Assembly (NCBI GenBank): GCA_023667345.1 | Contig: JAMPAF010000013.1 | Span: 1 to 49,626, forward strand | Length of the DNA stretch: 49,626 nt | Direction: 5' to 3' | Source of the DNA: Clostridiales bacterium | Lineage (GTDB): Bacteria; Bacillota; Clostridia; Christensenellales; Borkfalkiaceae | Program-made: the position numbers and the translations under genes | The notes under the pieces: model-generated | What the model was told of the DNA's origin: nothing | Databases searched by the model: none | Seen by the model: only the letters and a program-made list of their open reading frames with translations | Shown: positions 1 to 49,626 of the stretch, in pieces | Numbering within the stretch: the first letter of the stretch is position 1 | Layout: the number at the start of each line of letters is the position of its first letter

Positions 1-2
1 TT

Positions 3-101
3 TACGCTATGGATAAAATTGCTAATACTTGCGGTCATTATGATGCTTATATAAATCAGTATGATTTGGTTATGAGTTCTGCGAAGGAGATGTTTGCTTG
101 A
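3..101 (+). CDS. C-terminal end of an unknown protein (5' partial)
   Basis: An open frame enters from the left edge and ends at the TGA at 99-101, leaving 32 residues that end in SSAKEMFA. The fragment is too short for a family assignment. The TGA overlaps the TTG start of the next gene (TTGA), and a good ribosome binding site (GAAGGAGA, 83-90) lies inside this coding end, so the two genes are probably translationally coupled. Small immunity-like proteins follow, so this could be the end of a secreted or toxin-type protein, but nothing in the fragment itself shows that. Confidence 0.55.
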   Translation, partial: YAMDKIANTCGHYDAYINQYDLVMSSAKEMFA

Positions 102-635
102 AAAAAAGTGAGTACTGGAAAGGATGTGTTGCTTGTTTCAGCTTTGTTTTAATTGTGTTTTCGGCTGTGCTGATTTTTGCAATTTCTCAAATTCCGGCAT
201 ATAAAAGAGCCTATAATATAAAAAAATATGGACGAGATGTTCAAGCATATGTGATAGATTTTTATAGAACGGATGCAAATAATGCCTATACTGCATTTAT
301 CTTGGTTTATGAGTATCAAGAAAATGGAAAGACTTGGGGGGGGGAGTTTGCAGTATACACATAGAGAAGACGATAAATTTGAGGAGGAATATTGGACAAA
401 TTACTATAAATCACAAATTGGTAGCATAGTTGAAATTACAATCTATGAGGAAGATGACTATTGCGAATTAACAAGTGAAGTTAAATCCTCTTATAAAACC
501 GTTCTTATACAAGAAATTTTATGTTTTTGTATTGGTAGTATTGGTTTCCCGATAACTTTAGTTTTATTTATTAAGTTTTTACGGGCAAACCATAAAAACA
601 ATTCAAAAAGTAAATGTGGATTTATTCAAGGGTGA
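98..635 (+). pseudogene. Small two-TM membrane protein split by a poly-G frameshift
   Basis: Translation starts at a TTG with GAAGGAGA 7 nt upstream. The first frame gives an N-terminal membrane segment (about residues 10-32) and a soluble part up to KTWGGEFAVYT, then stops at 362. The continuation lies in the +1 frame: THREDDKFEEE, an acidic soluble part (GSIVEITIYEEDD), and a second membrane segment near the end (CFCIGSIGFPITLVLFIKFL). Removing one G from the 9-G run at 336-344 joins both frames into one protein of about 178 residues. Two membrane segments flanking an extracytoplasmic domain recall DUF3592-type proteins, but this is only a resemblance. The shift may be a homopolymer sequencing error, a real mutation, or a phase-variable tract. 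Confidence 0.6.
336..344. repeat. Homopolymer run of nine G
   Basis: Nine consecutive G residues lie at the exact place where the reading frame of the surrounding membrane-protein gene breaks. Eight G would restore the frame. In an otherwise AT-rich stretch such a run is conspicuous and is a classic slip site, both for polymerases and for sequencers. Confidence 0.9.
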
Positions 636-843
636 ATGGTTTACTAATGTTGATATCGAGTATATTATGAGCTATATTTTTGAATTACATATAACTGAAG
701 ATATGATGAAAAGTCTTTTTAGGAACAATAAAAGCTGGTTTAAAATTGAACAAGATGAAATTAACAAAAAACTTGTAAAACGTAAGCTCTTGTCAGGAGC
801 AAAAGATTATGCTGAATCTCTAATCAAAAATAGTGTGCAATAA
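616..843 (+). CDS. Small hypothetical protein, possibly immunity-like
   Basis: A 75-residue frame starts with GTG at 616 and overlaps the end of the preceding membrane-protein frame by 20 nt. No clear ribosome binding site is visible, so the start is uncertain and expression may depend on coupling. The protein is Lys/Glu-rich and probably alpha-helical (DMMKSLFRNNKSWFKIEQDEINKKLVKRKLL), with no membrane segment. It is followed within 40 nt by a strong terminator, so it looks like the last gene of this rightward unit. I do not recognise the family. Confidence 0.45.
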   Translation: MDLFKGEWFTNVDIEYIMSYIFELHITEDMMKSLFRNNKSWFKIEQDEINKKLVKRKLLSGAKDYAESLIKNSVQ

Positions 844-848
844 CATAT

Positions 849-917
849 ATTCGAATAAGACTGAATACGGGTCACCAAAATTCGGCAATATTAACAAAGT
901 TAATATTGCCGAATTTT
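849..917 (+). repeat. Dispersed terminator-bearing repeat, copy 1
   Basis: The stretch attcgaataagactgaata, then gggtcaccaaaa, then a hairpin built on CGGCAATATT, is closely matched by 3237-3306. The shared part includes the flank as well as the hairpin, so these are copies of one element and not two independent terminators. Confidence 0.7.
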
Positions 918-918
918 T
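878..918 (+). terminator. Rho-independent terminator
   Basis: A perfect 18-bp stem (878-895 with 899-916, loop AAA) contains CGGCAATATTAAC and is followed by a T run. It ends the rightward unit of small genes. Confidence 0.85.
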
Positions 919-923
919 TGCGT

Positions 924-1112
924 CCCGTACACGGACTTAAACCCATCGGTTCGCCCCACCGCAAAGCGGCGGCACGGAGCGTAAGCGTAGTAGTCCCGTA
1001 CGGGCTATATTTTAGACTTCTTTTTTTGCGTGCCCGTACACGGACTCAACCCCATCGGTGCGCCCCGTTGCTTGCAACGGCACGGAGCGTAAGCGGAGTA
1101 GTCCCGTACGGG
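924..1112 (+). repeat. Two direct copies of an 80-bp GC-rich repeat
   Basis: Copies span 924-1004 and 1033-1112. Each begins CCCGTACACGGACT, contains CATCGGT, a small stem-loop and CACGGAGCGTAAGCG, and ends GTAGTCCCGTACGGG or close to it. The small stem-loop differs between copies but stays self-complementary (CCGC-AAA-GCGG versus CCGTTGC-TT-GCAACGG). The repeat is much more GC-rich than the genes around it, and the frame across it is not a credible gene. Confidence 0.8.
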
Positions 1113-1120
1113 TCACAAAT

Positions 1121-1172
1121 CTCAGTCTAATTTGAATATTTCACAAAGTATTCGGTTAGACTGATTTTTTTG
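1121..1172. terminator. Terminator hairpin between converging units
   Basis: CAGTCTAA (1123-1130) pairs with TTAGACTG (1156-1163). The loop can pair further (GAATAT with GTATTC), and a T run follows on the + strand. The hairpin lies just past the stop of the leftward gene at 1179, so it may serve both directions. Confidence 0.6.
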
Positions 1173-1178
1173 TTTAAT

Positions 1179-1622
1179 TTAAAATTCCTCAAGCCATTGC
1201 TTGCAAAAATCGTTTGATTCTTCTTCAGTTAGACTTGCAACCCAATGTTGCCCACTATACAAATGAACTTCAATTATAATGAAATTGCATTTGTAATGTT
1301 CTTCTAAAACCTGTTTTTGCCTATCAACAATTGTATAGTGTGGGGCAATATCTTCACCGGCCTCTCGTATTGCTTTTGCTCCTTTCGGGCAAAAAATTAT
1401 ATTTAAATCGAGTTCTGTCGTTCCTGCTGCAGCAACAACTTTTAACTCTCCGTTAATAAATTTTTTTAATGACTCAGTTATATACTCAATATCTCCATAG
1501 CAGAATAGATATCCTATGGATTCATAATTAATATAACGGTTATAGATAGCAATGTGAAATCCGTCTTTGCCTTTGTCCTCAATAATAAATTCAGTAGTTC
1601 CGTTATCCAATAATATTTTCAT
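1179..1622 (-). CDS. Small immunity-like hypothetical protein
   Basis: A 147-residue acidic soluble protein and the last gene of a three-gene leftward operon. Its ATG overlaps the stop of the preceding gene by four bases (TCAT on the + strand, i.e. ATGA). The pattern of beta-strand-like segments (TTEFIIEDKGKDGFHIAIYNRY), a short FLxxFI-like helix (SLKKFINGEL) and a C-terminal helix (EEESNDFCKQWLEEF) is shared loosely with its neighbour at 1619-2041. Both recall the small WapI/YxiJ-type immunity proteins that neutralise contact-dependent or polymorphic toxins. No signal peptide or membrane segment is visible. The immunity role is an inference from size, composition and pairing. Confidence 0.6.
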   Translation of the reverse strand: MKILLDNGTTEFIIEDKGKDGFHIAIYNRYINYESIGYLFCYGDIEYITESLKKFINGELKVVAAAGTTELDLNIIFCPKGAKAIREAGEDIAPHYTIVDRQKQVLEEHYKCNFIIIEVHLYSGQHWVASLTEEESNDFCKQWLEEF

Positions 1623-2041
1623 ATTTTACCACCTGTAGATTGTTTTTCATATTCTAATTCGGCAAGTAATTGTCTTGCCTCCTGCGGATATAGGCTAATT
1701 GTCCATATTTCATCAGAATAAGCACCGCTTTCAGTTTGAAAGTTAAAAGAAAAATCCAAATACCCTCCAAATTCTCCGTTAGATGGATAAAATTTAAAGC
1801 TAATATCCGGTTCGGTTCCACTGACTTCCTCGTTCTCAGTCATATCTCCGTCTAAGAACTTATGCAGTTCCTGAATAAGAAAATCCACTTCCCATTTTTC
1901 CCAATAATCCTGCACTCTTTCAAAATTCATATAGTAATTATGTATTCCTATTTTAATCTTAGACCATCTATATTCTAAGTCTTTTTCATACTGAACAATA
2001 GTAAATTCAAAATCAGTATCGTCAATGTGTAATTTTGGCAT
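1619..2041 (-). CDS. Small immunity-like hypothetical protein (WapI-like pattern)
   Basis: A 140-residue acidic soluble protein, second in the leftward operon, starting 14 nt after the ATPase stop with a GGAG-type site in the gap. It has an N-terminal beta-rich part with Trp residues (RWSKIKIGIHNYY), then EVDFLIQELHKFLDGD, then EPDISFKFYP and a C-terminal SLYPQEARQLLAEL helix. This order resembles proteins annotated as WapI-family immunity proteins, but I cannot confirm it by eye. The four-base overlap with the next gene implies coupled translation. It may be a divergent paralogue of the product at 1179-1622. Confidence 0.6.
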   Translation of the reverse strand: MPKLHIDDTDFEFTIVQYEKDLEYRWSKIKIGIHNYYMNFERVQDYWEKWEVDFLIQELHKFLDGDMTENEEVSGTEPDISFKFYPSNGEFGGYLDFSFNFQTESGAYSDEIWTISLYPQEARQLLAELEYEKQSTGGKI

Positions 2042-2055
2042 AATAATTCTCCTTA

Positions 2056-2958
2056 TTATTTTAAAAACAAATCTTTATTTTTATAGAAAAATTCAAAATA
2101 TATCTTTGTATTTTCTAACTCATACCATTTTCTAATGTCAACGGGTGTTTCATCTAAATTATATATTTTTGCAAAATTCATAGCAAGTAAAAACGGAGAA
2201 TGTGTTGCAATAACAAATTGGCATCCGCAATAATGAGTCATTTCTTCAAGCAATTTAACTAATTCAAGCTGGTATTTAGGGGAAAGGCTATTTTCAGGTT
2301 CATCAAGTAAATAAAGTGTATCATTTTTAAGTCTGCTGTTAAAATAATTGAAAGCAGTTTCACCATTGCTGTTTAATACAACTTCCTGCCCTGCGGACTG
2401 TCTAATAAATTTTCTTCTTGAAACCGACTTCTTTCTCGCAAGGACTTGCAAGCGCAAGGCTTCGTAATCTTCAAGTCCGTGCATTTTTACAGTTTCGCCA
2501 TATTTCAATTCGGAATAATTTTCCCGTGCGAGTTCTTTATTTTCGGCAATATCGTCATTGTTTGTTCTTACCGTCAACATATAATCAAAAACATCGTCAC
2601 TTGTTATTATTCGACTGCCGTTAGGAACACGATATTGAAAACCTTCTTCATCGTAACCCAACTTATAATTACATTCATTAACATACAACGAAAAAGTTTC
2701 ACTAGTGTTATAGGGGGCAATTCTATTCAATTCCAACTTTTCGGCTATTAAATTTAATAAAGTGCTTTTGCCCGAACCATTGCCGCCGTAAAATATGGTT
2801 ACCTTATCAAAATTTATTTCTCGGAAATGCTTTTGATTGAATATTCCACAAGGATAAGAGTTATCTATATAGCCATACAGACCACCGTTTTCCGCCATTT
2901 TTCTTCTAATGATTTGAATTTCATTATCAATCGGTAAAATAAATTTATCAAGATACAT
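2056..2958 (-). CDS. AAA_21-type ATPase (ABC/SMC-like ATP-binding protein)
   Basis: A 300-residue soluble ATPase. It has Walker A GGNGSGKST near residue 58, a helical middle with NYSELKYGETVKMHGLEDYEALRLQVLARKK-type residues, an ABC-signature-like SAGQE segment (about 188-192), Walker B LYLLDEPENSLSP (about 216-228) and a terminal switch histidine in IATHSPFLL (about 250-258). This is the layout of the AAA_21/RecF-like ATPases found in many phage-defence and toxin-associated modules, and as stand-alone predicted ATP-binding proteins. It heads an operon with two small immunity-like genes. An extended -10 promoter (TGTTATAAT) lies about 33 nt upstream. No nuclease domain is fused, so a partner effector would be needed for a defence role. 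Confidence 0.8.
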   Translation of the reverse strand: MYLDKFILPIDNEIQIIRRKMAENGGLYGYIDNSYPCGIFNQKHFREINFDKVTIFYGGNGSGKSTLLNLIAEKLELNRIAPYNTSETFSLYVNECNYKLGYDEEGFQYRVPNGSRIITSDDVFDYMLTVRTNNDDIAENKELARENYSELKYGETVKMHGLEDYEALRLQVLARKKSVSRRKFIRQSAGQEVVLNSNGETAFNYFNSRLKNDTLYLLDEPENSLSPKYQLELVKLLEEMTHYCGCQFVIATHSPFLLAMNFAKIYNLDETPVDIRKWYELENTKIYFEFFYKNKDLFLK

Positions 2959-2990
2959 AAAAACCTCTTAAAATATCACTATTTGTTTCA

Positions 2991-2999
2991 ATTATAACA
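2991..2999 (-). promoter_or_regulatory. Extended -10 promoter of the ATPase operon
   Basis: On the minus strand the sequence reads TGTTATAAT, an extended -10 element, about 33 nt before the ATPase ATG. No good -35 hexamer is visible at normal spacing, which extended -10 promoters tolerate. The region upstream (3000-3230) is very AT-rich and shows no gene. Confidence 0.6.
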
Positions 3000-3236
3000 C
3001 AATAATTTGACATAATTTGTCATATATAAAAAATTTTTTAAATTTTTTCTAAATTTGAATTTTTTATAAAGATATTCGGTTAGTTTGACTTTTTATATTT
3101 TTTATTTATAATTAAAATAAGCTTTGAGATGAGAATTTTCTTTATAGGGTAGTGAGTTTGGGAGTACACAAAGTCTACCACAGTACAACGTTTGTTTTAC
3201 GGTGGTTCTAATTTATATATTAAAGATAAATTGCTT

Positions 3237-3306
3237 ATTCGATTAAGACTGAATATGGGGCACCAAAAAAACGGCAATATTGACAAAAATCAATATTGCC
3301 GTTTTT
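3237..3306 (+). repeat. Dispersed terminator-bearing repeat, copy 2
   Basis: This copy matches 849-917: attcgattaagactgaata, then a CACCAAAA segment and a CGGCAATATT hairpin. It sits at the boundary where the AT-rich islet meets the more GC-rich chromosome. Confidence 0.7.
3268..3306 (-). terminator. Bidirectional terminator after the thioredoxin lipoprotein gene
   Basis: AAAACGGCAATATTGA pairs with TCAATATTGCCGTTTT around a short A-rich loop. A/T tracts on both sides make it usable from either strand. It lies immediately after the stop codon of the leftward gene at 3308. Confidence 0.8.
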
Positions 3307-3307
3307 G

Positions 3308-3853
3308 CTATTCGTTTGTAAATTGCAGCAGTTGGGTTATGAGGGTTTTCCAGTTAGATTTGCTTTTTGTGCCCGAATAGGCTTTGCCTATCTGCTCGCC
3401 GTTTTCGTTAACGAATACCGTATAAGGCACGGCTTTTATATTGCCGATAAAGCCCTTTAAGCTTGCAGATACGCGCAGGTGCGTAAAATTTGCGTGGGTT
3501 TCTTCGATTATTTGCCTTGCGGCTTCAACCTGCGTATTGCCGTCGGCGGGAATTCCTATTACCTGAAAACCCGCGCTTTTATACTCGGTATTCAGCTCGG
3601 CAAGGTCGGGCAGTTCCCTTTTGCAGGGGGTGCAATAGGTAGCCCACACGTTAATCATCGTAACCTTATAGCCCGCAAACACCGTTTCGTCGATAATATT
3701 TCCGTCAAAGTCCTGCGCGGTAAACGAAGAGAACACGCAATCTGTAACGGTTAAATCTTCATTGCTCTCGCCCTTGTCGTTGCAGGCGGCAAACGAAAAC
3801 GCCGCAACAAGCAGGGCGATTAAAATAAATACACCGAAAATTCTTTTTTTCAT
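3308..3853 (-). CDS. TlpA/ResA-like thioredoxin lipoprotein
   Basis: A 181-residue extracytoplasmic thiol-disulfide protein. The N-terminus is a lipoprotein signal (MKKRIFGVFILIALLVAAF followed by the lipobox FAAC, with Cys24 as the lipidated residue). The thioredoxin fold carries the active site WATYCTPCK (Cys74, Cys77) and the cis-proline loop AVPYTVF (Pro143). A membrane-tethered TlpA-type reductase would keep cysteines of an extracytoplasmic partner reduced. The start overlaps the end of the 900-residue gene upstream by four bases (ATGA), so the two are an operon and the large protein, which carries a CxxC-type motif, is the likely partner. A terminator follows at once. Confidence 0.88.
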   Translation of the reverse strand: MKKRIFGVFILIALLVAAFSFAACNDKGESNEDLTVTDCVFSSFTAQDFDGNIIDETVFAGYKVTMINVWATYCTPCKRELPDLAELNTEYKSAGFQVIGIPADGNTQVEAARQIIEETHANFTHLRVSASLKGFIGNIKAVPYTVFVNENGEQIGKAYSGTKSKSNWKTLITQLLQFTNE

Positions 3854-6552
3854 TGTGCCGCTTCCTTATTATATTCGATGGATATCAGTCCGTCCGATTT
3901 CATTGTGAACTTTACGGTGCGGTAGGTTCCGTCGCCGCCGTCCGCCCTGAATGAGCAGACTAAACCGCCCGTTGCTTCGGTATTAACCGTCAACTTGCCG
4001 TCGCTGCCGACGGTTATAAAGTTATCGTCATTTTCGCTGTCGGCTATAACCGCGCCGCCCAAATCCAAACTCAAATTTTCGACGGTGGAAGAGATTATAA
4101 CCGTCGTGCCGTTTCCCGTCGGTCTGCCCGCCGCGCTGCTCTGTTTAAGATTTACGGCAAACGTAATTTCCGCCGTGCCGTAGTCGGCGTATCTCAAAGC
4201 GGAAAGGTCTGAAACGACACCGTCCGACGTGTTCGGTCTGATAATTACACCCGTAACTATGCCGTTTCCAACGACGATAGAGCAGGGCGCTTTAAGGTTT
4301 TTCAGAAGATTGGCAAGCGCGCTTTTGGCGTCTATCTGAACGGACTTTTTCTCGTCGTTTTCAAAGTAGTATAGGGTATCGTAGCTGAACGAGATTTTAT
4401 TGTCGGCGTTTACGTCTTTATCTCTGGTAAACAAAAGATACGTGCCGTCCGAAAGCCCGTCGGGTACGGCGATATCTTTCTTTTCCGCCGTGCCGTATTT
4501 GTCCGAAAGGAAGAAGGTTTTAAGCGGTTCATACCCGAGGGGCGCCAAAAGCTCGTCCCAGTTGTCGGGAAGCTTTATTTCGACCGTCGCATAGCCGCCG
4601 CCGGGCATAACCTGAAATTTATTTCTCGAAGTATCGCCCGTTATAATAAGCGGCGTTTCGCCCTTTTTCATGGTGGCGAAGGTCAATACCTGTTCGGCGC
4701 TGTTCGGGGTCGCCTTTAACCATTCGGGAACGTCGGTGAGACGCACGTCCGCGTCGAACTGTTTTGCGGGGTCGGTGTTGGTTTTAAGGGCTTCGAGGTC
4801 CTTTATAACCTGCTCGTAATACTCCTCGAAGGTGTAGTTTTTACTCGGCTGACTGCCCGTGTTGCCGTAGTACAGAGCGTAGGCGCGTTCCATAACCGGT
4901 CGCCTTGCCGTCGCGATAAGCGCGTCTTCAAGCTCTTCTTTGGTCGTATATTTTTTAGAGAGGGCGAGCGCAACATCCTTGGTTATAAGCACCGTTCTGT
5001 ATACGTGCGGGTCGATGGTTCCGAGACCGTTTTCCTGCTTTTCGGTAATATCGAAAGCCATCGTCTTCATAATTTCTTCCGCCTCGGAGGTGGAAGTCGC
5101 CACGTTGTTGCCCCAGCAAAGAGCCGAACCCGCCGTTACCGTGCTTCTGTCCATATCGTAGCCGTTAGCAACGTGGTAGGGGACCCAGCCCGCCTCAAAG
5201 CAGGCTTCCTCGTCCTCGGCAAACGTGAACGGCGTGAGATAGCCGAAAGTGCCCGCTCTGTTTTCCTTTATATAGTAGCCGCCGATATTGAGCATTGCAA
5301 GGTCGATAAATCTGCCGAGAGCCTTGTTGGTTTCCTCGCTTATTGCGCCCTGCCCGCAATCTATTCCCAGTTGACGGGCGACGGGACCGTTGAGCCAGGC
5401 ATAGGGCGACCAGCCGTGGGAGCTTATCAGCATTCTGTACCAGTCGCCGTGGTCCATACACTCGACGAAGGCTATGCAAAGGGGCATAAATTCTGCGGGC
5501 ACGCCGCTCATTACCGCGTTTGCCGCCACGGTGTACACGTAATTTTTTCTGTTCGCCATTAAAATCATGCCGTCGTCGCCGCCGAGAATCTCGTCTTCTT
5601 TATAGGGCGTAAACTTTAAGTATTCTTCAACTTTTGCCTGAGTGGGCAGACCTACGGGCAACCCGTCAGTCCACTCGTTGTATTTCATATAGTCCTGTAT
5701 CTCGTCGTTAGTGCCGTAATAAATTATCTCGTCGTAAGGTCTTTCACCCTCGTTTTCGTACAGCTTTATTTCGGCTTGCGTGATAGGTTTTGTCAGCGCT
5801 TCCTTAATCTGTTCCCAAACTACGTGCCTTGTATTTTCTTTCAACTGCTCGGGGGTATGAGAGGCGAACGCGCCGGGGTATTCGGCTGTGCGCAGAACGG
5901 GAACGCCGCGGCTTACGCCGATTGAATGCACCTCTTCCGTAAAGGTAGGCGCCGCCACCATAACCGCGGGTATGCCTATGTATTCGGCGGCTATTGCCGA
6001 ACCGCTCTCTTTCATCGTGCAGATGCCGCAGCCGCAGTTGCCGCCTATAACCGCGTCGATTTTTAAATCTTTAAGTTTATTCTGAAATCTTTTAACCTGC
6101 GTAAGCGTATCTTTTTCTTCGCCGTCCGTATTTTTGGAGGGAACGGCGAAATTGCCCGCGCTGCCGACCTGATTGAACATATAAATTGTTACGTTTTCGT
6201 ACTCTTCTTCAATACAGCGCTTAATCTCGAAGTGGGTGGTCGAAGCCATAAAGCTGCCGCCGACGAGCGCAATTTTCTTGCCCGAGAGCGTGTCGAGGCG
6301 GGGCGCCTGTTTAATCATATCGACGTCGCAGTACCCAACGGGGGAAACCACGGCGAAAACTTCGTTGCCGTTTTCGTCGTAGCGGGGTATATCGCAGCCG
6401 TCTATGCAGATATCCCCCATAGTATTGCCGTTTGAACCGCTCTTCGAGACCGCCGCCTTTGTGATAAACGCCGTAGCCACGCACGCCGCAATGCAAGCGG
6501 CAATAATAACCGAAAGTATTATAATAAGCGTCTTTTTAGTAAGATTTTTCAT
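3850..6552 (-). CDS. Membrane-anchored UGSC-family-like redox protein with fused DGLPV-type domain
   Basis: A 900-residue protein with one N-terminal membrane segment (about residues 8-33) and an outside-facing body. Residues about 85-280 resemble the UGSC (seleno)protein family: IALVGGSFMAS near 94, a central GGNCGCGICTM (Cys173, Cys175, Cys178) and EYIGIPAVMVAAPTF after it. In UGSC proteins the first residue of the motif is often selenocysteine; here it would be Cys175. Residues about 283-600 begin EWTDGLPVGLPT (294-304) and include TVAANAVMSGVPAEFMPL, NGPVARQLGI and NIGGYYIKENRAGTFG, typical of the protein usually encoded next to UGSC genes. The last ~280 residues are extra and unassigned. 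The protein therefore looks like a fusion of two normally separate partners. It is co-transcribed with a TlpA-like reductase. Its chemistry is unknown, and the family call is by motif memory only. Confidence 0.6.
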   Translation of the reverse strand: MKNLTKKTLIIILSVIIAACIAACVATAFITKAAVSKSGSNGNTMGDICIDGCDIPRYDENGNEVFAVVSPVGYCDVDMIKQAPRLDTLSGKKIALVGGSFMASTTHFEIKRCIEEEYENVTIYMFNQVGSAGNFAVPSKNTDGEEKDTLTQVKRFQNKLKDLKIDAVIGGNCGCGICTMKESGSAIAAEYIGIPAVMVAAPTFTEEVHSIGVSRGVPVLRTAEYPGAFASHTPEQLKENTRHVVWEQIKEALTKPITQAEIKLYENEGERPYDEIIYYGTNDEIQDYMKYNEWTDGLPVGLPTQAKVEEYLKFTPYKEDEILGGDDGMILMANRKNYVYTVAANAVMSGVPAEFMPLCIAFVECMDHGDWYRMLISSHGWSPYAWLNGPVARQLGIDCGQGAISEETNKALGRFIDLAMLNIGGYYIKENRAGTFGYLTPFTFAEDEEACFEAGWVPYHVANGYDMDRSTVTAGSALCWGNNVATSTSEAEEIMKTMAFDITEKQENGLGTIDPHVYRTVLITKDVALALSKKYTTKEELEDALIATARRPVMERAYALYYGNTGSQPSKNYTFEEYYEQVIKDLEALKTNTDPAKQFDADVRLTDVPEWLKATPNSAEQVLTFATMKKGETPLIITGDTSRNKFQVMPGGGYATVEIKLPDNWDELLAPLGYEPLKTFFLSDKYGTAEKKDIAVPDGLSDGTYLLFTRDKDVNADNKISFSYDTLYYFENDEKKSVQIDAKSALANLLKNLKAPCSIVVGNGIVTGVIIRPNTSDGVVSDLSALRYADYGTAEITFAVNLKQSSAAGRPTGNGTTVIISSTVENLSLDLGGAVIADSENDDNFITVGSDGKLTVNTEATGGLVCSFRADGGDGTYRTVKFTMKSDGLISIEYNKEAAQ

Positions 6553-6577
6553 AGAGCAACCCTTTTAAACAAGTCAA

Positions 6578-6627
6578 TATTTGGACTATTTTTTAAATAT
6601 TATAGTACGTATTTGGACTAATGTCAA
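6578..6627 (-). promoter_or_regulatory. Sigma-A promoter with two operator-like repeats
   Basis: On the minus strand a perfect TTGACA (6622-6627) is separated by 17 bp from a perfect TATAAT (6599-6604) and drives the redox operon. The 11-mer TATTTGGACTA occurs twice on the + strand: at 6610-6620, inside the spacer, and at 6578-6588, just past the predicted start site, with centres 32 bp (three helical turns) apart. A repressor on these sites would block the promoter, and the divergent MarR protein is the obvious candidate. Confidence 0.75.
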
Positions 6628-6635
6628 CAGTTTAC

Positions 6636-6664
6636 TTGCGCCTGTAAATTAACGGTGTTATAAT
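6636..6664 (+). promoter_or_regulatory. marR promoter predicted to give a leaderless mRNA
   Basis: TATAAT (6659-6664) lies six bases before the ATG at 6671, with a weak -35 TTGCGC at 6636-6641 (17-bp spacer). Transcription should start at or within a base or two of the ATG. No Shine-Dalgarno sequence is present. Confidence 0.6.
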
Positions 6665-6670
6665 AAAATT

Positions 6671-7117
6671 ATGGATACCTATTCGTTTACAAAAATAATG
6701 GGCGGCATAAGCGTCACCAGAATAAGGTTGGTATATATAGATTGGGCGAAAAGGCACGGGCTGAGTTATAACGTGCTTGCCGTTTTGTATACGGCGTACA
6801 ATAGCGACGGCTGTACCCAAAAATCAATTTGTCGGGAATGGGGCTTGCTTAAACAGACTGCAAACAACACCTGTACAAATTTAAAAAAGGCGGGTATCAT
6901 AACGCAGACGCAGGGCGTGAAGGACAAGCGTGAAATGAACATTCATCTTACCGAAAAGGGTATGGCGTTTGCCGAGCCGATTATACGCGGGCTTTTGGAA
7001 ATTGAAAGCCGAGCTATCGGCAGCTTGGGCGAAAACGCGCAAAAACTTATGGATTTATACGTCGACTATGCGGAAAAGTTTGAAACGGAATTTGCAAAAT
7101 CGACGGGGAGCGAATAA
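6671..7117 (+). CDS. MarR-family transcriptional regulator
   Basis: A 148-residue winged-helix regulator. The middle holds the MarR DNA-binding core: TQKSICREWGLLKQTANNTCTNLKKAGII (about residues 54-82) is the helix-turn-helix and recognition helix. Residues 85-103 form the wing, with KDKREMNIHLTEKG matching the MarR pattern D(K)R...LTxKG. Terminal helices would form the dimer. It diverges from the redox operon and faces operator-like repeats in the shared intergenic region, so local repression and autoregulation are likely. Redox-sensing MarR proteins (OhrR type) use cysteines; here Cys residues occur at about 53, 59 and 73, a possible but unproven sensor. rarA follows with no gap. Confidence 0.85.
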   Translation: MDTYSFTKIMGGISVTRIRLVYIDWAKRHGLSYNVLAVLYTAYNSDGCTQKSICREWGLLKQTANNTCTNLKKAGIITQTQGVKDKREMNIHLTEKGMAFAEPIIRGLLEIESRAIGSLGENAQKLMDLYVDYAEKFETEFAKSTGSE

Positions 7118-8440
7118 ATGATTGAACAGCGAACGCTTTTTGAAAGCGACGATATGCAGCCGCTTGCGGCAAGACTGCGACCGCAGACAATCGACGAATT
7201 CTGCGGGCAGAAGCATTTACTCGGCGAGGGGAAAGTTTTGCGCCGGCTTATCGAGAGCGATAAAATAGGGTCGATGATTTTCTGGGGTCCGCCGGGCGTC
7301 GGCAAGACTACGCTCGCGCGCATTATCGCAAACAGAACGAAAGCCAATTTTATAGACTTTTCCGCCGTGACGAGCGGCATTAAAGAGATAAAGCAGGTTA
7401 TGGAACAGGCGGAAAAATCCCGCCGCTTCGGCGAAAAGACAATTCTTTTCGTCGACGAGATTCACCGCTTCAACAAGGCGCAACAGGACGCTTTTCTTCC
7501 CTTCGTGGAAAAGGGCAGCATTATCTTAATAGGCGCGACCACCGAAAATCCGTCGTTCGAGGTCAACGGCGCGTTGCTTTCGCGCTGTAAAGTTTTCGTT
7601 TTGCAGGCGTTAAAGACGGAGGAACTCGTTCAGCTTTTGCGCCGTGCGGTTGAAGATGAGCGCGGGTTCGGCAGGCAGACGGTGGAAATATCCGACGGGT
7701 GCCTTGAAATGATTGCCGCATTCGCCAACGGCGACGCGCGAAGTGCGCTGTCCACTTTGGAAATGGCGGTTTTAAACGGCGAACTTACCGAAAATAAGAC
7801 TATCGTATCTCAGGAAACCATCGAACAGTGCACTCAGAAGAAGTCGCTTTTGTACGATAAGACGGGTGAAGAGCACTACAACTTAATCTCGGCGTTGCAC
7901 AAATCCATGCGCAATTCCGACCCCGACGCCGCCGTCTACTGGCTTGCAAGAATGTTGGAGGCGGGCGAGGACCCCTTATATATCGCAAGGCGGGTGACGC
8001 GGTTTGCAAGCGAGGATATAGGGCTTGCCGACCCCCGCGCTCTGGAAATAGCGGTTGCGGCGTATCAGGCGTGCCATTTTATAGGTATGCCCGAATGTAC
8101 CGTCCATTTGACGCAAGCAGTGGTTTATATGTCGCTTGCGCCCAAGTCGAACGCGCTTTACGTTGCCTACGGTATGGCGAAAAAGGACGCCTTGACTATG
8201 CTTGCCGAGCCCGTGCCGCTCGTTATCCGCAACGCCCCGACCAAGCTTATGAAGGAGCTCGAATACGGAAAGGGTTATCAGTACGCGCACGATACCGAGG
8301 ACAAACTGACGAATATGCAGTGCTTGCCCGACAGCCTTTCGGGTAAGGAATATTATTTCCCGTCGGACGACGGCGTTGAAGCCAAATTCAAAGCCCGTCT
8401 CGAAGAAATCAAGGCGTGGAAAAAGCAACATAAAAACTGA
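7118..8440 (+). CDS. rarA: Replication-associated recombination protein RarA (MgsA)
   Basis: A 440-residue AAA+ ATPase of the clamp-loader group that acts at stalled replication forks. It starts with RPQTIDEFCGQKHLLGEG, has Walker A GPPGVGKT (residues 57-64), Walker B ILFVDEIHRFNK (109-120), the sensor-1 region LIGATTENPSFEV and an arginine finger in LLSRCKVF. The C-terminal tetramerisation domain follows (KSMRNSDPDAAVYWLARMLEAGEDP, RRVTRFASEDIGLADPRAL), which is diagnostic for RarA. Length and order match the family. The ATG follows the marR stop directly (TAAATG), so the two are co-transcribed, although marR probably reports on the divergent operon. Confidence 0.95.
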   Translation: MIEQRTLFESDDMQPLAARLRPQTIDEFCGQKHLLGEGKVLRRLIESDKIGSMIFWGPPGVGKTTLARIIANRTKANFIDFSAVTSGIKEIKQVMEQAEKSRRFGEKTILFVDEIHRFNKAQQDAFLPFVEKGSIILIGATTENPSFEVNGALLSRCKVFVLQALKTEELVQLLRRAVEDERGFGRQTVEISDGCLEMIAAFANGDARSALSTLEMAVLNGELTENKTIVSQETIEQCTQKKSLLYDKTGEEHYNLISALHKSMRNSDPDAAVYWLARMLEAGEDPLYIARRVTRFASEDIGLADPRALEIAVAAYQACHFIGMPECTVHLTQAVVYMSLAPKSNALYVAYGMAKKDALTMLAEPVPLVIRNAPTKLMKELEYGKGYQYAHDTEDKLTNMQCLPDSLSGKEYYFPSDDGVEAKFKARLEEIKAWKKQHKN

Positions 8441-8525
8441 GAGAAAGAGAATTAATTACATTGAGAAGTGCGCTTTCGCGTGTTTCTCTTTAACAAACCT
8501 TTTACCTTTTGCGGTGGGATAAATT

Positions 8526-10751
8526 ATGGCTGATAAACCAACAAAAAACATTACGACAAAGGCTGCGGCAGCGGCGGCAAGAGAGCAAAAGCCGCCGATT
8601 AAGGTTTTTGCGATAACCGCCGCCGTGCTTTTTGCCGCCGCGGTTATTGTTTCGTCTTTGCTCGTCTATAAGTCTTGCTCCGCTAAGTCTTATGATTATC
8701 TTATAGAAAAACGTATGGAAAAACTTGACCGAGGCTTAAACGTTATAGGCGCGGAAGGCTGGGGCAACAACTATATGACGTGGCGGCTTTTGGGTACGGA
8801 GAGCCTTGAAAATCAGGCGTTCGATATTTACCGCAACGACATAAAAGTGCATACGACGGGCGAACACGACCCTACGCAATGGTGTGATTACGAAGGCAAA
8901 GTTACCGACACATATCAAGTTGTTCCCGCAGGCGAAAGCGTTGCCGGCGAAAAATCCGTACCCGTCAATCAAAACGTTTGCGGTTACGGCGCAAACTGGG
9001 CGGGCTATGTGGATATAAAATTCGACTTCCCCGAAAACGACGTATATACCTGGATAAACGACCCCGACGACCCGTCGGACGACGAGGTGTGGGATACACC
9101 CTATCACGCGGATAATACTTCCGTGGGCGATTTGGACGGCGACGGCGATTACGAATTGGTGGTTTTAATGCTTGCCGCAGAAAGTACGAATATGCCCGGT
9201 TATACAAGCCCCGCTTACCTTTACGGGTTGGACGTGGACTGGCACACGGGCGAAACGGAAAAGCTTTGGGAAATTTCCTTGGGAACGAACGTTACGGCGG
9301 GGCAACATTATAACTGCTTCCTCGTATACGATTTAGACGGCGATAACAAAGCCGAGGTTATGATTAAAACCTCGGCGGGGAGTCAAGGCGGCGACGGAAA
9401 GTACGTAAGCGAGGTCGGCGCAACGCAGGAAATACGCGACACCGATAACTCTATACAATGGATAGACCGCGGTGGCGGTAAGAATATGGACGGGCCTGAA
9501 TTTCTTACAATATTTAATGGCGAAACGGGCGCGGCTATGCAGACCGTCAATTACGACCCGACTATAAATTATAACGGCATAAATTGGGGTGACGGATTCG
9601 ATAACCGCAGCGGCAGATATAACTGTACCGCGGCGTATTTAGACGGCAAAAAGCCTTATGCGGTATTCAACCGCGGAATTTATACTTATGCGTTTTTTGC
9701 GGCGTACAGTTGGGACGGGCACAACCTTACCCGCTATTGGTTTTCCGAAAACAACCCCGACGGCAACAAGGTTACTTACGCCGACGGTACGGTGAAAGAA
9801 ACTTATAAAACGGCGTTCGGACAAGGCAATCACAATTTTGTTGTTGCCGACTGCGACAACGACGGCAAGGACGAAATAGTTACGGGTTCGGCGGTTATAG
9901 ACCACGACGGCACGGTTCTGTATTCCACGGGCAGAGGGCACGGCGACGCAATGCACGTTTCCGACTACAACAACGACGGCATAACCGAGGTCTATCAGGT
10001 TCATGAATACGGCGTAGGCGGCGTCGGCGCAGATTTAAAGCAGTACGACTTTAAGGGCGGCTATAAAGATTTGGCAGTATATATGAACGACGGCGATATC
10101 GGCAGGGGAATAATAGGTAATTTTGATGACGCATACGCATTAAAACACCCGAATGCGGCTTCGGCATATTGCAGTTCGGGTAACGGTTCTCTGTACGATA
10201 TGAACGGTAACGAGATAGGCGACGGGCTTGCACCCTATATTCAAAACGGCAGTGCGTTGTGCTTTACTTTGTTGTGGGACGGCGATTTGGGCACGGAAAT
10301 TTTGGGTAATATCGGTGCGCGTCCGCCTTCGCCCGCACTTGCAAAAGCGCACGTTACAGATAACGAGGACGGTACGGTAAGCGGTTGGACAGAAAGATTG
10401 GCATTTGACAGACTGTACGCACCTTTCCCCGGCGTCGGGTCGAACAACGGCACAAAGTCGCAACCCTGCGTTACGGCAGACATAATAGGCGATTGGCGCG
10501 AAGAAGCGCTATTTCCTATGGACGGCGGCATAAGAATGTTCACCACGGCGTGGCACACCGATTACAGACTGACAACCTTAATGCACGACGGGCAATACCG
10601 CTGTCAGGTATCGAGCCAAAACTCAGGTTACAATCAACCGCCGCATACGTCTTACTATATAGGCTCGCTTGCGCTTGCAAAGGACGCGGACGGCAATCTT
10701 TTGAATTACCTTGCGCCTAAAAAGGGTTTCGATAAAGTAAAATTTTCTTGA
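8526..10751 (+). CDS. Polysaccharide lyase family 11, rhamnogalacturonan lyase (membrane-anchored)
   Basis: A 741-residue enzyme that cleaves the rhamnogalacturonan I backbone of pectin by beta-elimination. The N-terminus has about 25 cytoplasmic residues, then one membrane segment (about 27-48), so it is anchored outside the cell and lacks a normal signal peptide. The catalytic body begins GLNVIGAEGWGNNYMTWRLLG. Calcium-binding beta-propeller repeats follow: SVGDLDGDGDYELVV, VYDLDGDNKAEVMIKT, VADCDNDGKDEIVTG and VSDYNNDGITEV. The end shows TADIIGDWREEALFP and a QVSSQNSGYNQPPHTSYYIG segment, both typical of YesW/YesX-type lyases. An insertion around residues 115-180 (WCDYEGKVTD) is longer than usual. 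GGTGGG before the ATG is the ribosome binding site. It appears to be monocistronic. Confidence 0.88.
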   Translation: MADKPTKNITTKAAAAAAREQKPPIKVFAITAAVLFAAAVIVSSLLVYKSCSAKSYDYLIEKRMEKLDRGLNVIGAEGWGNNYMTWRLLGTESLENQAFDIYRNDIKVHTTGEHDPTQWCDYEGKVTDTYQVVPAGESVAGEKSVPVNQNVCGYGANWAGYVDIKFDFPENDVYTWINDPDDPSDDEVWDTPYHADNTSVGDLDGDGDYELVVLMLAAESTNMPGYTSPAYLYGLDVDWHTGETEKLWEISLGTNVTAGQHYNCFLVYDLDGDNKAEVMIKTSAGSQGGDGKYVSEVGATQEIRDTDNSIQWIDRGGGKNMDGPEFLTIFNGETGAAMQTVNYDPTINYNGINWGDGFDNRSGRYNCTAAYLDGKKPYAVFNRGIYTYAFFAAYSWDGHNLTRYWFSENNPDGNKVTYADGTVKETYKTAFGQGNHNFVVADCDNDGKDEIVTGSAVIDHDGTVLYSTGRGHGDAMHVSDYNNDGITEVYQVHEYGVGGVGADLKQYDFKGGYKDLAVYMNDGDIGRGIIGNFDDAYALKHPNAASAYCSSGNGSLYDMNGNEIGDGLAPYIQNGSALCFTLLWDGDLGTEILGNIGARPPSPALAKAHVTDNEDGTVSGWTERLAFDRLYAPFPGVGSNNGTKSQPCVTADIIGDWREEALFPMDGGIRMFTTAWHTDYRLTTLMHDGQYRCQVSSQNSGYNQPPHTSYYIGSLALAKDADGNLLNYLAPKKGFDKVKFS

Positions 10752-10824
10752 ATTCCTGAATTTCGGCGCGTGGTTTTAAATTATCAAGTAAAACGAAAAA
10801 ATTTTTGCAATGCGCTGCCGTTAA

Positions 10825-10853
10825 TTGATTTTCGGCGGCGTTTGTTTTATAAT
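10825..10853 (+). promoter_or_regulatory. Promoter of the malic enzyme gene
   Basis: TTGATT (10825-10830), 17 bp, then TATAAT (10848-10853), 30 bp before the ATG. Confidence 0.75.
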
Positions 10854-10883
10854 TGTAACGAAATACGTTTTGGAGAAAAATTT

Positions 10884-12056
10884 ATGAATTACAGAGAAGA
10901 ATCGCTGAAAAAGCATGCTGAGTGGAAGGGCAAGATAGAGACGGTGTGCCGCGTTCCGACCGACAGCCGCGAGGCGCTGTCGCTTGCATACACGCCGGGC
11001 GTTGCCGAGCCCTGCCTCGCCATACAGAAGGACCCCGAAAAGAGCTTCGAGCTCACCCGCCGCTGGAACACGGTTGCGGTCATTACCGACGGCACCGCGA
11101 TTTTGGGCTTGGGCGACATAGGTCCCGAGGCGGGCATGCCCGTAATGGAGGGCAAGTGCGCTCTTTTCAAGGCGTACGGCGGCGTGGACGCGTTCCCCGT
11201 CTGCTTAAAGACCAAGGACCCCGAAGAGATAATCAAGACGATAAAAATTATTTCTGGTTCGTTCGGCGGCATAAATCTGGAGGATATTTCCGCGCCCCGC
11301 TGTTTCGAGGTGGAGACGCGGCTCAAAGAGGAGCTGGATATTCCCGTTTTCCACGACGACCAGCACGGCACAGCGATAGTCGTAACCGCGGCTCTCATAA
11401 ATGCGTTAAAGCTTGTAAATAAGCGCAAGGAAGATTTAAAGGTTGTAATAAACGGCGCGGGCGCGGCGGGCATTGCGATAGGCAAAATGCTGCTCTCTTT
11501 CGGCGTGAAAGACGTGACTATGGTCGACCGCTTCGGCATTATCTGCGAGGGCGACGGGGGCTTGAACAGCGCGCACGCAGAGATATCGAAAGTGACCAAC
11601 CGCTCGCACCTTAAAGGCGCGTTAAAAGACGCGATGGCGGGCGCGGACGTGTTTATAGGCGTGTCCGCTCCCAACTGCGTTACAAAGCAAATGGTGGCGT
11701 CTATGGCGGAGAAGGCTATTGTGTTTACCATGGCAAATCCCGTACCCGAAATTCAGCGGCAGGACGCGTTGGATGCGGGCGCGTACATTGTCGGCACGGG
11801 CTCGTCCGAGCACCCCAACCAGATAAACAACGTGTTGGTTTTCCCGGGGCTCTTCCGCGGCGCGTTGGACGCGCGTGCGACGACGGTGACCCGCGAGATG
11901 ATGATTGCGGCGGCGGAGGGAATTGCCGCTTGCGTATCCGATGAGAAGCTTTCGCGCGACTACATTCTGCCCTACGCTTACGACAAGCGCGCGCACGACT
12001 GCGTTGCAAAGGCGGTCGCGGATGCGGCGAGAAGGACGGGAGTGGCAAAGAAATAA
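10884..12056 (+). CDS. NAD(P)-dependent malic enzyme
   Basis: A 390-residue enzyme that decarboxylates malate to pyruvate. I take the ATG at 10884 with TGGAG eight to nine bases upstream. The longer frame starting at 10770 would run through the promoter. Landmarks are SLAYTPGVAEPC (substrate loop), GLGDIGPEAGMPVMEGKCALFKAYGGVDA with the catalytic lysine, NLEDISAPRCFEVE (metal ligands), FHDDQHGTAIVVTAAL and the Rossmann motif VINGAGAAGIAIGKMLL. The size is that of the short bacterial NAD-type enzymes without a phosphotransacetylase tail. The gene has its own promoter and ends in a hairpin, so it is a single-gene unit. Confidence 0.93.
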   Translation: MNYREESLKKHAEWKGKIETVCRVPTDSREALSLAYTPGVAEPCLAIQKDPEKSFELTRRWNTVAVITDGTAILGLGDIGPEAGMPVMEGKCALFKAYGGVDAFPVCLKTKDPEEIIKTIKIISGSFGGINLEDISAPRCFEVETRLKEELDIPVFHDDQHGTAIVVTAALINALKLVNKRKEDLKVVINGAGAAGIAIGKMLLSFGVKDVTMVDRFGIICEGDGGLNSAHAEISKVTNRSHLKGALKDAMAGADVFIGVSAPNCVTKQMVASMAEKAIVFTMANPVPEIQRQDALDAGAYIVGTGSSEHPNQINNVLVFPGLFRGALDARATTVTREMMIAAAEGIAACVSDEKLSRDYILPYAYDKRAHDCVAKAVADAARRTGVAKK

Positions 12057-12076
12057 TCGCTGGCGATTATTTCTTT
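12047..12076 (+). terminator. Hairpin overlapping the malic enzyme stop codon
   Basis: AAAGAAATAATCGC pairs perfectly with GCGATTATTTCTTT around a TG loop. The stop TAA is inside the left arm. It probably acts as a terminator or a 3' stabiliser together with the next hairpin. Confidence 0.6.
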
Positions 12077-12105
12077 ACAATTAGCTATTAAGGAAAAATA
12101 TTATA

Positions 12106-12157
12106 AAAGCCGCGCGGCGGATTTGGGTGCAGAGCGCCCTGTCCGCCGCGCGGCTTT
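12106..12157. terminator. Large GC-rich terminator-like hairpin
   Basis: AAAGCCGCGCGGCGG (12106-12120) pairs with CCGCCGCGCGGCTTT (12143-12157) across a 22-nt loop. It isolates the malic enzyme gene from spo0A. Confidence 0.65.
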
Positions 12158-12174
12158 GCCGTTATTCGCTCCTT

Positions 12175-12265
12175 TTCGACAATATCTGTTATTTTGCGGC
12201 GGTTTTATGACGGTATAATTTTCTACGTAACAGCAAAATTTAAACGGTTTCGACCTTTTTCGACA
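12175..12265 (-). promoter_or_regulatory. Two Spo0A boxes upstream of spo0A
   Basis: TTCGACA occurs at 12175-12181 and 12259-12265, i.e. the 0A-box core TGTCGAA on the minus strand. Both are followed by A on that strand (TGTCGAAAA), as in strong 0A boxes. They lie about 52 and 136 bp upstream of the -35 element of spo0A. Autoregulation of spo0A by its product is established in Bacillus; here it is inferred from the sites. Confidence 0.7.
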
Positions 12266-12316
12266 TATTAATGTAAAATAATACTTAATATTCAATAAAT
12301 ATTGTACGATAAACCC

Positions 12317-12345
12317 TTGACCTTTGTAAAAATGTGTATTATAAT
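12317..12345 (+). promoter_or_regulatory. spo0A promoter
   Basis: TTGACC (12317-12322), 17 bp, TATAAT (12340-12345). The predicted start near 12352 leaves a leader of about 30 nt with GAAGGAG at 12363-12369. The spacing from that site to the ATG at 12384 is long (14 nt). Confidence 0.8.
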
Positions 12346-12383
12346 AAAATTACAAAAAGCTTGAAGGAGAAAATTGTAACAGT

Positions 12384-13148
12384 ATGCATAAAATAGTCAT
12401 TTTGGAGAGCAACGAGGAATTTTTGGGCGAGCTGAAAAAGTGCTTCGAGGAGCAGACGGATTTTAACGTGTGCGGTGTGAGCGGGAGCGGCAGCGTGGGG
12501 CTGGGGCTTATCAACCAGTACAAACCCGACGTGGTTGTGCTCGACACGGTGCTCTCGGGCGAGGACGGGTTCGGCGTTATGAAGCACGTCAAAGAAAATC
12601 TGCCCGCGTGCAGTATATTCGTCGTTTCGGGGTTCACCGACGACAAACTCGTAAGCAAGGCTATCGCCCGCGGCGCGAAGTACTATTTCGTAAAGCCCGT
12701 CGCGGCGGCTACGGTGTGCGACCGCGTAAAGGACGTTTTGGAAGAGCAGTCGACCGAGTATTTGGTTGCCTCGCAGGCGCGCGACAAGCGCAGAGTGACC
12801 TCGCTCGACGAAAAGATTAGCAACATCTTTATATCAATCGGCATACCGCCGCACATTATGGGATATCAGTACCTGCGCGAGGGCATTAAAATGACTATCG
12901 CCGACCCGACGATTATAAACAACGTTACAAAGCGGCTCTATCCCGAAATTGGCGAAAAGTACCAGACGACGGCGAGCAAGGTGGAAAGGGCGATACGGCA
13001 CGCCATCGAGGTTGCCTGGAACAGAGGCAGGGTGGACGCGATAAATTCCATTTTCGGCGTGCGCGTCTACATAGGCACCGAACGCCCTACGAACTCGGAA
13101 TTCATTGCGCTTGTCGCCGACAAGCTGATTTTCGAAGGGTTGAACTGA
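12384..13148 (+). CDS. spo0A: Sporulation master regulator Spo0A
   Basis: A 254-residue response regulator. The receiver domain (1-120) has the phospho-acceptor Asp54 in VVVLDTVLSGEDGF, Ser82 in VVSGF and Lys104 in YFVKP. The effector domain (about 145-254) carries the family signature: IGIPPHIMGYQYLREGI, LYPEIGEKYQTTASKVERAIRHAIEVAW (recognition helix) and RPTNSEFIALVADKL. The acidic pocket near residues 8-10 reads E-S-N where most Spo0A proteins have D-D-N, which is unusual. The gene stands alone between the malic enzyme gene and tilS, not next to spoIVB/recN as in Bacillus. It indicates a spore-forming ancestry. Two 0A boxes lie upstream. Confidence 0.95.
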   Translation: MHKIVILESNEEFLGELKKCFEEQTDFNVCGVSGSGSVGLGLINQYKPDVVVLDTVLSGEDGFGVMKHVKENLPACSIFVVSGFTDDKLVSKAIARGAKYYFVKPVAAATVCDRVKDVLEEQSTEYLVASQARDKRRVTSLDEKISNIFISIGIPPHIMGYQYLREGIKMTIADPTIINNVTKRLYPEIGEKYQTTASKVERAIRHAIEVAWNRGRVDAINSIFGVRVYIGTERPTNSEFIALVADKLIFEGLN

Positions 13149-13215
13149 ATTACCGTTTTTTGTTCATATATTTGCTCCCCGAATACCGTCGCCCCGCGCG
13201 GCGGTGTTCTTTTGT

Positions 13216-13244
13216 TTGACGGCGGCGGGCAAAGGTTGTATAAT
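13216..13244 (+). promoter_or_regulatory. tilS promoter predicted to give a leaderless mRNA
   Basis: TTGACG (13216-13221), 17 bp, TATAAT (13239-13244), then six bases to the ATG at 13251. The transcript should start at or next to the start codon. No Shine-Dalgarno sequence is available. Confidence 0.7.
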
Positions 13245-13250
13245 GCGGGT

Positions 13251-14594
13251 ATGAACGTGAATTTAAAACAATACGGGGGCAAGCGGATATGCGTCGCCGT
13301 TTCGGGCGGCAAGGACAGCATGGCGCTTTTGCACTACCTTAAAACGCATGGCGAAAGCTATAATATCACTCTTTCCGCGCTCAACTGCGACCACGGCATG
13401 AGGGGGGAGGCGAGTGAGCGCGACAGTGCGTTCGTTGCGGCATATTGCGGGGGTAACGGCATAAAATTGCACTCTTTAAAGGCAGAAAAGGGCGCGTTAA
13501 AGGGCGAAAACGACGCGCGTCTGTGGCGGTGGAACTGTTATAATAAGGTGCTGTCGCGCGGTGAAGCCGACCTTATCGCTACCGCTCATCATCTAAACGA
13601 CAACGCGGAAACGGTGCTCTTCAATCTTGCCCGCGGCACTTATCTTTCGGGCATGACGGGTATTACCGACGAGCCCTTATTGAGGTTTATCCGCCCGCTT
13701 ATAGGCTGCTCGCGCGGGGAAATCGACGCGTATATCGAGAAAAACGGCGTGCCGTTCGTGACGGACGAGAGCAACTTTACGGACGACTACACGCGCAATA
13801 AAATACGCCACAACGTATTGCCCGCGTTGGAAGATGCGGTGCACGGTGCGGCTGAGAGTATTTACCGCTTTTCCCGCCTTGCCGCCGAGGATGAGGAATA
13901 TTTTGAAAGGCAGGTTGAGCGGGTTTTGGTGCGCCGCCCGCCGTACGGTTACTTGATAAAGCCGTGCTCCGAAAGGGTGATTTTCAGGCGCGCCGCGCAG
14001 AAAATTGTTGCCGACTGCTATCAGAAAAAGGACTACACGTCCGCGCATTTCAACGCGCTTTTCGATTTGCAGTTGTTGGAAAACGGCAAAAAATTCGAGT
14101 TTTTGGGGCTTGTAGCCGTCAAGGAAGAGGGGGGCGTTGCTATTGCGAGCGATTGGGAAGTCTACTGCGAGTGCGAGGGGATGCCATTTTGGGACAATTT
14201 GACCTGGGACCAAATGGAGATGTATGCAGGTGTGCTCGCGTGCGCGGAATACGCCGAAGAGTGCGAAGATACCTTAGCGAGTATTTCGGAAAGATATACG
14301 CCGCCCTTTAAAATTCTGCGTTTCGATATCCGCAAAATTCCCGATACGGCGGTTATAAGGTTCAGAAAAAACGGCGATAAATTCACCAAATTCGGCGGGG
14401 GCACGAAGAGCCTTTCGGACTATCTCACCGACAAAAAAGTGCCGCAGAGCCTTCGCGACAATCTGCCGTTGGTGTGCGACGGAGACGACGTTTTGATGGT
14501 CGGAGGGGTGGAAATTTCGGAAAAAGTAAAACTTGATAAAGACACCGTTCGTCAAGGGGTTTTTATATGCGCAGACCCCTTCAAACTGCGTTAA
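13251..14594 (+). CDS. tilS: tRNA(Ile)-lysidine synthase TilS
   Basis: A 447-residue ATP-pyrophosphatase that changes C34 of the CAU-anticodon tRNA-Ile to lysidine. The P-loop is VAVSGGKDSMALLHYL (SGGKDS at 18-23 from this start), followed by LNCDHGMRGEASERDSAFV, IATAHHLNDNAETVLFNLARGT and IRPLIGCSRGEI, with DESNFTDDYTRNKIRHNVLP as the tRNA-contacting segment. The C-terminal domain (about 360-447) ends in DKDTVRQG. I chose the ATG at 13251 because the upstream part of the longer frame is occupied by the promoter. The usual neighbours hpt and ftsH are absent. Confidence 0.93.
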   Translation: MNVNLKQYGGKRICVAVSGGKDSMALLHYLKTHGESYNITLSALNCDHGMRGEASERDSAFVAAYCGGNGIKLHSLKAEKGALKGENDARLWRWNCYNKVLSRGEADLIATAHHLNDNAETVLFNLARGTYLSGMTGITDEPLLRFIRPLIGCSRGEIDAYIEKNGVPFVTDESNFTDDYTRNKIRHNVLPALEDAVHGAAESIYRFSRLAAEDEEYFERQVERVLVRRPPYGYLIKPCSERVIFRRAAQKIVADCYQKKDYTSAHFNALFDLQLLENGKKFEFLGLVAVKEEGGVAIASDWEVYCECEGMPFWDNLTWDQMEMYAGVLACAEYAEECEDTLASISERYTPPFKILRFDIRKIPDTAVIRFRKNGDKFTKFGGGTKSLSDYLTDKKVPQSLRDNLPLVCDGDDVLMVGGVEISEKVKLDKDTVRQGVFICADPFKLR

Positions 14595-14624
14595 ACGGCA
14601 CATATTCGGGGGTTAATTAAAAAT

Positions 14625-14654
14625 TTGCATACTTTTCAAAGGCGCGGGCATACT
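14625..14654 (+). promoter_or_regulatory. Promoter of the DUF378 gene
   Basis: TTGCAT (14625-14630), 18 bp, CATACT (14649-14654), followed by AAGGAG at 14669-14674 before the ATG at 14685. Confidence 0.5.
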
Positions 14655-14684
14655 GTTTGTAGACCAAAAAAGGAGTGTTTTTGA

Positions 14685-14945
14685 ATGATAATTGCAAATT
14701 TAATCAGTTATATCTTAGTGCTTGTCGGCGCGTTTAACTGGGGACTTTACGGTATGTTTAACTTCAACCTCGTCGGCTGGATATTCGGCGGCGGCCGTTC
14801 GGTGGGCGCGATAATAATTTACGTGCTCGTAACCGTTGCCGCAATCTGGCTGATTATTTCCCCTGTCGTTACGGGAAGGGGACTGTTGCTTTCGGGTAAG
14901 TCCGAAAAGAAGCACGAGGATAAACCCGTTACCGAAAATTATTAA
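14685..14945 (+). CDS. DUF378 small membrane protein
   Basis: An 86-residue protein with two membrane segments (about 5-30 and 40-62) and a charged C-terminal tail (GKSEKKHEDKPVTENY). The pattern LVLVGAFNWGLYGMFNFNLVGWIFGG near the start is the DUF378 signature. The function of this widespread family is unknown. AAGGAG ten bases upstream supports the start. A terminator begins right at the stop codon, so it is a single-gene unit. Confidence 0.88.
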   Translation: MIIANLISYILVLVGAFNWGLYGMFNFNLVGWIFGGGRSVGAIIIYVLVTVAAIWLIISPVVTGRGLLLSGKSEKKHEDKPVTENY

Positions 14946-14978
14946 TTAAAAAAGCCTTGCACAGCAAGGCTTTTTTAA
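14946..14978. terminator. Rho-independent terminator after the DUF378 gene
   Basis: TTAAAAAAGCCTTGC pairs with GCAAGGCTTTTTTAA around an ACA loop, with a T run on both strands. Confidence 0.88.
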
Positions 14979-15074
14979 TTGTATAAAGTAAGCCCACCGC
15001 TAAGCATGGTTGAATATAGGTTTACCGATGAACAGTAAATAATAAGCGAGCAAATTAAGACGAATCAATTCTCA

Positions 15075-15194
15075 CCGTCATTGCGAACGTAGTGAAGCAA
15101 TCCAGAAAAAATACTAAGGTGAGCCCGCTTAATACGCATAAATAATGCTTAACTTCTGGATTGCCGCGGCTATTGCATAGCCTCGCAATGACGG
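15075..15194. repeat. Dispersed inverted-repeat element (GTCATTGCGA/CAATGAC type)
   Basis: The element opens CCGTCATTGCGAACG, then GAAGCAATCCAG, and closes CTGGATTGCCGCGG, a short stem-loop, CCTCGCAATGACGG. The ends are inverted copies of each other. The same ends recur at 17121-17211, and half-elements at 21615-21653 and 21847-21883. The rest of the 430-bp gap (14979-15377) holds no gene I can support. Confidence 0.75.
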
Positions 15195-15324
15195 TACCCG
15201 TCCGTGGGTAACAAGTAACAAATGCATGACTGGCAGGTCAATAATAAGTGCATTTGTGCGCTGCCGGTAACGATTAGGGCAGAATGACAGTGAGTGCAGC
15301 CGTAACAAACGGATTTTCGGGGTA

Positions 15325-15358
15325 AAAATAGCCGCCGCGCAGAAATGCGCGGCGGCGC
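15325..15358 (-). terminator. Terminator of the leftward polytopic membrane protein gene
   Basis: GCCGCCGCGCA (15331-15341) pairs with TGCGCGGCGGC (15346-15356). On the minus strand the stem is followed by ATTTTTACC. Confidence 0.75.
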
Positions 15359-15377
15359 TGTCGTTTTGTCATTTTAT

Positions 15378-16940
15378 TCAGTCGACTGAATTTTCTTCCT
15401 CGGGGTTTTCGTTAGCTGGTTCAGTAGCGGCGGGCTCGTCGGTGGGCTCGTCGTCCGCGCTTTCGTCGGTTGCCGCAACTTCGGCAAGTCCGCTATCCGC
15501 GGCAAAGGCGGGCGCGGCGGGCGCGGTCGCTCTGCGTTCGGCAAGCTTTGCAAGCACGACCTTGCGCACCGCAAGGAAAGCTCTGTACGCGCCGTAGAAA
15601 GCGAAGAACAGACAGACGTAAGCTATGTACACCAAAATGACGTAGAACACGTTTATGTGCCTGAACGCGCCGCCGAGCGGTATTAAATTCGGCACCGCAA
15701 ACGGCAGAGGGTTGACCTGCGTAAACGCGTAGTTGGGCGGGGTCATATCGAAGGGCAGATTAGTGTCGGGGTTTATGCCCTCGCCGACCGACAGCCCCAT
15801 CTTCGTCAGAAATTCCGTGACGAGCGCGCTCGATATCGCCGCGATAATAATTACTATGCAGTAGTAGATAAGCGGGATAATGCAGTCCTTGATTTTGAAC
15901 TTGTAGTGCCCGAGCGCCGACGGCAACACGCACAGCGCGAACAGCATACAGTGGGTTAAGCAGAAGTACAGAATCGAGTGGCTGATAAAGATGCCGTAAT
16001 TGCTCATACTGTCCTTGCCGAAGTAAACGAACACCGTCAGCGCGCCAACCGCGTGGATAAAGAAGGAAATCGCGTACAGCACGCGCTTTTTCAGTATTAC
16101 CGAAATGCTTGCCACGTACACGCCTATGTTGCAGATAAAGAGGGGCAGGCACGCGAACACCGTGTAGTAAACGTTGTAGCCGTCGCCCATAACCATGCTG
16201 TCCTTGCTGTGGTACTGGATAAGAAGGGACAGCGCGATAACCGCGAGGTATTTATCCTGCTGTTCGCGGGATTTGTTTTTCAAATAATAGTACAGCCCGA
16301 CGGTGGAGCCCACCAGCGCGCACAGTGCGATAAAGTGCCAGAGTGTAAAGTTGTAAAAGCGGAGAAAGCTGTCCGCGGGGATTTTGCTTATGTCGAAAAA
16401 GTTTTCGAAGATGTTCAGCGGCATCGTCAGAAGCAGGGCAAAAGGCAACGTTATGAACGACTTTGCCCTCGCCTTATAGCCGTCGCGCACGAAAAACAGC
16501 GCACAGCAAGCCGCATACGCAACGTTCTGCACGAAGAACAGCGTAATGTTGAGCCACTTAGGGAACCCGAGGTTTATTTTATTGAAAATTTCCTGCGGGG
16601 AGCCCGCCTCGGCGGGGGTTACGATATCGAAAAACCCGCCGAAAAGACAGCAGCTTAAAATTATAAAGACTGGCAGAAGGTATTTTACGACGTCGGCGCA
16701 ACTCTTGCAGTTGAAAAAGACCGCCGCCAAAATTAAAAGCAAGCCCGCCTTTTTCACCCACTGGCTGAGGCAGAAGAAAAACCCGTACTCCGAAAAGCGG
16801 TTGAATATGTAGTAATCGCCGACGGTAAAGGTCAGAAGCAGGGCGCAGACCGCGGCGACGGCGGCGCACGCCTTTAAGGCAATGCCCGAAAATCTGTTCA
16901 AATCGAAGCCCGAACGGCTTTTTGTAATCGTTTGTGTCAT
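15378..16940 (-). CDS. Polytopic membrane protein, weakly YwaF/TMEM164-like
   Basis: A 520-residue integral membrane protein with about 11 hydrophobic segments between residues 22 and 470, and an acidic Ala/Glu/Pro-rich cytoplasmic tail (about 475-520, ESADDEPTDEPAATEP). The stretch IQYHSKDSMVMGDGYNVYYTVFACLPLFICNIGVYVASI recalls the conserved LPLHxCN region of YwaF/TMEM164-like proteins, but the His is replaced and the match is weak. No transporter signature is obvious. A consensus promoter (TTGACA-17-TATAAT) ends nine bases before the ATG, so the mRNA is essentially leaderless. A strong terminator follows the gene. Function unknown. Confidence 0.75.
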   Translation of the reverse strand: MTQTITKSRSGFDLNRFSGIALKACAAVAAVCALLLTFTVGDYYIFNRFSEYGFFFCLSQWVKKAGLLLILAAVFFNCKSCADVVKYLLPVFIILSCCLFGGFFDIVTPAEAGSPQEIFNKINLGFPKWLNITLFFVQNVAYAACCALFFVRDGYKARAKSFITLPFALLLTMPLNIFENFFDISKIPADSFLRFYNFTLWHFIALCALVGSTVGLYYYLKNKSREQQDKYLAVIALSLLIQYHSKDSMVMGDGYNVYYTVFACLPLFICNIGVYVASISVILKKRVLYAISFFIHAVGALTVFVYFGKDSMSNYGIFISHSILYFCLTHCMLFALCVLPSALGHYKFKIKDCIIPLIYYCIVIIIAAISSALVTEFLTKMGLSVGEGINPDTNLPFDMTPPNYAFTQVNPLPFAVPNLIPLGGAFRHINVFYVILVYIAYVCLFFAFYGAYRAFLAVRKVVLAKLAERRATAPAAPAFAADSGLAEVAATDESADDEPTDEPAATEPANENPEEENSVD

Positions 16941-16949
16941 ATCGGTTAA

Positions 16950-16978
16950 ATTATATATTTTTTAACAGACTATGTCAA
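16950..16978 (-). promoter_or_regulatory. Consensus promoter, near-leaderless
   Basis: On the minus strand TTGACA (16973-16978), 17 bp, TATAAT (16950-16955), then nine bases to the ATG at 16940. Confidence 0.8.
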
Positions 16979-17120
16979 TAAAATCGGTAAGGTAAACTTT
17001 GGGAGTATCTTCGTAAAATCGCGCCGTAAATCAAGTCTTATATATGTGAAGAAGGCTTTTTTATAAGGGCGCCGCGTGGGGGCGATTATATGAGAAAACC
17101 GCATAATCGCCCCGCGTAAC

Positions 17121-17211
17121 GTCATTGCGAGGCAATTTGTTGCCGAAGCAATCCGGAAAAAAGACGTGAAAATTATATAACGCCGGATTGCTTCGCTTCG
17201 CTCGCAATGAC
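17121..17211. repeat. Dispersed inverted-repeat element, second full copy
   Basis: GTCATTGCGAGGC...GAAGCAATCCGG at the left is mirrored by CCGGATTGCTTCG...CTCGCAATGAC at the right. The left arm contains a small stem GGCAA-TTTG-TTGCC. The element lies in the 360-bp gap upstream of the integrase, where I see no gene. Confidence 0.8.
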
Positions 17212-17304
17212 GAAAGACCGCATTTGCGTATAGGGCTATCGCAAACTATGCGTTTTCACGCGTAGTTATGATTTAAATTATAAGCAGAATTTTCGGAGGT
17301 ACAT

Positions 17305-18234
17305 ATGAAGTACGGTAATTGGTTGCAACTATGGCTGAACAACTACGTAAAACCCGCGGTTAAACAACGCACTTACGAGCGGTACGGCGAAATAATCGAA
17401 AGGTACGTGGCGGGCGCGCTCGGCGGGTACGAGATAGAGGAGCTCATGCCCTCGCGCTTGCAGGTGTATGCCGTCGGCATGCTCAAAAGCGGCGGCGCAA
17501 GCGGCGGGGGAAAGCTGCGCCCGAATACGGTGAACTCGATAATAACCGTCATACAGCACTCGCTCAAAGCGGCGTTTGCGGCGGGCGAAGCGGAAAACTA
17601 CGTGGGCGACAGAATTCAGCGCCCGACGGTGCGCAAAAAAGAGATAAGCTGTTTCACGCTCGAGGAACAGCGGCGCATCGAAAGCGAGATTTGCGGCAAA
17701 AAAAGCGTGAAAATGTACGGCGTTATACTGTGCCTATACACGGGGCTGAGGATAGGCGAGCTGCTCGCCCTCGAAAAGACGGACACCGACGGCGAGAAGA
17801 TACGCGTAACCAAATCGTGCAACGACGGCAAGGACGAAAACGGCAGGTTTACGCGGCGGACGGACACGCCCAAAACGCCCTCGTCGGTGAGGACAATCCC
17901 CGTGCCGGAGCGTCTGCGCCCGCTCGTTGAAGAACTGCAAAACCACGGCAACTCGCGCTATCTCATCAGTGCAAAGGACGACAAAATGATTGCGGTGCGC
18001 TCGTACCAGCGCAGCTTCGAGCTTTTGTTAAAGCGGCTGGGCATACCGCATAGGGGCTTCCACGCACTGCGCCACACTTTCGCCACGCGCGCTTTGGAGT
18101 GCGGAATGGACGTGAAAACGCTGTCGGAAATACTCGGGCACAAAAATCCGTCGACAACGCTTTTGCACTACGCGCACTCTCTCGACGAGCACAAAAGCGC
18201 GATGATGAACAAAGTGGGCGATTTGCTCACCTGA
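17305..18234 (+). CDS. Tyrosine recombinase (phage-integrase family)
   Basis: A 309-residue site-specific recombinase. An N-terminal SAM-like core-binding domain (about 1-100, with NTVNSIITVIQHSLKAA) precedes the catalytic domain. Catalytic residues are visible: Arg149 in YTGLRIGELL, His253 and Arg256 in HALRHTFATRA, His279 in ILGHKNPSTT and the nucleophile Tyr289 in LLHYAHS. The size and simple architecture fit XerC/FimB-like or small integrative-element recombinases. GGAGGT sits four bases before the ATG. It lies 138 bp upstream of the DGR reverse transcriptase and 2.9 kb upstream of a promoter bounded by inverted repeats (21098-21274), so it may be the recombinase for that switch. Alternatively it is a remnant of a mobile element that brought in the DGR. 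Confidence 0.92.
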   Translation: MKYGNWLQLWLNNYVKPAVKQRTYERYGEIIERYVAGALGGYEIEELMPSRLQVYAVGMLKSGGASGGGKLRPNTVNSIITVIQHSLKAAFAAGEAENYVGDRIQRPTVRKKEISCFTLEEQRRIESEICGKKSVKMYGVILCLYTGLRIGELLALEKTDTDGEKIRVTKSCNDGKDENGRFTRRTDTPKTPSSVRTIPVPERLRPLVEELQNHGNSRYLISAKDDKMIAVRSYQRSFELLLKRLGIPHRGFHALRHTFATRALECGMDVKTLSEILGHKNPSTTLLHYAHSLDEHKSAMMNKVGDLLT

Positions 18235-18306
18235 TTTTACGCCGCCAAAAACCGCCGCAAACCGACAAATTGCACAAAAATAATACACCGTAACAGCCGA
18301 AATTTG

Positions 18307-18335
18307 TTGACGGTGTTCTTGCCGTATGATAAAAT
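18307..18335 (+). promoter_or_regulatory. Promoter of the reverse transcriptase gene
   Basis: TTGACG (18307-18312), 17 bp, TAAAAT (18330-18335). The predicted leader is about 32 nt and carries no clear Shine-Dalgarno site. A second TATAAT lies only three bases before the ATG (18364-18369) without a good -35. Confidence 0.55.
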
Positions 18336-18372
18336 TATTTTCGAAATCTCCTTTTCTTTAATATATAATGCG

Positions 18373-19476
18373 ATGATTGATGCAACGTTTGACGAAGTGT
18401 TCACCTTCGAAAATATTTACCGTGCGCATATGCGCGGAAGGCTCGCCAAGCGCGACAAAAAACCGCTCGTAAAATTCGAGGCGGCAATGCTCGGAAATCT
18501 GTACGAAATATACCGCAAGCTCAACGCGGGCACTTTCAGATTAGGCGGCTACAACCACTTCACCGTGCACGAGCCCAAGCGCCGCGAAATTCAGACGCTG
18601 CACTATGCCGACAGGGTGGTTCAGCACGTGCTGTGCGACGAGGTCCTCGCGCCGTACTTCACAAAACGCGCGATTATCGACAACTGCGTGTGCCAGATAG
18701 GCAAGGGCTCGCACTTCGCACTCAGGCGTTTCGAGGACAAACTGCACAACTTTATACGCGTGCACGGGACGAACGGGTACTTTTTAAAGTGCGATATCTT
18801 AAAATATTTTCCGAGTATCCCGCACGACAAACTCAAAGAAATTTTTTGCGGCGAACTTAAAGACGAGCGGTTAAAAGCCCTCGTAAATCACATAATCGAC
18901 AGCTACCACACGAGCGGCGAATACCTCAAAGAGTACGGCTACGACTGCTTCACGCCCGACCCTGTAAAGAGCGGGCGGGGCGTGCCGATAGGCAACCAGA
19001 CGAGCCAGATTTTCGGAATGTTCTATCTCAACAAGGTCGACCGCCTCGTAAAAGAGGAACTGCGCGTCAAAATTTACTCGCGCTATATGGACGACTTTAT
19101 TTTGGTGCACGAGGACAAGGACTTTTTGCGCGACGCGCTTAAAAAAATCACCGAAGCGGTCGCCTCGCTCGGGCTCAAATTCAACTCGAAAACGCAGATT
19201 TTTCCCTTAAAAAACGGCGTAACGTATCTGGGCTTTAAGTACCGCGTCACGCCCGAGGGCAAGGTGGTAAAAACCGTAAAATCGCAGACAAAACGCCGTT
19301 TACGAAGGCGCACCGCGCTGCTCAAAAAGGCGTGCTACGACGGCGTGATAACATCGGAAAGGGTGAGAATGTCGCTCGCCGCGTTCCACGGGCATTTAAA
19401 GCACGGCAAAAATTACAGATTAGAGGGAGAGGTGGCGGCAAAGCTCTATAAAGTCGCGCACGCCGACGGCAAATAA
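18373..19476 (+). CDS. DGR reverse transcriptase
   Basis: A 367-residue reverse transcriptase. I use the ATG at 18373; the longer TTG frame would begin inside the promoter. The palm motifs are FLKCDILKYFPSI (catalytic Asp), GRGVPIGNQTSQIFGMFYLNKVD (residues about 201-223, the hGxxxSQ motif of diversity-generating retroelement enzymes), RYMDDFILV (Y238-MDD) and GVTYLGFKY. There is no maturase X/endonuclease domain and no retron-type VTG motif. The identity as a DGR enzyme rests on the Avd-like gene and the TR/VR pair downstream. In known DGRs this enzyme copies the TR RNA with errors at adenines, and the cDNA replaces the VR in the target gene. Order here is RT, avd, TR, then target 2.5 kb further on. 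Confidence 0.93.
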   Translation: MIDATFDEVFTFENIYRAHMRGRLAKRDKKPLVKFEAAMLGNLYEIYRKLNAGTFRLGGYNHFTVHEPKRREIQTLHYADRVVQHVLCDEVLAPYFTKRAIIDNCVCQIGKGSHFALRRFEDKLHNFIRVHGTNGYFLKCDILKYFPSIPHDKLKEIFCGELKDERLKALVNHIIDSYHTSGEYLKEYGYDCFTPDPVKSGRGVPIGNQTSQIFGMFYLNKVDRLVKEELRVKIYSRYMDDFILVHEDKDFLRDALKKITEAVASLGLKFNSKTQIFPLKNGVTYLGFKYRVTPEGKVVKTVKSQTKRRLRRRTALLKKACYDGVITSERVRMSLAAFHGHLKHGKNYRLEGEVAAKLYKVAHADGK

Positions 19477-19511
19477 GCGGGGAGACCCCCTTTTTGTTAT
19501 TCCGCCCCACC

Positions 19512-19640
19512 GCAGTTATGCCTTACCCCTTTTAAAGGGGGAAGGTGGCTTGCGCAGCAAGACGAATGGGGGTTAATAGAGAAAGCACCCCCATCACCCG
19601 CAGGCGGGAGCTTCCCCCTCAGGTATAAGGGGGAAGCCTT
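19512..19640. repeat. Dispersed repeat (GGGGGAAGG family) between RT and avd
   Basis: Two converging units rich in CCCCCTT/AAGGGGG carry a stem CTTGC-TGC-GCAAG (minus strand) and end with CGCGCAATGACGG. The avd start lies just beyond it. No gene is seen here. Confidence 0.65.
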
Positions 19641-19681
19641 GGTTGCGCGCAATGACGGAAAAATCATATGAAGGTAAAAAA

Positions 19682-20203
19682 ATGGAACAGGATGACCGCC
19701 AGATAACCTTGGAAGAGGTCGAAAAAGAAATTCAGCGCGAGATGCGCATGCCCGAAGCGGTCGGTTTAGAGCCGCCGCCCGTCGAGCCCAAAGACGAGGA
19801 AAACCCCGCGCGCAAGCCATTCCGCATAAAGGACTTCGACAGCCCGCGCGACAAGGAAATGGCGGTTTTCACCCACGCGAAAAAGCTCAGCGAATACATT
19901 TTCGTCATTACCGAAAAATCGCCCAAAAAGCTTCGGTGGAGTATCGTATCGAGGTTGCAGAACGCCTCGGTCGAGATTGTCGAAAACCTCTATCACGCAA
20001 ATTTTGAACGTGACGACGAAAAGCGCACCGCCTACCAAAAGTCGGCGGCAGTGGGGCTGAAAATATTAGATTTTTATTCCGAAACGGCAAGAAAGAAGCA
20101 GGCGATAACCATACGGCAGACGGAAATTATCGCAAGGCAGATAGCCGAAACGACAAAACTTTTGAACGGCTGGATAAAGAGCACCAAAAGAAAAACAACT
20201 TAA
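19682..20203 (+). CDS. avd: Avd-like DGR accessory protein
   Basis: A 173-residue protein from the ATG at 19682, chosen for GAAGGT six bases upstream; the longer frame runs into the dispersed repeat. Residues about 1-55 are acidic and Pro-rich and look disordered. Residues about 58-170 are four helical segments, with KKLSEYIFVITEKSPKKLRWSIVSRLQNASVEIVENLYHAN in the first half. This matches the Avd/23S-IVP-like four-helix bundle that pentamerises and carries RNA/cDNA for the DGR reverse transcriptase. It is longer than typical Avd (about 110-130 residues) because of the N-terminal extension. The gene ends 52 bp before the template repeat, the usual place. Confidence 0.85.
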   Translation: MEQDDRQITLEEVEKEIQREMRMPEAVGLEPPPVEPKDEENPARKPFRIKDFDSPRDKEMAVFTHAKKLSEYIFVITEKSPKKLRWSIVSRLQNASVEIVENLYHANFERDDEKRTAYQKSAAVGLKILDFYSETARKKQAITIRQTEIIARQIAETTKLLNGWIKSTKRKTT

Positions 20204-20255
20204 TACGATAAAGCCGCGGGCAATTCCGCGCTTTTGGGGTGACCGTTCACATCTG

Positions 20256-20375
20256 ACGCTTGGCTCCGTTCCGGTAACAATAACAACGCTAACAACGCTT
20301 ATAATCTGAATTCTTCGGGCGGCAACAACAACAATAATACCTCGACCTCGTATGCTGTGCGTCCCGCGCTTCACT
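20256..20375 (+). other. DGR template repeat (TR)
   Basis: This 120-bp sequence pairs with 23073-23195 in the giant surface protein gene. Read in the VR frame it has 13 AAC/AAT codons: GGT then four, GCT then two, GCT TAT then one, CTG then one, and five after TCTTCGGGCGGC. By my hand alignment about 20 of 28 adenines in the core (20273-20341) differ in the VR, against only two non-A differences (T20275 to G, T20290 to C) and one missing AAC codon. The 3' block (20338-20375, including ACCTCGACCTCGTATGCTG) is identical to the VR and would hold the initiation-of-mutagenic-homing region. Confidence 0.95.
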
Positions 20376-20500
20376 CGCTTGCCGAAGATATCGGCAGGTA
20401 GTTCCCGAATTCGGCATTGTATAAGTACAGCCGAACTGATTTGATTTGAGATGAAGGGAACCGTCGTCCCGCCCGAGCCGTAAAAGGCAACGGTAAAACC
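20376..20500 (+). ncRNA. Spacer of the DGR RNA downstream of the TR
   Basis: About 125 nt without an open frame, linking the TR to a complex hairpin with a T run. In the Bordetella phage DGR the RNA just 3' of the TR is needed to prime and template cDNA synthesis. By position this segment plus the hairpin at 20501-20583 is the equivalent. It contains small inverted repeats (e.g. ATTCGGC/GCCGAA around 20409-20435). Confidence 0.5.
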
Positions 20501-20583
20501 TACTCAACCCTGACTTAACGGACGGCCGCATAAAGCGGCGGCTTTTAAGTCACGAGCTTGCAAAAGCGGTTGAGTATTTTTTT
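20501..20583 (+). terminator. Branched terminator hairpin ending the DGR RNA
   Basis: TACTCAACC (20501-20509) pairs with GGTTGAGTA (20568-20576). Inside it TGACTTAA (20511-20518) pairs with TTAAGTCA (20545-20552), and innermost is GCCGC-ATAAA-GCGGC. Seven T residues follow. It probably ends transcription of the RT-avd-TR unit. Confidence 0.7.
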
Positions 20584-20603
20584 GTGTGTGCAGGGAGAGG
20601 GGC

Positions 20604-20910
20604 GGAATTAAATTGTTCCTTAGACTTGGCTTCCACCTTTTGTATAAGGGGGAAGCTGTCGCGTAGCGGGTGATGAGGGATAAGGAAAATTTTGACCTTA
20701 TTATAGGCTTCCCCTTGGTGGGGAGGCTCCGCGTAGCGGTGGTGAGGGGAATTCTTAAAATAACACCCCTCATCCGTCACTGCCTTATGGCAGTGCCACC
20801 TTCCCCACGTAGGGGGAAGGCTTAATTGCGGGCGAATTTACACAACCCTCATTCGTCTTGACCTTGGCGGTCAAGCCACCTTCCCCCTTTATTAAGGTGG
20901 AAGGCAAGGG
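20604..20910. repeat. Cluster of dispersed GGGGAAGG-type repeats
   Basis: Several converging units of the CCACCTTCCCC/GGGGAAGGTGG family. Two carry a stem-loop before CCACC: CACTGCC-TTA-TGGCAGTG (20783-20800) and CTTGACC-TTGGC-GGTCAAG (20857-20875). No credible gene. Confidence 0.7.
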
Positions 20911-20930
20911 CGCGGCGGCAAGGGATAATT

Positions 20931-20988
20931 GCGCGAACGGTTGGGCATAAATGGGTGTGAATTGTTGCGAATTGCCCGAACGGTCGGG
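20931..20988 (+). promoter_or_regulatory. Pair of CCCGAACGGTCGGG-like motifs, left of switch 1
   Basis: GCGCGAACGGTTGGGC (20931-20946) and CCCGAACGGTCGGG (20975-20988), about 41 bp apart. The motif is nearly palindromic. Matching pairs lie right of this switch and on both sides of switch 2. Confidence 0.65.
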
Positions 20989-21097
20989 GTAAATAAGGTA
21001 AAAAGAGTATTAGAAAAGATTTCTCGATTTCGCTTACGCTCCACTCGAAATGACGTGAATATTATGCCGCGGTTGAAAATATTATAAATTAAAAAAG

Positions 21098-21274
21098 TGT
21101 ACACCAATTAGTATAATTGATGTACATATTTTTTCGAAAAAAGGGCAAAAATGGGCAAAATGTAAGAAATTAACACAATAAAACGACAAAAAGTCTTGAC
21201 TTAGCGATATTTTAGTGATAGAATTCAAGCAAGAGACTGAAAAAGTGTACACCGAATATACTAATTGGTGTACA
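21098..21274. promoter_or_regulatory. Candidate invertible promoter (switch 1), ON orientation
   Basis: TGTACACCAATTAGTATA at 21098-21115 is repeated as its exact reverse complement at 21257-21274. With flanking partial matches the arms extend to about 29 bp (21098-21126 and 21246-21274). Each arm is also an imperfect palindrome (TGTACA at both ends), as expected of a recombinase site bound by a dimer. Between the arms lies one promoter, pointing right toward the DGR target gene 700 bp away. A tyrosine recombinase gene lies 2.9 kb upstream. Alternatively the arms could be operators for a dimeric regulator. Confidence 0.65.
21196..21224 (+). promoter_or_regulatory. Promoter inside switch 1
   Basis: TTGACT (21196-21201), 17 bp, TAGAAT (21219-21224). 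It points toward the 3267-residue surface protein gene. The predicted leader is about 740 nt. I see no promoter closer to that gene. Confidence 0.65.
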
Positions 21275-21303
21275 TTTTGCGCTCTCAAAAAATGTTAATT
21301 TAT

Positions 21304-21363
21304 GCCAACCGTTCGGGCAAAAATGTTGTGAAATAACACATAATTGCCGAAACGGTGCGGCAA
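21304..21363 (-). promoter_or_regulatory. Pair of CCCGAACGG-like motifs, right of switch 1
   Basis: GCCAACCGTTCGGGC (21304-21318, inverted) and TTGCCGAAACGGTGCGGCAA (21344-21363), about 42 bp apart. Confidence 0.6.
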
Positions 21364-21433
21364 TCGGGGCTCTTTTTACCTGCTTTTTGTGAAGTTCGCC
21401 GAGAGTGTGAATTTGGGACAAGAATAAGGTGGT

Positions 21434-21940
21434 TAGTGTCAACCTCTTTCGTCACAACCTTAGCGGTTGCGACACCTTCCCCTTCAAAGGGGAAGGCGAG
21501 AGTGAGGGCGGAGCGTCTTGCTTTCCCCTTACGCAAAGGGGAAAGTGGCACCGAAGGTGACGATAGAGGTTGCCGCCCTCGGGAATAGGAACCAACCTCT
21601 TTCGGACTGCGTAATTCTGGATTGCCGCGGCGGTAAACCGCCTCGCAATGACGGTGGACGGAGAGGGCGGAATGACGGTGACGGGGAATAGATTCTTCAC
21701 TGCGTTCAGAATGACAATATAGGGAACGTTTGGACGGTGGGATGGTGACGCGATTGACCTACGGTAACAATCGCTATTCCGTCGCGTTGCTCCTTACGAC
21801 TACGCTCACCATGACATATAAAAACGAATAATTTAGACTGCGTAATTCTGGATTGCCGCGGCAACAAGTTGCCTCGCAATGACGGGGGCGGGGGCGGGGG
21901 CGGAAAAGATTCTTCGGCAAGCCTCAGAATGACGGAAAAA
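21434..21940. repeat. Cluster of dispersed repeats in the leader of the DGR target gene
   Basis: Contains a CGTCACAACCTTAGCGGTTG unit with CCTTCCCCTTCAAAGGGG (21450-21497), two half-elements ATTGCCGCGG...CCTCGCAATGAC (21615-21653, 21847-21883), a CGACTACGCTCACCATGAC segment (21797-21815) and TTCTTCGGCAAGCCTCAGAATGAC-type units. No gene is supported. All this would lie in the 5' leader if the promoter at 21196 drives the gene. Confidence 0.7.
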
Positions 21941-21973
21941 AATAAAACTTCGATTTGATGGGAGTTATGTTAT

Positions 21974-24900
21974 ATGAAAAAGAATAAAACTTTGAGGAAG
22001 GTGTTGATGGCGACTTTGCTGCCGATTGGCGCGGTCGTTATCGGCGCGACGGCGATTGTCGGGGCTATCCTCGGCACGAACGGCGGGAAAAAGCTGCCGC
22101 TTTCCACGGCGGAAAGCACAACCTCGGTCAGCTCGACGACAATCAATCTCGACGTGAACAAGACCGCGAGCACGTACTCAATCGACAAGAACAGCCGAAC
22201 GGGCGTGCAGGAATTAATTAATTATGTCGCGGGCGCGAGCGCGAACATTAATTATAATACTTTAAGCACGGATATGGAAAGCTGGAAGGGGTCGGGCAAT
22301 CTGTCGTCGACGACCACCAAAACAAAGACGGCGGATAAGTTCACGGCGAAAACGGTCACCTTGGGCGGCATCGTGTGGAACGTAATGTATGTTTCCAAAG
22401 CCGACTACACTGCGAACGGCACGACGGCGGGCGATATTATCGTAACCTTGTGGCAGGCAAATTCCGACGCGAACTATATGTCGGCGTACAACCCTTGGTA
22501 TGCGGACACGCCCAACGCAAGATATCCCTCGGCAATGTACGGTTCGAGTTTGGTGAGAAGCACGCTTAACGGCACGTCGTACGTGGCGTCAAACGGCGCA
22601 ACCACGCTTACGGCGGGCACGCAGAATTCGCACTGGGCGCCCTTTACGAGGAATTCCGTGCACAGCGCGACGGGCACCGTAACCACATCGGGCTTTTCCG
22701 AGGTTTTGGCAACGCCCGCAAATATGCTTTGGCAAAAAACACAGCGCAGTAACGACGGCTCCAACGGTTCGTACCCTTGGTATTTCCCCAACGACGCGTG
22801 GGACGCTTCGACTTTGCCCGCGTCGAACTGGGGCACCAACGGCTGGTATCAGAAAACTCTGAACAGTGCGACTGTTAATTATAACTATTCCGATAACGGC
22901 GACGCAACCACTTATGCAGCATGGAAGAACGACTATCTGTGGCTTCCTTCGATGGTAGAAACAGGCTGGAACGACAGCAACTATTCGAATAAAAACGGAA
23001 CGGCGGGTTCGGGTATTTGGAACGCTTCCGCGTCTCAACGTGCTACGAACGTTAGTTCGGGTAATGCGCAATACGCTTGGCTCCGTTCCGGGCGCGATCT
23101 CGACGCCTCCTACGCTTATCGTCTGAGTTCTTCGGGCGGCTACGCCGGCAGCCCTAGTACCTCGACCTCGTATGCTGTGCGTCCCGCGCTTCACTTAAAT
23201 CTTAAATCTGCCGCGCAAGCGGCGGGGCTCTTCGAGCAAAAAATCACCTACCACACGGCGTACGGCAGTGCGCCGACAACGCTTGACAAGTACGCGCCGG
23301 GGGCTACGACCGAGCTGCCCGAGCCTACGGACTGGGCGAGCGCGAGCGGCGCGGCGAATTTAGAATTTGTCGGCTGGTCGAAGGGCGGCTACGGCAAAAC
23401 GCCCGTCATCACGTCGGTTGAAGATGAAGATGACGAGCTGGATTTGTACGCGGCATTCAAGCCCAAGGCGGCTTCTGCCGCCTCGAGTCTGGCGGAAAAT
23501 TCTTTAAACTTAAACGTTACATGCGGAGTCGCGAACGCTACGTTGTCCGCGACGGTTTCGCACGCCCTTTCGGGGGACGGCGTGACGGTTTCGACCTACT
23601 GGAAGAAGGAGGGGTCGGACACAAAACTTGGCGAGAGGTCGGGGTCGGCGGCGGAGCTTGTCATTGACGAGCCCGCCATTGCCGACACGGGCAAATATAC
23701 ATTATACTACACATTGACGCCGAACGGGACGTTGGCGGGGAAGGGCGTTATTGCGCTTTCGGACGTGAAAGCCCTCGACTTCGATTTGAAGGTTTTCGGG
23801 GCGGCTTCGACGGTGGAAACAAACCCGACGTTCAAGGACAAAATTTACGTCGGTCAAGCCATATCCCCGGGGCAACTTACGGGCGGCGTGGTAAAATCGG
23901 GCGGAAATACGATTGCGGGTACGTGGGCTATTTTAACCGAGGGCGTGTACAAAAAGGGCGCGACAGTTGAGGCTGAATTTACGCCGACGGACGAGAATAT
24001 CGCGCCCGTGAAGGCGACCTTAGACCCGAAGGCGGAACAGCTTACAATCACCTTGAACGAGGTGGTGCCCGAGGCGACGACGGCGGCGGGACCTATCGGC
24101 AGCGGCGTTACGATTGACGTTGACTACGGCACGGGAATTGCCTTCCAGTTTATCAATAACGACAACAGCGCGGTTATCGAATTTTACGTGCGGCAGGACG
24201 GCGTTTGGCACGGCGGTCCCGAGGCGGACGACGTTCCTCCCGTGCAGTACAGGCTGGCTTCGCCCGCGGGCTACATACCTTTCGTGTACTCGACGGACGA
24301 CAGCTCGAAAGAGCACATCAATTTAGCGGTTGAGAATATCACCGAGAGCAAGAAGCTGACGGTTGCTTATGAAGCCGACCTGCGGCACTTTGCGGTATAC
24401 TATATTTTACAGCCCACAACGGGCGACTACACGAGCGCGACGACGGCAACGGCGTTGAACGCGCTACTCGGCAACGGCTATGTTTACCGCTATGCGGGCG
24501 AGGCGTACACGGGTTCGACGGTGGAGGCGTTCGACGATTCGGGCAAGCCTTTGAACAGCGACCTTGCGAACGATTCGACCTTTGAGTGGCGCGAGCTCGA
24601 CACGGCTAAAACGGGCGCGGCTCCCAAGGTTCGCGGCGAGGGAACGGAAGCCGACCCGACAATTTATCTTGTATATTACAAGCTGAAAGAATACGAGATT
24701 AAGTTCTCGGCGGCGGGGGCTTCGCCTTCGAGCCAGACGCTCACTTTAAGGCACAACCAAATCATTTCGTTGGGGGATATTACGGCACCTACGAAGGATT
24801 TGAGCACTTTTGCGGGGTGGTATAAAGACGAGGCGTTGACCGTGCCCATGGGGCAGAACGAGTTGGTTGACGGCAAGACGACCACGTACTTTGCGAAGTT

Positions 24901-27900
24901 CGATTCCAAAAAATTCACGCTTATTTTCGACTTGAATTTGGGCACGGGCGAAAACCAACTCGACACGGACAACGTTGTCGGGTACGACGCGGCAACGCTT
25001 GCGAGCGGCAAGGTTTTCTGGAACCAAAGCGCGATTTTCGACGCAACTTTCAATTTCCGTCAGACGACGGGCGACGGCAGATACGCGGTTACATACGATA
25101 TAAATAACGTTTCCAACAACAAGGGCATTACGGCGGCGAAACCGAGCGCGATTGGCTACGATTTCCTCGGCTGGTTTGCAAGCAGTGCGGCGACGGTTGC
25201 GAGGACGAACATCAACAAGCCGACTAAGGCGACGGCGGACGAGATTGTGTACACCGCGCGTTGGAAGCCGACGGAATACAGCGTGCGCTTCTACGAGCAG
25301 ACGAACTCGTACAGCTTACATTCCATAACCAACCTTTCGCTCTGGGGCAAGAGGCTGGAAACGGAAGAGACCGTGCCCGCGGGCAGCGTGCTTCCCGAAG
25401 ACCCCGTAAGGGCGGGCTACGTGTTTACGGGCTGGTACACGACTGCGGCGGCGGCAGCTGCGAGCGACGGCGCGGAGTCCATTTACAGCAAGTCGATGAA
25501 CGTTGACGGGGACGGCAATATTTACTTCTCTATCGCCGACTTTGCGGAATACGACGTTTACGGCAACGCGGCGGCGGGCTACAATTTCAGCAGACTTTCG
25601 CTGTACGCGGGCTGGCAGAGCGTGCCCATTACAATAAATTCGACGATTAACCCGACTTGCGGGTCGGTTTCGTACAGATATGCCGAGGGGGGCACTATCA
25701 ACGTTGCCACGGGTGCGACGGTGCTTATCGGCGAAAATATCGAGCTTGACATTACGGAGAATGCGGGCTACCGCTTCAATTACATTACGGTCGGCGGCAG
25801 AAGGCAGGCGGCGGGCGTGACGAGCTTCACCGTGGCGAGCCGCGACTTGCGCGAGGGGGACGACGGCAAGGTCTATTTAGATATCGAGGTCGTGTTCAGC
25901 GAGATAACGTACACGATTACCTATCACCCCGACGGCGGCACGGTGCTCGACAGAACGTTCACCAACCGCTACACCGCGTCGAACATAAACGCGACCGACC
26001 CCAAGAACAGGGCGAAGCTGCCCAGCGACCTTTACAAGGTCGGCTATGACTTTGCGGGCTGGTATTTCGAGACGAGCGAGGGCGAGGACTGGGAGAGACC
26101 CGAGGAAGCGTACGAGACGGACGCGGACGCTTCCGAGCTGCGCGGCGCGGATATGTGGCTGAAACAGCCGTTCGACCTTAACAATCCCGAGGCGGTGACT
26201 TACAGAAACGTAATTTTAATTGCGCACTGGACCCCGCAGGAGGCGAGCGTTAAGCTTTATAACGCGACCTACACGCAGGGCGAGTATTCGGGACCTGCGG
26301 ACAATCCCGAGGCGGACTATTACGAGATTGACTTCGACAAAGATACGTCAAAAGACGTAGTGACGGGAATGACGCTCAATATCATAAATCCGTCGAGGCA
26401 GAGCTATAATTTCCTCGGCTGGGCGACGACGCGCAACGGCGCGGTGGTCTACCCCGCTTCTGCCGATTCGGACGTTACGACGATTGAGTACACGGTCAAC
26501 CCCGAAAGGGACCAGAACGGAAAAGAGCTGAACCAAAACAATTTATATGCGGTCTGGCACGTTAAGGGCGTTAATTATATCGTAATGAGCGCGGCGAACA
26601 ACGGTTGCACGTACGGCACGACGGTTGTCAACGGAAATTCGACGGCGAACGGCGTTACGATGAGCGCGAAGCCCTTCCAGCCGTACACCGAGAGCGGAAT
26701 TACGCTCAATTACAAGTGGTACAGAATCAAAGAGGGCATGTACGACGAGTGTTTCGTGACCAACTACGTGTATATGGACGGCGACGACATTACCGGTTAC
26801 GAGATTGGCGGCAAGTACTATAAGGACGCGGACGCGAAGGAGCCGCTTACGGATAAGCCTGCGGGCGAGGCGTTCGCTTACAAGGACTTCGACGAAGCGA
26901 AGGCGGCGCAATACTGCGACACGCCCATTATAAGGAACGGTATTCTCGCGACGGAAGCTTCGACGCTGAAAATCACCGAGGTTGCAAAGACGGGCATTTA
27001 CGTGTGCGTTGTTGAGGTCGTTGCGAATTCGGACGGCTCGACATCGAGGGCGCAGGGCTACGGCGAGATTGAGATTTCGATGAGCAAGGCTATCTGCGAC
27101 AAGCTGACGCTCGAGGACAAGACGGTCACCTATAACGCCGAAGAGCGCTGGGACGAGATGGTTGTTTCGGGTTTGCCCGTGAGCCTTGACGGCGACGGCA
27201 ACACCATTGTCACTTTGCCCGACGGAAGCAAGGTTGCGGTTACGTACACCTTCTATCAGGGCGAGGGCGAGCTGCGCAGGCAAATCACCGATTTGAGCGC
27301 GGTTAAGAACGCGGGCACCTACTTTGTGGTGGCAAGTTTCAGGTTTGCCGACACGGAAGGCGCGGACAAGGGCAACTACGAGCTGATGAGCGAGATTGAG
27401 GCGGAGCTTGTTATCGAGAAGGACGTGATAAGCCAGCTCGAATATTGGTTTGTGCACGGCGATGACGAGAGCAAGACTTCGTTTACGGGCGTGTACGACG
27501 GCGAGGCTTACGGCGTGAGGGTTGATATTCTCGACACGTTCGGGAGCGAAGTCGGCGGCAGTGCGGTTACCGAAAAGGACGGCGATTTGGCTGTGACCTA
27601 CAAGGTCTATAAGGTGACCGACGAGGGCGACACGGAGCTTACGGGCGCGGCGGCGACTACCGTTACGGCGGGCACGTACTGCATTGTCGTTACGGGGCTT
27701 AGCGGCACTTCGAGCGTGAACTACGAGCTTAAAGAGGACATAACCCTGCGGTGCGAGTACACAATCGGCAAAAAGCAGCACGAGGTTGCGGGGCACATTA
27801 CGTTCGGGGACGACGAGGTCGAGTTCAACAACCTCATTCAGACGATAGAAATTGAGATTGCGGAGGGCTACGAGCTGCCCGAGAGCGTGCAGGTTTCGTA

Positions 27901-30900
27901 CACCGCGGTTTACGAGGCGGCGGAAGACGGCTTCACCGCGGCGAAGGCGGACTTTGCGGACAACGGCGGCAAGAATGCGGGTACGTATACCGTTACCGTT
28001 AAATTTACCGACAGCGAGGCGGCGAACTACGAGGCGTTGCCCGATATGACGGCTACGCTGACCGTCAAAAAGGCTAATCTTCTGCAATATTACAAGGATA
28101 CGTACGATAGAGACCTCTTGCAGGAGGGGGGATTTGTAAGCAATTCCTATGCGTACAGCACGACAGCGAGCTACCAGCCGCATATCGAGGGCGGGCTTCT
28201 GGCGAACACGGAGTTCTTCTCGGTTTATTACTACTACTACAAGGTAGAGGAAGCGAGGGGCAGAGAGCCGCTGTTCGACGGCACGTATAACGACGGTTCC
28301 CTCAACGATATCAAGGGTAACAAGGACAAGAGCCTTTACAACGACGGCAGGTACGAGGTTTTCGCGAAAATAAGCTACGAGAGCATAACTTACCTCAACA
28401 ACTTCGAGGAGGTTACGGAGAGCGAGAGCACGATTACCATTATCATAGAGGAAGGCACCGTTGAGACGGTCACCGTTAAATGGAAGGACGGACTTACGGC
28501 GGCGGTAGGCAGCGGGTTCGATTACAGCCTTATCGAAGAGATTTCGGTCAAGTATCAGGACAACCCGACGCCGAGAGTGATTACGGGCGACGACGTTGCG
28601 ATTGCTACCGTGAAGTTCGAGCGCAAGGGCGGCGAGGAACAGACGACCTTCTGGCATACGGGCGATTTTGTAATTGTTATCAGTATGTTCGACACGGACA
28701 GCGAGGAGTATACGTTCAGCGTAACCCAGAAAATCGACAAGTATACACTTTTGTACAGCACGGGTTCGGATTATACAAAGGTGGATGAAAAGAATGGGCT
28801 CGAACAGCTCACCGACGGTTCGCACTACACGTTTAAAATCGAGTACAAAGCCATCAATTCGGACGGCGTCGAGGAGACGATGCGCACCGACGCGACTTAC
28901 ACGGGCGAGCTTCAACTCGGCAACAACCCGCTTACCGTAGACGGCGGCGTATACACCTTCGGCGGCGACGGCGTGAGCGTGGGAATTTACAAAGTCGTAA
29001 CGAGCGCGGACGTAGAATGGCAGTACTACGATGAGAAGGACGGCGGTTGGAAGCCGCTGACGAAGAGTTTGCCGTACATTGGCGCGGAGTACAGAATACA
29101 GGTTGTGCTCAAAGAAGACGGCGGCAGAGCGTTCCCCGCGGTAAGCGAGAACGGAAACGCGGTAAAAGACTACAATTCCGACGGCTATGTAATGGTCGTA
29201 GGCAGAATTGACGAGTACAAGATTACGGCGGAATATGCTTTGAGCATTGCAAAGCGCGCAGTCGAGTTCGATTGGAGCGACGGAGCCGCGGGCGCTAAGC
29301 TCGAATACACGGGATTGCACAACGTGCCCGTCGTTTCGGGAACGGATATCTTCGACGAGGATAAGGCTGGCATAACGTTCACTTATGAATTCTTCAGGGG
29401 TTCAAACGCCGAGGGCTCGGGCATAACCCGCGTAACCGAGGTTGGCGATTACAGCGTACGGGTAAGCCTTTCGGGCGACGCGAGCATTATCAACAACTAC
29501 ACGTTGTCGACCTCGACGACCGCCGTGCACAATTTCTCGGTTGTAAAGGCGAATATCGACATGGACGCCGTTTACAGCGAGAGCACTTACGGCAACGGCA
29601 TATCGTTCGTTAATAACCCGCAAGGTTTAAGGAAAAGCGCGGTTAAGGCGGACTTTAAGGGCAAAGAGGCGATTTTGGGCGAATTCTATTTCATAACGAA
29701 CGTCGTCGGCAATACCTACGATATCGTTACGGACGAAAAATCGCTTAAAGATACCTATCTTTCGGCGGAAGGCACGGTCGAGGTTGATTATGTGTTCAAG
29801 CCCAACAATCAGGACAGTTATAATGACAAGATAGGCAAATTTACATTAAGCGTAAGACCGCAGGTCGAAAGGAACGGAGAAAATTCGCTCAGGGTGGAAC
29901 TCACCAAGGCTGCGATTCAGGTTTACTATCTGAATATGACTTTCGATACCGTCGGCATAAACGTATATCAGTTGCATTACAGCAGTTATCAGGAAAAGGA
30001 CGTTTGGTACGGCTATGAGTATCAGGTTACAGAGCCCAGTTTCAGAATAGGCAACACGGGCGCGAAAGGTTATCCGATAGATAGGGTTGACGTAAGCAAC
30101 GGCTATGTTGAACTGCTTGCGAGGAGCGGCGACAATAAGGGTACGTTAAGAGTGCCCGTTATAGACAAGAAACCTTCGAAAATCGTAATTGCCAACGAAG
30201 GCGATTTCAGAAAGATGTACTACGTAGGCGAAACGCCCGATTTCGAAGATATCGAGTTTTACGCGCTGTTCGACGACGGCGACCCGTTGACTTTGAAGAT
30301 GGGTAACGTAAAGGCGTATTTAGACGTAGACGGCGACGACGAAATTCCCGTCGGCAAGCTTACGGAAGCGGGGACGCTTAAAGTCAGGTTCGTTTATCTC
30401 GATTGGTTCTGCATCGAAACGTTCACGGTACTCGAACAGGATATCGTAACGGTAGCTCCCATGAAAGAGCCGACGATAATCCCCGTAAACGGTGCAACGG
30501 CGCCTAAACTCAGCTACATAATAAACGGCGAAGGCGACCCCGTATCCTCGATAAAAGGTTTGACTTATACCTCCACGGTTCACAAGAACGGCAGCAGCGG
30601 CGCAACGCTTACCGAGCCGGGTGAATACGAGATAATTTATAAGCTCACGATAACCGATAACCCGCAGTATAAGCTCGATAAGGATACGTTCACTTTGCAG
30701 GTTGTCGTAACGCTCAACCCCTATTCGGTGGACCTTGAGCCCGAAAGCGACGAGCTTACGGTAACGTATAAAAAGGAAGGCACCTACGCGATACCCAAGC
30801 CCGTAATAGCTTCTATAACCGATACGACCGACGGCGATAAGTTAGTAGCCGAGAGCAACTACACGGTAACGTATAAGATTAACGGCAAACCGGTAACTTT

Positions 30901-31777
30901 AACGAGCGGCGACTGGAACGTAGCCGACGTGGGCGAGTATACAGTCGAGGTAACTATCAGAATAAAGAGCCCCGAATATCTGTTGCCCGAAACTTACGGC
31001 TACACGTTTAAAATCGAAAAGGCGGCAAACGACAAAGCCAACGCGAGCATTTCGGTGCCCGAGGTTGTTGTTCTCGGAAGTACGAATTTCAATTTCGACG
31101 TTACGGCGGATTTCGGTGCGGATAAGGCGCAGCTTTTATACTACTGTCCGGATAAACCCAATAGCGATTACTCGACGGTTAAACCCGATATGGCGGGCAC
31201 CTGGTACGTAAAGGCTGTTATACCCGATACTAAGAATTACGCGGGAATAGTCGACTTAGGTTCAGGCACGCATTTCGAGGTGAGGGACCCGAGCAGGGAA
31301 GCGTCGACAAACAACGGTTCCATATCGGGCGGTAACGGCGTCGGCGCGGACTGGACGTTGACGATAACCCAAATGGACAGCGAGGACGTCGGCAAGGAAA
31401 GCATTAACAAGCAGAATGTTCTGGACGGCTACGTCGTAGAGTTCGTGCGCAACGGCGGCGGTTCGGTTACGGGCGAAGGGGAGTACACGGTGCGCGTAAA
31501 GCTCGGCGAGGAGCTTGCGGGCAGAAGCGATTTGAAGGTATTCTTCAAGAGCGCGAACAAAACGGTGCAGAAATCTGCGAAAGTTGTGCGCGACGGCGAC
31601 GACACCTACATCGAGTTCAAGACGAGCGAGTTCGGTTCGTTCATAATCACCAGCGCGCAACCCGGCGAACCTATAGGTTTGCTTGTGGCGGTAATCGTGC
31701 TCGGCGTAGTTGCGGCGGGACTGGTTGCAACGTGCATAGTGGTATTCGTAAAGAAGAGAAAAGGAGCGCGTAAATGA
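21974..31777 (+). CDS. Giant surface protein, DGR target
   Basis: A 3267-residue cell-surface protein with GGAG nine bases before the ATG. An N-terminal signal/membrane segment (about 10-33) is followed by a DUF6273-like, C-type-lectin-fold region (about 122-415: VTLGGIVWNVMYV, LWLPSMVETGW, YAWLRS..., SYAVRPALHLNL). Its residues 368-407 are the VR. Next come Listeria-Bacteroides-type repeats (FVGWSKGGYGKT near 480, then about 906-1530 with FAGWYKDE, FLGWFASS, FTGWYTT, FAGWYFE, FLGWATT). An Ig-like part follows (about 1535-1705, GIYVCVVEV), then several MBG/YDG-like beta domains (NAGTYTVTVKF, YEALPDMTATLTVKKA) and Big-like domains (to about 3090). The C-terminal ~175 residues end in a membrane helix (about 3235-3258) and a KKRKGARK tail. 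There is no LPXTG motif, so anchoring is by membrane. The stop overlaps the next ATG. The role is probably display of a hypervariable binding domain on a long stalk. Confidence 0.9.
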   Translation: MKKNKTLRKVLMATLLPIGAVVIGATAIVGAILGTNGGKKLPLSTAESTTSVSSTTINLDVNKTASTYSIDKNSRTGVQELINYVAGASANINYNTLSTDMESWKGSGNLSSTTTKTKTADKFTAKTVTLGGIVWNVMYVSKADYTANGTTAGDIIVTLWQANSDANYMSAYNPWYADTPNARYPSAMYGSSLVRSTLNGTSYVASNGATTLTAGTQNSHWAPFTRNSVHSATGTVTTSGFSEVLATPANMLWQKTQRSNDGSNGSYPWYFPNDAWDASTLPASNWGTNGWYQKTLNSATVNYNYSDNGDATTYAAWKNDYLWLPSMVETGWNDSNYSNKNGTAGSGIWNASASQRATNVSSGNAQYAWLRSGRDLDASYAYRLSSSGGYAGSPSTSTSYAVRPALHLNLKSAAQAAGLFEQKITYHTAYGSAPTTLDKYAPGATTELPEPTDWASASGAANLEFVGWSKGGYGKTPVITSVEDEDDELDLYAAFKPKAASAASSLAENSLNLNVTCGVANATLSATVSHALSGDGVTVSTYWKKEGSDTKLGERSGSAAELVIDEPAIADTGKYTLYYTLTPNGTLAGKGVIALSDVKALDFDLKVFGAASTVETNPTFKDKIYVGQAISPGQLTGGVVKSGGNTIAGTWAILTEGVYKKGATVEAEFTPTDENIAPVKATLDPKAEQLTITLNEVVPEATTAAGPIGSGVTIDVDYGTGIAFQFINNDNSAVIEFYVRQDGVWHGGPEADDVPPVQYRLASPAGYIPFVYSTDDSSKEHINLAVENITESKKLTVAYEADLRHFAVYYILQPTTGDYTSATTATALNALLGNGYVYRYAGEAYTGSTVEAFDDSGKPLNSDLANDSTFEWRELDTAKTGAAPKVRGEGTEADPTIYLVYYKLKEYEIKFSAAGASPSSQTLTLRHNQIISLGDITAPTKDLSTFAGWYKDEALTVPMGQNELVDGKTTTYFAKFDSKKFTLIFDLNLGTGENQLDTDNVVGYDAATLASGKVFWNQSAIFDATFNFRQTTGDGRYAVTYDINNVSNNKGITAAKPSAIGYDFLGWFASSAATVARTNINKPTKATADEIVYTARWKPTEYSVRFYEQTNSYSLHSITNLSLWGKRLETEETVPAGSVLPEDPVRAGYVFTGWYTTAAAAAASDGAESIYSKSMNVDGDGNIYFSIADFAEYDVYGNAAAGYNFSRLSLYAGWQSVPITINSTINPTCGSVSYRYAEGGTINVATGATVLIGENIELDITENAGYRFNYITVGGRRQAAGVTSFTVASRDLREGDDGKVYLDIEVVFSEITYTITYHPDGGTVLDRTFTNRYTASNINATDPKNRAKLPSDLYKVGYDFAGWYFETSEGEDWERPEEAYETDADASELRGADMWLKQPFDLNNPEAVTYRNVILIAHWTPQEASVKLYNATYTQGEYSGPADNPEADYYEIDFDKDTSKDVVTGMTLNIINPSRQSYNFLGWATTRNGAVVYPASADSDVTTIEYTVNPERDQNGKELNQNNLYAVWHVKGVNYIVMSAANNGCTYGTTVVNGNSTANGVTMSAKPFQPYTESGITLNYKWYRIKEGMYDECFVTNYVYMDGDDITGYEIGGKYYKDADAKEPLTDKPAGEAFAYKDFDEAKAAQYCDTPIIRNGILATEASTLKITEVAKTGIYVCVVEVVANSDGSTSRAQGYGEIEISMSKAICDKLTLEDKTVTYNAEERWDEMVVSGLPVSLDGDGNTIVTLPDGSKVAVTYTFYQGEGELRRQITDLSAVKNAGTYFVVASFRFADTEGADKGNYELMSEIEAELVIEKDVISQLEYWFVHGDDESKTSFTGVYDGEAYGVRVDILDTFGSEVGGSAVTEKDGDLAVTYKVYKVTDEGDTELTGAAATTVTAGTYCIVVTGLSGTSSVNYELKEDITLRCEYTIGKKQHEVAGHITFGDDEVEFNNLIQTIEIEIAEGYELPESVQVSYTAVYEAAEDGFTAAKADFADNGGKNAGTYTVTVKFTDSEAANYEALPDMTATLTVKKANLLQYYKDTYDRDLLQEGGFVSNSYAYSTTASYQPHIEGGLLANTEFFSVYYYYYKVEEARGREPLFDGTYNDGSLNDIKGNKDKSLYNDGRYEVFAKISYESITYLNNFEEVTESESTITIIIEEGTVETVTVKWKDGLTAAVGSGFDYSLIEEISVKYQDNPTPRVITGDDVAIATVKFERKGGEEQTTFWHTGDFVIVISMFDTDSEEYTFSVTQKIDKYTLLYSTGSDYTKVDEKNGLEQLTDGSHYTFKIEYKAINSDGVEETMRTDATYTGELQLGNNPLTVDGGVYTFGGDGVSVGIYKVVTSADVEWQYYDEKDGGWKPLTKSLPYIGAEYRIQVVLKEDGGRAFPAVSENGNAVKDYNSDGYVMVVGRIDEYKITAEYALSIAKRAVEFDWSDGAAGAKLEYTGLHNVPVVSGTDIFDEDKAGITFTYEFFRGSNAEGSGITRVTEVGDYSVRVSLSGDASIINNYTLSTSTTAVHNFSVVKANIDMDAVYSESTYGNGISFVNNPQGLRKSAVKADFKGKEAILGEFYFITNVVGNTYDIVTDEKSLKDTYLSAEGTVEVDYVFKPNNQDSYNDKIGKFTLSVRPQVERNGENSLRVELTKAAIQVYYLNMTFDTVGINVYQLHYSSYQEKDVWYGYEYQVTEPSFRIGNTGAKGYPIDRVDVSNGYVELLARSGDNKGTLRVPVIDKKPSKIVIANEGDFRKMYYVGETPDFEDIEFYALFDDGDPLTLKMGNVKAYLDVDGDDEIPVGKLTEAGTLKVRFVYLDWFCIETFTVLEQDIVTVAPMKEPTIIPVNGATAPKLSYIINGEGDPVSSIKGLTYTSTVHKNGSSGATLTEPGEYEIIYKLTITDNPQYKLDKDTFTLQVVVTLNPYSVDLEPESDELTVTYKKEGTYAIPKPVIASITDTTDGDKLVAESNYTVTYKINGKPVTLTSGDWNVADVGEYTVEVTIRIKSPEYLLPETYGYTFKIEKAANDKANASISVPEVVVLGSTNFNFDVTADFGADKAQLLYYCPDKPNSDYSTVKPDMAGTWYVKAVIPDTKNYAGIVDLGSGTHFEVRDPSREASTNNGSISGGNGVGADWTLTITQMDSEDVGKESINKQNVLDGYVVEFVRNGGGSVTGEGEYTVRVKLGEELAGRSDLKVFFKSANKTVQKSAKVVRDGDDTYIEFKTSEFGSFIITSAQPGEPIGLLVAVIVLGVVAAGLVATCIVVFVKKRKGARK
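23073..23195 (+). other. DGR variable repeat (VR)
   Basis: A 123-bp copy of the TR (20256-20375) encoding residues 368-407 of the surface protein. It starts ACGCTTGGCTCCGTTCCGG and ends with the same 38-bp block as the TR. TR asparagine codons have become Arg, Asp, Leu, Asp, Ser, Tyr, Arg, Ser, then Tyr, Ala, Gly, Ser, Pro, Ser. Every variable codon still ends in the C or T present in the TR. The VR has one more codon than the present TR, explained by one AAC. Confidence 0.95.
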
Positions 31778-32754
31778 TTATGACGATATTAGCTAACAGC
31801 GGATATTTAATAGGCATCGGCATAGAGGCGGTCGTAATCGTTGTGTTCGGTGTACTGCTTGTACTGATGCTGACGGGTCTGCTGTTTAAATGGCTTGCTA
31901 ATTATAACGAGAGCAAGCTTGTAAAAGCGGAAGCGCGTGCCGCTGCGGCGGAAGCACGTGCGGTAGTGGAGGAGGAACTTGCGGCTCAGGCGGCGGCGGA
32001 AGCCGAAGCAGCGAGAGCGCAGGCAGAATACGAGGCGAGGGTAAAAGCGGAAGCGGAGACGGCAGCGGCAGAGGCTGCTGCCGTGGCCGCCGCCAGGAAA
32101 GCCGAGGAAGAGGCAAAGGTTCAGCGGCTGAAAGTCGTTGAGCAAAAGCCCGCACCCGAGGTTGTCGAACAGCCCGCGGCTGTCGCGCAGTCGGCAACAA
32201 CTGAACAGACCGCGCGCGAGGTTGTAACCGAACGCATTGTCGAAAAGGTTGTTATAGTTGAGCAACAGAAAGCTGAACCTCAACCCGCGCCTCAGCAAGT
32301 GATTGAAGAAGCCGCGGCGGCGGACGCGACGGAAGAAGAGCCCGACGGCGAAAACGGTTTCGTGGTCGTTCAGGACGGTATAGTTTTCAACGACAGCAAG
32401 ACGATAACCGAGCTGTACGAGGAACTTTCGCCCGAGCAGCAGAGTTATTTTGACGAACTGCGCGAAGAAGCTTTAACCAAGCCCGACACCGAGCTTGCGA
32501 TAGCGAAAAATTTCGTAACCGTCAAAATCGGCAAGCGCAATCTTATCAAATTGCTCATTAAGCGCGGTGTAACCGTGGCGGAATTTATGCTCGAAAACGA
32601 GGCGTTAAAACAGCTCCGTTTAAGCAATACAAACAAGCGCGGCAAGTCCTCGATTAAGGTAAAACCGACGGTTGTTCAGGTGCTCGACTTAGCTTCTTTG
32701 AAGGTCGCGGTCGATATGATAAATTTATCTTACGAAGAGATTATGATGGATTAA
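31774..32754 (+). CDS. Coiled-coil membrane protein paired with the giant surface protein
   Basis: A 326-residue protein whose ATG overlaps the TGA of the giant gene (ATGA), with AAAGGAG upstream. The N-terminus is outside or in the membrane (MIMTILANSGYLIGIG), followed by one strong membrane segment (about 13-42). Next is a long Ala/Glu/Lys/Arg coiled coil (about 47-115) and a Gln/Pro/Glu-rich linker (about 115-195). The C-terminal domain (about 195-326) is compact, with ITELYEELSPEQQSYFDELREEAL, VTVKIGKRNLIKLLIKRGVTVAEFMLENEALKQL and VVQVLDLASLKVAVDMINLSYEEIMMD. I do not recognise this domain. A gene beginning with the same residues follows the second giant gene (49601), so the pair is a conserved unit. 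It may help to export or anchor the giant protein. Confidence 0.85.
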   Translation: MIMTILANSGYLIGIGIEAVVIVVFGVLLVLMLTGLLFKWLANYNESKLVKAEARAAAAEARAVVEEELAAQAAAEAEAARAQAEYEARVKAEAETAAAEAAAVAAARKAEEEAKVQRLKVVEQKPAPEVVEQPAAVAQSATTEQTAREVVTERIVEKVVIVEQQKAEPQPAPQQVIEEAAAADATEEEPDGENGFVVVQDGIVFNDSKTITELYEELSPEQQSYFDELREEALTKPDTELAIAKNFVTVKIGKRNLIKLLIKRGVTVAEFMLENEALKQLRLSNTNKRGKSSIKVKPTVVQVLDLASLKVAVDMINLSYEEIMMD

Positions 32755-32804
32755 CGGAAAAAATTTAACAGTTTTTTTGAAAAAATCAACAATTCGCATA
32801 GCAA

Positions 32805-32840
32805 AAAAAGCCAACGGACTTATCAGCCCGTCGGCTTTTT
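32805..32840 (+). terminator. Terminator of the first giant-gene operon
   Basis: AAAAAGCCAACGG pairs with CCGTCGGCTTTTT (one mismatch), followed by GTTTT. A second AAAAAGCCGACGGG segment follows at 32849. Confidence 0.8.
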
Positions 32841-33015
32841 GTTTTGGCAAAAAGCCGACGGGCACGCGCTCATTTAAGGTCAAAAAAGACGATTTTTTCA
32901 GGCAAAAACACCGCCCTTTTCATACGTTTTTTACAAAGTGAAAAGTATACTGGCGGGGTCGGGGTTTATATGCTAAAATTGTGGAAATATTTTACGGTAG
33001 GAGCAAAATCATAAA

Positions 33016-33621
33016 ATGGTGTACGCATACGGGCGCGTGAGCGCGGCAGACCAGAATTTGAACAGACAGATTGACAGCTTTATTCAGTTCGGCGTGGGCA
33101 AGGCGCAAATTTATACCGACAAAAAATCGGGCAAGGACTTCGACCGCGAAAACTACCGCCGCCTTAAAAGTATATTGCAAAGCGGCGATTTGCTCGTCGT
33201 AAAATCAATCGACCGCTTGGGGCGCAACTACGATATGATAATCGAGGAGTGGGCTGACATCACCCGCCGCATAGGCGCGGACATTTTCGTTATGGATATG
33301 CCCCTTTTAGACACGCGCACCAACCGCGAAAACCTTACCGGCAAACTCATATCCGACCTCGTTTTGCAGATACTTTCCTACGTGGCGCAAAAGGAGCGCG
33401 AAAATATCAAGGTGCGCCAAAAGGAGGGGATAGCGGCGGCAAAGCGGCGGGGCGTAAGGTTCGGTCGCCCCGAGATAGTTCAGCCGACCGACTTCACGGT
33501 CACGGCGACGCAGTTCAAAAACGGGACAATCTCGTGTGAAGAGGCGCTTGCGCGGACGGGCATGAAAAAGTCGACCTTTTACAGCCGTTTAAAATCTCTC
33601 GACGGCGACGCCTACGGCTGA
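33016..33621 (+). CDS. Small serine recombinase (resolvase/invertase family)
   Basis: A 201-residue recombinase. The catalytic domain starts MVYAYGRVSAADQNLNRQ with the nucleophile Ser9. It continues with LKSILQSGDLLVVKSIDRLGRNYDMI (Arg of the DRLGR motif), then the long E-helix region VLQILSYVAQKERENIKVRQKEGIAAAKRRGVRFGRP. A C-terminal helix-turn-helix (SCEEALARTGMKKSTFYSRLKSL) binds the site. This is the size and layout of Hin/Gin-type invertases and Tn3-type resolvases; sequence alone does not separate the two. AGGAG lies 12 bases before the ATG. It sits between the two giant surface-protein operons, 547 bp before an inverted-repeat-bounded promoter (34168-34313), so a role in flipping that promoter is plausible. 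Confidence 0.9.
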   Translation: MVYAYGRVSAADQNLNRQIDSFIQFGVGKAQIYTDKKSGKDFDRENYRRLKSILQSGDLLVVKSIDRLGRNYDMIIEEWADITRRIGADIFVMDMPLLDTRTNRENLTGKLISDLVLQILSYVAQKERENIKVRQKEGIAAAKRRGVRFGRPEIVQPTDFTVTATQFKNGTISCEEALARTGMKKSTFYSRLKSLDGDAYG

Positions 33622-33624
33622 CTT

Positions 33625-33819
33625 GCGGTTGCAGGGTGTCCGACCCGTCATTATGAGGAGTAAACGAGACGGCGGACTGCGATGAAATGCGAGAGTATTT
33701 ACCGTTTACGACGTGATAATCTTTTTGCGCGTTGTTCTCGCGCAAAATAAATCCAACCGCAACAAACGTTATTTGAGGGGCACTCCCGTGCGGCTACGCC
33801 TGGATTCTTCGTCAAGCCT
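33625..33819 (+). repeat. 195-bp direct repeat, copy 1
   Basis: Nearly identical to 34418-34612 at a constant offset of 793 bp. It starts four bases after the serine recombinase stop codon. It includes GGTTGCAGGGTGTC, GTATTTACCGTTTACGACG and CGCGTTGTTCTCGCGC (a small hairpin). No gene is supported. Confidence 0.88.
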
Positions 33820-33841
33820 CAGAATGACAATAAGGTCGGAA

Positions 33842-33916
33842 TAGGAATCAACCTCTTCCGTCACCGCGTTGGGCGCGGTGCCACCTTCCCCTTCAAAGTG
33901 GAAGGCAAGAATAAGG
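33842..33916. repeat. Dispersed CCTTCCCC-type repeat
   Basis: AACCTCTTCCGTCACCGCG then a stem CACCGCG-TTGG-G-CGCGGTG and CCACCTTCCCCTTCAAAG. Related to 21445-21500 and 34668-34725 but with a different, still self-complementary, stem. Confidence 0.7.
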
Positions 33917-33947
33917 TGCAAAGAGCATTGAGAAATCCCTAAAATTT

Positions 33948-34004
33948 CCCGAACGGTTGGGGGATGAAGGGCAAAAAATTGCAAAAATACCCCGAACGGT
34001 CGGG
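33948..34004 (+). promoter_or_regulatory. Pair of CCCGAACGGTCGGG-like motifs, left of switch 2
   Basis: CCCGAACGGTTGGG (33948-33961) and CCCGAACGGTCGGG (33991-34004), 43 bp apart. Confidence 0.7.
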
Positions 34005-34043
34005 AAAAAACGACAAAATTTAAATTATAAAAAAATTTTTTTT

Positions 34044-34076
34044 AAGACTTGTCAAGTTTCGACAAGCCTTTTTTTT
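34044..34076. terminator. Terminator hairpin left of switch 2
   Basis: AAGACTTGTC (34044-34053) pairs with GACAAGCCTT (34061-34070), one mismatch, followed by T on the + strand. A/T tracts on both sides mean it could also stop leftward transcripts coming from the promoter at 34248-34276. Confidence 0.65.
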
Positions 34077-34167
34077 ACGGTATTTTTTGGTAATTTTAGC
34101 ATATATGACAATAAAACAGTTTAAATTGACAAATTTCGGCGCGCGAAAAAGAAAAAAACTTTAAAAA

Positions 34168-34313
34168 TTTTCCAAAAATGTCTACTTTGTTGGACAGCCG
34201 TTTTTAGGGTGCACAAAATGCCCTTTGCGGGCTATTTTTCAAAATTTATACTATCACAAGCCCAAAATTATGTCAACATTTAATTTTACAAAAAAGTAGA
34301 CATTTTTGGAAAA
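34168..34313. promoter_or_regulatory. Candidate invertible promoter (switch 2), OFF orientation
   Basis: A perfect 21-bp inverted repeat: 34168-34188 (core CCAAAAATGTCTAC) and its exact reverse complement at 34293-34313, with 104 bp between. The enclosed promoter points left, away from the 4939-residue surface protein gene at 34785. Inversion would aim it at that gene. A serine recombinase gene lies just upstream. The arm sequence is unrelated to the arms of switch 1. Confidence 0.7.
34248..34276 (-). promoter_or_regulatory. Leftward promoter inside switch 2
   Basis: On the minus strand TTGACA (34271-34276), 17 bp, TAGTAT (34248-34253). An alternative TATAAA is at 34245-34250 with a 20-bp spacer. 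I see no comparable rightward promoter inside the segment. Confidence 0.55.
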
Positions 34314-34314
34314 C

Positions 34315-34372
34315 GCGGAACGGTCGGGAAATGCAGGGCTTTTTTCGGGGCATTATTTCCCGAACGGTGCGG
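34315..34372 (+). promoter_or_regulatory. Pair of CCCGAACGG-like motifs, right of switch 2
   Basis: GCGGAACGGTCGGG (34315-34328) and CCCGAACGGTGCGG (34359-34372), 44 bp apart. The first begins two bases after the right inverted-repeat arm. Confidence 0.7.
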
Positions 34373-34417
34373 AAAACAGCGCGATTTTTTGAGAAATGGC
34401 GCGGGGAACGGGCAAGG

Positions 34418-34612
34418 GCGGTTGCAGGGTGTCTGACCCGTCATTATGAGGAGTAAACGAGACGGCGGACTGCGATGAAATGCGAGAGTATTTACCGTTT
34501 ACGACGTGATAATCTTTTTGCGCGTTGTTCTCGCGCAAAATAAATCCAACCGCAACAAACGTTATTTGAGGGGCACTCCCGTGCGGCTACGCCTGGATTC
34601 TTCGGCAAGCCT
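34418..34612 (+). repeat. 195-bp direct repeat, copy 2
   Basis: Second copy of 33625-33819, differing at only a few positions seen by eye. It is followed by a TTCGGCAAGCCT...CAGAATGAC unit and an AACCTCTTCCGTCACAACC repeat (34668-34725). The two copies bracket switch 2 and its motif pairs. Confidence 0.88.
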
Positions 34613-34784
34613 ACTGCGTGCCGCGTTGGGCGCGGGGCAGAATGACAATAAGGTCGGAATAGGAACCAACCTCTTCCGTCACAACCTTAGCGGTTGCGAC
34701 ACCTTCCCCTTCAAAGTGGAAGGCGAGAGTAAGGATAAAAAGTTAAAAAACATTTTCTTTTAAAAAAGGACGGTGTGAAAGGAT

Positions 34785-37700
34785 ATGAACAACAAGACGA
34801 CTAACAATGCCACGAGGCGCGAGAGCGTGAAGCGAGGGGATGGTTCGACTACGCTCACCATGACGCAAGCGCGCGGCGCGGCGGCAAGCAAAGTTAAGTG
34901 GACTAAAAAGTTTAAGGCGGTGATAATTTCACTCAGCCTTGCCTTTGCAGTCGCGCTCGGCGGCGCGTTCACCGCGGTCGGCGTAACTCTTGCAAATAAA
35001 AACGCGCTCCGCGGCGGCACGTTCGCAGGCGGCGTTGCCGACGATAATTCCGTAACGCCCCCCTCGTTTGCCGAGGGCGAGACGGTCGAAATTAAAACCG
35101 CCGCAGACTGGGCAACCGTCATCGCGGCTCAAAGCAGTGCGGACAGTTACGCGGTGGCAAAGCTTACGGCAAACCTCACCGCAAACTCTTCAACGCACCT
35201 GTTCGGCGAGGGCACGGCAAATACCGACCCTTACTATAACGGCGCACTCAATGTGCCCGCGGGCAAATATGTCATACTGGACTTGAACGGCTACACCGTC
35301 AACCGCGGACTTACCGAGGCAACGGAAAACGGCTCGGTCATCACCAACTACGGCAACCTCGTCATTAACGATACAAGCGCGAAAGCCAACGGCAAAATCA
35401 CGGGCGGCAACAACTCGGGCAAGGGCGGCGGCGTTTATACCGAAGGCACCTTAACGATTTTGAACGGTTCGATTACCGCAAATACGGCTCGTTTCGGCGG
35501 CGGCGTTTATACCACGGGCAATTTAAGCGCTTACGGTGGCAATATTGACAATAACAAAGCAAAAGCGATTGACCCCGACGGTTCGGCAACCGACTATGAT
35601 AACGGCGGCAGAGGCGCGGGCATACTTGCGCTCGGCGCAAACGTAATACTTACGGGCACGGCGAAAGTCAACTCCAACGTCGGCGATACCGACGGTGGCG
35701 GCGTGCATGTCCGTGAAAAATCGAGCCTTACTATGGGCGGCACCGCTGAAATTTGCAATAACGTTGCGAACACTGTTGCGGGCGGCATTTACGTTATTCA
35801 CAGTTCGACGTTCACAATGAACAACGGCAAAATTTCCGGAAACAGCACGGTTATAGGTGACGGTGCCGGCGTATGTATCAGCAACGGCACTACTGTTATA
35901 AACAGCGGTGAAATTTCTAACAACTCCGCAGGGTTAAACGCCGGCGGTATTTATTGCGGTAGCGGCACTTTAACCATAAACGGCGGTACTATATCCGACA
36001 ATACGGCAAACACCGATAGGGGTTGCGGCGGCGGTATTGAAGCCGTAAAAACAAAGGTAATAATAAAAGACGCAATTATCGAAAACAACAGCGCGGCGGA
36101 CGGCGGCGGCATTTACGTAGCACAAGGTCAGGCGGCGAACGGCGAGTACGATTTAACCATAAGCGGCAATACGGTATTTACCAAAAATACGTCGAAAAGT
36201 GGCGGTGGCGGCGTTTATATAAATTCGTCGAAACTCCTTATAGAAAGCGGTACGATTACCGAAAACTCAGCTACGAGAGGCGGCGGCATTCAATTTACAA
36301 GTGGCAGTTCGGGAAATATTATCGGCGGCACGATTTCGGATAATGTCGGAAGCGTTGCCGGCGGCGGCATTTACGAGGCGGCAGGCGCAACGCTTGTAAT
36401 CGGTTCTGAGGACGGAACAAAATATCCCACGTTTACAGGCAATAAGAATGTATCAAGTAACAGTGAATATTATGGCGGCGGTGCGATTTATCAAGGGATA
36501 AAATCGGAGCTCACCATAAATAACGCTGTCATGAATAACAACTCTACGACTTCACGCGGCGGCGCAATTTATGTGGCGGGCAGCGCACGCAGCGAAGCTG
36601 CGGACGAAACCAAGCGCAACACAATCACGATAAAAAATATAACTGTCAACAACAATTCTGCGGTCAGATACGGCGGTGGTTTATACACATATTACTGTGT
36701 TGATGTTATTGTAGAGAAAGGCATTTTTTCGAATAACGTTTCCGAAAATGCCGACGGCGGCGGTTTATTAACTAACGACGACTGCACTCTCGTTTTAGGC
36801 ACCGAGAAAGGCGATAAAGAAGCGGTTCAATTTATCGGCAACTCCGCAAATAACGGCGGCGGCGTATTTGCCGGCTCCGCAACAATATGGGGTGCAAAAT
36901 TTTCGGAAAACAAAGCAAACAAAGAGGCTGGCGGCTTCTTTTGCCGTGCAACAAATTCAACCGTTGTTGAAGATTACTTTAACGGGGCTACCATACATAA
37001 CGCAACCGTAACCGACAACACTTCGGGCACTCACGGCGGCGGCGTGTATATACAGGGTACAGCAACTGTTACTATTGAAAACATTACCGTTACTGATAAT
37101 ACGGCAACCGACGGCGACGGCGGCGGTATTTTCTCGGCGGGCGATTTGACCGTGAAGAGCGGCACCATTTCGGGCAACTATGCGGGCGGTGCAATTGACG
37201 CGGGCAGTTATAAAAATATGCGCGGCGGCGGTATATGGCACCAAAAGGGCGCGCTCATTATCGGCGACCCCGACGACGACAAAAAGGTTGTCAATTTTAC
37301 CGATAATAAGGCGGCATGGTCGGGCGGCGCAATATATGCATACAGCGGCACCATTACGGCTCTCGATATCTACAACGCCAAATTCGAAAATAACCAAGCA
37401 ATAGGCGGCGACGGCGGCGCAATCTGCGCGGTCTCTACGCCTTCCTCTGTAAACTCGACAATTAAGGGCTGCGAGTTTAAGGGCAACACGGCGACGAGCA
37501 GCGGCGGCGCACTGTATAATACGGGCGCGGCAACATATAACTACGAAAACGTTGTCGTTAAAAACAACACCGCGGGCTCTAACGGCGGCGGTTTCTACAA
37601 TACTTCGCCCGTCAATATAACGGGTTCGACGATTACGGGCAACTCGGCGCGCAGTTACGGCGGCGGTATTTACGTTGGCGGCAACACCACAAGGGTTACC

Positions 37701-40700
37701 GACAGCACAATCGGCGGCACAAAGGCGTATAATGCGAACGCGACCGACAAAACGGACATGGGCAACAGCGCGCAAAACGGCGGCGGCATTTATAACGGCG
37801 GCGCGTTAGATTTGACAAAAATCGTAATTTCTGGCAATACTGCCGTGAACGACGCGGGCGGCATATATCAAAACGGTAAGTTACGTATTCTCGGCAAGGG
37901 TGGCAATCCCGACGGTGCTGGCGCGGTGCAGGAAATCTGCAACAACGAGATAAAGGGCAACACCGCGGGGCAGCTTACCAACAACCTGTATTTCGCAAAG
38001 AATAAAGGTCTTGAGATACATTGTTATCCCAGACAAGATATGCCCGACGTCGGTATTTCCATGGCAGAGCCGGGCAGATTCATAACCGGTTGCGCTGAAT
38101 ATGCGGACTTCAAAAACGATGGCACGCAAAAGGGCTTCTTCCCCGACAATAAAGACAATTATCAGATTGTACAGACGGTGGAGAACAGCAGATATAGCTA
38201 TGATTTGAAGAGCAAGATTTCCGGCACGATGGCGGAAAGATGGGTTGCGGCGATTAACGCTTCCAAAAATAACGGCGGCGCACAGCAGGTCTTCGAAATG
38301 ACCGACAACTGGACGGCGAACGCTTCGACGGGTTTCGGCACGGCGGGCACTACCGGCTTCGGTACAAGCGGTGCGCTGAACGTTCCCGAAGGCGCGAACA
38401 TTGTTCTCGATTTAAAGGGTTATACCTTAGACAAATCTGCGGCAACAGGTACCGTCATCTACGTTTTGGGTACGCTTACCATTAAGGGTTCGGGTACGAT
38501 TACGGGCGGTACAGTCGGAAGCGGCGGCGGCGCGTTAGCCGTATACAGCGGCAATCTTACCTTAAACGGCGGCACAATCAAGGGCAATACGTCCGGTGGG
38601 TACGGCGGCGCGGTGTGCGTTGACAGCGCCGGCACGTTCACCATGAACGGCGGTTCGATTGTCGGCAACACGGCGACGGGCAACGGCGGCGGCGTATACG
38701 TGGATAAAGCAACGTTTACTATGAACGGCGGTACTATCGGCGGTTCGGCGGCGAACAAGAACACCGCGACGAACGGCGGCGGCATATATGCGCAAGGTAA
38801 TTCCAACGTTACCATTAACGGCGGCACTATTTCGTATAACTCCGCGACGAATACCGACAACAGCGGCAGCGGCGGCGGTTTGTATTTAAACAGTTCTAAT
38901 CTCGTGATGACGGGCGGCACTATCTCGAACAACACTGCGGATGACGACGGCGCGGGCATTTGCATGTCGGGTACAGCTACTATTTCGGGCGGCAGAATTA
39001 ACGATAACGCAACCACGCTTACGAACAGCGGTCACACGGGCGGCGGCATTTTTGTCAGCGGCACGAACACAACGCTCAATCTTACGGGCGGTTCGGTTCA
39101 GAACAACGTTGCATGCCAAGGCGGCGGCATTTTTGTAACGAGCGGCGCGACCCTGAATTTGGGCGCAGTCAAGACGGAAAACAACAAAACCACTTACAGC
39201 GGCAGCGCGGTTATCGGCAACAACAGATATACTTCCAGTGCAGGCGGTATTTGCATAGGCACAGGCAGCACTCTGAATTTCTACGGCGGCACTACTGCGG
39301 GCAACTATGTTGTTACGGCAAGTGCGCCCACAACTAAGGTCACCTCGCCCGCGAGCGGCGTGAACGGCGGCGGTATATACAATAACGGCACCGTCAAAAT
39401 GTACGGCGGCACGATTTCCGGCAACTCGGCTTACAATGGTGCGGGCGTTATCGATGTTAACAACGCGACATTCGATATGTACGGCGGCGAGATTTCGGGC
39501 AATACCGCAACATCAACGGGCGGCGGCGTATACGTACACTCTAACGGCGCGTTCAATTTAAACGACGGTAAGATTTCGGGCAATACCGCAACTACGGGCG
39601 GCGGCGTTTATCAGGGCTCGCAATTCTATATGAGGGGCGGCGAAATTTCGGGAAACACGGCGAACGCCGGCGGCGGTTTATACAATGGGGCGTGGTATTC
39701 CCAAATGGATAACGGCGTTATAAAGAACAATACTGCAACGAAAGCTGACGATAACTCAAACGCACTAGGCAGCAACGTTTACACGGCGGGCAGATTCTGG
39801 ATGAAGAACGGCACGATAACCGTTTCGGGCGGCACGGCAAATTGTATAGCTACCGGCGTATACGTTGTATCAAGTCAATATACGTCGAATAAATTTGCGT
39901 TTGAATTTTCGGGCGGCACCATTACAAAATCTGCGTCCGACACGGGACATATGCGCGCAATAGTAGTAACCGCTACGGGCGTAGTCAATATGTCCAAAGG
40001 AGAGGTTACGGGCTTTAGTTCAAACGATAAAGATTATACGCCGATTGTGGTCTATAACGTTTTCAATATGACTGGCGGCTCGGTTCACAACAACTGCGTG
40101 GTTTCAAACGGCGGCGCATTCTTAGTTAAACCCGAGGCTTCGCTAAACGTTTCGGGTTCCGCAAAAATTTACGACAACACCGCAGGCACGGTTGGCGGTG
40201 CGGTTTACATTGCCGAAAACGGCGAATTGAATGTATCCGGCGGCACGATTTATAACAATACGGCAGGAACCAGCGGCGGCGCGATTTACGTCGCGGGCGG
40301 AACGTTCACTATGAGCGCGGGCACGATTTCGGGCAATAAGTCGCTGAGCACAGCCAACGGTACGGGCGGCGGCGGTATTTGTATTGTAGACGCAACCGCA
40401 ACCATTACGGGCGGCACGTTCGATAGTAACCATTCGGACGGTCACGGCGGCGCGATTTACTTAAAGGACGATTCCGAAAATTCCGCATCGGCTATCATTT
40501 CGGTGCAAGGCGCAACCTTTACGGGCAACACCTCGGGGTTGGACGGCGGCGCGCTCAATATAAGCGGTGACGTTACGGCTCTTTCCGACTGTACTTTTAC
40601 GGGCAACACCTCTGAAAGAAACGGCGGCGCGGTTATGATTTGGAGCAAGAGCGAAATAACCGTTTCCGACATTACGATAACAGGCAACCGCTCTAACTCA

Positions 40701-43700
40701 CTTTCGAGCGGCGGCGGTGGCGGCGGTCTGGTTTTAGGTAACGGCGTAAAAGTTACTTTACAAAACGCTGAAATTTCCGACAACTACGCGGAATTAGACG
40801 GCGGCGGCATAGGCATATCAAATTCCACCTTAATATTCGGTGCGAACGTTACGGTTTCCGGCAACACCGCGGAAGGTAGCGGCGGCGGTATACGTGTTAG
40901 TCCGAACAACACTACGTTCGAGTTCAGAGCGGGCACCATTTCGGGAAATACCGCGACGAACGGCGGCGGTGTGTACAACGCGGGCACGACCAATTTCTAC
41001 GGCGGCGACGGCGCGCCCTACGACGTATTCGTTACGGGGAACACGGCAACGGGCAACGGCGGCGGCGTTTACATTGCGAGCGGAGCTACCTCTAATTTCT
41101 ACGGCGGTCAGATTGACGGCAACACGGCAACCGAAAACGGGGGCGGTGTATACAATGAGGGCACGTTCACTGTGAGCGCGGGTGTTATCGGCGGCGCAAA
41201 CGCATATGACGCGAGCGCGACAGACAAGTCGGATATGGGTAACTTTGCGGGTTACAACGCCGGCGGCGTTTATTTGGCAAAAGGCGCGACATTCGGCTTA
41301 AAAGGCGCAATCGTAAGTAATCATGCCGAAAACCTCGGCGGTGGTATTTACAGTAACGGCAACGTCAATATGACGGGCGGCGAAATCAGTAAAAATACTA
41401 CTACGCACGGCGCGGCGGGCATTTATCAGCAAACTCCCGGCACGTTCACAATGACGGACGGCGCTATTTCCGATAACGTAGCGGGAACGCACATAGGCGG
41501 CATTCTTGTTGCAACCAACGCCACTTTCGTAATGAGCGGCGGCGAAATCACGGGCAACACCGCAACGAGCGGCGTTTGCGGCGGCGTTTGGGTAGACGGA
41601 ACGTTCAACGTTTCAGGCAAGGTTATCATTGAAGATAACGAAAATTCGGACGGCGGACTTTCGAACGTATATCTTAACACAAATAAGAAAATTAATATTA
41701 CGGGTACGTTGAATGCGACTTCGGTCATCGGCGTTTCGGCGGCTGACGCAGAGAGCGGGCGCGTGCTTACGAGCGGGCTCAATTCGAAGGGCGGCATTGC
41801 GACGACGGCTTTCGGCGACGTTATCATTGCCGACCAGGACGGATATTCGATTAAAAATATCGGCGGCGAGGCGGCTTTGGGCGAGACGGTTTCCGTAACT
41901 TTGACGAGCGTCGGCTTGAAGGGCGACCGCGAAGAGGTCACCAAGCTTTGGGTTGACAAGGGCGGCAACATGACCTTTGACGTGAGCAGGGGCACGAACA
42001 TGTTTACGTTCAACTACACCTACGCGAGTGCGACGGCGGGCGCGTTGAACAAGATGACGAAGGTGACGGCTCCCACGCCCGACGGATATGAACCGTACCT
42101 TACGCTTGCGGGAAGCGACGGCGAGGGCGAGCTTACGAACGAGCTGTTGCAGAACATTTCGGCGGCTAAGGAAATCGAGATTCACTACCGCGCGATAGAG
42201 GTTGAGTACGTTGTTTACTACCTGTTGCAGAAACCCGACGGCACGTATTTCGAGCCGACCGAGAACCTCGGGTACGACGCGGCGGCGGGCTCGAACAACC
42301 CGTACGTGGAAAAGGCGTTTGTGAAGGGGTTGACCGACACGTATATCAAGCCGTTAGCGGAAGGCGGGTTGCCCCACGCGACGACGAACGAGTTCCTGCA
42401 CCCCGAAGAGTATACTCTGGACACGGGCAAGCCTTTGGACACGACGGAAAGAATTGCGGGCGACGGCTCGACCGAGGTTGTGGTTTACCTTAAACTCAAC
42501 GAGTATACGGTGACTTACAGGGCGGACGGCGACGCGGTACCCGCTACGCAGACGAGAAGGTTGAGGTACGGGGCGGCGCTGGTTGCTCCCGCGCGTGAAC
42601 CGAACCTGCCTTTGAGCACTTTCGTGGGCTGGTACCTTTCGACGGACGAAACGCAGACGGTCATAAATTTTGCGACGACCGATTTGACGGTTACGGGCAA
42701 TATAACCCTGATTGCCAAGTTCGATATGGAAACGTTCCATGTTTACTTCGATATGAACTTAGGCACGGGGGAGAACCAGTTGCCGAGAAACACGCAGTTG
42801 GTTGTGCGCACGAACGACGGTCTGAGCGAGATAGGCACATACGCTGCATGGAATTACGAAGGTTTATTCCCCGCAGAGAGCGGATTCAATTTCAGATACA
42901 ATACCGAAGAGGTTGAGGGAGTAGACGCGGCGGACGTGTATGTTATCGACTACACGATTGTCAATATTCCCTACACGAAGAGCATAAGAACGCCTGTACC
43001 TACCGCGGTCGGTTACACTTTCAGCGGCTGGTACATAGGCAACAGACAGGTCAACTCTATCTATGCGCCTTACGAGGGTATGAGCGACGAGGAAAAGAAC
43101 ACCGTTCTGACGGCGCACTGGACCCCGACACTCTATAACGTAAGCTACGACAAGCAGGACGGAAGCTGGAATCCCGTTATCACCAAGCAGGCGACGAACG
43201 GCGACAGTCTTGAAAACGTTCTGCCCGAAGAGCCCACGAGAACGGGCTATGTGTTCGACGGCTGGTACATAACGACGGACGTTGTCGGCGGCACGACGGT
43301 AGAGGACGCAATGAGAGGAACGGGCAGATTTGCAGTAGGCAATATTGCCAATCTGTACGGCAACGCGGAAGAGGGATACGATTTCAGCAATATCACCTTC
43401 TATGCGAAGTGGAACAGCGTGGACGTTTACATTAACTGCGCTACGGGCAGTTTCGGCTCGCTCAGCTTTGCAAACGAGAACAACCACAACGGCACAATCG
43501 GCGTGGCGGCGCAGGCTATGCACGTGGGCGACACCGTAAGAATTTCGGCTACGGTTGCCAACGGCTATAAGTACGACCACATTACCGTTACGGCGACTAC
43601 CGCTACGGGCGCAACCCGCGAGTACACGTTCACCGACGAGTTCGTGATAAGGGATACGTACCTTAAAGACTACACGTTGAACGGCAACGACTACAAGGTT

Positions 43701-46700
43701 GTTGAGATTACGCCGACCTTCTCGGAGCAGAGTTACACGATAACTTACGTAATCGACGGCGGCACGAGTACGAGTACGGGCTTTGCGCGTACGTACACTC
43801 CGTCGAGCCTTATAGACGACCCGAGCAACAGGAACAGAACCACTTTGCCCAACCGTCTGACCAAGCAGGGTTACGACTTTATGGGCTGGAAGTTCACCGA
43901 CAGCGGCGAGAAGGCGTTCTTAACGGACAGCGGCGTCGACACGACGAAGGATTTGTTCGGCGAAACGCTGTATCTCGACGCGCCGACCAACGAAAACGGC
44001 AACGTTGTTTACCGCAACATTTCGCTTACGGCTATATGGGAAGCACAGCCCGCGACGGTTTATCTCTACACGTTTATAGGCTCAATCGATGTTTATCCGA
44101 ACTATGACGCGGATAACGAGTGCTATATTCTGGACGAGAGCGAAGGAGCCAAGACGGACGCTACGATTTATATTCAGAATCCCGAGCGTACGAGCTTCGA
44201 CTTCCTCGGCTGGGCGACGAGCCGCAACGGCGTTGTGGTTTATCCCGCAGAAGAGGGCTCGGATACCATCGAATACAAGGTCAGCGCGGATTACGACGTC
44301 AACAAAAAGCCGCTCAACCGCAACAACCTGTATGCGGTATGGCACATTAAGGGCGTTGACCGCGTAAATATATCGGTTGCCAACAACGGCACGACGTACG
44401 GCGGTTCGGGCATAACCATGACGGCTACCCCCGCACAGTCCTACGACGCGGGCGACGGCGCGGCGATTACGCTTACCTACAAGTGGTACCGTATATTCGG
44501 CAATTATGACGATTGCTTCACCGTGGGCTCGGTTTACATTAACGACGATAAGGTTACTGGCTATTCGTTCGAGGAAAACGGCGTAATGACCTATTACGAC
44601 GCGTACATGAACAAGCTCGAAAACCAGTCGCAGATACCTGCGGGCGAGGCGTTTGAATACAGACGCTTTGACGAAAGCAGCGCGGCGGGCACCAACGACG
44701 ATTTGGAAAATACCGATAAGAACTGCGTGCTTGTTTCGACGCAACCCAACAGCGGCGAGAAGGCGACGCTGACCGTAAAAAACGTGAACGACTGCGGCAT
44801 TTATGTGTGCGTGGTCGAGGTTACGGCGACTATCGGCGGCGACGCTACGACGAGGACGGGCGGTTACGGCGAGATTGAGATTTCGATGAGTAAAGCCGTT
44901 TACAATAACCTCACTTTGTCAAACGTGACGACGACGTACAATGCGGAGTCGCAGGCGGAGAAGATGGTGCTTGCCCGCAGAAGCACGACCGACGGTTCGT
45001 CGTTCGAAGCGGACGAGGACGGCATTATAAGGTACGTAAAGTTACCCGACGGTTGCAGAGTTATGGTAACTTACAGCTACTACACGCTGACGGGCACGAC
45101 GCGCAACGACATCGCCGACCTTAACGAAGTTAAGAATGTGGGCACGTACTACGTGGAAGTAACCTTCGCGTTTGCGTCCGACGGCACCGACAAGGGTAAC
45201 TACGAGCCTCTTGCAAAAATGGAGGCGGAGCTTGTAATCACCCCGTTCGAGATTAACTCGATAAGCTATACTTTCGTTCACGGCGAGGAGCGCGACACCG
45301 AAAACTTCAACGGCGATTACGACGGCGAGGCGTACACGGTAGAGGCGGCTATTAACGACAGGTTCGACCACGGCAACCGCGTCGTGACCGAAATAAGCGA
45401 CGTTAAACTTACGGTTATCGTAAACACGGTCAACGAAAACGGCGACACGCAGATTGCGGCAAACAGACTGCCCACCGTTGATTCGGGCAGTTACAGCGTG
45501 CAGGTAACCGGTTTAGAGGGCGCAGACGCGGGCAACTTCGTCTTGAAGAGCACCAATCTGAGGAAAGAGTACTCGATTGGCAAGAGCGTTTACGAGGTAA
45601 GCGGACATATCCACCTTATAAGCAGGACGGACGAGTATGACGACAATGAACACATTCTCGAAATAACGTTCGACGAGGGCTACTCGCTGCCCGCCACCGT
45701 GACCGCGCGCTACACGACGGAGTACGAGACGGAATACGACGGCTTTACCGACAGTTCGTTCAACCCCAATTCCAACGTGGGCACGAACGCTGGCGTTTAC
45801 ACGGTAACGGTTGAGTTTGTGGACAGCGCGTCGGCAAACTATATGCCGCTCGAAAGCATGACGGCAACCCTTACAATCAAAAAAGTCAACCTCTTCGAGC
45901 ATTTCGAAGAATATCACGGAGTAGACCTTTTGGACCAGGCGGGCTTTGTCGGCGGTTCGTACGCATACACAGGCGAGACCATGCTGCCCAACATTAACAG
46001 CAACCTCGACTGCGAGCTCAACAAGGACAAAAACTTTAAGGTAACTTACGAGTATTATCTGGTTGACGACGACACGGGCGCGAGGACAAAGCTTGACAGC
46101 AGAACTATCGACGAACCCGGCAAGTACGAGATTGTCGCCAAGATTGCTTACGCGAATGCAACCTACCGCAACAACTTCCTCGAAGTACAGGACAACGAAA
46201 GTACCATAACCTACGTTATCCGTAACTTTGACGTTACCGGTATTACGGTTGTGTTTACCGATGAGTTCGAAAGCAGCGGCAGGATAGTCAAGCTCGGCGA
46301 AACATTCAAGCACGAGTGGATTAAGGAAATTGTCGTCGAGTACACGGATAACGAGAGCGGTTCGCAGGGTACGCGCCGCATGGTTGACGACGAAGATATT
46401 GCTTTGGCGCTTTTGAGCTACGGCAAGAAGAGCGCGGGCGACAGCAGCGAACAGACTTCGTTCTGGCACGTGGGCACGTTTGACATACGCGTCAGCGTAT
46501 ACGGTTCGGGCGAAGGCATAGGCGTATATCAGGTAACCGTTAAGCAGGAAATCGAAGAAGTCGAGCTTTTGTACCGCGTAGCGGGTTCGGGCAATTCGTT
46601 TGCGCCTATCCCCGAGGACGGGCTGGAACTTCTGACCGAGGGCGAGTACGAGTTCATAATAACTTACGACTGCGTAACCGACGAAGGCTTGGAAAGCTCC

Positions 46701-49604
46701 GGCGAGAGCAACATGAACGTAAAGGCGGCAGGGCTTAAACTCGGCAAAAACGTGCTCGATGTTGAAGACGACGCTGAAAACTCGGCTTATATCTTCGGCG
46801 AGATATCCGTTTATGTTTACAAAGTTATCAACGAAGCCGAAACGACCCTCGTCTGGAAGTACAGCTTAGACGGTAAAAACTGGTCGGATATAGTTGAGAG
46901 CGACGACGGATATGTTCTGGAATACACAGGTCAGGAGTACACTATCGGCGTTGAGTTCGAGGACGGCGGCAGCAAGCATATCGCCGTTGCTGCAACAAGC
47001 GACGGTTCGAAGGTGCTCAATTACAGAAGCTACGCATACGATATGCGGGTCGGCAGAAGCGTAGACGGAGATTACGTTGTAAACGCAAATCTCTTCTCGA
47101 TAGCCGTTTCCCGCCGCGTAGTTACGGTAAACTGGTCTGCAAATTCGTTCGTATACAACGGTATGTATCAGGCTCCCGAAGCTACGATTACCAACGTTGC
47201 GGCGGTAGACGAAGGTCTGTTGACTTTCAGCTACGAGTTCGAAGATACCGAGGGCGGCGCTCTTTCCGAGGGCGAAGTAATCGGCGCGGGCACCTACGTA
47301 ATTAAACTTGTGCTCGATGCGGGCAACGCTGCGAACGGCAACTACACCGTTATAGGTTCGGCAACCGCAGTAAAGACGTTCGCCATCGGACAGGCGGATA
47401 TAGATATAAAGAGTGTAACTTACAGCGAGTACAACTACGGCGCGGGCGTAACTTTCGCGGGCAACAGACAGGGGTTGAGAATAGACGCGTTGAGTGCAAC
47501 GTTCGGTCAGGCTTCCGTCGACGGCGACTTTAAGTTCATTAAATTCACCAACGGCGAAAAGACCGAGTTCGAGATTATCGACGGCGACGACGACTCCATC
47601 AAGACAAAGCTTGCCAACAAAGCCGACAGTGTCAATATTGACTACGCGTACATTCCCCGCAACACGAGGAATTACAAGACCAAGATAGGTCAGTTCAACG
47701 TAACGGTAAGGGAGCAGACCAGAAAGACGGGCGTCGATTCCTTAATAATCGTGTTGGGCGAAGGTTCCACACCTCACTATCTTATGGGTGCAACATTTAC
47801 CACCGCGGGCATAAGCGTGTACAGAGCTTGCCTCAGCTACTACGTCGAAGGCGACGAGTGGTACGGTCAGCGCTACGACGTGGCAAGTCCCAGCTTAACG
47901 CTTTCGGATAACCAGTCTGCGGACGGGCACGAAATAACTTCCGAAGTTGTTTCGGGTGGCAATGTAACTTTAACGGCACGTTCGGGTTCGAATTCCGGTT
48001 CGATACTCATCCCCGTTATCGACAAAGTGCCTATAAGCCTCGAACTTACCACCGAGGCGCCCAAGGCGGAATTCTATGTGGGCGAAACTTACAGCTTCGC
48101 AGGCTTGACCTTCCTTGTAACGTTCGACGACCATACCGACCAGGAGCTTTCGAGCGCGAGCGTAATCTGCGACTTCGACGGCAAGACGTTCACGACCGAA
48201 GGTACGCAGATAATAACGTTCAGTTATTTCGGCGCTGAAACTACGCTCGATGTGACCGTTAAGGCGAAGGAAGACTTGCAGATTGTTCAATTCACGAATT
48301 CCGAAAAACTGCTCGTTCTTACGGGCGGCACGGCTACGGTTCCCGACCTTAAATTCCTAATCGACGGAGTTGAGTATACGGAATACGAGGGCATAACCGT
48401 AACTCGCGTTGTAATGAAGGGGCAGAGCACTGTATCCGAACCCCTTACCGAAAAGGGCAACTACAAGGTTTACTACACGATAACCATTACCAACCCGAGA
48501 TTCAACGCAATCTATGATTATCCCCCGATTGATATGGAAGTAACCGACAACCCTTATCAGGTGACGGTAAACAAACCCGCGGCGGGCGAACTGAGCGTAG
48601 AGTACACGGGCGAAAATATCGAGATACCCAAGCCTATTAGCATTGTGGTTATTGATTCGAGGACGGGTGCGACCTTAAACGAAACCGACTATACGGTCAC
48701 CTATACGATTAATAACGGTACACCTTTGGTCGGCAGTGCGATAACCGCGCCCTGGAACAGGAAGAATGTCGGTACGTACAAGGTTGTAATCACCGTTGAG
48801 GTAGAGGGATTATCCAGAACCGACGAGTACACGTTCGAAATCACTAAGGCGACCAACGGCGACATGACGCTTGCGGCGGGTACGGTAATTCTCGGCGACG
48901 GCGCGAACTTCAGGTTCCCCGTAACGGCGAAATTCCTCGAAGACGACAGCGTTGTCGAGTATCAGTACAGAGAGGTACTCTCCGGCAATACTTACGGTTC
49001 TTACGTGGACGTTCCTAACAAAGCGGGCATGTGGCAGGTAAAAGTAACCATTCGTTGCGGCGGTACAATCGAAAACTTTACCGAAATATTCAAGGAAGCA
49101 ATGTTTGAGGTAAGAGACCCGAGCGCGGAAGCGACGACGGATAACGGTTCGATTAGCGGCGGTAACGGTATAGGTAAGGGCTGGACGTTGACTATCACGC
49201 AGATGAGCGCCGAAAAGGTAAGCGAAGTTTCGATTAACAAACAAAACGTTCTCGACGGCTACACCGTATTGCTTGAAAATCACGACGTAACGATTGAAAA
49301 CGAAGGCGAGTACACGGTTCGCATAAAGCTCGGCGAGGAGCTCGCGGGCAGAAACGATTTGAAGGTATTCTTCAAGAGCGCGAACAGAACGGCGCAAAAG
49401 TCGGCAAAAGTGGTACGCGACGGCGACGACACCTACCTCGAGTTCAGGACGAGCGAGTTCGGTTCGTTCATAATCACCAGCGCGCAGCCGGGCGAACCCG
49501 TAGGTTTGCTTGTGGCGGTAATCGTACTCGGCGTATTGGCGGCAGGCGGCATAGCGGCGTGCATAATAGTGTTCGTGAAGAAGAGAAAAGGAGCGCGTAA
49601 ATGA
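34785..49604 (+). CDS. Giant surface protein with tandem beta-helix modules
   Basis: A 4939-residue surface protein with GAAAGG before the ATG. A long charged N-terminus and a membrane/signal segment (about 44-68) lead into two tandem right-handed beta-helix modules. Module 1 (about 103-1145) and module 2 (about 1146-2310) each open with a cap ending in a GALNVP...LDLxGYT segment. They continue with dozens of NGGTISGNTATNGGGVY-like repeats, as in Chlamydia Pmp-type or pectate-lyase-like adhesins. From about residue 2369 to the end it parallels the first giant protein domain by domain: LTLGTGENQL-like region, Listeria-Bacteroides repeats (FVGWYLS, FSGWYIG, FDGWYIT, FMGWKFT, FLGWATS), an Ig-like part (GIYVCVVEV), MBG/Big-like domains, the conserved C-terminal ~175 residues, a membrane helix and KKRKGARK. 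There is no LPXTG. It is probably a long stalked adhesin. Its promoter appears to be in the OFF orientation here. Confidence 0.9.
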   Translation: MNNKTTNNATRRESVKRGDGSTTLTMTQARGAAASKVKWTKKFKAVIISLSLAFAVALGGAFTAVGVTLANKNALRGGTFAGGVADDNSVTPPSFAEGETVEIKTAADWATVIAAQSSADSYAVAKLTANLTANSSTHLFGEGTANTDPYYNGALNVPAGKYVILDLNGYTVNRGLTEATENGSVITNYGNLVINDTSAKANGKITGGNNSGKGGGVYTEGTLTILNGSITANTARFGGGVYTTGNLSAYGGNIDNNKAKAIDPDGSATDYDNGGRGAGILALGANVILTGTAKVNSNVGDTDGGGVHVREKSSLTMGGTAEICNNVANTVAGGIYVIHSSTFTMNNGKISGNSTVIGDGAGVCISNGTTVINSGEISNNSAGLNAGGIYCGSGTLTINGGTISDNTANTDRGCGGGIEAVKTKVIIKDAIIENNSAADGGGIYVAQGQAANGEYDLTISGNTVFTKNTSKSGGGGVYINSSKLLIESGTITENSATRGGGIQFTSGSSGNIIGGTISDNVGSVAGGGIYEAAGATLVIGSEDGTKYPTFTGNKNVSSNSEYYGGGAIYQGIKSELTINNAVMNNNSTTSRGGAIYVAGSARSEAADETKRNTITIKNITVNNNSAVRYGGGLYTYYCVDVIVEKGIFSNNVSENADGGGLLTNDDCTLVLGTEKGDKEAVQFIGNSANNGGGVFAGSATIWGAKFSENKANKEAGGFFCRATNSTVVEDYFNGATIHNATVTDNTSGTHGGGVYIQGTATVTIENITVTDNTATDGDGGGIFSAGDLTVKSGTISGNYAGGAIDAGSYKNMRGGGIWHQKGALIIGDPDDDKKVVNFTDNKAAWSGGAIYAYSGTITALDIYNAKFENNQAIGGDGGAICAVSTPSSVNSTIKGCEFKGNTATSSGGALYNTGAATYNYENVVVKNNTAGSNGGGFYNTSPVNITGSTITGNSARSYGGGIYVGGNTTRVTDSTIGGTKAYNANATDKTDMGNSAQNGGGIYNGGALDLTKIVISGNTAVNDAGGIYQNGKLRILGKGGNPDGAGAVQEICNNEIKGNTAGQLTNNLYFAKNKGLEIHCYPRQDMPDVGISMAEPGRFITGCAEYADFKNDGTQKGFFPDNKDNYQIVQTVENSRYSYDLKSKISGTMAERWVAAINASKNNGGAQQVFEMTDNWTANASTGFGTAGTTGFGTSGALNVPEGANIVLDLKGYTLDKSAATGTVIYVLGTLTIKGSGTITGGTVGSGGGALAVYSGNLTLNGGTIKGNTSGGYGGAVCVDSAGTFTMNGGSIVGNTATGNGGGVYVDKATFTMNGGTIGGSAANKNTATNGGGIYAQGNSNVTINGGTISYNSATNTDNSGSGGGLYLNSSNLVMTGGTISNNTADDDGAGICMSGTATISGGRINDNATTLTNSGHTGGGIFVSGTNTTLNLTGGSVQNNVACQGGGIFVTSGATLNLGAVKTENNKTTYSGSAVIGNNRYTSSAGGICIGTGSTLNFYGGTTAGNYVVTASAPTTKVTSPASGVNGGGIYNNGTVKMYGGTISGNSAYNGAGVIDVNNATFDMYGGEISGNTATSTGGGVYVHSNGAFNLNDGKISGNTATTGGGVYQGSQFYMRGGEISGNTANAGGGLYNGAWYSQMDNGVIKNNTATKADDNSNALGSNVYTAGRFWMKNGTITVSGGTANCIATGVYVVSSQYTSNKFAFEFSGGTITKSASDTGHMRAIVVTATGVVNMSKGEVTGFSSNDKDYTPIVVYNVFNMTGGSVHNNCVVSNGGAFLVKPEASLNVSGSAKIYDNTAGTVGGAVYIAENGELNVSGGTIYNNTAGTSGGAIYVAGGTFTMSAGTISGNKSLSTANGTGGGGICIVDATATITGGTFDSNHSDGHGGAIYLKDDSENSASAIISVQGATFTGNTSGLDGGALNISGDVTALSDCTFTGNTSERNGGAVMIWSKSEITVSDITITGNRSNSLSSGGGGGGLVLGNGVKVTLQNAEISDNYAELDGGGIGISNSTLIFGANVTVSGNTAEGSGGGIRVSPNNTTFEFRAGTISGNTATNGGGVYNAGTTNFYGGDGAPYDVFVTGNTATGNGGGVYIASGATSNFYGGQIDGNTATENGGGVYNEGTFTVSAGVIGGANAYDASATDKSDMGNFAGYNAGGVYLAKGATFGLKGAIVSNHAENLGGGIYSNGNVNMTGGEISKNTTTHGAAGIYQQTPGTFTMTDGAISDNVAGTHIGGILVATNATFVMSGGEITGNTATSGVCGGVWVDGTFNVSGKVIIEDNENSDGGLSNVYLNTNKKINITGTLNATSVIGVSAADAESGRVLTSGLNSKGGIATTAFGDVIIADQDGYSIKNIGGEAALGETVSVTLTSVGLKGDREEVTKLWVDKGGNMTFDVSRGTNMFTFNYTYASATAGALNKMTKVTAPTPDGYEPYLTLAGSDGEGELTNELLQNISAAKEIEIHYRAIEVEYVVYYLLQKPDGTYFEPTENLGYDAAAGSNNPYVEKAFVKGLTDTYIKPLAEGGLPHATTNEFLHPEEYTLDTGKPLDTTERIAGDGSTEVVVYLKLNEYTVTYRADGDAVPATQTRRLRYGAALVAPAREPNLPLSTFVGWYLSTDETQTVINFATTDLTVTGNITLIAKFDMETFHVYFDMNLGTGENQLPRNTQLVVRTNDGLSEIGTYAAWNYEGLFPAESGFNFRYNTEEVEGVDAADVYVIDYTIVNIPYTKSIRTPVPTAVGYTFSGWYIGNRQVNSIYAPYEGMSDEEKNTVLTAHWTPTLYNVSYDKQDGSWNPVITKQATNGDSLENVLPEEPTRTGYVFDGWYITTDVVGGTTVEDAMRGTGRFAVGNIANLYGNAEEGYDFSNITFYAKWNSVDVYINCATGSFGSLSFANENNHNGTIGVAAQAMHVGDTVRISATVANGYKYDHITVTATTATGATREYTFTDEFVIRDTYLKDYTLNGNDYKVVEITPTFSEQSYTITYVIDGGTSTSTGFARTYTPSSLIDDPSNRNRTTLPNRLTKQGYDFMGWKFTDSGEKAFLTDSGVDTTKDLFGETLYLDAPTNENGNVVYRNISLTAIWEAQPATVYLYTFIGSIDVYPNYDADNECYILDESEGAKTDATIYIQNPERTSFDFLGWATSRNGVVVYPAEEGSDTIEYKVSADYDVNKKPLNRNNLYAVWHIKGVDRVNISVANNGTTYGGSGITMTATPAQSYDAGDGAAITLTYKWYRIFGNYDDCFTVGSVYINDDKVTGYSFEENGVMTYYDAYMNKLENQSQIPAGEAFEYRRFDESSAAGTNDDLENTDKNCVLVSTQPNSGEKATLTVKNVNDCGIYVCVVEVTATIGGDATTRTGGYGEIEISMSKAVYNNLTLSNVTTTYNAESQAEKMVLARRSTTDGSSFEADEDGIIRYVKLPDGCRVMVTYSYYTLTGTTRNDIADLNEVKNVGTYYVEVTFAFASDGTDKGNYEPLAKMEAELVITPFEINSISYTFVHGEERDTENFNGDYDGEAYTVEAAINDRFDHGNRVVTEISDVKLTVIVNTVNENGDTQIAANRLPTVDSGSYSVQVTGLEGADAGNFVLKSTNLRKEYSIGKSVYEVSGHIHLISRTDEYDDNEHILEITFDEGYSLPATVTARYTTEYETEYDGFTDSSFNPNSNVGTNAGVYTVTVEFVDSASANYMPLESMTATLTIKKVNLFEHFEEYHGVDLLDQAGFVGGSYAYTGETMLPNINSNLDCELNKDKNFKVTYEYYLVDDDTGARTKLDSRTIDEPGKYEIVAKIAYANATYRNNFLEVQDNESTITYVIRNFDVTGITVVFTDEFESSGRIVKLGETFKHEWIKEIVVEYTDNESGSQGTRRMVDDEDIALALLSYGKKSAGDSSEQTSFWHVGTFDIRVSVYGSGEGIGVYQVTVKQEIEEVELLYRVAGSGNSFAPIPEDGLELLTEGEYEFIITYDCVTDEGLESSGESNMNVKAAGLKLGKNVLDVEDDAENSAYIFGEISVYVYKVINEAETTLVWKYSLDGKNWSDIVESDDGYVLEYTGQEYTIGVEFEDGGSKHIAVAATSDGSKVLNYRSYAYDMRVGRSVDGDYVVNANLFSIAVSRRVVTVNWSANSFVYNGMYQAPEATITNVAAVDEGLLTFSYEFEDTEGGALSEGEVIGAGTYVIKLVLDAGNAANGNYTVIGSATAVKTFAIGQADIDIKSVTYSEYNYGAGVTFAGNRQGLRIDALSATFGQASVDGDFKFIKFTNGEKTEFEIIDGDDDSIKTKLANKADSVNIDYAYIPRNTRNYKTKIGQFNVTVREQTRKTGVDSLIIVLGEGSTPHYLMGATFTTAGISVYRACLSYYVEGDEWYGQRYDVASPSLTLSDNQSADGHEITSEVVSGGNVTLTARSGSNSGSILIPVIDKVPISLELTTEAPKAEFYVGETYSFAGLTFLVTFDDHTDQELSSASVICDFDGKTFTTEGTQIITFSYFGAETTLDVTVKAKEDLQIVQFTNSEKLLVLTGGTATVPDLKFLIDGVEYTEYEGITVTRVVMKGQSTVSEPLTEKGNYKVYYTITITNPRFNAIYDYPPIDMEVTDNPYQVTVNKPAAGELSVEYTGENIEIPKPISIVVIDSRTGATLNETDYTVTYTINNGTPLVGSAITAPWNRKNVGTYKVVITVEVEGLSRTDEYTFEITKATNGDMTLAAGTVILGDGANFRFPVTAKFLEDDSVVEYQYREVLSGNTYGSYVDVPNKAGMWQVKVTIRCGGTIENFTEIFKEAMFEVRDPSAEATTDNGSISGGNGIGKGWTLTITQMSAEKVSEVSINKQNVLDGYTVLLENHDVTIENEGEYTVRIKLGEELAGRNDLKVFFKSANRTAQKSAKVVRDGDDTYLEFRTSEFGSFIITSAQPGEPVGLLVAVIVLGVLAAGGIAACIIVFVKKRKGARK

Positions 49605-49626
49605 GCATGACGATATTGGCAAATAC
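49601..49626 (+). CDS. Start of the second coiled-coil membrane protein gene (3' partial)
   Basis: The ATG overlaps the TGA of the giant gene (ATGA), with AAAGGAG upstream. The visible residues MSMTILAN match MIMTILAN at 31774, so this is almost certainly a paralogue of the 326-residue partner gene. The window ends here. Confidence 0.8.

Follow-up and report, generated by a model that had tools for sequence, protein, structure and literature searches.

The window analyzed here, a stretch of 49,626 nt on contig JAMPAF010000013.1 of assembly GCA_023667345.1, comes from a Clostridiales bacterium (Borkfalkiaceae) of a gut Clostridia genus. At positions 18373–23195 it carries a full chromosomal diversity-generating retroelement (DGR), consisting of a reverse transcriptase (RT), an Avd accessory protein, one template repeat (TR) and one variable repeat (VR) in the order RT-Avd-TR-VR (Table 1). 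An earlier note on this DNA had claimed a complete DGR with these components, and all of them were found. The RT contains both motifs named there, GNQTSQ and YMDD, and its best PDB match, 8ub7, is what we take to be the RT of the Bordetella phage BPP-1 DGR; the sole NCBIfam matches, all below threshold, are to other RT groups. The protein described as Avd-like, ahead of the TR, matches bAvd (PF22296, 47.7 bits, cut-off 40) and phrog_3206 ('Avd protein of DGR'), and NF033474 scores 58 bits, under its cut-off of 80. An Avd relative lies at most 0.6 kb 3′ of the RT in 28 of 29 related loci. Upstream of the DGR, the window has genes of chromosomal appearance (Spo0A, TilS and MgsA/RarA-type). A phage origin of the DGR was rejected, as viral contigs yielded no RT relative (four pattern matches, none confirmed) and 120 phage and 54 plasmid records gave only matches below 60% identity.

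Table 1 Features of the DGR locus and its surroundings, in window coordinates
Feature	Position	Strand	Basis or details
Tyrosine recombinase gene adjoining RT	17305..18234	+	PF00589 1e-21
Promoter-like site upstream of RT	18307..18335	+	TTGACG-17-TAAAAT, consensus match only
DGR reverse transcriptase	18373..19476	+	RVT_1 5.2e-16; phrog_1423 4.7e-94; PDB 8ub7 E 4.1e-38 (best)
Avd accessory protein	19682..20203	+	PF22296 2.5e-12; NF033474 9.8e-16 (below cut-off); phrog_3206 2.1e-19
Template repeat (TR)	20256..20375	+	13 AAY codons; alignment to VR
Template RNA 3′ domain	20366..20583	+	28-sequence covariation; single-sequence fold z -3.7; covariance-model searches
Left inverted-repeat arm	21094..21132		Palindromic, recombinase-site-like
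Promoter-like site within segment	21196..21224	+	TTGACT-17-TAGAAT, toward target; consensus match
Right inverted-repeat arm	21240..21278		Inverted-repeat scan
Target gene	21974..31777	+	ORF, 3267 aa; domain searches; termini read by eye
Variable domain DUF6273	22352..23242	+	PF19789 in 17/24 aligned homologues
Variable repeat (VR)	23073..23195	+	Target residues about 367-408; alignment to TR
GC-rich hairpin 3′ of VR	23210..23223		GCCGC-GCAA-GCGGC, 5-bp stem

The proposed alignment of the 120-bp TR with the VR was reproduced, including the 3′ block of 38 nt that is identical in both. Differences fall on 19 of 32 TR adenines and 2 of 87 other bases (Fisher p = 1.1e-11, only a guide because the aligner is lenient at A mismatches). 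The earlier figure of 20 changed adenines among 28 in the core was close, the number changed being 19 or 20 by gap placement and the denominator 32 in our recount, and its two non-adenine changes agree with ours. The VR is longer than the TR by one codon (3 nt), within an AAC run. Past CTTCAC, most TR units continue TCR (L078, L082, L083 and L086 depart from this) and VRs continue with a TTAAATCT-like stretch. None of the 39 in-frame TR codons has A at its third position and A-only changes produce a stop from none of them, as had been argued from the AAY-rich codons; the VR lies within the ORF, in a frame that is stop-safe under A change. The whole-genome search for further VRs recovered only the known TR and VR, with five other matches of 14–24 nt at E ≥ 1.

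The window genome is a single assembly, and the TR/VR pairs of relatives come from other species of the clade. When 11 single-template pairs from this RT clade, that of the window among them, are pooled, differences occur at 166 of 357 adenines and 13 of 953 other bases. Some relatives' VRs have no clean parent TR, with A versus non-A changes of 16/25 v 10/85 in G081, 11/22 v 14/88 in G040, 12/25 v 9/85 in G067 and 15/26 v 18/84 in a second G021 target, and this counts against the best explanation given below. Outside these counts are the G010 pair (seen only), G080 (VR cut by the contig end) and L066 (VR cut at 90 nt).

The TR forms the 5′ portion of a template RNA that is structured, shows covariation and ends in a terminator at 20583. 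Its own 3′ end (20366–20376) pairs with 20448–20456 of the RNA domain, which further comprises a hairpin (20377–20399), a helix (20410–20415/20430–20435) and a terminator helix (20501–20509/20568–20576) followed by a run of T. In an alignment of 28 sequences, 95.8% of 1202 cells are paired and 23 pairs have changed on both sides, compared with 35.6–45.2% and 6–12 pairs in slid controls. After 10 units without the RNA domain had been set aside, 38 remained, of which 33 had a recognised end and 28 were used; the near-copies L066 7120 and L069 3571 were left out, as were L049, L082 and L083. A first alignment (A2), in which a GAAGGGG block was shifted, is unused. Hairpin P1, directly after the TR, aligned poorly and was therefore scored sequence by sequence: it has on average 5.5 Watson–Crick pairs against 3.6 in shuffles, with many single tests non-significant, and at least four pairs in 37 of 38 units, among which there are 26 distinct stems. 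The covariance model of the domain finds matches in 16 of 93 genus genomes, and the window has no Rfam match at the gathering threshold. Weak matches to the model in G067 (those examined, L137) sit on dispersed REP-like repeats and were not counted as templates.

The target protein has a signal-peptide-like N-terminus, an N-terminal VR domain, Flg_new repeats and a C-terminal hydrophobic anchor, and is predicted to be a giant membrane-anchored surface protein. The VR sits in the N-terminal DUF6273 domain. As regards a C-type lectin fold, DUF6273 is the sole domain assignment of the variable part, which gave no significant match against PDB sequences (best E 1.4). Stems of 5–7 bp lie 3′ of the VR in 16 of 17 VRs tested; among 446 background windows, 14.6% have a stem of at least 5 bp. 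Because the sites belong to homologous coding sequence, these hairpins are not independent of each other.

Ahead of the target gene, a promoter-like site is enclosed by palindromic inverted repeats. We scanned 18 targets and dropped L072 and L081, which are uninformative because in both the called ORF begins at the VR. Repeats scoring at least 23 of 28 were found in 8 of the 16 evaluable targets. This score was reached by none of 180 shuffles, in which two-base steps were shuffled in blocks, and by one of 132 unscreened windows from elsewhere; the remaining targets scored 22 (L071) or 18–19 (seven targets). A reversed-pattern control of the repeat 18-mer (up to three mismatches) gave one chance match in the genome. 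Inside the repeats, all eight loci have a promoter-like site toward the target, a similar element recurring in the relatives' segments, and three of the eight segments have a weaker match pointing away; all are consensus matches, with no shuffle control inside the segments. From this architecture, inversion of 21094–21278 probably switches target expression as well, perhaps through the tyrosine recombinase at 17305 acting on the repeats. Both promoter orientations were sought and all eight loci are ON, each in a single assembly, which is why we keep the inverton label at 'predicted'; the absence of OFF segments counts against free inversion, which should give some.

The repeats could instead be two operator palindromes around an ordinary, non-invertible promoter, as may be read from the palindromic form of every arm (8–11 of 11) and from the shared direction of the promoter-like sites. 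We consider this rather unlikely, given that in 8 of 8 loci the asymmetric centers are inverted and matched between the arms, that the core is TAGTATA in four loci, with other cores in the remaining four, and that a recombinase relative lies near the RT in six loci, window counted. Such a relative is present in 5 of 8 genomes with repeats (upstream of the RT in L058, L062, L063 and L046, downstream in L059) versus 0 of 7 without, and none was found near the RT in L060, L061 and L076, although these carry repeats.

In relatives, at least two TRs are present at 10 of 30 RT loci, with up to six in a row for few VRs. Two genomes (G021 and G067) contain 55 and 41 silent cassettes, which are dispersed and mostly A-depleted. 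All 96 have a length that is a multiple of 3 and no in-frame stop, 26 differ from length 108, and the clusters end in the template RNA domain. An expressed VR is identical to a silent cassette over 114 bp in G021 and 116 bp in G067, and cassettes share tracts of 52 and 75 nt with one another; for the second G021 target no matching cassette was found. This exact identity suggests a coupling between the DGR of these relatives and an archive of cassettes. Within the limits of the contigs, the matching cassette comes first in its array after a promoter-like site in both genomes, so the current VR may possibly be stored at the leader end. Cassettes were also looked for in the window genome and only the TR and VR were found; at 83% completeness, this assembly may have collapsed or missed arrays.

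The cassettes might be passive debris of the DGR, that is, A-mutated copies decaying in noncoding DNA. The closest ones do differ from A-rich TRs mainly at adenines (A versus non-A, 7/23 v 3/87 and 11/26 v 4/84 in G021, with a third at 10/23 v 2/87 plus a 3-nt gap; 12/26 v 3/84 and 11/25 v 4/85 in G067). Nevertheless, debris is an unlikely account of cassettes that keep frame and lack stops in 96 of 96 cases, 26 of them at other lengths, and that include exact copies of an expressed VR and tracts in common. A base-shuffle null put stops in 66 of 96; it is too harsh for stops because AAY ancestry lowers the stop expectation, and the length result is independent of it. Most other cassettes are without a close A-rich parent, the next 13 listed for G021 having 7–14 non-A changes. 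It is very unlikely that the identities stem from misassembly or wrong binning in these metagenome-assembled genomes, even though the G021 assembly, with about 180 contigs, has 3% contamination and a contig ends some 335 nt from its matching cassette. They were seen in two genomes independently, the G067 cassette is the first of a six-cassette array inside a 31-kb contig, and the common block of neighboring cassettes flanking the variable part is only about 16–23 nt by eye, which would make a misjoin improbable at the k-mer lengths in common use.

Overall, we are highly confident that the window locus is a chromosomal DGR; the explanation proposed here comprises retrohoming, a probable promoter switch and the template arrays and archives of relatives. 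From the template RNA, made up of the TR and the folded domain that extends to 20583, the RT and Avd would synthesize cDNA carrying errors at adenines; by analogy with phage BPP-1, synthesis presumably starts near the junction of TR and RNA domain. The cDNA would then replace the VR, at a recipient site that the hairpin may mark, again by analogy with BPP-1, and the membrane-distal domain of the giant surface protein would vary while the remainder stayed fixed. Sister species share this architecture; in them the template unit is duplicated into arrays and, in G021 and G067, into archives of dispersed silent cassettes that stay in frame. We lean, with considerable reserve, toward the view that three variation systems meet on one surface protein in this RT clade, namely A-mutagenic retrohoming, an invertible promoter and an archive exchanging exactly with the expressed VR; the DGR would write, and recombination or unmutated retrohoming would store or recall. 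We give scarcely any credence to a DGR fossil, with the VR made long ago by an element no longer working: the two non-A differences and the codon length difference point to some drift since the last transfer, but the RT, Avd and target ORFs are intact, the RNA domain fits the family model, the hairpin and promoter-like site are retained and non-A divergence is 2/87, from which we infer present-day activity.

The window DGR resembles that of BPP-1 in its RT family, Avd, A-specific replacement of VR from TR and GC-rich hairpin 3′ of the VR. It differs in being chromosomal, in its gene order, in having its VR close to the N-terminal end of a giant, anchored target, in the shorter hairpin stem (5 bp), in a template RNA with a terminator-like end and in the predicted invertible target promoter. 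The hairpins of phage DGRs described in PMC3240598 have stems of 7–10 bp and 4-nt loops, 4–34 bp past the VR. Among the multi-VR DGRs counted in PMC6642488, a single TR serves 216 of 271, which leaves about a fifth with more; its examples include Stenotrophomonas SKA14, with two TRs and six VRs, and Pseudomonas costantinii, with six TRs and 91 TR–VR pairs, called atypical and with few A-to-N changes. Compared with the multi-TR DGRs described there, the relatives stand out by TR rows serving few VRs and, in two genomes, by dispersed A-depleted cassettes, whereas the window has one TR. The relatives, and not the window, are also reminiscent of Borrelia vls, in the features by which our sources describe it, in their silent cassettes, one expression site and segmental copying; unlike in vls as so described, their cassettes derive from DGR templates, the clusters end in the template RNA domain and an RT of the A-mutagenising type is present. 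Like the gut bacterial invertons described in PMC11892184, the locus has inverted repeats that enclose a promoter-like site upstream of a surface protein, with a recombinase gene nearby; here, the switched gene would be the DGR target and inversion is predicted from sequence architecture.

The window's own genome has an ordinary DGR in an unusual lineage. The earlier note had included neither the template RNA domain and VR hairpin nor the predicted invertible promoter and the relatives' arrays and archives, and what is added to it is the structured template RNA, the predicted invertible promoter and those arrays and archives. The clade offers a view of DGR template RNA architecture beyond phage BPP-1, with a covarying structure from 28 sequences and a working covariance model. 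The link between diversification by the DGR and the predicted on/off switch of its target gene would allow a gut bacterium to change both whether the protein is displayed and what is displayed. In this clade it can also be tested whether past variants are remembered by a DGR; if true, the three systems together would amount to write-store-recall in a bacterium.

The earlier note's complete DGR is a true one: RT, Avd, TR and VR were all found (positions in the table below), and the proposed Avd-like protein passes the bAvd cut-off, though not that of NF033474. The best sequence match of the RT among solved structures is 8ub7, 'Reverse transcriptase' (E 4.1e-38), which we take to be the BPP-1 DGR RT; against NCBIfam it matches other RT groups only, all sub-threshold. 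TR and VR pair as claimed and, in a gapped alignment, differ at 19 of 32 adenines versus 2 of 87 other bases (Fisher p = 1.1e-11, a guide only because the aligner penalizes mismatches less at A than elsewhere). No VR adenine derives from a non-A base of the TR, both non-A changes involve T at a third codon position immediately 5' of an AAC codon, and the VR is longer by one codon, inside an AAC run. The 39 TR codons that correspond to the reading frame of the VR include 13 AAY and never have A at the third position, and it holds up that changes at A alone can turn none of them into a stop. The genome-wide search for further VRs gave seven matches to the TR, five of which span 14-24 nt at E values no lower than 1; the only long matches, in the window as in the whole genome, are this TR and this VR.

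Positions of the features in the window
Feature	Positions	Description
Tyrosine recombinase gene	17305-18234	candidate for the predicted switch
RT	18373-19476	matches RVT_1 and phrog_1423
Avd	19682-20203	
TR	20256-20375	
TR/domain helix	20366-20376 with 20448-20456	
RNA domain terminator	to 20583	terminator-like helix and T run
Dispersed palindromic repeats	20600-21900	
Inverted-repeat arms	21094-21132 and 21240-21278	between TR and target; 39 nt, 85%, 107 nt apart
Target	21974-31777	signal-peptide-like start, DUF6273 over VR, Flg_new repeats, C-terminal hydrophobic segment then KKRKGARK
VR	23073-23195	
Serine recombinase	33016-33621	similar to Mpi DNA-invertase family; between two giant genes
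Second giant ORF	34785-49604	4939 aa; beta-helix, Flg_new, Big_3

Given the termini of the target protein, which were read by eye, the VR would lie at its membrane-distal end. A search with a profile built from 24 homologues, 17 of which contain DUF6273, found no significant relative among solved structures (best E 1.4). The second giant ORF shares its C-terminal anchor sequence with the target and matches the TR only by chance hits of 14-25 nt. In the related genome G011, a single 3198-aa frame (L185) holds three tandem domains resembling the variable domain.

Matches to the RT, many of them distant, occur in 34 of the 200 genomes searched, its own included, and at 32 loci in genome_contigs; none was confirmed in viral_contigs. 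For the comparison we used the window and 29 other loci of the closest clade, 30 in all after removal of duplicates. Avd lies at most 0.6 kb 3' of the RT in 28 of these 29, and the one locus where it was not seen (L067) is on a contig that stops after the RT. Summed over the single-template pairs of the clade, window included, 166 of 357 adenines are changed v 13 of 953 other bases; multi-TR loci, VRs without a clean parent TR and five distant RTs are outside this sum.

Changes from TR to VR in related loci (L) and genomes (G)
Pair	Adenines	Other bases	Remark
L058	22/36	4/99	flank included
L063	18/37	0/83	
L071	19/31	2/88	
L072	12/34	1/86	
L076	10/32	0/84	
L078	12/33	0/88	
L081	13/30	1/96	
L086	16/35	2/79	
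G011	13/32	1/78	
G049	12/25	0/85	
G081	16/25	10/85	no clean parent TR; outside sum
G040	11/22	14/88	no clean parent TR; outside sum
G067	12/25	9/85	no clean parent TR; outside sum
G021, first target	12/26	14/84	no clean parent TR; outside sum
G021, second target	15/26	18/84	no clean parent TR; outside sum
L051	12/25	5/91	distant RT; outside sum
L053	11/37	2/72	distant RT; outside sum
L055	16/29	7/108	distant RT; outside sum
L056	26/42	2/85	distant RT; outside sum
L057	14/29	7/79	distant RT; outside sum

Downstream of the TR we found a recurring RNA domain of about 210 nt. In an alignment of 28 of the 38 units having it, the RNAalifold structure comprises 43 pairs, with 95.8% of 1202 cells paired and changes on both sides in 23 pairs, figures favoured by deriving the structure from the alignment used for the test. 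With partners slid by 1-3 columns, 35.6-45.2% are paired and 6-12 pairs are changed on both sides. The 3' end of the TR, GCGCTTCACTC, pairs with GAG.TGAAG in the domain; since 7 of 9 pairs of this helix never vary, it is supported by pairing, not covariation. Nearly all units have a hairpin immediately 3' of the TR, with stems of many different sequences. The window RNA folded singly gives largely the same structure (z -3.7), and the template RNA has no match in Rfam. A covariance model finds one copy in the window's genome and hits 16 of the 93 genomes of the genus (9, the window's included, had supplied model sequences and 7 had not) and, under stricter filters, 18 of the 398 of the family.

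On the VR side, 16 of the 17 VRs tested are followed by a GC-rich stem (5-7 bp, loop of 3-4 nt), which begins 15 nt after CTTCAC in 13 cases and 13-16 nt after it in the other three. Among 446 background windows 14.6% reach 5 bp, and the counts are not independent because the sites are homologous coding sequence; the stems differ in sequence in L072, L076, L086 and L186. The exception is the VR of the second G021 target, which likewise has no parent TR. Downstream of the domain, palindromic repeats of two kinds, CTTCCCCC...GGGGGAAG and GATTGCCGCGG...CAATGACGG, are dispersed in the window; similar repeats lie near cassettes in G067 and trigger weak hits of the template model (L137).

The promoter region of the target is built like a tyrosine-recombinase inverton and, judged by sequence, is a predicted switch. 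Inverted repeats reaching at least 23/28 occur in 8 of 16 evaluable targets, from 18 scanned (the window, L058, L060, L061, L063, L076, L171 and L173); none of 180 shuffles and one of 132 other windows reach this score. All eight enclose a TTGACA/TATAAT-like site facing the target (counted without a shuffle control), and three also have a weaker one facing away. In all eight the arms are palindromes whose asymmetric centre is inverted and matched between arms; the core is TAGTATA in four loci and different in the other four. The 18-mer common to the window's arms has no other genome match at up to 3 mismatches (reversed control, one). In DNA around the loci (E 1e-8), a relative of the recombinase lies near the RT in 5 of 8 genomes having repeats (window, L058, L063, G011, G081) and in 0 of 7 without (L071, L078, L086, G049, G067, G021, G040; one-sided Fisher about 0.02). 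Against the predicted switch, the promoter-like site is in the ON orientation in all eight loci and L060, L061 and L076 have no recombinase gene nearby. Separately, the serine recombinase of the window is a possible second inversion system.

At least two TR units occur at 10 of 30 RT loci: two in L061, L073 and L077, three in L060, L049 and L079, four in L070, six in L066, and, with one unit cut, three in L046 and four in L069. These loci are scattered across the RT tree; the window groups with L058, L059 and L062, all single-TR. Units are opposite in strand to the RT in L073 and L079 and flank it on both sides in L077. By eye, promoter-like site, TR, domain and terminator are repeated in L066 and L069, and only the last TR has a domain in L060, L061, L049 and L070. 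The VR parent is TR1 in L060 (1 non-A change v 13 and 10), TR1 in L061 (2 v 7) and TR2 in L066 (1 v 3-9, with the VR cut at 90 nt and 12 gap columns in the two lowest rivals). In L060 and L061 the parent is the unit most distant from the RNA domain, an arrangement that would call for read-through, for strand switching within the common 3' block or for later rearrangement. In L069 (3030-4262) the first TR is A-rich and the next units are A-poor at the same positions, each with a promoter-like site; this array stands midway between a template array and an archive.

Two relatives, G021 and G067, hold dispersed template-derived cassettes. A WLR-anchor pattern has 57 occurrences on 14 contigs of G021, 45 on 13 contigs of G067 and two in the window's genome, and the reversed pattern is absent from all three; with two anchors the counts are 55, 46 and 2. 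These counts take in two expressed G021 VRs and A-rich TRs (3 in G021, 4 in G067). Each genome has a single Avd match and a single close RT. A slightly wider motif has 60 copies in G021 and 45 in G067, leaving 55 and 41 cassettes once VRs and A-rich TRs are removed. All 96 have a length that is a multiple of 3 and no in-frame stop, where base shuffling predicts stops in 38 (G021) and 28 (G067); 26 are off the modal length. The clusters look noncoding, and in L136 every cassette unit reaches a stop after RPALH. Among the first four variable codons the third base is T in 78% of cases in G021 and 60% in G067, as expected from AAT ancestry. A third genome, G037, has six anchor matches and no match to RT or Avd; its template cassettes carry RNA domains (L131-L134, L163).

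One expressed VR of G021 is identical over 114 bp, with 17 adenines unchanged, to a cassette located on a different contig, and the G067 VR is identical over 116 bp, with 14 unchanged, to the first cassette of a six-cassette array; both tracts stop at the borders of the block common to cassettes and VR. With the error rate measured for BPP-1 RT, 30.65% per template A (PMC12875486), zero changes have a chance of 0.002 (G021) and 0.006 (G067); at the clade's 46.5%, about 2e-5 and 2e-4. Ordinary mutagenic retrohoming from the cassette is therefore an improbable origin for these exact copies. Exact identity also occurs between cassettes, over 52 nt within one cluster of G021 and over 75 nt between separate contigs of G067.

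Multiple TRs per DGR are already known (PMC6642488). Among the titles and abstracts surveyed, on DGRs with several TRs or TRs in tandem, with gene conversion or silent cassettes, with an archive or with invertible promoters, none describes the combinations seen here. Taken alone, the DGR of the window is another example of those already known; what its clade adds is a predicted switch, a defined template RNA and the template arrays and cassette archives of the relatives.
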